Source: an uncultured SAR116 cluster alpha proteobacterium (GTDB taxonomy: Bacteria > Pseudomonadota > Alphaproteobacteria > Puniceispirillales > Marisalimonadaceae). Taken from it: a stretch of 34,528 nt of DNA. The position numbers and the translations under genes are program-made. Location of the stretch: the NCBI GenBank assembly GCA_902595145.1, contig CACJOU010000004.1, positions 71,414-105,941 on the forward strand, read 5' to 3'. Shown piece after piece: positions 1 through 34,528 of the stretch. The notes under the pieces were generated by a model. It saw nothing but the letters and a program-made list of their open reading frames with translations. It did not search any database and was not told the DNA's origin. Numbering within the stretch: the first letter of the stretch is position 1; each line of letters begins with the position of its first letter.

Positions 1-413
1 TCACAATAAATTAGGGCTCCGGAGTTATGAAATAAAGTAATCATTTCTTCGCAATCTTCATCAACAACTAATGTGTGAATTTCACCTGGAGGTTCGAATA
101 AATATGAACCTTCTTTAGCAACCCAATCGTGCTCAAGGTACCTCCATGAACCTTTAATTACGAAACCATGAACTGGAGCAGGATGTCTGTGTCTTGATAA
201 AAATCCACCACCGATAACCTTTGTTAGATGAACCCAATAACCTTGACTAATATTATAACATAATGGTCTTGACCAACGACCAGGAGATAAGGGAACCCAA
301 AGTCTATCATCGTCTCTAGAAAAACTATCCTCAATAAAAATATCTGGGATAATATTTCCTGGTTTTGGTCCGCTATATGGCGGAGGAAAAATATTTTTAG
401 TAAAATCATTCAT
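1..413 (-). CDS. Cupin-fold dioxygenase, 2,4'-dihydroxyacetophenone dioxygenase family (3' end cut off)
   Basis: The open frame runs from the ATG at 413 off the left edge: 137 complete codons and no stop, so the C-terminus is missing. The protein has the single-cupin signature of the 2,4'-dihydroxyacetophenone dioxygenase / acetylacetone-cleaving group: WVPLSPGRW, QGYWVHL, then the first cupin motif SRHRHPAPVHGF (His75, His77), EHDWVAKEGSY, and the second motif EPPGEIHTL (His113). The three histidines would hold a non-haem Fe(II), used in this family for oxidative C-C bond cleavage of ketones. The true substrate cannot be read from the sequence; many marine relatives are simply annotated as cupins. 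It lies downstream of the DUF1127 gene on the same strand, but a terminator at 465-504 separates the two. The spacer 414-464 is A+T-rich and an AGGAG-like stretch precedes the start. Confidence 0.8.
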   Translation of the reverse strand, partial: MNDFTKNIFPPPYSGPKPGNIIPDIFIEDSFSRDDDRLWVPLSPGRWSRPLCYNISQGYWVHLTKVIGGGFLSRHRHPAPVHGFVIKGSWRYLEHDWVAKEGSYLFEPPGEIHTLVVDEDCEEMITLFHNSGALIYC

Positions 414-464
414 CTTAAATCTCCTAAGCAATAGATTTATAATAATATTTTTAATTTACCCATA

Positions 465-504
465 CAAACAAAAAAAGGACGAAGGATGGGAGTCCTTCGT
501 CCTT
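465..504 (-). terminator. Rho-independent terminator after the DUF1127 gene and its 3' RNA
   Basis: A perfect 12-bp inverted repeat (475-486 with 493-504) encloses a 6-nt loop. On the minus strand the stem is followed by a T-rich run (positions 474 down to about 466). Orientation and U-tract fit termination of minus-strand transcription coming from the DUF1127 gene. It would also give the RNA upstream of it a defined 3' end of the kind Hfq-bound sRNAs carry. Confidence 0.88.
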
Positions 505-608
505 GCTTATTCTGATGACATAATTACTACCTTGGGGAGGATATGAGTTCTATGTTATGTCACCATCTTTTATTAATATCCAGGGGAGGAGGATAGGATA
601 CTAATTCT
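468..608 (-). ncRNA. Candidate CcsR/cuckoo-type sRNA: two hairpins with anti-Shine-Dalgarno loops
   Basis: Between the DUF1127 stop codon and the terminator the minus strand folds into two hairpins. The first has a 10-bp stem (596-605 with 572-581, one G-U pair) and a 14-nt loop, 582-595, holding CCUCCUCCCC. The second has an 11-bp stem (555-565 with 513-523, one G-U pair) and a larger loop holding UAUCCUCCCC (about 530-544). The terminator hairpin follows. In Rhodobacter sphaeroides the CcsR sRNAs carry CCUCCUCCC-type loops and are processed from a transcript that starts with a DUF1127 gene (ccaF1). The same order and the same loop motifs are seen here; identity and function are inferred, and the pairing was done by hand. 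Confidence 0.68.
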
Positions 609-616
609 TAAATTCT

Positions 617-853
617 TTATGCAGCTTTCTTTTCTTCAGTTGTCTTTTTTACACCTAACTTACCAGCAGGAAAATCAACTACGTCTGTTACGTTAAAGAA
701 GTCTCCGTTTAACACTTGCTGTCTTGTATATCCAATATCAGCTAGTGTACGGTCATCTAAACTTATTAATGCTTGTCTTGTTCTAATTACAGCAATCTTT
801 TCAAAAGCAGCTGAAACATAATTATTTAATTTTGCTAAGAATGTATTTTCCAT
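617..853 (-). CDS. DUF1127 small basic protein (CcaF1/YjiS-like)
   Basis: A 78-residue protein. Its core, ALISLDDRTLADIGYTRQQV, is the arginine-containing DUF1127 signature (usual form LSDRELADIGLTR). The N-terminal 30 residues are a predicted helix with several basic residues, and the tail is Lys/Glu-rich. DUF1127 proteins in alphaproteobacteria are short RNA-binding or RNA-turnover factors induced by stress; CcaF1 of Rhodobacter affects maturation of the sRNAs made from its own 3' region. The two-hairpin RNA and terminator immediately downstream match that arrangement, which makes a role in RNA metabolism the best inference. A GAAAGAC stretch precedes the ATG. An AT-rich TATAAT-like box lies near 905-915 on the minus strand, and a small GAAGG/CCTTC hairpin (881-896) could form in the leader. 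Confidence 0.85.
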   Translation of the reverse strand: MENTFLAKLNNYVSAAFEKIAVIRTRQALISLDDRTLADIGYTRQQVLNGDFFNVTDVVDFPAGKLGVKKTTEEKKAA

Positions 854-956
854 TGTCTTTCACTTTTCTTTCATATTTAAGAAGGCTTATTCCTTCATTG
901 TTAATTATATAAGATAAAAAAATGAATAAGAGAATATAGGTAAATGGAATATAATT

Positions 957-973
957 ATTTCCAAAATGGAAAT
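957..973. promoter_or_regulatory. Perfect 7-bp dyad upstream of the DUF1127 gene
   Basis: ATTTCCA and TGGAAAT are separated by three A residues, in the 188-bp spacer between the DUF1127 start and the MFS stop. It lies about 50 bp upstream of the best TATAAT-like box for the DUF1127 gene, a plausible operator position. No regulator can be named, and a dyad of this length can occur by chance in A+T-rich DNA. Nothing else was recognised in the rest of 854-1041. Confidence 0.25.
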
Positions 974-1041
974 ATTTAATATAATTGCAACATAATTAGC
1001 CTCAAATAGGAAAGAATATGGCAGCTTTGTGGTTTTAGAGT

Positions 1042-2277
1042 TTAAGCAGGTTGCATTTTTTGTTCTTTAATTGGTAAGTGTACTAAAGTTGAAAAGACTG
1101 ATACTCCTATACCAATCCACCACACTAGAGTGTAATCACCTGTAGCATCATACAGCTTTCCACCCATCCAAACACCAAGAAAACTTCCTAATTGATGTGA
1201 TAAAAAAACAATTCCATATAAAGTACCCATATAACGTAATCCATAAATATGAGCTATCAATCCACTTGTTAAAGGTACTGTAGCTAACCATAAAGAACCC
1301 ATTAACAAAGAAAATAAAATTACTGATATTGGTGTTATTGGAAATATAATAAAAATTAAACCAATAAACGCTCTTAAAGCATAGACAATAGCTAACAAGA
1401 ATTTTTTGGGGTATCTCTGTCCTAACCAGCCTGCATATATTGTTCCAAAAATATTACTAAATGCAATTAATGCTATTGCAAAAGCGCCTAAACTTGAAGT
1501 TGTAGAAACTCCAAAACTATGTAAAAGGCTTGATGGATTTATACTACTACACATTTCAGTAACCATGGCAGGAAAATGAGCTGTTAAAAAGGCTAACTGG
1601 TATCCACAAGCAAAAAAACCAAAAAAAATCATGGAAAAATTAGGATCCTTAAAAGCATCACCTAATACCTTTTTTAAGCTTATTTCTATTTCTTTTTTTG
1701 AAGATATTGGTGGAGATTTTAAAAAAGGAACAACAAATATAATTAAAATTATAGACATTGAAAAAATTATAAAAACTTGTTGCCAACTATATAAATTTAA
1801 AAGAGCTTGAGCGATTGGTGCTCCTATCATTTGACCAACTGAACCAGCAGCAGTAACTACTCCTAAGGCCATTGATCTATTTTTCTCACTCGAGGCTCTA
1901 CCAACAACCGCCAATATCATTCCCATGCCTGTTCCAGCTATTCCAAAACCTATGATAAGCTCAAGGAATTGGTGTGTTAGTGGATTTTGTGCAATGGTAG
2001 ATAACAGTAAGCCAATTACATAGCAAAAGGCTCCAACTACAATCATTTTTCTATCACCAAACTTTTCGCCCAAAGCTCCAAAAATAGGCGCGCCAATACC
2101 CCAGCCAAGATTTTGAATTGCAATTGCCAATGAAAAATCTACCCTTAACCATTGAAATTCTTGTTCAATTGGTATCTGAAATACCCCAAAACTGCCTCTT
2201 ATTCCAAAAGTAATGATAATTATTATGGAGCCAGCTATTAATACTGGAGTAATTAAAGAACTATTATAATTTTTCAT
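1042..2277 (-). CDS. MFS transporter, monocarboxylate/oxalate-formate-antiporter-like
   Basis: A 411-residue integral membrane protein with about 12 predicted transmembrane helices. MFS motif A is clear in the TM2-TM3 loop (GALGEKFGDRK, about residues 62-72), and the TM4-TM5 region has the glycine-rich GFGIAGTGMGMI stretch. Length and N-terminal arrangement (short cytoplasmic tail, TM1 with FGIRGSFGVF) resemble the OFA/MCT-type carriers of small organic anions, but substrate specificity cannot be read from the sequence. The gene starts 21 nt after the SDR stop and is the last gene of the thiM-thiE-SDR-MFS run that begins at the TPP riboswitch. If transcribed with them, it would be a candidate carrier for thiamine, HMP or a thiazole precursor. 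That link is inference from position. No obvious terminator follows it. Confidence 0.88.
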   Translation of the reverse strand: MKNYNSSLITPVLIAGSIIIIITFGIRGSFGVFQIPIEQEFQWLRVDFSLAIAIQNLGWGIGAPIFGALGEKFGDRKMIVVGAFCYVIGLLLSTIAQNPLTHQFLELIIGFGIAGTGMGMILAVVGRASSEKNRSMALGVVTAAGSVGQMIGAPIAQALLNLYSWQQVFIIFSMSIILIIFVVPFLKSPPISSKKEIEISLKKVLGDAFKDPNFSMIFFGFFACGYQLAFLTAHFPAMVTEMCSSINPSSLLHSFGVSTTSSLGAFAIALIAFSNIFGTIYAGWLGQRYPKKFLLAIVYALRAFIGLIFIIFPITPISVILFSLLMGSLWLATVPLTSGLIAHIYGLRYMGTLYGIVFLSHQLGSFLGVWMGGKLYDATGDYTLVWWIGIGVSVFSTLVHLPIKEQKMQPA

Positions 2278-2298
2278 AAATTAACCTGTTAAACAATT

Positions 2299-3144
2299 CT
2301 ATACCAATGTCAAACCTTTGTTTTTGACAATGCTTATACTTTTTTCCCATAAAAGGTCAGCATCTCTTTGACTTTGGGCGAATATTGAAGGTTGATCTAT
2401 TTTGCTTTGATAAAAATATTTTCCAGTAATATTTTTAATACTTTTGTCAGTAGCTAAGAATACTATTGTCTCAGCACCTTCTTCAACTGATATTGCAAAG
2501 AAATTCATAAGAAATTTTATGGCTAAACTTGCAAGACCACTATTGTTTTTTCCAAATTGGGTTTTTACAAAACCAGGATGAAGACAATTAACAGTTATGT
2601 TATTTTTCTTGATTAATTCACTCAATTTTTTTGTAAATAAAATATTACATAATTTTGATTTTTTATAAGAAATCCACCCGTTATAATTTCTTATCATTTC
2701 TAAATTATTTAAATCTAACTTTACACCTCTGTGTGCGCCGCTAGCAACGTTTACTATTCTTCCTCCTTTTTTTATAACTTTATATTTTAATAGTAAATTA
2801 GTGAGAATGAAATATGATAAGTGATTAAGAGCAAATGTTTTCTCTATTTTATCGACACTTTCTTTTCTTGAAAAAAACAGTGCACCAGCGTTGTTAATAA
2901 GAATATCAATTTTGAATTTTTTTAATTTGTCTGCTAACGATTTGATTTCTGAAATAGATGAAAGATCACATTTTTTAAAACTAATATTTTTGTTTGAAGT
3001 TTCTTTTATTAGAGCCTTGACTGAGTTTTCACCTTTATGTTTGTTACTACCTATTAAAATTATTTTATTTTTAATCTCTGATCCTAAAACCTGAGCTGTT
3101 CTATAGCCAAGGCCGCTTGTACCACCAGTTAGAACTATATTCAT
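2299..3144 (-). CDS. Short-chain dehydrogenase/reductase, retinol-dehydrogenase/WWOX-like
   Basis: A 281-residue Rossmann-fold oxidoreductase. The cofactor motif TGGTSGLG (TGxxxGxG) sits at residues 6-13, NNAG at about 84-87, the catalytic serine in NVASGAHRG, and YKKSK (YxxxK) near residue 155, so the Asn-Ser-Tyr-Lys set is complete. Length and the CLHPGFVKTQ segment place it with the RDH/WWOX/protochlorophyllide-reductase-like SDRs, usually NADP-dependent with unpredictable substrates. Its ATG overlaps the thiE stop by 4 nt (ATGA), a sign of translational coupling and shared transcription under the TPP riboswitch. No SDR of this type has an established role in thiamine synthesis, so its presence here is notable; a general alcohol or aldehyde reductase carried along in the operon is equally possible. 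Confidence 0.88.
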   Translation of the reverse strand: MNIVLTGGTSGLGYRTAQVLGSEIKNKIILIGSNKHKGENSVKALIKETSNKNISFKKCDLSSISEIKSLADKLKKFKIDILINNAGALFFSRKESVDKIEKTFALNHLSYFILTNLLLKYKVIKKGGRIVNVASGAHRGVKLDLNNLEMIRNYNGWISYKKSKLCNILFTKKLSELIKKNNITVNCLHPGFVKTQFGKNNSGLASLAIKFLMNFFAISVEEGAETIVFLATDKSIKNITGKYFYQSKIDQPSIFAQSQRDADLLWEKSISIVKNKGLTLV

Positions 3145-3806
3145 TTTTTTGAGCCTTTTATTATATTTTCTTTGATTTTTTGAAAGTTCTCTATTGGATT
3201 ATTTTCATTTAATATCGCTGATATTACAGCTACACCAGAAACTCCTAACTTAAACAAATGACAAATACTATCTATTGAAATACCACCGATTGCAACAACT
3301 GGCAGATTTGTTTTATTAATGATTTCTTTTAATGTATTTGAACCCATTGGTTCTGATGCATCAATTTTTGAACCGGTAGGAAAAATTGGTCCTACGCCAA
3401 GATAATTTACACAATTAGGTATATTACCCAATTGATTTTCATTTGTTATAGATAATCCAATTTGAATATTTTGATCTATTAATTTTTTTGCTTCATTTGG
3501 ATCCATATCAGTTTGTCCAAGATGGAGTATATCTATTAAACCTTTGCATTTAGAAGCAACATTGACATTATCATTTATACAAATCTTCATTTTAGTATTA
3601 AATGTTGCTGATCTTATATCTTTTATGAGTTCTATGATCTCGATATCTTTCATTGACTTTGCTCTTAATTGAAAGACATCGAGACCATTTTCGGCTAGTT
3701 CACCAACTATTCTAATAAGTGTTTTTTCTGGTTTTTCACATTTTAATATATGATGAGGAAGTAAATTTTCAGGACCTGCTACAAAATAAGAATGAAGATC
3801 AGACAT
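3141..3806 (-). CDS. thiE: Thiamine-phosphate synthase
   Basis: A 221-residue TIM-barrel enzyme joining HMP-pyrophosphate and thiazole phosphate to thiamine monophosphate. Family motifs occur in order: FQLRAKSM (strand 2), CINDNVNVAS (the IND diphosphate/Mg region), LHLGQTDMDP, GLSITNENQ, YLGVGPIFPTGSK, and PVVAIGGIS near the C-terminus, which forms the phosphate-binding glycine loop. Length is normal for ThiE. It overlaps thiM by 8 nt upstream and the SDR gene by 4 nt downstream. With ThiM next door and no thiC, thiG or thiD in view, the locus looks like salvage of pyrimidine and thiazole precursors; an HMP-P kinase (ThiD) would have to be encoded elsewhere. Confidence 0.93.
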   Translation of the reverse strand: MSDLHSYFVAGPENLLPHHILKCEKPEKTLIRIVGELAENGLDVFQLRAKSMKDIEIIELIKDIRSATFNTKMKICINDNVNVASKCKGLIDILHLGQTDMDPNEAKKLIDQNIQIGLSITNENQLGNIPNCVNYLGVGPIFPTGSKIDASEPMGSNTLKEIINKTNLPVVAIGGISIDSICHLFKLGVSGVAVISAILNENNPIENFQKIKENIIKGSKK

Positions 3807-4617
3807 TTTTAATTTTTAAATTATTTATAATATCATTTGTAGAAATATTATATAAATTATCCAATAAATTCATTCTTAAACTTCCTGGCCCCCTAGAAAC
3901 TTTACTAGCCATTTCTCCAGCTAAACCATATATTCCAATAATTGAAGCTGTTGAAAGAAGTTTATCCTCTCCTACTGCAATAGCAGCTCCAATTAGACAT
4001 GACAAAGCACATCCCGTAGCAGTTATTTTTGTCATTACCTCATGTCCGCCCTCTATAGAGTAGGTTAGCTTTCCATCAGTTACATAATCTGTAGCCCCAG
4101 TAACTGCGACTATAATTTTATTTTTTTTAGCTATAGACATTGCAGCATCTAGTGCATCATTAGAGGTTGAAGTTGAGTCTACGCCTTTACCTCCCCCAGA
4201 CAGTCCAGCCACAGCCATAATTTCCGACCCATTTCCCCTAAGTATTGTTGGTTTAAACTTTATAAGTTCTTCAACATTTTTATTTCTAAAGCCACTAGCA
4301 CCAGCACCAACAGGATCTAAAACCCAAGGAACATTATTCTCACTTGCATTCTTTGCTGCCTCTAATGCGCATTCTTGCCAATATGGATCAAATGTTCCTA
4401 TATTAATAGTCAAAGCTCCTCTAATTGCTTTACAGATTTCAGTAAAATCTTTTGCTTCTTCTTTTGCGTGTGCCATTGCAGGAGACGCTCCAATTGAAAG
4501 TAAAGCGTTAGCAGCTATGTCCATAGAGACAAAATTTGAAAAATTCCATACCAATGGACCTTTATCTCTTATTTTTGTCAAAAGTTCTGAAGCATTCTTG
4601 GATAGTTCTTTAGACAT
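3799..4617 (-). CDS. thiM: Hydroxyethylthiazole kinase
   Basis: A 272-residue ribokinase-like enzyme phosphorylating 4-methyl-5-(2-hydroxyethyl)thiazole. Recognisable are PLVWNFSNFVSMDIAANALL (usual form PLVHNITNxVVxNxTANxLL), SIGASPAMAHA, LDPVGAGASGFR, ILRGNGSEI, VTGATDYVTDG, and the anion-hole/catalytic region TATGCALSCLIGA. Two departures from consensus are seen: Trp replaces the usual His in the first motif, and the usual GTGC is ATGC, but the conserved cysteine remains. It is the first gene after the TPP riboswitch, with GAGGAA about 7 nt before the ATG, and it overlaps thiE by 8 nt. Its product is the direct substrate of ThiE. Confidence 0.93.
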   Translation of the reverse strand: MSKELSKNASELLTKIRDKGPLVWNFSNFVSMDIAANALLSIGASPAMAHAKEEAKDFTEICKAIRGALTINIGTFDPYWQECALEAAKNASENNVPWVLDPVGAGASGFRNKNVEELIKFKPTILRGNGSEIMAVAGLSGGGKGVDSTSTSNDALDAAMSIAKKNKIIVAVTGATDYVTDGKLTYSIEGGHEVMTKITATGCALSCLIGAAIAVGEDKLLSTASIIGIYGLAGEMASKVSRGPGSLRMNLLDNLYNISTNDIINNLKIKNV

Positions 4618-4687
4618 ATTTATTTCCTCATTTTTATAAATTAATATTTCATATTTTTTCAGGTAATATGTTTAAAATTTTAAAAAA

Positions 4688-4766
4688 GCAACTCCCTCCG
4701 CTGGTCTTAACCAGATCAGGTTTTAAGGGTTTATCTCTCAGCAAAAAATTTTGCACCCCTGGCATA
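4688..4766 (-). promoter_or_regulatory. TPP riboswitch (THI element) for the thiM operon
   Basis: The minus strand carries the conserved thi-box blocks in order: GGGGTGC (4752-4759), GCTGAGAG (about 4735-4742), ACCCTT, AACCTGATCTGG (4709-4720) and ACCAGCGGAGGGAG (about 4691-4704). The CUGAGA motif binds the pyrimidine ring of thiamine pyrophosphate. The P3 arm is a short GCAAAA/TTTTGC hairpin. A run of T follows the aptamer (about 4681-4687), then 60 nt of A+T-rich leader to the thiM ATG at 4617. I could not settle whether the switch acts by termination or by masking the GAGGAA ribosome site. TPP would be expected to lower expression. The upstream spacer, about 4767-4878, must also hold the divergent promoters for this operon and for the cyclase-hydrolase gene. 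Confidence 0.95.
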
Positions 4767-4890
4767 TCTAGTTTAACATAATTATGTGAATTACTTAATT
4801 CTTTTTATTTTTATTTTTATATGAATTTGAATACATTTAGATAATTAATGGAAATAGCAGAATAATTTTAAATTCTTCATGAGGGTTATT

Positions 4891-6285
4891 GTGGAAAGAA
4901 AATTATTAGCAGTTGTTGCTGCAGATATGTTGGGATTTTCAAGGTTAATTGAAGATGATGAAATTAATTTACTCTCAAGACAAAAAAATCAATTAAACAC
5001 AATTATTAAACCACAAATAGATAATTATAATGGTGAAATAATCAAGACAACTGGGGATGGATTCTTAGCTATTTTTCCAAGTGCATTGGATGCAGTACAA
5101 AGTAGTGTATCTATTCAAAAAGGGATTTATGAAAATGAATTAGAGAAAACCAATGATAAGAAAATTAGATACAGAATTGGAATTCATGTCGGTGATGTGG
5201 TTGTGGATGATGGAGATATTTTTGGTAATACTGTGAATATTGCAAGTAGATTAGAGTCAATAGCAGATGCTGGAAATATTTGTATTACAAATGATGTTTA
5301 TCAAAGTATCAAAAGTTTGAAATCTTTAATTATAGAAAATATAGGAGAGCAATTCTTAAAAAATATTTCTCAAAAAGTTCAAGTATATAAAATAAATATT
5401 TTAGAAGATGATATAAAGCAAATTCAAGAAAATCATTTGTTAACTGAGGCAAATCAGGAAATAAGATTTTGTAGTTCATCTGATGGAACTATTATTGCTT
5501 ATGCAAGCATTGGGAATGGACCAGCAATTTTAAAAGCACCAAATTTTATGAGTAGTCTAGAACATGATTGGAGAAATCCTGTTTGGACCCACATTTATAG
5601 GCATTTAGCAAAAGACCATACGTTTTACAGGTTTGACCAAAGAGGTAATGGTGTTTCAGACCTTAACCCTGAAAATATAAATTTTGATTGTTTTGTAGAT
5701 GATATGCAAGCAGTAGTAGATGCAGCTAATATTGATAAATTCCCAATATTTGGAGTTTCCCAAGGATGTGCAGTTTCAATAGCTTATGCATATAATAATC
5801 CAGAAAAAGTTACTCATTTGATATTGTCTGGAGGTTTTGCAAGAGGAAGAGCAAAAAGGGGAACGGCTGATTTTGATCAAAAAATTGAATTAGAAAAAAA
5901 TATGATTTTAAATGGATGGGAAAATGAAAATCCTGCATTTAGACAGTTTTTTACATCTACTATGATACCAGATGGAACGAAAGAACAAATGGATGCATTT
6001 AATAATGTAATGAAAATTTCTACTTCTGCAGAAAATGCAGTTAGAATTCAATCCGCTAATGACCAAATAGACGTTTCAGAATTATTACCATTATTAGATA
6101 TTCCAACTTTAATTTTTCATAATATAAATGATGCAAGAGTTCCAATTTCAGAAAGTAAATTTATGGCTGCCAATATAAAAAATTCTAAATTTGTTCCATT
6201 AAATGGAAACAATCATGTAATCCTTGAAGGTGATGAGGGTTGGTCTATATTTAAAGAGGAGTTAAAAAATTTTCTTAAACAATAA
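4891..6285 (+). CDS. Class III adenylate cyclase fused to alpha/beta hydrolase
   Basis: A two-domain soluble protein of about 464 residues. The N-terminal 175 residues form a class III cyclase catalytic domain: metal aspartates in AADMLGF and TTGDGF, an adenine-selecting Lys in KTTGDG and Asp in GDIFGN, and the transition-state Asn and Arg in VNIASR. All are present, so ATP-to-cAMP activity is expected. From about residue 190 an alpha/beta hydrolase follows: FDQRGNGVS, the nucleophile elbow GVSQGC (Ser about 290), Asp in INDARVP and His in GNNHVIL. A GTG at 4891 is chosen over the ATG at 4879 because GAGGG lies six nt before it and relatives begin M-x-E-R-K-L. The domain order is the reverse of the mycobacterial hydrolase-cyclase Rv1900c. 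It is monocistronic and convergent with the LysR gene. Confidence 0.88.
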   Translation: MERKLLAVVAADMLGFSRLIEDDEINLLSRQKNQLNTIIKPQIDNYNGEIIKTTGDGFLAIFPSALDAVQSSVSIQKGIYENELEKTNDKKIRYRIGIHVGDVVVDDGDIFGNTVNIASRLESIADAGNICITNDVYQSIKSLKSLIIENIGEQFLKNISQKVQVYKINILEDDIKQIQENHLLTEANQEIRFCSSSDGTIIAYASIGNGPAILKAPNFMSSLEHDWRNPVWTHIYRHLAKDHTFYRFDQRGNGVSDLNPENINFDCFVDDMQAVVDAANIDKFPIFGVSQGCAVSIAYAYNNPEKVTHLILSGGFARGRAKRGTADFDQKIELEKNMILNGWENENPAFRQFFTSTMIPDGTKEQMDAFNNVMKISTSAENAVRIQSANDQIDVSELLPLLDIPTLIFHNINDARVPISESKFMAANIKNSKFVPLNGNNHVILEGDEGWSIFKEELKNFLKQ

Positions 6286-6294
6286 ATTAATTTT

Positions 6295-7191
6295 TTATTT
6301 AATTTTTGTAACAGAGTTTGCTGTTTTTTTTAATTCGATAATAAATTCTTCAGCTAGAGCTGACAATTCACGACCTTCTGGCCAAATATAAGCATAATCA
6401 AAATAAATTTGGGGATTTAATCTTTTGATAATTACCTTTTTGTTTTTTATAATATGACCAATAAAAGGATCAATTATTGCTATTCCAATATTATTTTCTA
6501 CCATCTGTGCAGATTGTAACATTGAGGTTGTTTGTATTTTGAAAATTGGTTCAATATTGTTTTCTTGCAGTTTTTTTCTGATAGAAGTTTGAAAAATACC
6601 GGTTGGTTCTAAACTTATTAAGTTTTCATCATGAAGATCTTTTACATGTATTTGTTTTTTTTTATTTAAAGGATGTGAAGCTGATATAGCAATTACAGCC
6701 GGAAATGAAATGAAGGATTTTTTTTTAAAAACTCTTTGTTCAAAAGGCAATGAAGCAAGTGCAACATCAAAGTGTTCACCTCTTTCCCAATGAAGAAGTT
6801 CTCTCCTGCTCTTTATTGTAATAGAAATATTGGCATGAGGATGTTTTTGGCAAAATTTATTTAATGCCATTGGTACTAAGCTATGAGCTAAAGAATTAAG
6901 TGTAATTATTCTTAAACGAGAATATTGGTGTTGCTTTACCTGTCTAGCAAGATTAGGAATTTGATCTATTCCTGATAATAAAGGTTCAATTTCTTGAAAA
7001 AAACTCTCACCGCGACTTGTTATTTGAATTCTTCCTTTAATTCTATTAAAAAGGGGGAAATCTAATTCTTGTTCTAAACTAGTTATTAATCTACTAACGC
7101 CGGATTGAGTTAACCCTATTTTATCAGCAGCTCCTGTAATTGAATTGGACTCTAATACAGCCCGAAATGCTATTAATTTTTTTAAATTCAT
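6295..7191 (-). CDS. LysR-family transcriptional regulator
   Basis: A 298-residue LTTR. Residues 1-60 form the winged helix-turn-helix (FRAVLESNSITGAADKIGLTQSGVSRLITSLEQELDFPLF), followed by the linker helix and a periplasmic-binding-like effector domain from about residue 90. I start at the ATG at 7191, nine nt after AGGA, rather than the in-frame TTG at 7200. It is divergent from the tctC-led catabolic cluster with a 127-bp shared spacer, the standard arrangement for an LTTR that controls the neighbouring operon in response to a pathway intermediate. Activation of the cluster is inferred, not shown. Confidence 0.9.
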   Translation of the reverse strand: MNLKKLIAFRAVLESNSITGAADKIGLTQSGVSRLITSLEQELDFPLFNRIKGRIQITSRGESFFQEIEPLLSGIDQIPNLARQVKQHQYSRLRIITLNSLAHSLVPMALNKFCQKHPHANISITIKSRRELLHWERGEHFDVALASLPFEQRVFKKKSFISFPAVIAISASHPLNKKKQIHVKDLHDENLISLEPTGIFQTSIRKKLQENNIEPIFKIQTTSMLQSAQMVENNIGIAIIDPFIGHIIKNKKVIIKRLNPQIYFDYAYIWPEGRELSALAEEFIIELKKTANSVTKIK

Positions 7192-7318
7192 ACAATGCAA
7201 TCCTATGAGTTTTTGTCATGCTTTCATACTAATTTAGCATTTGTATTCATATTATTATTTTTTATAGTTAATAAAAAGCTATTTTATTTAAAGAATAATT
7301 TCATTAAGGAGGAAATAG
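7192..7318. promoter_or_regulatory. Divergent control region between lysR and tctC, with a weak dyad
   Basis: This spacer must hold promoters for both the LysR gene and the catabolic cluster. A partial dyad, ATGCT (7218-7222) and AGCAT (7236-7240) separated by 13 nt, is the best candidate for an LTTR site, although the classical core is T-N11-A and here the spacing is T-N13-A. A TTTATAGTTAATA stretch near 7260-7272 could serve as a -10 region for tctC. A strong AAGGAGG lies at 7305-7311, seven nt before the tctC start. Confidence 0.3.
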
Positions 7319-8278
7319 ATGTTTTTAAAGTCAATCACAAAGGGTATTTTGATGTTTTTTTCAATTACCTTTTTATTAATCTCAAATGGTTTTGCAGATT
7401 CTTATCCATCTAAACCAATTAAATTAATAGTTCCTTATGGAGCAGGAGGTGGTGGAGATACCACATCAAGATTTATAGCTGACCTAGCTACCGACATATT
7501 AGGTGTAAAAGTTTTAGTTGAAAATAAGACAGGTGGTGGAGGTACTATTGGTATTGGTGCAGTAGCTAAATCAAAGCCAGATGGTTATACTATTGGATTT
7601 ATCTCAACTAGTCCTATAACTATAAGACCACATTTCATGAAAATGCCATATAAACCTTTGGATGACTTGACTTATTTAGGACAATTTGTTTCTAGTCCTA
7701 TGCCTGTTATTCTTAGAAGTGATAGTCAGTGGAAATCTTTTGAAGATATGATGGCTTTTGCAAAATCAAATCCTGGAAAACTTAGGTGGTCAACTGCTGG
7801 TCAAAAAGGTGGACCTCACATGGCTATGTTGGCTGCTTTTAAACAAGAAGGTGCTTCAACAACATATGTACCTTTTAAAGGGGGAGCAAAAGCTCTAGCA
7901 GCGTTATTAGGAAAAACAATAGATATGGCAGTAATTTCAGATTTTGCTGCTCCTTTATCTGCTGGAAAAATAAAAATCATAGCTGAATCTACTCCTGAGA
8001 GAAATCCTTCAGCACCTGATCAAAAAACACTTGCAGAATTAGGTTATCCTTTATCTCCTGCGATTTTCTTTGGTATTGCTGGACCTAGTGGTTTGTCTAA
8101 AGATGTTATAAAAAAATGGGATAGTACACTTGGTCAAATCATGAAATCAAAAAAATTCATTGATTTACTGAAAAAGCTAAAAGCTACTCCAAGTTATGCA
8201 AATTCTGCAAATTTTACAAAATCTGTGATTGCAGATTACTCAGCTGCTGGGAAAGTTCTCGCAGGGGTAAAATTCTAA
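7319..8278 (+). CDS. tctC: TctC/Bug-family periplasmic solute-binding protein of a tripartite tricarboxylate transporter
   Basis: A 319-residue protein. The N-terminus has a lysine pair region, a hydrophobic stretch (about residues 9-24) and a likely signal-peptidase site after SNGFA. The mature start SYPSKPIKLIVPYGAGGGGD is typical of Bug proteins, as are the second loop VENKTGGGGTIG, KSKPDGYTIGF, GPSGL and the C-terminal KLKATP segment. It binds a small carboxylate in the periplasm and delivers it to TctBA. The start is fixed by AAGGAGG, the best ribosome site in the window. It is the first gene of the plus-strand cluster. A strong hairpin follows its stop codon (8288-8319), which may hold its expression above that of the membrane subunits. 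The ligand is unknown. Confidence 0.93.
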   Translation: MFLKSITKGILMFFSITFLLISNGFADSYPSKPIKLIVPYGAGGGGDTTSRFIADLATDILGVKVLVENKTGGGGTIGIGAVAKSKPDGYTIGFISTSPITIRPHFMKMPYKPLDDLTYLGQFVSSPMPVILRSDSQWKSFEDMMAFAKSNPGKLRWSTAGQKGGPHMAMLAAFKQEGASTTYVPFKGGAKALAALLGKTIDMAVISDFAAPLSAGKIKIIAESTPERNPSAPDQKTLAELGYPLSPAIFFGIAGPSGLSKDVIKKWDSTLGQIMKSKKFIDLLKKLKATPSYANSANFTKSVIADYSAAGKVLAGVKF

Positions 8279-8287
8279 AAAAATAAT

Positions 8288-8319
8288 ATTTACAGAGTTA
8301 TTTTTATAACTCTGTAAAT
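8288..8319 (+). other. Intercistronic 14-bp perfect hairpin between tctC and tctB
   Basis: Positions 8288-8301 and 8306-8319 are perfect inverted repeats around a TTTT loop, ten bases after the tctC stop and 19 before the tctB ATG. There is no following U-tract, so it is a poor terminator on the plus strand. It fits an mRNA-stabilising 3' hairpin or a partial attenuator that would give more binding protein than membrane subunits, as seen in other solute-binding-protein operons. Confidence 0.7.
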
Positions 8320-8337
8320 TTCTGATTCAAGGTAGTT

Positions 8338-8853
8338 ATGATTATTAATAAAAATTTTCATGAAAAATCTTTAATTTTAATTTTATTGAGTATTACTCTT
8401 TTTTTTATTTTTTGGATAATTCCGGAAAGTATTGAAGATCCAGAAAATTTTGGATTGCAGGACGGATTAAATCCAAGTTTTGCCCCTTATCTTGTTGGTT
8501 TTTTTGCTTTTTTTACTCTAGTTTTTGAATATGTTAAGAACCATATATTTAATCCAAAAGCTAGATTTGCAAGTGAAAAAATTTCTTTTTCTAAAGAGTT
8601 TTTTTATAGAAGTATAAAGATAATTTTTGTTTGTTTAATTTATTCTTTTTTTCTAATTGAAACACTCGGGTTTTATCTAGCAAGTTTAATTTTTATAACT
8701 CTATTGAGTTTCTTTCTTGGTGAAAAAAGAATTTTAATTCTGTTTTTTTTTCCAATTTTATTAATGACAGTAGTATTTGTTAGTTTTGAACTAGGCTTCA
8801 ATATTTTTCTTCCTGAAGGAATTATATTACCTCAGTTATCTAGTATTTTTTAA
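8338..8853 (+). CDS. tctB: TctB-family small membrane subunit of the tripartite tricarboxylate transporter
   Basis: A 171-residue hydrophobic protein with four to five predicted transmembrane helices (about residues 14-31, 48-64, 93-110, 115-130 and 134-152). The segment GLNPSFAPYLVGFFA after TM1 matches the family pattern of a pro-rich loop ahead of TM2. TctB is poorly conserved in sequence, so the call rests on size, topology and its place between tctC and tctA. It starts 59 nt after tctC, with the hairpin between them, and ends 11 nt before tctA. The base composition is very T-rich, as expected for a short Phe/Ile/Leu-rich protein. Confidence 0.87.
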   Translation: MIINKNFHEKSLILILLSITLFFIFWIIPESIEDPENFGLQDGLNPSFAPYLVGFFAFFTLVFEYVKNHIFNPKARFASEKISFSKEFFYRSIKIIFVCLIYSFFLIETLGFYLASLIFITLLSFFLGEKRILILFFFPILLMTVVFVSFELGFNIFLPEGIILPQLSSIF

Positions 8854-8864
8854 AAGTTGTCTTA

Positions 8865-10376
8865 ATGGAAAATATAATAACAGGCATTCAACTAGCAACA
8901 ACCCCAGAGGCTTTAATTGCAATTTTAATTGGTCTGATTGCAGGACAAATTTTAGGTGCTATTCCTGGATTAACAGCATCAATGGCTGTTGCATTATTAG
9001 TTCCATATACTTTTTACTTAGATCCTTGGATTGGAATACCAATGCTTTTAGGAATGTTTAAAGGATCTCTGTTTGGAAGTTCCATAACAGCGATTTTAAT
9101 TAAAACTCCCGGAACTCCAGCAGCAGCAGCTACTGTACTTGACGGATACCCATTAGCACAAAAAGGTAAGGGAGTTAAAGCTATGAAAATGGCTTTATAT
9201 TCATCTGTATTTGGAGATACTTTTAGTGATGTGATGTTAATTTTTGCAGCTGGATTTTTGGCTAGCATAGCTTTAAATTTTGGTCCACCTGAATATACTC
9301 TGTTAACAGGATTCTCACTTTTGTGCATAAGTTCTCTAACTGGTAACTCAATATGGAAAGGTTTATTTTCTGTATTTTTAGGTATGATCATAGGAATGAT
9401 AGGTCTTGACCCTATTACAGCAACACCAAGATTAACTTTTGAATATTTAGAATTGGAAGAGGGAATAGGTTTAATACCAATGTTAATAGGTACTTTAGCT
9501 GTGTCAGAAGCGCTTAGACAGATGGAACAACCTGTAAAAAAATTAGCATCTAGTACTTTGATTTTTTCAAAACAAAAAATTGATAATGTAGTAACATTTT
9601 TAGAATTTAAATCTACCTTTCCAACTATTATTAAATCTTCAGGTTTAGGTACTTTGATTGGCGCTATGCCTGGACTTGGGTCAACAATTGCTGCATTTCT
9701 TGCATACGGAGAAGCAAAAAGAAGTTCAAAAAAACCTGAAAATTTTGGCAAAGGGTCTTTAGAGGGAATAGCTGCCTCTGAGTCAGCAAATAATGCTGTT
9801 TCTGGATCAAACATGATACCACTATTAGCTTTTGGTATCCCAGGTGATATTGCAGCTGCTCTAATTATGGGGGCTTTTTTAATTCAAGGTATTACTCTCG
9901 GACCAGTAGTGTTTCAAGATAATCCTGTAGAAATATATGCTATTTTCGCCGCATTAATTGTAGCTAATTTGTTCAACTTATTTTTAGGACATGGACTAAT
10001 AAAAATGTGCAAGCACGTTGTAACTGTTCCTAAAAGATTATTATTTCCAGCTGTTTTGGTAATTGCTTCAGCTGGGGCTTATGCACTTAGGGGTTCATTA
10101 TTTGATATCCAATTAGTTTTTTGTTTTGGAGTGCTTGGCTATATTATGATGAAATGTGATATTCCAACCGTTCCTATGTTAATAGGATTTATTTTGATAC
10201 CAATTTTTGAAGAGAATTTAAGAGTTACTCTTCTACTTGGCGCATCACACGATTTAAACGTTGCGTTCATATTTACTAGACCAGCATTTGTTATTTTATT
10301 TTTAATAATGACCTTCACTTCTTTGTTTATCTTAAAAAGAAGAAAGCTAAGAAAATTAGAAAATATTAATAATTAA
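8865..10376 (+). CDS. tctA: TctA-family large permease subunit of the tripartite tricarboxylate transporter
   Basis: A 503-residue permease, standard length for TctA. Conserved segments are GAIPGLTASMAVALLVPYTF near the N-terminus, SITAILIKTPGTPAAAATVLDGYPLA (about residues 75-100), and the internally repeated counterpart GAMPGLGSTIAAFLAYGEAKR with FGIPGDIAAALIMGAF in the second half. About 10-12 membrane segments are predicted. With TctB it forms a cation-coupled carrier fed by TctC. It sits 11 nt after tctB and 17 nt before the aminotransferase gene, so transporter and enzymes are probably co-transcribed. Confidence 0.94.
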   Translation: MENIITGIQLATTPEALIAILIGLIAGQILGAIPGLTASMAVALLVPYTFYLDPWIGIPMLLGMFKGSLFGSSITAILIKTPGTPAAAATVLDGYPLAQKGKGVKAMKMALYSSVFGDTFSDVMLIFAAGFLASIALNFGPPEYTLLTGFSLLCISSLTGNSIWKGLFSVFLGMIIGMIGLDPITATPRLTFEYLELEEGIGLIPMLIGTLAVSEALRQMEQPVKKLASSTLIFSKQKIDNVVTFLEFKSTFPTIIKSSGLGTLIGAMPGLGSTIAAFLAYGEAKRSSKKPENFGKGSLEGIAASESANNAVSGSNMIPLLAFGIPGDIAAALIMGAFLIQGITLGPVVFQDNPVEIYAIFAALIVANLFNLFLGHGLIKMCKHVVTVPKRLLFPAVLVIASAGAYALRGSLFDIQLVFCFGVLGYIMMKCDIPTVPMLIGFILIPIFEENLRVTLLLGASHDLNVAFIFTRPAFVILFLIMTFTSLFILKRRKLRKLENINN

Positions 10377-10393
10377 TTTAGATTGGAAATTAT

Positions 10394-11332
10394 ATGAAGA
10401 CTGAATTAAATAACCCAAGAGATAAAATAAAAGTTGTTACCATGAATGGTAGCTTGATGCCTTTAAATAAAGCTAAAGTTTCAGTTACTGCTCCTGGTCT
10501 TTCATATGCTGCACTTGTATTTGAAGGTATTAGGGCATATTGGAACGATAAATTAAATGAATTATATATTTTTAGATTAGATGAACATTTAGTAAGATTT
10601 ACAAATTCGATGAGGCTCTTAAAATTCTCTGAATTTCCAGATTCTTCTACTATTAAAGAGGATATTTTAAAAAATTTAAAAGCTAATAATTACCAAGAAG
10701 ATATCTATATTAGACTTCAAGCCTATATAGACGATTGGGGAGAAATGGCCTTGCAAACTCCAGTAAGTACTTCAATCGTAAGTTATCCGAGACCAAGAGC
10801 AGTTGGATTTAAAGAAGGTAAAAATTTTACTGTAAGTTCATGGCAAAGGCTAGATGATAATGCTAGTCCACCACGTATAAAAGCATCTGCAAATTATTTA
10901 AATAGTAGATTGGCTAGTATCCAAGCTAAAGAGAGCGGTTATGATGGTGGAATAATGTTAACAGCAAATGGCAAGGTAAGTGAAGGACCAGGTGGTTGCA
11001 TTTTCATAATTAGAAACGGTACTTTGATAACTTCAAGTATAACTAGTGGGATTTTAGAGAGTATTACTAGAGATAGTATCATAGAAATTGCAAAGAAATT
11101 TAAATTAAAAGTTGAAAGTCGAGAAGTTGACAGGACGGAATTATATATTGCTCAAGAGATTTTTTACTGTGGGACTGGACAAGAAATAATGCCAATTTTA
11201 AGTGTTGATAAAATGCTCGCTGGAAATGGTAAGCCAGGGGAAATAACTAGGTTTTTACAAAATAAATTTACAGAAATTGTTAGGGGTAACAATAAAGAAT
11301 TTAATGAATGGATTTATCCTGTATACCAATAA
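10394..11332 (+). CDS. Class IV PLP aminotransferase, branched-chain (IlvE-like)
   Basis: A 312-residue fold-type IV aminotransferase. Motifs in order: GLSYAALVFEGIRAYW, YIRLQAY, the PLP lysine in RIKASANYLNSRL, YDGGIMLTANGKVSEGPGGCIF, TSGILESITRDSIIEIA (phosphate cup) and YCGTGQEIMPI. It aligns best with branched-chain amino acid aminotransferases, moving an amino group between a hydrophobic amino acid and 2-oxoglutarate. The position inside a transporter/Hyu/TPP-enzyme/acyl-CoA cluster argues for a catabolic partner that makes a 2-oxoacid, rather than the housekeeping IlvE. A D-amino-acid or aminodeoxychorismate-lyase role is less likely given the sequence length and the GTGQEIMPI motif. 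Confidence 0.88.
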   Translation: MKTELNNPRDKIKVVTMNGSLMPLNKAKVSVTAPGLSYAALVFEGIRAYWNDKLNELYIFRLDEHLVRFTNSMRLLKFSEFPDSSTIKEDILKNLKANNYQEDIYIRLQAYIDDWGEMALQTPVSTSIVSYPRPRAVGFKEGKNFTVSSWQRLDDNASPPRIKASANYLNSRLASIQAKESGYDGGIMLTANGKVSEGPGGCIFIIRNGTLITSSITSGILESITRDSIIEIAKKFKLKVESREVDRTELYIAQEIFYCGTGQEIMPILSVDKMLAGNGKPGEITRFLQNKFTEIVRGNNKEFNEWIYPVYQ

Positions 11333-11346
11333 ATGGGAAGAAAAAT

Positions 11347-12999
11347 ATGAATAAAATTGATCCAATTAAACTTGGAATTATTTGGAAAAGACTTAACGGC
11401 ATGATAGATGAAGTTGCCGAAAGTTTTATTCGTTCTTCTTTTTCAGCAGTAGTTAGAGAAAACTATGACATGGCTTTTAGTCTTCTTGATGTTCATGGAA
11501 GACAATTCATTCAAACAAAAAAAAGTATTCCTTCCTTTATTGGAACATTGCCTCACACACTCCAAGAAATATTAAAAAAAATACCAGCTAATCAGTTTTC
11601 TGAAGGTGATGTTGTAATTTCAAATGACTCTTGGTTAGGCACAGGTCACCTTAACGATATAACAATGGTATCACCTATTTTTAAAAATAAAAAATTAATT
11701 GCATTTGCGGGTAGTACTGCTCATACAGTGGATATTGGAGGAGCACCATCACCAAATGCTCAAGATAGCTATGAAGAAGGGTTATGTATTCCTATCTGCA
11801 AAATAGTAGAAAAAGGAATTGAAAATCAAGTAGTAATAGATTTTTTACAACAAAATCTGAGAGAACCTGAAGAAACTCTTGGAGATATTAGAGCTCAATT
11901 TTCAGCATATGATGTGGCTACAAAAAAATTATTAACATTATTAAATGAAGAAAAATTAAATGATTTGGACCAAATTATTTTAAACATTTTAAAAAAATCA
12001 GAACAAAGTATGAGAAAAAAAATTAAAGATATTCCTGATGGGAAGTATGTTGATGAAATGTTCATAGATGGCTTTGATAAACCTCTAAAGATCAAATGCC
12101 TTATCGAAGTTAAAAAAGATAATATTATTATTGACTTCAGAGGGACATCAAAACAGATAAATAGGCCTATTAACAGTGTATTTAATTATACCTATGCATA
12201 TGCCTGTTATGCTTTAAAATGCGCTATTGATCCAAACGCTCCAAATAACGATGGATCATTTAGACCTGTAAAAATTATAGCTCCTATGGGGACTATTGTT
12301 AATCCAACTAGACCAGCGCCAGTTTGGGGTAGGCATTTAACAGGCCATTATATACCTCCAGCAATCTATGGTGCCTTATCAAAAGTAATTCCTAAGAACA
12401 TAATTGCTGAATCAGGATCACCTCTATGGAATATTTACTTTAAAGGACGGCAAGAAAATAACGATAAACCCTTTGTTAAAATGTTTTTTATGAATGGAGG
12501 TCACGGTGCAAGAAGTGGTAGTGATGGTCCAGGATGTCTAAGCTTTCCTAGCAATGTGTCAAATCAATCTATAGAACAATTTGAAAACCAAGCTCCATTA
12601 TTGGTTCATGAAAAATCTTTTGTAAAAGACACCCAAGGAGTAGGACAATATGTTGGAGGTCCAGCTCAAAAAATCTCATTTGAATCTAAGTCTTCAAAAA
12701 CTATGATGATGACTATTAGGCATGAAAGAGTGATACACCCTCCTAGAGGAATATTAGGTGGAGGAGATGGTTCCAAAGGAATTGATCTTGTAAATAACAA
12801 AAAAATACCTGCAAAAACTTCTTATCCTCTTAAATTTGGAGATATAGCAACTTTTCAAACGCCTGGTGGAGGTGGAATGTATACTCCTAAAAAAAGAGAT
12901 AGAAAAAAAATAATTAACGATATTGAAAGTGGATTATTAAGCTCTAAAAAGGCTAAATTGATTTATAAAAAACAGGTTGAAAGGAACAAAGATGCCTAA
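11347..12999 (+). CDS. hyuB: Hydantoinase B / oxoprolinase subunit B family protein
   Basis: A 550-residue HyuB-type subunit. Diagnostic segments are SNDSWLGTGHLNDITMV (about residues 90-106), AGSTAHTVDIGG, DFRGTSKQINRPINS, NDGSFRPVKI and the glycine-rich C-terminal FQTPGGGGMYTP. I start at the ATG at 11347 (after GGGAAG) rather than the in-frame ATG at 11308, which lies inside the aminotransferase gene and would add a non-homologous extension. HyuB pairs with HyuA in ATP-dependent opening of cyclic amides (N-methylhydantoinase, 5-oxoprolinase, caprolactamase) and in ketone carboxylases. No third subunit, as in acetone carboxylase, is present, which favours the cyclic-amide group. Its stop overlaps the hyuA start. 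Confidence 0.9.
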   Translation: MNKIDPIKLGIIWKRLNGMIDEVAESFIRSSFSAVVRENYDMAFSLLDVHGRQFIQTKKSIPSFIGTLPHTLQEILKKIPANQFSEGDVVISNDSWLGTGHLNDITMVSPIFKNKKLIAFAGSTAHTVDIGGAPSPNAQDSYEEGLCIPICKIVEKGIENQVVIDFLQQNLREPEETLGDIRAQFSAYDVATKKLLTLLNEEKLNDLDQIILNILKKSEQSMRKKIKDIPDGKYVDEMFIDGFDKPLKIKCLIEVKKDNIIIDFRGTSKQINRPINSVFNYTYAYACYALKCAIDPNAPNNDGSFRPVKIIAPMGTIVNPTRPAPVWGRHLTGHYIPPAIYGALSKVIPKNIIAESGSPLWNIYFKGRQENNDKPFVKMFFMNGGHGARSGSDGPGCLSFPSNVSNQSIEQFENQAPLLVHEKSFVKDTQGVGQYVGGPAQKISFESKSSKTMMMTIRHERVIHPPRGILGGGDGSKGIDLVNNKKIPAKTSYPLKFGDIATFQTPGGGGMYTPKKRDRKKIINDIESGLLSSKKAKLIYKKQVERNKDA

Positions 13000-15091
13000 T
13001 CAACCTATTCAATTTTTAATTGGTGTAGATATTGGTGGTACATTCACAGACATTGTTGTGGTTGACCAGATAAGCGGAAAACAATTTAATGGTAAAATTT
13101 TAACAACTCCAATAAATCCTTCAGAAGCCGTTTTGTCAGGTGTTAAAGAAATACTTGCAAGGCATAAAATTGATCCAAAAAAATGTAGAATTATACATGG
13201 TACAACTCTAGTAGCTAATGCCTTAATTGAACGAAAGGGAGTAAAAACAGCTCTTCTTACTACAAAAGGGTTTAAAGATGTTTTAGAAATAGGTAGAGAG
13301 TGGCGATATGATTTATTTGCCCTAGATTTAGAAATGCCATCACCAATCGTTCAGAGGAATTTGAGATTTGAAGTTTCAGAAAGACTGAATTTTCAAGGTA
13401 AAATTATAAAAAAATTAGACGAGAAAGAACTAATTAAAGTAGCTAAAGAAATAAAAAAATCAGATGTAGAAACTTTAGCTATTGTTTTTTTGCATTCATT
13501 TAAAAATGCTACTCACGAGAAACTAGCCAAGAAAATAATACAAAAGCATGTGCCTGGTTTGAACATATGTTTGTCTAGCACTGTTAGTCCTGAGATTGGT
13601 GAATATGAGAGAACATCCACCTGCGTTGCAAATGCATATGTACAACCTATTTTTAAAAAATATGTAAATCTCTTAGCAAAAGGTATAAAAAAAATTGGGA
13701 TTGAGAATGACCTTTTTTTAATGTTATCAGATGGTGGTATAGTACACGAAAAAATTGCTGTAGAGTATCCAATCAGATTAGTCCAGTCAGGACCCGCAGG
13801 TGGTGCTCAAGCAGCCACCTTATTCGGAAAAATTCAAAAAATCAGTGATGTACTTTGTTTTGATATGGGAGGAACAACTGCTAAAGCATGTTTGATTGAA
13901 AATGGAAAACCTAATAGAACTACAATATTTGAAGTCGCGAGAGTTTTTCGTTTTTCAAAGGGAAGTGGTTTGCCACTCCAAGTTCCAGTTGTTGATATGA
14001 TTGAAATTGGAGCTGGTGGGGGAAGTATAGCGCGCATAGATGAAATGGGTTTGATTCAAGTCGGGCCAGAAAGTTCAAGTTCTTATCCAGGACCAGCGTG
14101 TTATGATTTAGGTGGAAAACTGCCAACAGTAACAGATTCTGATTTAATTTTAGGTTACATTGATCCTGATAATTTCTTGGGTGGTGATATGAAACTCATG
14201 AAAGAAAATGCTGAAAAAGCAATTAAAGATTATATAGCTAAACCAATGGGTATATCCGTGTTAGATGCAGCCTGGGCCATACACGAGGTAGTTACAGAAA
14301 ATATGTCTCAAGCAGCAACAATTCATGCCTTAGAAAAAGGAAGGAAAATAGAAAAATTCTGTATGATTCCAATTGGTGGAGCTGGTCCTGTCCACGCATG
14401 TAGTATGATGGCTAAAATGAATATTAACAAAATGATTAGTCCATCAAATGCAGGAGTTGCCTCAGCAATTGGAATGATAGCGTCACCAAATGCTTTTGAA
14501 TTAGTGCAGGCAGACATGCAAAATTTAGAAGATTTAAATTTTATAAAACTTAAAAGAAAATTTAATTTATTAAAAAAAGAGGGAGAAAAGTCATTACTTA
14601 AAACTGGAACCAAATTAAATAAAATAAACATCTCTAATAGTCTGTTAATGAGATATATTGGTCAAGGTTATGAGGTAGAAGTACCAATAAACAATAAATG
14701 TTTAAATAGTAATAATATTAAAAATATCAGTATTGAATTTGAGAGAGTTTATAAAGATCTATTCGGACGAATTGAAAAAATGCCTTTAGAAATTATTTCT
14801 CTAAGAACTATCGCAACAAGCATATCGTCACAACCTGTCATTAAACAAGAGAAGATAAATTTATCCATAATTCATAAAAACTCAAAAAAAAGAAAAGCGT
14901 ATTTTGGTGGAAAGACATTTTTAGACACTCCAGTTTTTCAAAGAAACAATTTGCCGAAAAACTTTAAAAAAAATGGCCCGTTAATTATCGAAGAAAGAGA
15001 GTCAACTCTAATTATACCGCCTTACTTTAATCTAAAAATGGACTCTACAGGTAATCTTTTAATAACTAAAGAAAGTCGAAATGAAAAATAA
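12992..15091 (+). CDS. hyuA: Hydantoinase A / oxoprolinase subunit A family protein
   Basis: A 699-residue ATPase subunit of the hydantoinase/oxoprolinase family. The N-terminus has the acetate/sugar-kinase phosphate-1 loop GVDIGGTFTDIVVV; then come HGTTLVANALIERKG, TTKGFKDVLEIGRE, QSGPAGG, FDMGGTTAKACLI (phosphate-2-like), EIGAGGGSIA, VGPESSSSYPGPACY and GGAGPVHA. It would phosphorylate an amide or carbonyl oxygen, with HyuB supporting hydrolysis. The ATG at 12992 is preferred (AAGGA six nt upstream) over the TTG at 12977. It overlaps hyuB by 8 nt and the next gene by 11 nt. The exact substrate cannot be told from sequence; hydantoin, pyroglutamate-like lactam or another cyclic amide all fit. 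Confidence 0.92.
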   Translation: MPNQPIQFLIGVDIGGTFTDIVVVDQISGKQFNGKILTTPINPSEAVLSGVKEILARHKIDPKKCRIIHGTTLVANALIERKGVKTALLTTKGFKDVLEIGREWRYDLFALDLEMPSPIVQRNLRFEVSERLNFQGKIIKKLDEKELIKVAKEIKKSDVETLAIVFLHSFKNATHEKLAKKIIQKHVPGLNICLSSTVSPEIGEYERTSTCVANAYVQPIFKKYVNLLAKGIKKIGIENDLFLMLSDGGIVHEKIAVEYPIRLVQSGPAGGAQAATLFGKIQKISDVLCFDMGGTTAKACLIENGKPNRTTIFEVARVFRFSKGSGLPLQVPVVDMIEIGAGGGSIARIDEMGLIQVGPESSSSYPGPACYDLGGKLPTVTDSDLILGYIDPDNFLGGDMKLMKENAEKAIKDYIAKPMGISVLDAAWAIHEVVTENMSQAATIHALEKGRKIEKFCMIPIGGAGPVHACSMMAKMNINKMISPSNAGVASAIGMIASPNAFELVQADMQNLEDLNFIKLKRKFNLLKKEGEKSLLKTGTKLNKINISNSLLMRYIGQGYEVEVPINNKCLNSNNIKNISIEFERVYKDLFGRIEKMPLEIISLRTIATSISSQPVIKQEKINLSIIHKNSKKRKAYFGGKTFLDTPVFQRNNLPKNFKKNGPLIIEERESTLIIPPYFNLKMDSTGNLLITKESRNEK

Positions 15092-16685
15092 AATTAAAAT
15101 TTCTGAAATGATTGCTATTCACCTAAAAAATATTGGTGTTCAAAAGGTTTTCGGAGTTCCCGGTGGTGGTAGTAGTTTAGATTTAATAGATGCTTTTGAA
15201 AAAGTAGATATAGATTTTCATTTAGTAAAAAGAGAAGATGCAGCTGTTATAATGGCGAGTGTTTTTGGAGAGATAACAAGATCAATTGGAGTTGCTCTTG
15301 TTACTAAAGGGCCGGGATTGTCAAATTCTATAAATGGAATAGCATACTCATCTCTTGATAGATCACCATTAATTTTATTTAGTGATGGATTTTCAGATAA
15401 ACTAAGTTCATTTGTTACTCATCAAGTTTTTGATCAAAAAAAGCTAATGTCCCCATTTAGTAAAAACTACACAAATTTACAGAATGAAAATCCAGAAAAA
15501 GAGTTTAAAAATTTAGTCTCAAATGCTTTGATACCTCCTTATGGACCAGTTTATATAGAATTAATATCGTCTGTAGCTCAAACAATAATTGAAAATAAAA
15601 ATTTTGAACCAAATATGGACATTTCAGATAAAAGTTTTTCTCTTGATGATAAAGTTATCTCTTTATTAGAAAAGTCTAAAAAACCTGTAATAATTCTAGG
15701 TTTAGAAAATTTAATTGAGGACACCTCTAAGACTGTTACAGAAATTATAGATATTGTTAATTGTCCTACTCTTGTAACTTATAAAGCAAAAGGTGTAATA
15801 CCGGATGAACATAGAAATTTAGTTGGAATTTTTACAGGAGGTAAGGCTGAACAAATTTCCATATTAGATTCTGATTTAATAGTTCTTATTGGTTTAGATC
15901 CAGTAGAACTAATACTACAACCTTGGCCTTATAATATCCCTGTTTTAAATATTTCTCTAGTCAATCATGAAACACATTATGTTAGTCCTAATGCTAACTT
16001 AATTGGGAAGCTTAGTGACAACCTTGAAAAGATAAAATTTTTTTTTAATAAATCTGATTGGATGAATAGTGAGATAAAAAATTTCAAGCAAACAATAAAA
16101 TCAAAACTAATTTTTCCTAGTAATAATAAACTTAATCCCCAATCTATTGTTGAGCTTGCCCAGCAATACAATAAAAATCCAAGAATATCTATAGATGCAG
16201 GAGCGCATATGTTTTCTGCAACAGCATTTTGGAAAGCATTAAAGCCTTTTGATATTCTGATTTCAAACGGTTTGGCAACAATGGGTTTTGCCTTGCCGGC
16301 TGCAATATCGTCAGCATTGGCAAACCCAGAAAAGGGTACAATAGCATTTACAGGAGATGGTGGATTTATGATGTGTTGTTCAGAATTGGCAACTGCTGTT
16401 CAATATAATGCTAATATCTTAGTTATTGTGTTTAATGACGGAGCATTATCTTTAATAGATATTAAACAAAAATCTAGAAATTTGAAAAGATCAGGAACAA
16501 CATGGCCAAGATCAAATTTTGCAGAAGTAGCAAATGGTTTTGGTTGTAAATCATGGAAAGTTGAAGATATTTCATCATATGAAAATGCTTTAATTGAGGC
16601 ATCTAATTTAAAAGGACCACGTCTAATTGATGTTTGGGTTGACCCAGATGGATATAAAGAACAATTGAAATCGCTCAGAGGATAA
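15081..16685 (+). CDS. Thiamine-pyrophosphate-dependent enzyme, acetolactate-synthase/2-oxoacid-decarboxylase-like
   Basis: A 534-residue three-domain TPP enzyme. The N-terminal PYR domain has VFGVPGGGSSLDL and the activating Glu in VKREDAAVIMA (about residue 51), then TKGPGLSNSINGIA. A central domain spans about 190-310. The C-terminal PP domain has SNGLATMGFALPAAI and the Mg-TPP motif starting FTGDGGFMMCCSEL and closing with VFNDG. The closing motif has Asn-Asp where most ALS enzymes have Asn-Asn. There is no IlvN small subunit nearby, and the cluster is catabolic, so a 2-oxoacid decarboxylase, carboligase or 2-oxoacid lyase is more likely than biosynthetic acetolactate synthase. It overlaps hyuA by 11 nt and ends 17 nt before the acyl-CoA dehydrogenase. 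Confidence 0.85.
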   Translation: MKNKIKISEMIAIHLKNIGVQKVFGVPGGGSSLDLIDAFEKVDIDFHLVKREDAAVIMASVFGEITRSIGVALVTKGPGLSNSINGIAYSSLDRSPLILFSDGFSDKLSSFVTHQVFDQKKLMSPFSKNYTNLQNENPEKEFKNLVSNALIPPYGPVYIELISSVAQTIIENKNFEPNMDISDKSFSLDDKVISLLEKSKKPVIILGLENLIEDTSKTVTEIIDIVNCPTLVTYKAKGVIPDEHRNLVGIFTGGKAEQISILDSDLIVLIGLDPVELILQPWPYNIPVLNISLVNHETHYVSPNANLIGKLSDNLEKIKFFFNKSDWMNSEIKNFKQTIKSKLIFPSNNKLNPQSIVELAQQYNKNPRISIDAGAHMFSATAFWKALKPFDILISNGLATMGFALPAAISSALANPEKGTIAFTGDGGFMMCCSELATAVQYNANILVIVFNDGALSLIDIKQKSRNLKRSGTTWPRSNFAEVANGFGCKSWKVEDISSYENALIEASNLKGPRLIDVWVDPDGYKEQLKSLRG

Positions 16686-16702
16686 TTAATATAGGAAAAA
16701 AA

Positions 16703-17854
16703 ATGGACTTTAATTTAACAGAAGAACAAATAATATTTCAAAATTCAGTTAGAAATCTTGCTGAAAATAACTTAAGTGAACGGAACCTTGAAAGAGCTCA
16801 TGATCCAAATTTTCCTAAAGATGTAGCTAAATTATTTGCCGAAAATGGTTTAATGGGAATAACACTTCCTGAAAAAGATGGAGGGCAGGGTGGTAAGTTA
16901 ATGGATGCTGTTATTGCAATCGAACAGGTTGCTTTAGTTTGTCCTAGAAGTGCGGATGTTATTCAGTCAGGAAGTTTTGGTCCATTAAGAACATTTGCTG
17001 AATATGCTTCAGATTTTCAAAAAGAAAAATATTTAAATCAGTTACTTAGGGGAGAAATTGTCATTGCTCTTGGAATGACAGAGCCAAATGCAGGTTCAGC
17101 TGTTACAGATTTAACTACTAAAGCTGTTGAAGATGGTGATGGTTTTCGAGTTTCTGGTAGTAAAGTTTTTACAAGCAACTCTCCTGATGCAGATATATTT
17201 TTAGTTTATGTTAGGTATCACGAGGGAATAAATGGAATAGGCTCTGTTCTAATGGATAGATCAATGGAAGGTTTTACGCTTGGTAAACCTTCAAGGTATA
17301 CAAATGGTGAAGAATGGTGTGCATTATATTTTGATAATGTATTCATTCCTAAAGAAAATGTTTTACTTGGACCTGGAGGATTTAAGAAACAGATTTCTGG
17401 ATTTAATGCAGAAAGAATTGGAAACACTGCTAGATCATTAGCAGTAGGTGAATTTGCTTTCAATGTTGCAAAAGAACATGCAGTTACACGTGAACAATTT
17501 GGTCGAAAGATTTGTGAATTTCAAGGTATTCAGTGGAAATTTTCAGATATGAAAATTCAAATAGAGGCTGGCAGATTATTGTTATACAGAGCTGCAATAA
17601 ATGCAGATAAAGGGTTCCCTTCTTCTAAAGAAACATCAATTGCTAAAGCATTCTGCAATAAAGCTGGTTTTGATATTTGCAATGAAGCAATGCAAATAAT
17701 GGGTGGAACAGGATATTCGCAGGAGTCACTGGTCGAATATTGTTTCAGAAAATCTAGAGGATGGCAAATTGCTGGTGGATCAACTGAAATGATGAAAAAT
17801 AGAATAGCTGAAGATATCTTTGAAAGGAGATTTTCTCAAAGGCCAAATAAATGA
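16703..17854 (+). CDS. Acyl-CoA dehydrogenase family protein
   Basis: A 383-residue FAD enzyme that desaturates an acyl-CoA at C2-C3. Seen are the N-terminal helical domain (NLTEEQIIFQNSVRNLAE), the FAD/substrate loop ALGMTEPNAGSAVTDL, VSGSKVFTSNS, the REQFGRKICEFQ segment and the C-terminal MGGTGYSQES. The usual YEGTSE site of MCAD/SCAD reads IAGGSTEM, so the normal catalytic Glu is Gly. A Glu in FNAERIGNTA sits where isovaleryl-CoA and long-chain enzymes keep their base, so activity is probably retained with that geometry. AGGA lies 8 nt before the ATG. It follows the TPP enzyme by 17 nt and precedes the acyl-CoA synthetase by 10 nt. A short branched acyl-CoA would fit the upstream aminotransferase; this is inference. 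Confidence 0.91.
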   Translation: MDFNLTEEQIIFQNSVRNLAENNLSERNLERAHDPNFPKDVAKLFAENGLMGITLPEKDGGQGGKLMDAVIAIEQVALVCPRSADVIQSGSFGPLRTFAEYASDFQKEKYLNQLLRGEIVIALGMTEPNAGSAVTDLTTKAVEDGDGFRVSGSKVFTSNSPDADIFLVYVRYHEGINGIGSVLMDRSMEGFTLGKPSRYTNGEEWCALYFDNVFIPKENVLLGPGGFKKQISGFNAERIGNTARSLAVGEFAFNVAKEHAVTREQFGRKICEFQGIQWKFSDMKIQIEAGRLLLYRAAINADKGFPSSKETSIAKAFCNKAGFDICNEAMQIMGGTGYSQESLVEYCFRKSRGWQIAGGSTEMMKNRIAEDIFERRFSQRPNK

Positions 17855-17864
17855 TCTTATAACT

Positions 17865-19949
17865 ATGATAGATGTTTCTTTAACCCAATCTTTTTTAACC
17901 CCAAAATCAGTTGCAATAATAGGTGCTTCTGCTGATCCCAAAAAAACTGGTTCACGAGCACAAAGATTTTTAGTTTCGCATGGCTATAAAGGGAAAATAT
18001 TTCCTGTAAATCCAAATAGGGAAGAAATTTTTGGATTAAAATGTTTTCCAAATTTAAAATCAATTAATGAACAAGTTGATCATATTTTTGTTGCTGTGGA
18101 TGGTAATAAAATTATTGATTCTATAAAGGATGCTATCTCTATAAATGTTAGATGTGCTACGATTTTATCTGGAGGATTCAGTGAATCTGGATCTGAAGGT
18201 AATGAGTTAGAAAAATATATTTTTAAAATAGCAAAAAAAGGCAATTTGAGAATATTAGGGCCAAATAGCATTGGTCTTATAAATATCTCAAATAATATCA
18301 TTTTAAGTGCAAATGCTATGCTTGAACTTCAAGATTTAAAGAAGGGAAGTCTTAGTGTAATTTCTCAGAGTGGAAGTCTTATCGGAGCCTTATTGGCTCA
18401 TGGTCACTCTCGAGGTATTGGTTTTTCTAAATTGGTTTCTGTTGGAAATGAGATAGATCTCTCCGTTGGAGAAATTGGTAAAATGTTAGTTAATGACCCA
18501 AACACCGAAACTATAATATTATTTTTAGAAACATTAAGAAATAGTGATGAAGTAGCAGAGATGTCCAGAATGGCACATGCAGCTGGAAAACAAATTATCT
18601 GTTACAAACTTGGCAAATCTGAATTAGGTAAAGAATTAGCCAAATCACATACAGGAGCAATTGCAGGAAATGATGATGCGTTCAATGCATTCATAAATTA
18701 TCATGGGATTGCTAGAGTGGAAATCTTTGAAACATTAATTGAAATTCCAAATTTATTTAAAAATAAGAAAAAACCTGAATCTAAACGAGTTGGTATAGTT
18801 ACTACAACTGGTGGTGGAGGTGCTATGGTTGTAGAAAGCTTGTCAGGCAGTGATATTGAAATAGTAGACGCCGGTCTATCAATAAAGAAAATTATGCAAG
18901 AAAATAATATTGCATTTAACAATAATAAATTAGTTGATTTAACTATTGCTGGAACAAAACCAGAAATTGTTAACGAAGTAATTAGTCAGATGATGAAAAA
19001 CAAAAATTGCGATTTAGTCGTGATGGTAGTTGGTTCGTCTGCTAAATTTAGACCAGAGCAAGCAGTTGAGCCTTTATTAAAATGGGCAAATTACCCAAAG
19101 CCGTTAGCTGTGTATGTTGCTCCTGATGCTCCAGAAGCACTAACTTTACTACATAAAAATAATATTGCATGTTTTAGGACACCCGAGTCTTGTGCAGAGA
19201 GTGTGAAGACCTTTTTAAATACTAAAAATCCAGTCAAACCAAAAATTTTAAAAAATAATTTAAGTAATATTTCAAAAAAGCTAAAGAAAAACATATCCAA
19301 GAATTTATCTGAAGAAGAAGCATTAGAAATTTTTAGAGATATTGGAATTCAAATTGTAGATTACAAAGTAAGTTTTAACGAAAAACAAGCAATAGAACAT
19401 AGTTCCCAAATAGGTTTTCCTCTAGCAATGAAAGTCTTGTCAAATCAGATACTTCATAAAACAGAAACTGGAGGGGTTGAATTAAATATCAAAAATTTAG
19501 AAGAGCTGAAAACTAGTTTTCAAAAGTTGTCAGATGTATTTCAGAAATTAAAAATGAAAAGTAGTGACGAAAAATTTCTTATTCAAAAAATGGAAAAAGG
19601 CATTGCTGAAATAATTTTGGGTTACAGAGTTGACGAATTAGTGGGACCAATTGTTGTACTTGGTTCTGGTGGTATTTTATCAGAAATATATAACGATAAA
19701 TCAATAAGGATGGCACCAGTTGATATTACAGAAGCTAAAAAAATGATAAATGAGGTTAAAAGTCTTGTGACGATTACTGGATATAGAGGACTTCCCGAAG
19801 CTGATATAAATATTATTGCTAATGCAGTAATGAATATGTCTAAATTTGCTTTCATTAAACAAATCAAAGAAGCTGAGATTAATCCAGTTATAGTAAAAAA
19901 AGAAAATGAAGGAATTGTAGCGGTAGACGGTCTGATTACTTTAAATTGA
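17865..19949 (+). CDS. NDP-forming acyl-CoA (acetate/CoA) synthetase, fused alpha-beta
   Basis: A 694-residue fusion of the alpha and beta halves of ADP-forming acyl-CoA synthetase. In order: CoA-binding Rossmann domain (SVAIIGASADPKKTGSRAQ), succinyl-CoA-ligase-like domain with SQSGSLIGALLAHG, the phosphohistidine segment AKSHTGAIAGNDDAF, a linker near residue 455, and a C-terminal ATP-grasp domain (YKVSFNEKQAIEHS, FPLAMKVLSNQILHKTETGGV, ADINIIANAVM, EAEINPVIV). The reaction is reversible: acyl-CoA + ADP + Pi to acid + CoA + ATP, so the enzyme can start or end a pathway. The ATG at 17865 is used because the upstream in-frame TTG at 17820 lies inside the dehydrogenase gene and would add residues before the normal start. 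It is the last gene of the cluster. Confidence 0.91.
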   Translation: MIDVSLTQSFLTPKSVAIIGASADPKKTGSRAQRFLVSHGYKGKIFPVNPNREEIFGLKCFPNLKSINEQVDHIFVAVDGNKIIDSIKDAISINVRCATILSGGFSESGSEGNELEKYIFKIAKKGNLRILGPNSIGLINISNNIILSANAMLELQDLKKGSLSVISQSGSLIGALLAHGHSRGIGFSKLVSVGNEIDLSVGEIGKMLVNDPNTETIILFLETLRNSDEVAEMSRMAHAAGKQIICYKLGKSELGKELAKSHTGAIAGNDDAFNAFINYHGIARVEIFETLIEIPNLFKNKKKPESKRVGIVTTTGGGGAMVVESLSGSDIEIVDAGLSIKKIMQENNIAFNNNKLVDLTIAGTKPEIVNEVISQMMKNKNCDLVVMVVGSSAKFRPEQAVEPLLKWANYPKPLAVYVAPDAPEALTLLHKNNIACFRTPESCAESVKTFLNTKNPVKPKILKNNLSNISKKLKKNISKNLSEEEALEIFRDIGIQIVDYKVSFNEKQAIEHSSQIGFPLAMKVLSNQILHKTETGGVELNIKNLEELKTSFQKLSDVFQKLKMKSSDEKFLIQKMEKGIAEIILGYRVDELVGPIVVLGSGGILSEIYNDKSIRMAPVDITEAKKMINEVKSLVTITGYRGLPEADINIIANAVMNMSKFAFIKQIKEAEINPVIVKKENEGIVAVDGLITLN

Positions 19950-20010
19950 TCTTTTTTTAAGCAATTTTATCTTAAATAAAAAATATATTTACATGTTAAA
20001 GATTTTTTTT

Positions 20011-20029
20011 ATCATTAATAAATAATGAT
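20011..20029. promoter_or_regulatory. 7-bp dyad just upstream of the signalling island
   Basis: ATCATTA and TAATGAT are perfect inverted repeats with a 5-nt spacer, 9 nt before the first ATG of the island, after a run of eight T. It could be an operator, or a leader hairpin covering the ribosome site, because no good Shine-Dalgarno is seen apart from GATGAG inside it. The rest of the spacer 19950-20010 holds only a weak imperfect stem, and no clear terminator for the catabolic cluster. Confidence 0.25.
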
Positions 20030-20038
20030 GAGTTTTGA

Positions 20039-20821
20039 ATGATTATTAATCATGGGGTAAGAGGATCAACACCAAATCCTAGTCAAAATTATTTATTTTT
20101 TGGCGGCAACACCCCTTGTGTGGAAATTAAAACTCAGAAATATCAACTTATTTTCGATTGTGGTTCAGGGTTTTCAAAAGTTAATTTTTCAAATGATCTT
20201 GAAACTATATTGTTTATTTCACATTTCCACCACGATCATATACAAGGACTAGCTTTTAATAATTATGATACAGATATAAATAAAAAAATTACTTTAACAT
20301 CGGCTCATTCTAACAAATCTGTTACCTATAACAATTTGAGTGCTTATTATAATAATCCTTATTTTCCAGTAAATTTTATTGAAATTATTAACAGATTTAA
20401 TTTTTTAGATTTTGAACAAGTTGTAAATGATTTTGAAGATTTAAATATAAATTCTATTAATCTAAATCATCCTGGAAGTTCCTCTGGATATAGTATTAAG
20501 AGTGATAATAAAAAATTTTGTTATCTATTAGATAATGAATATGAAGATATTCAAGAAGAAAAATTAATTAATTTTTGTGATCAGTCAGAAGCTATCATCT
20601 GGGATGGTATGTTCTTAGACAGTGAATTGTCAGACAAAAAAGGTTGGGGACATTCAAGTATTGAGCAGGGTATTGCTTTAGCAGATAAAATTGATGTTAA
20701 AAACTTTCTTATTTCTCATCATTCACCATCCAGGGATGACAAAGAAATAAAAGATATAAAAAATAAAATTAGTAATAAGAAAGTCAAATTTGCATCTGAA
20801 AATGAGGTTATAGAGTTCTAA
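20039..20821 (+). CDS. MBL-fold metallo-hydrolase, possible cyclic-nucleotide phosphodiesterase
   Basis: A 260-residue metallo-beta-lactamase-fold enzyme. The start GVRGSTPNPSQNYLFFGGNTPCVEI and LIFDCGSGF are typical of a group with ribonuclease Z/PhnP-like and cyclic phosphodiesterase members. The metal set is complete: HFHHDH (about residues 61-66), His in LNHPGSS, Asp in YLLDNEYED and His in LISHHSPS. It should bind two metals and cleave a phosphodiester. No signal peptide, so cytoplasmic. Its stop TAA shares one base with the ATG of the cyclic-nucleotide-binding gene, and a cyclase is encoded further on in the same run. That context makes a cAMP or cGMP phosphodiesterase the most attractive guess, but the fold alone does not prove it. 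Confidence 0.85.
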   Translation: MIINHGVRGSTPNPSQNYLFFGGNTPCVEIKTQKYQLIFDCGSGFSKVNFSNDLETILFISHFHHDHIQGLAFNNYDTDINKKITLTSAHSNKSVTYNNLSAYYNNPYFPVNFIEIINRFNFLDFEQVVNDFEDLNINSINLNHPGSSSGYSIKSDNKKFCYLLDNEYEDIQEEKLINFCDQSEAIIWDGMFLDSELSDKKGWGHSSIEQGIALADKIDVKNFLISHHSPSRDDKEIKDIKNKISNKKVKFASENEVIEF

Positions 20822-21159
20822 TGGAAAAAACAAAATTCAACCAAAATCAAAGTGTTTTTAAAGTTGGTGAACTTCCAGACAAGATGTACTTGTTGGTTAA
20901 GGGATCTGTAGGAATTTTTCTACCCACAAATGAAACTAACAAACCAAATTTTGTAATCCAAGAAAATGAACTTTTTGGAGAAATGGGTGTCATAGAAAAT
21001 GAACTTAGAATGGCTACAGCAAGATGTCTGGCAGATAGTGAAATTATTTCTATTACCAAAGATGAGTTTGATAAACGTGTAAATAATTCAGATGTTTTTG
21101 TTAAAGGTTGCTTAAAGGCTTTATCATATAGATTAAGATCAGTAGAGAAAAAGATGTAA
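20821..21159 (+). CDS. Stand-alone cyclic-nucleotide-binding domain protein
   Basis: A 112-residue CRP-type beta-roll without any DNA-binding domain. VFKVGELPDKMYLLVKGSVGIF forms the early strands; the phosphate-binding cassette is ELFGEMGVIENELRMATARC, with the ribose-binding Glu (FGE) and phosphate-binding Arg (LRMA) present. The residue after Arg, Ser or Thr in most cAMP/cGMP binders, is Met, so affinity or ligand may differ. The C-terminal helix YRLRSVEKK could dock on a partner. Start and stop abut the MBL gene and the kinase gene, so it is probably co-translated with the kinase and may act as its cyclic-nucleotide-sensing subunit. This partnership is inferred. Confidence 0.88.
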   Translation: MEKTKFNQNQSVFKVGELPDKMYLLVKGSVGIFLPTNETNKPNFVIQENELFGEMGVIENELRMATARCLADSEIISITKDEFDKRVNNSDVFVKGCLKALSYRLRSVEKKM

Positions 21160-21177
21160 ATGAAAGAAGGTTTAAAT

Positions 21178-24100
21178 ATGCTTAAAGATTTGGATATTGC
21201 GAAGGTTTTAATAGAAGCTTTTGATAATGATGAAACTGGTATCTTGTTATATGACAAAAAAGATAAATTGTGTTTTGCAAACAAACCCATGTTTACAAGG
21301 TTTAATAGGCTCAACGTTAATTATGAAATAGGTGAGAGTGTTTATGAAAGAATGGAAAAATTCAAAAAATTAAAAATCATACCTGTAGAAGAAATTAATC
21401 AAAGAATAGATAATTATAAGAAAGTTAAAAAAACAAAAATTGCCTCTCAGTACGTCATAAAAGGCCCTACAGGTAGATGGATACAGATAAGAGACAATCT
21501 TACTCCTTCTGGCTATATTTTAACTGTAATGACTAATGTTACAGATATTATTGAACAAGATCTTGAAAGAAAACGCCTATCCGAGGCTATCGAGAATTTT
21601 CCAGGTGGTGTTATGTTTTGGGATGAAAATGATCAACTGATTGTCTCTAACAGACGTAACCAAGAAATAATGAAACAAGCTGGAATAGATTTTATTTTGG
21701 AAAAAGGTATTAAATATGAACAAATGTTAAAAAAACAAGTTAACAGTGATTTATACGTTTTACCCAAGGGTACTTCAAAATTAAAATACATAAAAAAAAG
21801 ACTTCAAGAAAGAGCAGAATTAAAATCAAGAACAAGAGAAATTAACTTACAAAATGGCACTACAATTATTGCAAATGAGACTAGGTTTGATGATGGATCT
21901 CTTCTAAGTGTATATACTGATATTACAGATTTAAAAAACAAAGAATCTCAATATAAACAACTAGCAGACGCGCTTGATAATCTTCCAATACCAATGTTAT
22001 TTTGGGATAAAGACGATAAATTAATTACATCAAACAAAAAATCACGTGATTTTCATAAAAAATACTCAATAAAGTTAGATAATGGTTCTACATGGCAGAA
22101 TTTATTTGAAAACCAACTTAAAAAAAATATCTACGTCATCCCTAAAAATATTGATGTTAAGAAATTTGCTAAACAAAGAGCTATTTCAAGAAAAAAACTA
22201 GTAAGTAGCTCTCAAAGAGAAGTCGAATTGAGGGATGGAAACACACATTTAAGTAGTGAGATGAGATTAGAAGATGGATCAATTTTAAGTGTTTTTACAG
22301 ATATAACTGAAATTAAGGAAAGAGAAGCTAAATTAACCCAATTAACAGATGCCATAGAGATTTTACCTAATGACGTTATGTTATGGGATAAACAAAATAA
22401 TCTAGTGATGGCGAATAAAATAGCTCGTAAAAATCAAAAAAAATATGGTTATGAGCTTGTAGAGGGAGCCTCTCGAGTTGGTATGGTTGAAAATTTACTT
22501 AAACGTGGTTTTGTAAAAGCTCAAAATAAAATGACTCCAAAAGAATTTATAGAAAATAGAAAAAAAGATTTCGTAAATTTAAAGGGTAATAGAACATTTG
22601 AGCACGCCCTTAATGATGGTTTGGTTAACTTAGTTTCTACAACAAGATTGCCAAGTGGAGGTACAGTTCAGTGTTTAACAGATATTACTGAATTAAAAAA
22701 ACAAGGAGCTGAATTATTAAGATTAAAAGACGGAATTGAGACACTCCCAAACGGTTTAATGTTCTGGGATGAAAATGATGATCTTATTGCATTTAATAAA
22801 AGTTCAAAGAAATTTTTAAAAGATTATGGATTTGATTTAAAAATTGGAAAAAATTTTAGTGAATTAAGAAAGCATATGCTTATGAACCATCAAAAGCCTC
22901 CAAAAGGTGTAAGTAAAGAAGATCATTACAAAAACAGAGAAAAAGCATGGAAAAATCTTAAAGGTCAAAATATTAGAGAATCTAATTTCACTAATCACAC
23001 TCTTCATTTTTCCGATACAAGATTAGATGATGGTAGCACAATTTGCTTATGGACTGACATTACTGACATAAAAAATCAAGAAAGAGAACTTTTAAGATTA
23101 AAAGATGCTATTGATATATTACCAAATGGTTTGTTTTTCTGGAATGAGAAAAATAAATTAATAGCGACTAACAAATCTGCCATTGATCACCTAAAAGAAT
23201 TTGGATTTGATTTGCGTCTAGGAGTTGACAGGTTTGATCATGTCAATCACTTGGTTGATCATAATTATAACGTTTTACAAACTGGATTAGATAAAAAAAC
23301 CCACATGAAACGAATGAAAGAAAGTTGGGATAACTTTACTGGTCAGCGAACAAGAGAAACAAAATTTTCAAATGGATTACATTTTCTCTTTACTGACACC
23401 AGGTTAGAAGATGGAAGCACGATCTCACTTTGGTCTGATATAACAGAGATAAAACAGGTGGAAGATAGTCAAAAACAACTTATTGACGCAATCGACGTTA
23501 TGCCCAACAGTATTTCTTTGTGGGACAAAGATAATAAACTAATTATGGCAAATAAAACATCAATCAATGATATGAAAAAATTAAATTTTGAATTGAAACC
23601 GGGAGTGCCAAGAATTTCCATGGTCAGAAATGTTGTAAATCGTGGATTGGTCCCCATTCCAAAAGGGATAACAAAGAAACAGTTTTATGAATTAAAATTA
23701 AAAGAATATGAAAGTTTAAAAAATGAACAGAGGGATGAAATAGAGCTTAACAATGGTAATTTTGTTTTAAATATCTCTAAAAGACTACCAGATGGAGGAA
23801 CACTGCAAAACTCCATAAACATTACGGAGATTAAAAAAGGAGAAAAATCATTAAAATTGCTTAGTGATGCTATAGAGATCATTCCAAATATGCTAATGCT
23901 TTGGGACAGAGATAACAAATTAATTATGGCAAATCGTCGTGCCAGAGATATTCAGAGTAAAATGGGAATTACTCTTAAACCGGGTGTTTCTAGATTTGAC
24001 ATGCTTGAAGCTGGATTAAAATCAGGATCTTTGCTTGATAGCGAGGGTCTTTCTGCAAAACAATGGGTAGAAAAGAGGAAAAAAGAAATTGTTAATCTTC

Positions 24101-27045
24101 GTGGCAGGGAAATAGTTGAAACTAGGATAAAAGTTGAAAATGTTATTTATGATATTTTAGGCTCATTTACTAGATTAAATGATGGTGGAACCTTACAAGT
24201 TTGGACTGATATTTCAGAGATTAGGCAAAAAGAAAGAGAGGTTGCTGAAAGTCAGAGAAAAGTTAGAGAAGCTGAGGAAAAAATTTCTAATGCTCTTAAT
24301 AGTATGCCTCATGGAATTGTCATGTGGGATGAAAAAGACAAATTAAAAATGATTAATGAATATGGAAACAAGGTCCTTGAAAGAGGAGGGGTATTTGTAA
24401 AGCCTGGTGTGGATTATAAAGAATATATAAAAATGCAGAAAAAGAATAATTTCCATAAATTCAATAATAGGAGAGAAAAAGAAGAATATTATGAAGTTGG
24501 ATTAAAAAACAGAAAAATTTTAAAAGGTGTTACAACTATAGAAACGCCACCTTTTTATGACGATTCAATATGGCAATCAACATCTACACGCTTGCCAGAT
24601 GGAGGTATATTTTCAATTTTATCTAATATTACTGAAATAAAACAAAGAGAAAAATCACTTAAACAGCTTAATGATGCAATTGAGGTAACTCCAAATGCAA
24701 TCTTATTGTGGGATAATGAGCATAGGTTGATTATGGGTAACAAGGCAGCTAGGGACATTCAAAAAAATCTAGATTATGACTTAAAACCTGGAATTTTAAG
24801 AAAAGACATGATCGATAATGTTGAAAAAAAAGGGTTGGTTGCAATCCCTGATGGAATGACAAGTAAAGATTTTTATGAACAACGAAGACAAGCTGCAAAG
24901 AATAAAAAAAGTAATATGTATGAATTAAATTTTACAAATGGACTTGTGTGGTTAGTGAATGACACAAAACTATCTGATGGTGGTTTTTTACAAGTTTATT
25001 CTGATATTACCGAAATGAAAGAACAAGAAAAGCAAATTAAGCGCGCACGAGAAAAGGTAAAGGAAACTGAAAAGAAAATGTCTGACGCTTTAAATAGTAT
25101 GCCTCATGGAATTACTATGTGGGATAAAGATGACACTTTAGTTTTTGCCAATACATTTGCTAGAGAAATTCAGGGTGGTGCTGGTGTAAAGTTTAATATT
25201 GGAGAAAGGTATGAAGATTATCTTCAAAAACAAAGAAAACATAAATTTATGAAATTTAATAGCCCTGAAGAAGAAAAAGAATATTTTGATAATGCAATAG
25301 AAAACAGGAGAAATATTAAAGGTGAAGTAACCTTTCAACCACCTCAATTTTATAATAATACATATTGGAATGCTACCTTCAATCGCTTAAATGATGGTGG
25401 TCTTTTTGCAATATTTTCCAATATTACGGAATTAAAAAAACGTGAAGAAGAACTTAATAAAACAATAACTGAGTTAGATGTTGCTAGAGAAAAAGCTAAT
25501 GCCGCTAATCAGACCAAAAGTCAATTTCTTGCAAATATGAGTCATGAATTAAGAACACCTTTAAATGCCATAATAGGTCTAACTGAGATGTTAAAAGAAG
25601 ATGCGGCAGATGATGGCTTGGATGATTTTGAAGAGCCACTTGATAGAGTTTTCAATGCAGGTAAACATCTTTTAACATTAATTAATGATGTATTAGATTT
25701 ATCAAAAATTGAAGCAGGAAGGGTTGAATTATTTAATGAAACATTTGAGCTAAAACAAATTTTGGATGATGTTATTAAAACTTCATTACCTTTAGCTCAG
25801 AAAAATGAAAATGAATTAATTATTGATTATAAAACTGAGATTGATTTTGTGACTGCTGACCAAACTAGGGTTAAACAGGTTGTTTTGAATTTAATTTCTA
25901 ATGCTTGCAAATTTACTGAAAAAGGGAAAATAACTGTTGGAGTAAATAAAATTTTGCGTGAAGGTGGTGACCTAATTTCTATAGATGTAAATGATACAGG
26001 TATTGGTATGTCTGACGAGCAAATGTCTAGACTGTTTAATTCATTTGTCCAGGCTGATAGTTCAACAACAAGAAAATACGGAGGAACAGGGTTAGGACTT
26101 ACTATTTCAAAACAGCTTGCAATATTAATGGGCGGTGATGTTGTGGTAAATAGTGAGTTAGGAAAAGGTACGACTTTTACAGCAACATTTCTAGCAGACT
26201 TCATTGGTGCATCTGAAAGTCTAAAAAATTTACAACAAAAAACTGGTTCTTTAATTGAGAATGTTATTACTTTGGAAAATAATACAGGAAAAACAATTTT
26301 AATAATTGACGATGATCCAACTGTAAGTGAACTAATGAAACGACAATTATTGAAAGAAGGATATAAGGTGGTTATTGCACCAAATGGAAAAGAGGGAATT
26401 AGTTTAGCACGAGATCTTAAACCTGATGTTATTACTTTAGATATTTTGATGCCTGAAATGGACGGGTGGTCAGTTCTTCGTACTTTAAAAGCTGACCCTG
26501 AAGTTTCTAACATACCTGTAATTATGGCTTCAATATTAGATGAGAAGAATAAAGGATTTTCTTTGGGAGCTGCGGATTTTTTATCAAAACCTATCCAAAA
26601 AGAATATCTAATGAAATCAATTAGAAATTTGATAGGTGATAAAGAAAATCTTAAGATTTGCCTTATTGAAGATGATGAAAGTTTAAGATTTACAATTAAA
26701 GAGATTCTTGAAAAACAAGATGTTCAAATTATAGAGGCAGAAAACGGCAAAGTTGGGATGGATATTTTACAGAATGAAGAAATCAAACCTGATTTAATTT
26801 TGTTAGATTTGATGATGCCTGTAATGAATGGTTTTGAATTTTTAAAAGCTATAAGAGAAACTGAATTAAATTCTATTCCCATTTTAGTTTTGACTGGAGC
26901 AGAATTAAGTGGAGATGAAAAAACATTTTTGTTAGGTGAAACTCAGAGAATACTTGAAAAAAGTGAAGATACAATGTCTACAATCGTTAATGAGGTAAGT
27001 AATGTTATTAAGGCTTCTTCATTTAAAAATGGAGATAACAAATGA
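21178..27045 (+). CDS. Giant soluble hybrid histidine kinase: eleven PAS-type modules, HisKA-HATPase, two receivers
   Basis: About 1955 residues with no membrane segment. Eleven PAS-type modules of roughly 125-140 residues begin near residues 4, 134, 262, 389, 516, 641, 768, 895, 1036, 1164 and 1301. Nearly all open with a form of AI-x3-P-x2-(I/L/V)MLWD-x3-KLI-x-NK and close with (T/S)RL-x-DGG-x-L-x-V-x-TDITE-IK, as in PAS_7. HisKA has FLANMSHELRTP (His about 1456); HATPase has LISNACKFTEKG, DTGIGM and YGGTGLGLTI. Two receivers follow with phospho-Asp about 1755 (TLDILMPEMDGW) and 1877 (LLDLMMPVMNGF). I prefer the ATG at 21178 (AGAAGG eight nt before) to the one at 21160, which abuts the previous stop. 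The last modules repeat as an A-B-A-B pair with coiled-coil linkers. The stop overlaps the next ATG (ATGA). No single ligand can be assigned. Confidence 0.95.
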   Translation: MLKDLDIAKVLIEAFDNDETGILLYDKKDKLCFANKPMFTRFNRLNVNYEIGESVYERMEKFKKLKIIPVEEINQRIDNYKKVKKTKIASQYVIKGPTGRWIQIRDNLTPSGYILTVMTNVTDIIEQDLERKRLSEAIENFPGGVMFWDENDQLIVSNRRNQEIMKQAGIDFILEKGIKYEQMLKKQVNSDLYVLPKGTSKLKYIKKRLQERAELKSRTREINLQNGTTIIANETRFDDGSLLSVYTDITDLKNKESQYKQLADALDNLPIPMLFWDKDDKLITSNKKSRDFHKKYSIKLDNGSTWQNLFENQLKKNIYVIPKNIDVKKFAKQRAISRKKLVSSSQREVELRDGNTHLSSEMRLEDGSILSVFTDITEIKEREAKLTQLTDAIEILPNDVMLWDKQNNLVMANKIARKNQKKYGYELVEGASRVGMVENLLKRGFVKAQNKMTPKEFIENRKKDFVNLKGNRTFEHALNDGLVNLVSTTRLPSGGTVQCLTDITELKKQGAELLRLKDGIETLPNGLMFWDENDDLIAFNKSSKKFLKDYGFDLKIGKNFSELRKHMLMNHQKPPKGVSKEDHYKNREKAWKNLKGQNIRESNFTNHTLHFSDTRLDDGSTICLWTDITDIKNQERELLRLKDAIDILPNGLFFWNEKNKLIATNKSAIDHLKEFGFDLRLGVDRFDHVNHLVDHNYNVLQTGLDKKTHMKRMKESWDNFTGQRTRETKFSNGLHFLFTDTRLEDGSTISLWSDITEIKQVEDSQKQLIDAIDVMPNSISLWDKDNKLIMANKTSINDMKKLNFELKPGVPRISMVRNVVNRGLVPIPKGITKKQFYELKLKEYESLKNEQRDEIELNNGNFVLNISKRLPDGGTLQNSINITEIKKGEKSLKLLSDAIEIIPNMLMLWDRDNKLIMANRRARDIQSKMGITLKPGVSRFDMLEAGLKSGSLLDSEGLSAKQWVEKRKKEIVNLRGREIVETRIKVENVIYDILGSFTRLNDGGTLQVWTDISEIRQKEREVAESQRKVREAEEKISNALNSMPHGIVMWDEKDKLKMINEYGNKVLERGGVFVKPGVDYKEYIKMQKKNNFHKFNNRREKEEYYEVGLKNRKILKGVTTIETPPFYDDSIWQSTSTRLPDGGIFSILSNITEIKQREKSLKQLNDAIEVTPNAILLWDNEHRLIMGNKAARDIQKNLDYDLKPGILRKDMIDNVEKKGLVAIPDGMTSKDFYEQRRQAAKNKKSNMYELNFTNGLVWLVNDTKLSDGGFLQVYSDITEMKEQEKQIKRAREKVKETEKKMSDALNSMPHGITMWDKDDTLVFANTFAREIQGGAGVKFNIGERYEDYLQKQRKHKFMKFNSPEEEKEYFDNAIENRRNIKGEVTFQPPQFYNNTYWNATFNRLNDGGLFAIFSNITELKKREEELNKTITELDVAREKANAANQTKSQFLANMSHELRTPLNAIIGLTEMLKEDAADDGLDDFEEPLDRVFNAGKHLLTLINDVLDLSKIEAGRVELFNETFELKQILDDVIKTSLPLAQKNENELIIDYKTEIDFVTADQTRVKQVVLNLISNACKFTEKGKITVGVNKILREGGDLISIDVNDTGIGMSDEQMSRLFNSFVQADSSTTRKYGGTGLGLTISKQLAILMGGDVVVNSELGKGTTFTATFLADFIGASESLKNLQQKTGSLIENVITLENNTGKTILIIDDDPTVSELMKRQLLKEGYKVVIAPNGKEGISLARDLKPDVITLDILMPEMDGWSVLRTLKADPEVSNIPVIMASILDEKNKGFSLGAADFLSKPIQKEYLMKSIRNLIGDKENLKICLIEDDESLRFTIKEILEKQDVQIIEAENGKVGMDILQNEEIKPDLILLDLMMPVMNGFEFLKAIRETELNSIPILVLTGAELSGDEKTFLLGETQRILEKSEDTMSTIVNEVSNVIKASSFKNGDNK

Positions 27046-27416
27046 CAAAGATATTATATGTAGAAGACAACGAAGACAATGTTTATATGTTATCAAGACG
27101 TTTAAAAAGGAAAGGTTTTGAAATAGTTATTGCTGTTGACGGAGAGCAGGGTGTTGAGATGGCGTCCTCAGAAAAACCAGATCTTATTTTAATGGATTTG
27201 AGTTTACCAAAAATGGATGGATGGACTGCAACTAAACATATTAAAAGTAAAGATGAGCTTAAATCAATTCCAATAATTGCTCTATCAGCACACGCAATGG
27301 AAGAACATAAACAAAGAGCACTTGATAGTGGTTGTAATGATTATGATACTAAACCGGTAGATATCAATAGGCTATTATCTAAAATATCAGAGCAATTAGG
27401 TACTAAAAATGATTAA
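27042..27416 (+). CDS. Single-domain response regulator (DivK-like receiver)
   Basis: A 124-residue receiver domain with no output. Acidic pocket EDNEDN (residues 8-13), phospho-acceptor Asp in LILMDLSLPKMDGW (about residue 52), switch Ser in ALSAH and Lys in DTKPVD are all present. Stand-alone receivers of this type act as phosphate shuttles or allosteric binders; this one overlaps the giant kinase by 4 nt and the receiver-cyclase gene by 8 nt, so it probably carries phosphate between them. The sequence resembles DivK and its relatives, but this is a generic similarity and no role in the cell cycle is claimed. Confidence 0.93.
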   Translation: MTKILYVEDNEDNVYMLSRRLKRKGFEIVIAVDGEQGVEMASSEKPDLILMDLSLPKMDGWTATKHIKSKDELKSIPIIALSAHAMEEHKQRALDSGCNDYDTKPVDINRLLSKISEQLGTKND

Positions 27417-28449
27417 CAAAGAGGATGCAAATATACTAATTGTTGATGATATCGAAGATAATAGATATACGCTTGAAAGAAGATTAAAAAGAGATGGTTA
27501 TAAAAATATCTTCCTAGCTGAGGGCGGTAAAACAGCTCTAGATATGGCTACGAAAAACAAATTTGATTTAATACTTTTAGATCTTATGATGCCAGATATG
27601 AGTGGTCTTGAGGTTCTTAAATATCTAAAAGGTGATCCCCTACAAAGATCTATTCCTGTCATTATGGTTACAGCTTCTGATGAAGTGGAAACAGCTGCAG
27701 AATGCATCATAAATGGTGCCGATGATTTCATTACTAAACCTTTCAATGGAACTTTGCTCAAAGCAAGAGTTGGAGCAAGTCTTGAGAAAAAAAGATTAAG
27801 AGACACTGAAGAAAGTTATTTAGATAGAGTTGAAACAGACAAAAAAAGATCACAACAAATATTGAAAACTGTTATGCCAACCTCTGTAGCTAATGAACTT
27901 CAGTCATCTGGTAAAGTTAGGTCTAGAAGATATGATGACGTGGCAATTTTAATATGTGATTTAGTTGGCTTTACATCATTTTGTGAAAAAAATGACCCAG
28001 AATTAGTTGTTGAAACATTGCAAGGTCTTGTAGAAAACTTTGAAAAAGCCTTTGAAGATTTTGGCTTAGAGAAAATTAAAACAGTTGGAGACGCTATTGT
28101 TGCAGTTGCAGGGTTATCTTCACACGCCATTTCTCCTGTTAAATCTTGTGTAGATTGTTCTTACAAATTAAGGGAGATTGCAAATACGTCATCAATGCCT
28201 TGGAATCTCCACCTTGGAATACACTCTGGTTCTCTTGTTGCTGGAACAGTTGGGACAAAAACAGTGCAATTTGATATTTTGGGAAAAACAGTAAATATGG
28301 CATTTAATATATGTGATATGTCTGACTCAAATCAAATTCTTATTTCTAGTGATGCTTGGATGACAGCAAGAAATGAAATTAAAGTAAAATCAATTGGATT
28401 AAAAAGATTAAAGAGTGGCCAAGACATTGAAATGTTAGAATGCGTTTAG
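27409..28449 (+). CDS. Receiver-adenylate/guanylate cyclase fusion with altered active site
   Basis: A 346-residue two-domain effector. Residues 5-125 are a receiver: VDDIEDN, phospho-Asp in LILLDLMMPDMSG, Lys in FITKPF. A helical signalling linker (about 126-165, with the cyclase-associated KTVMPTSVANEL segment) leads to a class III cyclase domain: metal Asp in ICDLVGFTSF and KTVGDAIVA, adenine-selecting Lys in KTVGD and Asp in FDILG, transition-state Asn in TVNMAFN. The expected Arg of VNxAxR is Asn here, which should lower or abolish turnover unless another residue compensates. It ends the signalling island, 2 nt from the convergent oxygenase gene. Phosphorylation by the upstream kinase through either receiver is the likely input. 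Confidence 0.92.
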   Translation: MINKEDANILIVDDIEDNRYTLERRLKRDGYKNIFLAEGGKTALDMATKNKFDLILLDLMMPDMSGLEVLKYLKGDPLQRSIPVIMVTASDEVETAAECIINGADDFITKPFNGTLLKARVGASLEKKRLRDTEESYLDRVETDKKRSQQILKTVMPTSVANELQSSGKVRSRRYDDVAILICDLVGFTSFCEKNDPELVVETLQGLVENFEKAFEDFGLEKIKTVGDAIVAVAGLSSHAISPVKSCVDCSYKLREIANTSSMPWNLHLGIHSGSLVAGTVGTKTVQFDILGKTVNMAFNICDMSDSNQILISSDAWMTARNEIKVKSIGLKRLKSGQDIEMLECV

Positions 28450-28451
28450 GT

Positions 28452-29267
28452 TCACCACTCGTTTTCAAATTCTCGTGAAAATGAAAACATTTTTAGAGGA
28501 GTAGCTTCTCCTCTAGGGATTTTGGCAATGGGATTTAACTTAAATTCATCAATACCTCTAGCAAGCTGTGTTTCAAAAAAGGGCCAAATTTTTAAATCAC
28601 CTTTAACATTAGTTGGTGAGAACCTCATGGTAACTCCGCATCTTCTTCTATCAGAGTTATTCGCTTCCGATCCGTGTAAAAGAGCATCATTGTGGAGTGA
28701 TATTTGTCCAGCTTTCAAATTAAGTGAAACTATTTTTGTTTCATCTAATTGATCAAATGATACTTCTTGGTCAAGAACTAAATTTTTGGCAGGATTTTTT
28801 TTGTGAACAAATCGTCCCATTTTATGACTTCCAGAAACTACTTTCATTGCACCATTTTCTTCATCTGTGTCAAAAACTGCAAGCCATACTGTGACTGCAT
28901 TTGATGGATTTAACGGCCAATATTGAGCGTCTTGGTGCCATGGTACAACTGATCCATCTTTAGGCTCTTTACTAAAAAATTGGCCTCCCCATTGAACAAA
29001 ATTAGGACCTAATAAATCTTCAACATAATCTAAAATAGCTGGTGTTCTACATAGATCATGAAATTTTTTACTAGCTTTGTGCCACATGTTTGTCTTATTT
29101 ATATCAATATTTGGAGGTAATTTTGAAATTAGTTCATCATACCATTTATGTAAGTCTTTAACTGCATTTTCTGAAAACACAGGAAGACCTGTTACGTAAC
29201 CTTCTTTTTTATATTGTTGTTTTTCTTCATCTGAAAGTCTTCTAGCTTTCTGATCAATCTCAAACAA
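28452..29267 (-). CDS. Phytanoyl-CoA dioxygenase (PhyH) family Fe(II)/2-oxoglutarate oxygenase
   Basis: A 271-residue double-stranded beta-helix oxygenase. The metal triad is VPWHQDAQYWPL (HxD) and DALLHGSEAN (distal His), with the 2-oxoglutarate Arg in RRCGVTMRFSP. These families hydroxylate or oxidatively cleave small molecules or phosphonates; the substrate is not evident. The frame is closed by an in-frame TGA just upstream, and the only good start is TTG at 29267, supported by GGGAGG eight nt earlier inside the end of the RraA gene. The gene pairs with the RraA-like protein (3-nt gap), so they probably act in sequence. Its 3' end lies 2 nt from the convergent cyclase gene. Confidence 0.9.
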   Translation of the reverse strand: MFEIDQKARRLSDEEKQQYKKEGYVTGLPVFSENAVKDLHKWYDELISKLPPNIDINKTNMWHKASKKFHDLCRTPAILDYVEDLLGPNFVQWGGQFFSKEPKDGSVVPWHQDAQYWPLNPSNAVTVWLAVFDTDEENGAMKVVSGSHKMGRFVHKKNPAKNLVLDQEVSFDQLDETKIVSLNLKAGQISLHNDALLHGSEANNSDRRRCGVTMRFSPTNVKGDLKIWPFFETQLARGIDEFKLNPIAKIPRGEATPLKMFSFSREFENEW

Positions 29268-29270
29268 AAT

Positions 29271-29990
29271 TCATCCCTCCCATTGTTCATTCGAAGCTTT
29301 TGACCATGCTTCTTTGAGTTTTTCAATATTAAAGTTCTCTTCTTTTGCTGCTTCGATTAGGTGTTTCTCTTTTTTAGTCATGTGATTAATAGCTTTTTTG
29401 ATAATTGAAAGTGCTTTGTCTGGTATAACAACCGCCCCATGCTGATCTGCATGAATTATTTCACCATCATTCACGTTAAGACCGTGGATATTAACTGATG
29501 ATGCAAATTCAACAACGTGAACATAAGCATGACTTGGTCCAATCCCATTAGCTAAAACCTGATAATTTTTATCTATCGCGTCCAGATCTCTAAGTAACCC
29601 ACTTGTTATTGTTCCTGCTAGTCCCAAGCCTTTATGCAATGCTACATTAACCTCACCCCAAAATGATCCTGTAGGATTTGGCCAATCAAGATCCTCGATT
29701 ACACAGACAGGAGAAGCATCAGGATATTCTTCAAATTTTTTACTTATATATTCATAATATTTTAATCGAATTGAAGTAGTTTCCTCAGGTGATAAAATAG
29801 GAGGATTAGAAGCTCTTATTTTTGCTGTTCTTGCTATTCCAACAATAGGCTCTAGTTTATTATTGGCTGAAATGAAGGGATATTTTGTATAACCATCTGC
29901 AGATCTAGATCCTCTATATATATCAAGTGCATTTGAGATCGTAGGTGTATCAAACTTCTTTAAAAAATCTATTAACTCATTATTTAACAT
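29271..29990 (-). CDS. RraA-like protein (4-hydroxy-4-methyl-2-oxoglutarate/oxaloacetate aldolase family)
   Basis: A 239-residue RraA fold protein. Seen are DTPTISNALD near the N-terminus, WGEVNVALHKGLGLAGTITSGLLRDLDAI (the GxxxRD active-site segment, with Arg-Asp) and IIHADQHGAVVIP. Relatives act as HMG/CHA aldolases or oxaloacetate decarboxylases; the RNase-E-inhibitor name belongs to a paralogue and should not be assumed here. I start at the ATG at 29990, seven to eight nt after GGGAG, rather than the ATG at 30005. It is immediately upstream of the PhyH oxygenase, and the end of its coding region carries that gene's ribosome site. Confidence 0.87.
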   Translation of the reverse strand: MLNNELIDFLKKFDTPTISNALDIYRGSRSADGYTKYPFISANNKLEPIVGIARTAKIRASNPPILSPEETTSIRLKYYEYISKKFEEYPDASPVCVIEDLDWPNPTGSFWGEVNVALHKGLGLAGTITSGLLRDLDAIDKNYQVLANGIGPSHAYVHVVEFASSVNIHGLNVNDGEIIHADQHGAVVIPDKALSIIKKAINHMTKKEKHLIEAAKEENFNIEKLKEAWSKASNEQWEG

Positions 29991-30048
29991 AAATTTTACT
30001 CCCATTAATAATGTTAACTATTGAAAATATTTTTAAAAGAAAAATTTA

Positions 30049-31062
30049 TTAATTGGATAAAATTTTCGATATGTAATGTGGATTGACTATCGCCTTTGAC
30101 GCTCCTATTAGGCCATTATTATTATTTTCTGTTAGCCATATAGGTACAGTCTTAACATAATCATACCTTCTGCCTTTATTTAAAAGATTCAATTCAAAAT
30201 CACTTTTATTAAGAATAGTCTGTAATTTGGGAGTTATTCCACCAGCTATTACAACACCACTTTGTGCACCATTGATTAAAATAACACTAGAAATGATTGT
30301 GCCAAAAATACTAAAAAATAATTTTATAGTCTCATAAGCTTTATGTTCACCCCTTATAGCATTTTCACCAATAATTGGAGCTTTTAAATTTTCAGAAGGA
30401 CTATTATTTTTAAAACAAATAAATTCGTATATTTCTTCAATACCAGAACCACTTACAATTCGCTCATTAGATACATGATCATATTTTTTTCTTAAATGTT
30501 GAAGCAGTTCTATTTCAAGATCAGAATTTGGGGCAAAAGAAGAATGCCCACCTTCGCCTTCAATAGCTAAAGGATAATTATTAATATTTAAAAGAGTACA
30601 GACACCTAATCCAGTGCCAGGACCAGTAACAAGAAGTGGAGCGTTTTTAATTGGAGTTCCACTTTTAATAGTTTTTAGATCATAATCATTTAGTAATTTA
30701 TCGTTTATGTTTCTGTTTTCAGATATGACTTTATAAAAAGATGCTAAGCTTAGACACTGAGCAACAAAATCATTAACAAAAATTAGCTTATTCAAGTTAA
30801 AATATTTTAAAAAGTCTGATTGCTTAAAATTCCAGTGGTTATTTGTAAATTTAATATCATTTTTCTTTGTAGTACTAGCAACTGCAATTGACATATTTTC
30901 GATGTCTAAATTATTTTTTTGTTGATAATGGTCTATAGCGTCATATATGTTTTCATAATCAGAACATTTTAAATAAGCAAAATTATTAAGATCGCTATTA
31001 TTTTTTTCTTGGTAAGCAAATCTTGCATTTGTTCCACCTATGTCTGCGACTAATAATTTCAT
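30049..31062 (-). CDS. glk: Glucokinase (ROK-unrelated Glk family)
   Basis: A 337-residue hexokinase-fold enzyme of the bacterial Glk type. Motifs: phosphate-1 VADIGGTNARFAY (residues 4-16), NHWNF, the catalytic VNDFVAQ segment, GPGTGLGVCTLL (phosphate-2), EGEGGHSSFAP with glucose-contacting Glu/His, GSGIEEIYEF, and the adenosine motif VVIAGGI. It phosphorylates glucose with ATP in the cytoplasm. It lies 58 nt upstream of the RraA gene on the same strand and is divergent, over 90 bp, from the PQQ-type sugar dehydrogenase gene. That pairing puts two competing first steps of aldose use side by side. Confidence 0.92.
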   Translation of the reverse strand: MKLLVADIGGTNARFAYQEKNNSDLNNFAYLKCSDYENIYDAIDHYQQKNNLDIENMSIAVASTTKKNDIKFTNNHWNFKQSDFLKYFNLNKLIFVNDFVAQCLSLASFYKVISENRNINDKLLNDYDLKTIKSGTPIKNAPLLVTGPGTGLGVCTLLNINNYPLAIEGEGGHSSFAPNSDLEIELLQHLRKKYDHVSNERIVSGSGIEEIYEFICFKNNSPSENLKAPIIGENAIRGEHKAYETIKLFFSIFGTIISSVILINGAQSGVVIAGGITPKLQTILNKSDFELNLLNKGRRYDYVKTVPIWLTENNNNGLIGASKAIVNPHYISKILSN

Positions 31063-31152
31063 GATATACTCAAAATATATTGTTCAATAATTTAAAATAG
31101 TCTGTAAATATAATTTTATAAACTATTTTTCATTATCATAAGGGTTAATTAA

Positions 31153-32223
31153 ATGAATTTTATTTTCTATGTTTTACTATTTACTTTATATCCATTTATA
31201 GTCCAATCCCAAATTAAACTAGAAAAAGTTACCCCTAAAATTTCAAATTTATGGGGTATAGCAACAATAAATAAAGATGAAATACTGGTAACACAACGTT
31301 CTGGTAATGTTTACAGATTAAATGTTTTTAATAAAAACATAATAAAAATTGAAGGCGCTCCAAAAGTCTATAATTCGGGTCAAGGTGGATTACTTGATAT
31401 AGCTTTTGAAAAAGAGAACAAAGTTCAAAGAGTTTATTTATGTCTTAGCAAAGTTATACCTAGCAATAAATCATCGACAGCTATTTATAGTTATAACTTA
31501 AATAATAATAAACTAACTAATGAAAAAGTTATGTTTATATCAAATAAAATATCATCAAGTGGAAGACATTTTGGGTGCAGGCTTGCAATTAAAAATGAAT
31601 TTATTTTTGCTACCTTAGGTGATAGAGGCACTAGAGAGGACAGTCAAAATAGTAAAAATCATTCTGGTTCAATCATTAAAATATTAAAAAATGGAAACAA
31701 GTATAATAATAATGCATTTACTAATTCACTTCCTGAAATTTATTCTTTAGGACACCGAAATCCTCAAGGATTAAGCTTTGATTTAAAAAAAAATATCTTG
31801 TGGGCTCATGAACACGGACCACAAGGAGGAGATGAATTAAATATAGTATTAAAAGGAAAAAACTATGGTTGGCCAAAAGTCACTTTTGGTAAGGAATATG
31901 GTTCAGGTAGAAAGATTGGAATTGGAACTTCACTTCCAGGTTATGAAGATCCTAAATATGTTTGGGTGCCTTCAATTGCTCCATCTGGGATGATTTTTTA
32001 CGCAGGAAATATGTTTCCCGAATTTAAAAATAAAATTATTTTAGGATCTTTAAAATATAAAAGATTACACATTTTATCTTTAAAAGATGATAAAATTGTT
32101 AATGAACAAATTTTTTTAGAAAATAAGATTGGAAGAATTCGTGATATAGAAGAAATATCAGATGGATCTTTAATAATTATAAACGATGAATATGATGGTG
32201 GTGTTTACAGGCTTTATAAATAA
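31153..32223 (+). CDS. PQQ-dependent aldose sugar dehydrogenase (YliI/Asd family), exported
   Basis: A 356-residue six-bladed propeller. The N-terminus is a signal peptide (hydrophobic residues 3-17, cleavage likely after VQSQ or just before). Family motifs: SGQGGLLDIAF, SGRHFGCRLAI (with the likely catalytic His), LGDRGTREDSQN, YSLGHRNPQGLSF, WAHEHGPQGGDELN and NYGWPKVTFGKEY. It would oxidise aldoses such as glucose in the periplasm, passing electrons from PQQ to the respiratory chain. No PQQ synthesis genes are in the window, so the cofactor may be imported or made elsewhere. It is divergent from glk. Some close relatives have lost PQQ binding, so activity is probable, not certain. Confidence 0.9.
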   Translation: MNFIFYVLLFTLYPFIVQSQIKLEKVTPKISNLWGIATINKDEILVTQRSGNVYRLNVFNKNIIKIEGAPKVYNSGQGGLLDIAFEKENKVQRVYLCLSKVIPSNKSSTAIYSYNLNNNKLTNEKVMFISNKISSSGRHFGCRLAIKNEFIFATLGDRGTREDSQNSKNHSGSIIKILKNGNKYNNNAFTNSLPEIYSLGHRNPQGLSFDLKKNILWAHEHGPQGGDELNIVLKGKNYGWPKVTFGKEYGSGRKIGIGTSLPGYEDPKYVWVPSIAPSGMIFYAGNMFPEFKNKIILGSLKYKRLHILSLKDDKIVNEQIFLENKIGRIRDIEEISDGSLIIINDEYDGGVYRLYK

Positions 32224-32279
32224 ATAATAAATATATTTTAGTTAAAAAAAAACCATAGTCATAACAAATGGAGAATTAG

Positions 32280-32972
32280 ATGATTAAATTTTATTACAAT
32301 ACAAGTCCAAATCCTATGAAAATAGCTTTGTGTTTAGAAGAGATGAATCTGCCATATGAAGCAATTCCAATAGATACTAGAAAAGGCGACCAACATTCAG
32401 ATTCTTTCAAAGCAATTAATCCAAATGCTAAAGCGCCAGCAATTAAAGATGATGGGAATATTATTTTTGACAGTAATGCTATATTACTATATTTGGCAGA
32501 AAAATCTGGAAAATTTATAACTAAAAATACTCCTAAAAATAGAGCAGATCTTTTATCTTGGTTAATGTTTGTTGCTACAGGTATTGGTCCTTATTCAGGC
32601 CAATCAGTTCATTTTCAACACATGGCACCACAAAAATTAGACTATGCAATCAATAGATATCTTTTTGAAGCTGAGAGACATTATAATATTCTGGATGATC
32701 GTTTATCCAATAATCAATATATGTTGGGTGACACTTATACCATAGTTGATATGTGTGTTTGGGGCTGGGCACGTATGCTACCTAAAGTTATAGGTGAGGG
32801 TGAGTTAGAAAAAAGAACAAATTTAAATAGACTGATGACAGAGATTAATAATAGAGAGGCTACAAAAAGAGCACTGAATATTACAAATACAAACAATCAC
32901 AGTTTTAAGGTTGAAATAGATGCAGAAGCAAGTAAACATCTATTTCCTTCAAATGAAAGGCTTAAAAACTGA
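32280..32972 (+). CDS. Glutathione S-transferase family protein (YfcG-like)
   Basis: A 230-residue two-domain GST. The thioredoxin-like N-terminal half has YYNTSPNPMKIALCLEEMNLPYE, where TSPN matches the Thr/Asn active site of the Nu-class YfcG type, then NPNAKAPAIKDDG and the glutathione-binding FDSNAILLYLAE. The C-terminal half is helical, with DRLSNNQYMLGDTYTIVDMCVWGWA, the N-capping motif of GSTs. Disulfide reduction or peroxide defence fits the family. AGA-rich sequence, not a strong Shine-Dalgarno, precedes the ATG (GGAGAATTAG, eight nt). It ends directly against the convergent methyltransferase stop. Confidence 0.91.
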   Translation: MIKFYYNTSPNPMKIALCLEEMNLPYEAIPIDTRKGDQHSDSFKAINPNAKAPAIKDDGNIIFDSNAILLYLAEKSGKFITKNTPKNRADLLSWLMFVATGIGPYSGQSVHFQHMAPQKLDYAINRYLFEAERHYNILDDRLSNNQYMLGDTYTIVDMCVWGWARMLPKVIGEGELEKRTNLNRLMTEINNREATKRALNITNTNNHSFKVEIDAEASKHLFPSNERLKN

Positions 32973-34037
32973 TTAAGGTCTGATTTCAAAAACAGAATTC
33001 AGAGGATGATCAGTTTCAATTCTCTTTACTGTTTTGAAACCAACTAAATCACAATATTCTTTAACTTTTGCCTCTGGCAAGCCAACAGTTCCAAGACCAG
33101 CGCCATTGTTTGCAAGCGAAGTAGTCATACAAAAATGTAAACTCATAGCGTACATGAAAGGCACCATTGGTCCTTCGTTGTCAGCAGGATCATCTTCGCA
33201 CTTAATGTCCATGAGAACAAATATACCGTCATCCTTAACAGCTTTTCTGATTGTTTTCATTCCCTGTAATGGATCAATCATATCGTGAACAAGATCAAAG
33301 CAGGCAACAAAATCAAATTTTTCAGTTAATGGATTAGATACATCCCACTGCATAAATTTTAAATTATTATTTACCCCAGCATCTAAAGCAATTTTTTTAG
33401 CTCTTTCAATATTAGGCTCAAATAAATCAAAACCAAAAAACTGACTTTTTGGAAACTTCTTCGCCATCTCTACTGTTGATCTTCCTGAACCACAACCAAA
33501 GTCAGCAAATGTTACAGAACCTGTTTCTAATCTTGATTTCAGCTCTGGCATTTTATCAACCCAATCTGTTACCAGAAAATGCCTATATCTAGTACATCCT
33601 GTTTGATCGATACCGTTCCAAAAACCTTTGTCAATTTTATCATAATTAATACCACCCCCATTTTTAAAAGAATTTAAAAGTTCGTGGTAGGGTAATAATG
33701 AGCTATTTAAAATTTCAATAAGACCTTTTTGTGAAAATTTTCCTCCCTCTTCAACAAGTACAGGGATAAATTCTTTATTTAAGGATATCTTTCTGCTTAC
33801 TTTATCAAAATCAAGGTATCCTAGTGAAAACATTCCTAGACCCCATTCTCTAAGATATCTCTCATCGAGGTTCATCCTGTTAGCTAATTCCTGGCTAGTA
33901 GCTGGTCCGTATTTGGCAAGGTCCTCAAAAATTCCTAAATCAACACCTATAGCACAAAGGCGAATTCCTACAGCGCCTCTTGCATCACCAACTATTTTTT
34001 TTATTAAGTCTTTTTGAGGTAAGTTATTTTCATCCAT
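32973..34037 (-). CDS. SAM-dependent methyltransferase with N-terminal winged-helix domain
   Basis: A 354-residue protein. Residues 15-85 form a winged-helix/dimerisation domain (DLGIFEDLAKYGPATSQELANRMNLDERYLREW), as in O-methyltransferases and related two-domain enzymes. Residues 165-300 form a class I methyltransferase: motif I ADFGCGSGRSTVEMA, FFGFDLFEPNI, FMQWDVSN, FDFVACFDLVHDM and DDGIFVLMDIK. The acceptor substrate is not predictable. The ATG at 34037 follows AAGGAGA by seven nt, a strong ribosome site. It is divergent from the partial ORF at the right edge over a 158-bp A+T-rich spacer in which I see no clear element. Confidence 0.89.
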   Translation of the reverse strand: MDENNLPQKDLIKKIVGDARGAVGIRLCAIGVDLGIFEDLAKYGPATSQELANRMNLDERYLREWGLGMFSLGYLDFDKVSRKISLNKEFIPVLVEEGGKFSQKGLIEILNSSLLPYHELLNSFKNGGGINYDKIDKGFWNGIDQTGCTRYRHFLVTDWVDKMPELKSRLETGSVTFADFGCGSGRSTVEMAKKFPKSQFFGFDLFEPNIERAKKIALDAGVNNNLKFMQWDVSNPLTEKFDFVACFDLVHDMIDPLQGMKTIRKAVKDDGIFVLMDIKCEDDPADNEGPMVPFMYAMSLHFCMTTSLANNGAGLGTVGLPEAKVKEYCDLVGFKTVKRIETDHPLNSVFEIRP

Positions 34038-34195
34038 TAATTTTCTCCTTCATTCAAAAATTATATAAATTAAATAAAATTTGTAAATTCAGATATTTGG
34101 TACGTTTTTTGAAATAAATATAGATCTTTTAATAATTTGTATTTTAAAAATATTTAATTAGTATTTTAGGATAATATTAATATTAGGAAAAGCTA

Positions 34196-34528
34196 ATGCG
34201 AGATTGGGATACAAGAATAAATACTCTTAAATCTGATATTCAAGCTGCGCGTGAAAAGTATGTTATTCCTTTCATGAAAGCTCAACCTAAACCTGCTCCT
34301 CCTCAAAAAGAAGTATCTCAAACTCCTTCTCAAACTCCTGAAGAAAATAAAGTTGAAACTTCAGCGAAAGCTACAACTGAAAAATTATATGAGAACAAAG
34401 ACCCAACATCTTCTCTTGATTTAATAGATAAAACTAATGAAGCAAGAAATGAAACTAACTTAGGTTTAACACAAGAGATAACAAATAAAATTGATAGTGC
34501 ATTGGAACAAACTAAGCCTGCAGAAGAA
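34196..34528 (+). CDS. Hypothetical low-complexity protein, N-terminal part only
   Basis: The frame opens with ATG at 34196, seven nt after AGGAAA, and runs 111 codons off the right edge without a stop. The first 25 residues (MRDWDTRINTLKSDIQAARE) are charged and helical; then comes a Pro/Gln/Glu/Thr/Lys-rich, probably disordered stretch (QPKPAPPQKEV, QTPSQTPEE) followed by more helical, acidic sequence. No family is recognised, and no signal peptide or membrane segment is visible in this part. It could be a scaffold or linker protein; the rest is needed for any call. Confidence 0.6.
   Translation, partial: MRDWDTRINTLKSDIQAAREKYVIPFMKAQPKPAPPQKEVSQTPSQTPEENKVETSAKATTEKLYENKDPTSSLDLIDKTNEARNETNLGLTQEITNKIDSALEQTKPAEE

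Follow-up and report, generated by a model that had tools for sequence, protein, structure and literature searches.

Bacteria of the SAR116 group abound in surface oceans, and, to our knowledge, little is known of what they sense. In the 34,528-nucleotide stretch of DNA from an uncultured SAR116 alphaproteobacterium that was analysed as a whole (hereafter, the window), genes for an MBL-fold hydrolase, a lone cyclic-nucleotide-binding (CNBD) protein, a hybrid histidine kinase, a lone receiver (REC), and a receiver-class III cyclase lie end to end, raising the question of whether they form one signaling system and, if so, which of the proteins act on one another. We think it probable (roughly 60%) that they form a self-contained cAMP device made of two separable units, with an exchangeable PAS input and a reset by the MBL and CNBD proteins.

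Gene content and separable units

All five ORFs claimed in the sequence-only reading were present, and each of their Pfam domains passed the curated cut-off. On the forward strand, the MBL gene (20039..20821; 260 aa, PF12706) shares one base (TAATG) with the CNBD gene (20821..21159; 112 aa), and the ATG of the kinase gene (21160..27045; 1961 aa) directly follows the CNBD stop codon. The kinase is a hybrid histidine kinase in which Pfam detected HisKA, HATPase_c, and two Response_reg stretches in addition to a multi-PAS array. Its gene overlaps that of the lone receiver (27042..27416; 124 aa, PF00072 at 93.6 bits) by four bases, and the receiver gene overlaps the receiver-cyclase gene (27409..28449; 346 aa, Response_reg and Guanylate_cyc) by eight. 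The gene set, order, and coupling are thus directly established. The expectation that these families would co-occur in this order was borne out in other SAR116 loci with the identical set and order, including L084-L087, whose MBL proteins are 52-55% identical to that of the window; in L086 and L087, the flanking genes on both sides also differ from those of the window. Because the five-gene set recurs in the same order, it is not a chance arrangement. An Rfam search at gathering scores returned a TPP riboswitch as its sole match.

The operon appears to combine two units, each of a known type and each also found apart. The first is the MBL hydrolase with the lone 112-aa CNBD protein, usually near a class III cyclase of varying type, and the second is the triad of multi-PAS hybrid kinase, lone receiver, and receiver-cyclase; it is the presence of this triad without the pair in other Alphaproteobacteria that makes the whole look like a merger. 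The sequence-only reading had suggested that the CNBD protein feeds cAMP back on the kinase, and the abutting stop and start codons in the window favor this, as does the CNBD-kinase order, which is kept across the module loci except L077. However, that reading had also regarded MBL and CNBD genes unlinked from the kinase as evidence against it, and such genes were found: of the 41 loci in which the DNA examined encodes no PAS kinase, 27 have the two genes side by side, mostly near other cyclases. Among these is L045, in a genome (G030) rated 100% complete, which has kept the pair and lost the kinase with the rest of the triad. L077, which is also among the 27 and has a kinase fragment further upstream, shows the order kinase-REC-cyclase-MBL-CNBD, in which the CNBD gene again adjoins the MBL gene and not the kinase gene, and nine regions with receiver-cyclase relatives elsewhere contained no CNBD gene. 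Feedback on the kinase is therefore improbable, and the CNBD protein is better read as a partner of the MBL protein, because the pair recurs without the kinase.

Counting against the proposed device, no CNBD gene occurred within 50 bp of the MBL gene in the other 14 of the 41 loci; in L047 and L049, one lies approximately 2 kb away. A class III cyclase was encoded within 2.5 kb of the MBL gene in 31 of the 41 loci, in 19 of the 26 with at least 3 kb of DNA on both sides, and in 4 of 40 regions with more distant class-wide MBL relatives. Outside the genus, 5 of the 12 loci from the same order had a cyclase near the MBL gene, compared with 0.19 expected from the genome cyclase counts. Also against it, pairs with no cyclase on the DNA examined were those of L050, L051, L054, L055, L088, L090, L093, L107, and L125, the last of which was left out of the counts. 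In a midpoint-rooted MBL tree of 114 rows, all pair-linked MBLs fell into one clade of 72 rows (100/99), and the kinase-linked MBLs into one of 30 rows (100/99). The class-wide relatives, taken as 40 mostly best-scoring regions out of 78 places besides that of the window, were placed outside the 72-row clade; they mostly had neither a CNBD partner nor a nearby cyclase. Of the earlier proposal, the gene set stands, in that genes that could serve to make, sense, and degrade a cyclic nucleotide lie beside a phosphorelay, and the MBL-cyclase link recurs well beyond the operon; the feedback of the CNBD protein on the kinase is not supported.

The MBL hydrolase and its probable CNBD partner

The MBL protein is likely a cyclic-nucleotide phosphodiesterase, that is, an eraser. 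It matched Lactamase_B_2 (PF12706) at 39.5 bits (cut-off, 27), and its two-metal site is complete, with H62, H64, D66, H67, D165, and H228 invariant and H144 nearly so in 26 aligned rows. Its SHFHHDH sequence fits the motif [T/S]HXHXDH, which, in the PF12706 fold, defines the atypical class-II cNMP phosphodiesterases according to PMC9293780; the motif is not diagnostic, because RNase Z also fits it in the alignment. The AlphaFold model (pLDDT 93.9) matched the structures of ELAC1/RNase Z, YhfI, PhnP, Apyc1, and yeast PDE1, with ELAC1 best. The best PDB sequence match of the MBL profile was YhfI, an enzyme with a preference for cAMP/cGMP according to PMC9117128. All three equivalog scores fell below the cut-offs: 24.5 bits against 400 for the cyclic nucleotide-degrading phosphodiesterase NF041851, 76.3 against 292.95 for RNase Z (TIGR02651), and 38.1 against 272.25 for PhnP (TIGR03307), so that the protein scores better as an RNase Z than on NF041851, with both far under the cut-off. 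The classical class-II domain PF02112 was not among the Pfam matches at E 0.001.

These results raise the alternative that the protein processes tRNA 3' ends or, like PhnP, hydrolyzes cyclic phosphates, and lies near cyclases by chance. The common superfamily and fold and the top match to ELAC1 favor this, as does a test of six genomes for RNase Z, in which no protein passed the curated cut-off and the MBL protein ranked second in each. On the other hand, another protein of 263-265 aa outscores it in all six, and it is missing from 11 of 23 relatives of at least 90% completeness, meaning that it is not a housekeeping enzyme. The recurrent linkage to cyclase and CNBD genes and the receiver-MBL fusions seen in three of five long-frame relatives examined also argue against this alternative, and we consider it rather unlikely.

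The CNBD protein matched cNMP_binding (PF00027) at 57.8 bits (cut-off, 27.5), and because this is the sole domain in its 112 aa, it lacks the C-terminal HTH of CRP/FNR regulators. The cAMP-binding motif is intact: E54 and R63, presumably the ribose- and phosphate-binding residues, were invariant among 20 aligned partners, and the P-loop reads FGEMGVIENELRMA, compared with FGEMALIDNQNRSA in the cAMP-binding Bd1971, whose sensor domain ranked first among the PDB matches having a stretch that passes alone (E=1.6e-23). From these sequences and models, the pair is most plausibly an eraser of cAMP combined with a dedicated cAMP sensor, in which cAMP would be the MBL substrate and the CNBD protein would contact and regulate the MBL protein. 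A cyclase together with a CNBD protein also recalls Pycsar-like antiphage systems, and PADLOC reported matches to PycC (49 bits) and PycTIR (28 bits). However, these matches extend no further than the cyclase and CNBD domains that the systems share, Pfam detected no TIR or membrane effector in the five proteins, and the cyclase carries adenylate-type residues and a fused receiver. Moreover, the genes form a single clade with an order conserved across the genus, and neither the CNBD protein in plasmids nor the MBL protein in phages had a match at the limits used, making an antiphage role extremely improbable.

The cyclases and the mosaic PAS array

In the aligned module copies, the receiver-cyclase retains D, D, K, and D, which we take to be the metal-binding Asp pair and the adenine-type Lys/Asp; the one exception, L082, is an incomplete copy. 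Where we would expect the transition-state Arg, Asn300 occurs in all 21 distinct module copies, whereas six of six receiver-cyclases outside the module keep Arg at the equivalent position. The KGKG tail motif is altered as well, and, given both changes, the receiver-cyclase may make little cAMP alone, being either weak or dependent on a partner. A second class III cyclase of 468 aa (4879..6285, forward strand) has all of the catalytic residues, including the Arg; it lies approximately 3.4 kb upstream of the MBL gene in many close relatives and 45 bp upstream in L078, and is a possible partner or alternative source of cAMP. The same observations would also suit a pseudo-enzyme that binds ATP, or that pairs with and regulates another cyclase such as the 468-aa protein. 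The retained metal and adenine-type residues, however, would be unusual in a dead enzyme, and the role of the Arg is itself our assumption; we regard a pseudo-enzyme as a serious possibility, if not the favored one. No passage on the catalytic arginine was found in PMC2447327. Neither the absent arginine nor the mosaic nature of the PAS array was noticed in the sequence-only reading.

The PAS array (21217..25446, forward strand; kinase residues 20 to 1429) contains eleven units of approximately 120 aa each according to our own profiles, compared with ten PAS_7 stretches passing in Pfam. Judged from 24 complete arrays (23 of them distinct) of 6-12 units, it is a recombining mosaic, parts of which have been exchanged among lineages one by one, with little change elsewhere in the operon. 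Close relatives with near-identical MBL genes sometimes had PAS units merely 40-60% alike, and some units of distant relatives were near-identical, silent sites included. Specifically, silent-site agreement reached 1.00 in common units compared with about 0.4 in the flanks, although shared units were less alike than the flanks at these sites in 4 of 50 scorable pairs. Unit order was conserved in all 127 array pairs with at least two unit types in common, and descent is still partly visible in the arrays, the fraction of shared units correlating with MBL identity at r = 0.40. In the predicted structure of unit 10 (24667..25041, forward strand), the ends are conserved and the ligand-side helices variable; this unit had no match in viral contigs. 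Gene conversion from a second PAS_7 array in the same genome was rejected as a source of the units, a single below-cut-off match being found across eight genomes.

Because the genomes are drafts (MAGs and single-cell assemblies), and L082, a MAG locus, figures in several of the strongest cases, the mosaic might be an assembly artefact, or it might reflect mere relaxed selection. However, no two units within an array exceed 66% identity and no tandem repeat was found in that of the window, so array collapse or mis-joining is unlikely. In addition, the same unit types recur across many contigs, the kinase frames are open except in L081 and L067, and relaxed selection cannot produce silent-site agreement above that of the flanks. 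Both explanations are very unlikely. More tentatively, at somewhat less than even odds, the kinase may serve as a population-level library of sensor cartridges, in which alleles in ordered PAS slots are exchanged by homologous recombination and a fixed cAMP operon is rewired to new signals. It would then be the PAS-based, combinatorial equivalent of a hypervariable recognition receptor, and its output side would have the dedicated MBL-CNBD reset. Among the literature matches listed, judged by title or the start of the abstract, none dealt with shuffled PAS arrays. Of the papers listed, PMC2737282, on the evolution of BvgAS, and PMC4603909, on myxobacterial two-component systems, may bear on sensor evolution.

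Proposed mechanism and closest known systems

In the proposed cAMP device, the domain types suggest that the kinase would pass phosphate to its own receivers, the lone receiver, and the receiver-cyclase, which, alone or paired with another cellular cyclase, would alter cAMP. The MBL protein would reset the system by hydrolyzing cAMP, and the CNBD protein, by analogy with the cAMP-switched Bd1971, would bind cAMP and switch the MBL protein, so that the eraser is active at high cAMP. On the input side, single PAS units or runs of units may be swapped by position-keeping homologous recombination via the conserved unit ends, and cells with the same output operon and different PAS sets, each unit with its putative ligand, would sense different sets of signals. 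Exchanged units in front of fixed output genes constitute a natural sensor-swap set for testing PAS ligands, and could also test how tandem PAS arrays add signals. The arrays of L061 and L069, for example, differ in a single unit type (unit 11), as do those of L061 and L080 (unit 9). The MBL-CNBD pair, a compact candidate eraser carrying its own sensor, predicts a function for uncharacterized MBL genes next to cyclase genes in marine Alphaproteobacteria.

The MBL protein has PF12706, the [T/S]HXHXDH motif, and the RNase Z-like MBL fold in common with YhfI, Rv1339, C. glutamicum CpdA, and phage Apyc1. It differs from these atypical class-II phosphodiesterases in its own GVRGS, WDGM, and WGHSS motifs, its score under the NF041851 cut-off, and its encoding with a lone CNBD protein, and is 14-17% identical to YhfI and Apyc1 in structural alignments. 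For the CNBD protein, the closest solved relative by a stretch passing alone is Bd1971 of Bdellovibrio, a cAMP-switched c-di-GMP phosphodiesterase, in which the CNBD likewise switches a phosphodiesterase and not DNA binding; there, it is fused to an EAL enzyme with c-di-GMP as substrate, whereas the CNBD protein of the window stands on its own next to the MBL hydrolase. CyaC-type phosphorelay adenylate cyclases of cyanobacteria also combine a PAS kinase, receivers, and a class III cyclase in one pathway. The alphaproteobacterial kinase-REC-REC-cyclase triads of L210, L211, L213, and L214 have an order identical to that of the window triad, but retain the cyclase Arg and have 1-4 detected PAS units compared with 6-12 in the module, and neither an MBL nor a CNBD gene occurs in the regions examined. 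Finally, the polymorphic sensor kinases AgrC and ComP, which are peptide receptors in the membrane and vary together with a signal gene, resemble the kinase described here in combining a hypervariable sensing half and a conserved kinase half at one locus; here, however, the PAS arrays are exchanged unit by unit, and no signal gene was recognized beside them.

Composition of the operon and its PAS array

The window (G000:C4:71414-105941) belongs to a draft genome of 1.42 Mb that is 72% complete, and its closest relatives are uncultured SAR116-cluster Alphaproteobacteria. The five genes that the sequence-only reading had assigned to one signalling island (20039–28449), encoding an MBL hydrolase, a CNBD protein, a multi-PAS hybrid kinase, a lone receiver (REC), and a receiver-cyclase, were indeed present as described and coupled end to end. 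The kinase contains ten PAS_7 stretches according to Pfam, or eleven PAS units according to our own profiles, followed by HisKA, HATPase_c, and two receivers. The gene order was retained at loci L084–L087, at L086 and L087 although the flanking genes differ, and the two halves of the module have exchanged places at L077.

The 27 kinase ORFs collected, to which the broken L081 frame contributes two, one for each half, contained 251 PAS units. Grouped at 75% identity, these formed 68 clusters, of which 40 had at least two members. After removal of L081, which is in two pieces, and of L059, which is cut off by its contig, 24 complete arrays remained, which were 6 to 12 units long and of which 23 were distinct. 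No cluster was ever repeated within an array, where the identity between units was at most 66%; the first-slot and last-slot clusters were confined to those slots; and the cluster order was the same in all 127 array pairs with at least two clusters in common. No second PAS_7 array was found in eight genomes.

When 25 kinases were compared pairwise (300 pairs, with L081 alone removed), MBL identity was only weakly correlated with the fraction of shared units (r = 0.40). In six of the nine pairs with MBLs at least 95% identical, half or more of the units were below 65%. The MBLs of the window and L059 are 97% identical, yet nine of ten units are 40–59% identical. L043 and L072 match at 98% across the MBL and 99% across the cyclase; for units 4–8 of L072 the figure is 41–54%. 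Conversely, in 8 of 211 pairs whose MBLs were less than 80% identical, half or more of the units were shared at 88% identity or above. Transfer can be told from protein constraint at fourfold-degenerate sites: identical sites numbered 228/272 in the shared units versus 99/207 in the MBL, CNBD, and cyclase combined for L073–L064, and 215/263 versus 29/73 for L082–L059. Among the 50 of 300 pairs with enough sites, the units were clearly more alike than the flanks in 10, and the reverse was true in 4. A single unit type distinguishes L061 from L069, and the sequence change spans the stretch between the conserved ends of that unit.

The model of a unit (pLDDT 92.8) has a PAS fold, with matches including FlrB, NifL, FixL, and DosP. 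Across 63 units, column entropy was 1.3–2.0 in the N-terminal helix, strands A, B, and I, the A–B and H–I loops, and the linker helix, and 2.5–2.9 in helices C–F and strands G–H. PAS domains commonly hold ligands in the region of helices C–F and strands G–H, so the variable region coincides with the usual ligand site. We infer that different arrays sense different ligands, and the conserved unit ends can be used as recombination hooks.

Neighbourhood of the MBL–CNBD pair

MBL relatives were found in 36 of 61 genomes (our own included), at 69 loci on GTDB contigs, and, at the class level, in 53 of 114 genomes. Neighbouring genes were labelled with profiles built in this analysis, and 68 distinct close MBLs (profile score ≥335) were counted; fragments and the partly masked L125 fell below this score. 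Kinase PAS units occurred at 27 of these loci and not at the other 41, which include L077, whose contig begins inside the kinase, past its PAS units. Within 50 bp of the MBL, a small CNBD gene was present at 26 of the 27 kinase-linked loci, the exception being L081, where the MBL frame is broken, and at 27 of the 41 others. At 31 of these 41 loci (19 of 26 once those with under 3 kb on either side are set aside), a class III cyclase was located within 2.5 kb of the MBL, compared with 4 of 40 more distant class-wide MBLs. These cyclases vary in size (293–797 aa), and one that was scanned has GAF and PAS domains.

Outside the genus, 12 of 16 places with an MBL match were fetched, and five had a cyclase within 2.5 kb, which amount to roughly three arrangements and not to five separate events (L047 and L049 are alike, as are L052 and L053). 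The expectation was 0.19 (Poisson P = 2e-6 for five) from PF00211 counts in the same genomes, among the matches listed, the cyclases being found by our own profile but counted by that of Pfam. No cyclase was found on the available locus DNA of pairs L050, L051, L054, L055, L088, L090, L093, and L107. Class III cyclase matches per genome of the genus reached at least 14, among the matches listed.

The receiver-cyclase and assembly of the operon

Receiver-cyclase relatives at E below 1e-45 occurred in 11 of 191 class genomes, including our own. Nine of the 12 places outside our own genome were fetched; an adjacent kinase–REC–REC–cyclase triad was present in four (L210, L211, L213, and L214), the triad was rearranged at L212, and neither MBL nor CNBD was found in any of the nine. 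The kinase–REC–REC–cyclase half exists without the MBL or CNBD. Among the matches listed, at least 25 genomes of the genus had a receiver-cyclase of module frame length (349 aa in all but one, where it is 362). An MBL match was also present in 23 of these 25; the profile search gave none in G009 and G023, where contigs may end first.

In the MBL tree (114 rows), rooted at the midpoint and with long branches among some outer rows, the pair-linked rows fell within one 72-row clade (100/99) and the kinase-linked rows within one 30-row clade (100/99). The latter also contains L081, with its broken frame, and L045, whose genome (rated 100% complete) has the pair and wholly lacks PAS_7. The simplest reading is a single assembly of the operon, followed by loss of the triad in L045.

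The receiver-cyclase retains the metal Asp pair, the adenine-type Lys and Asp, and the Asn of the VNxA motif. Four residues past this Asn, the column is Asn in all 21 distinct module copies and Arg in all six outside receiver-cyclases (intact triads supply four of the six), as well as in every other aligned neighbouring cyclase covering it; we take this Arg to be the transition-state arginine. The C-terminal KGKG motif is altered too, reading KSGQ in the window. Judged from its residues, the receiver-cyclase may be weak, or active in a mixed dimer, for which a 468-aa cyclase upstream (4879–6285) is a candidate partner; its counterpart at L078 sits 45 bp from the MBL.

In the window, about 10 kb (6295–16685) lies between the 468-aa cyclase and a 383-aa gene and, by eye, encodes a LysR regulator, a tripartite tricarboxylate transporter, an aminotransferase, hydantoinase-type genes, and a TPP enzyme. 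Some of these genes occur at the same place at L061, and the two flanking genes directly adjoin at L039, L059, and other relatives. A TPP riboswitch lies on the minus strand (4676–4770), before genes that, by eye, resemble thiamine genes.

The MBL and CNBD proteins beside known systems

In the MBL alignment, SHFHHDH, D165, H228, WDGM, and WGHSS are conserved, and H144 nearly so. The structure model (pLDDT 93.9) matched the folds of short RNase Z/ELAC1 best, then YhfI, PhnP, PqqB, and Brucella MBL structures containing AMP or GMP, and, further down, Apyc1 (ranks 39, 48, and 49) and yeast PDE1 (rank 44). Among PDB sequences, YhfI was the best match to the family profile (E = 3.3e-9); a passage of PMC9117128 gives it a strong preference for cAMP/cGMP, and part of PMC9293780 places YhfI and Rv1339 among atypical class-II phosphodiesterases with [T/S]HXHXDH, near RNase Z. 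The MBL reached none of three equivalog cut-offs (NF041851, RNase Z, and PhnP). Of 23 relatives with a completeness of 90% or more, 11 lack the family, which speaks against a housekeeping role. No RNase Z was detected at the curated cut-off in six genomes, where the best candidate is another MBL protein of 263–265 aa (G000:C13:16365-16787 and kin).

Receiver–MBL fusions, which tie this family to two-component output, were confirmed in three of five long-frame relatives examined in other genomes (L223, L227, and L241); no receiver start was seen in L237 and L244. The L223 fusion, apparently a response regulator with a hydrolase output, immediately follows a kinase fragment and a lone receiver. 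At L127 (an Anaerolineaceae contig, Chloroflexota), a distant MBL of the same family overlaps a gene judged by eye to be of CRP type.

The CNBD P-loop (FGEMGVIENELRMA) retains its Glu and Arg in the alignment. Its best PDB match with an independently passing stretch was the Bd1971 sensor domain (E = 1.6e-23); 9ya0_MA, a 2736-residue chain, had a higher total score, yet without such a stretch. Despite the many class III cyclases in this genus, among the CNBD genes read at L245–L249 and L273–L275 only one at L248 (HTH confirmed) and one at L249 (by sequence) are CRP-like; the others are short or double-CNBD-like, with no HTH where scanned. A lone CNBD of 115 aa (L248:859-1206), which resembles the MBL partner by eye, adjoins a CRP-type gene in G003, a genome without an MBL match.

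In Bd1971, according to a passage of PMC6717892, cAMP or cGMP on the CNBD turns on an EAL phosphodiesterase. Where Bd1971 has Ser, and many cGMP-specific kinases Ser or Thr, the module CNBD has Met, suggesting that cGMP is not favoured. Each part of the operon is of a known kind; what we did not meet in the open-access papers searched, at the level of titles and abstracts, is the MBL–CNBD pairing, the joining of that pair to a phosphorelay, and, most of all, the exchangeable array.
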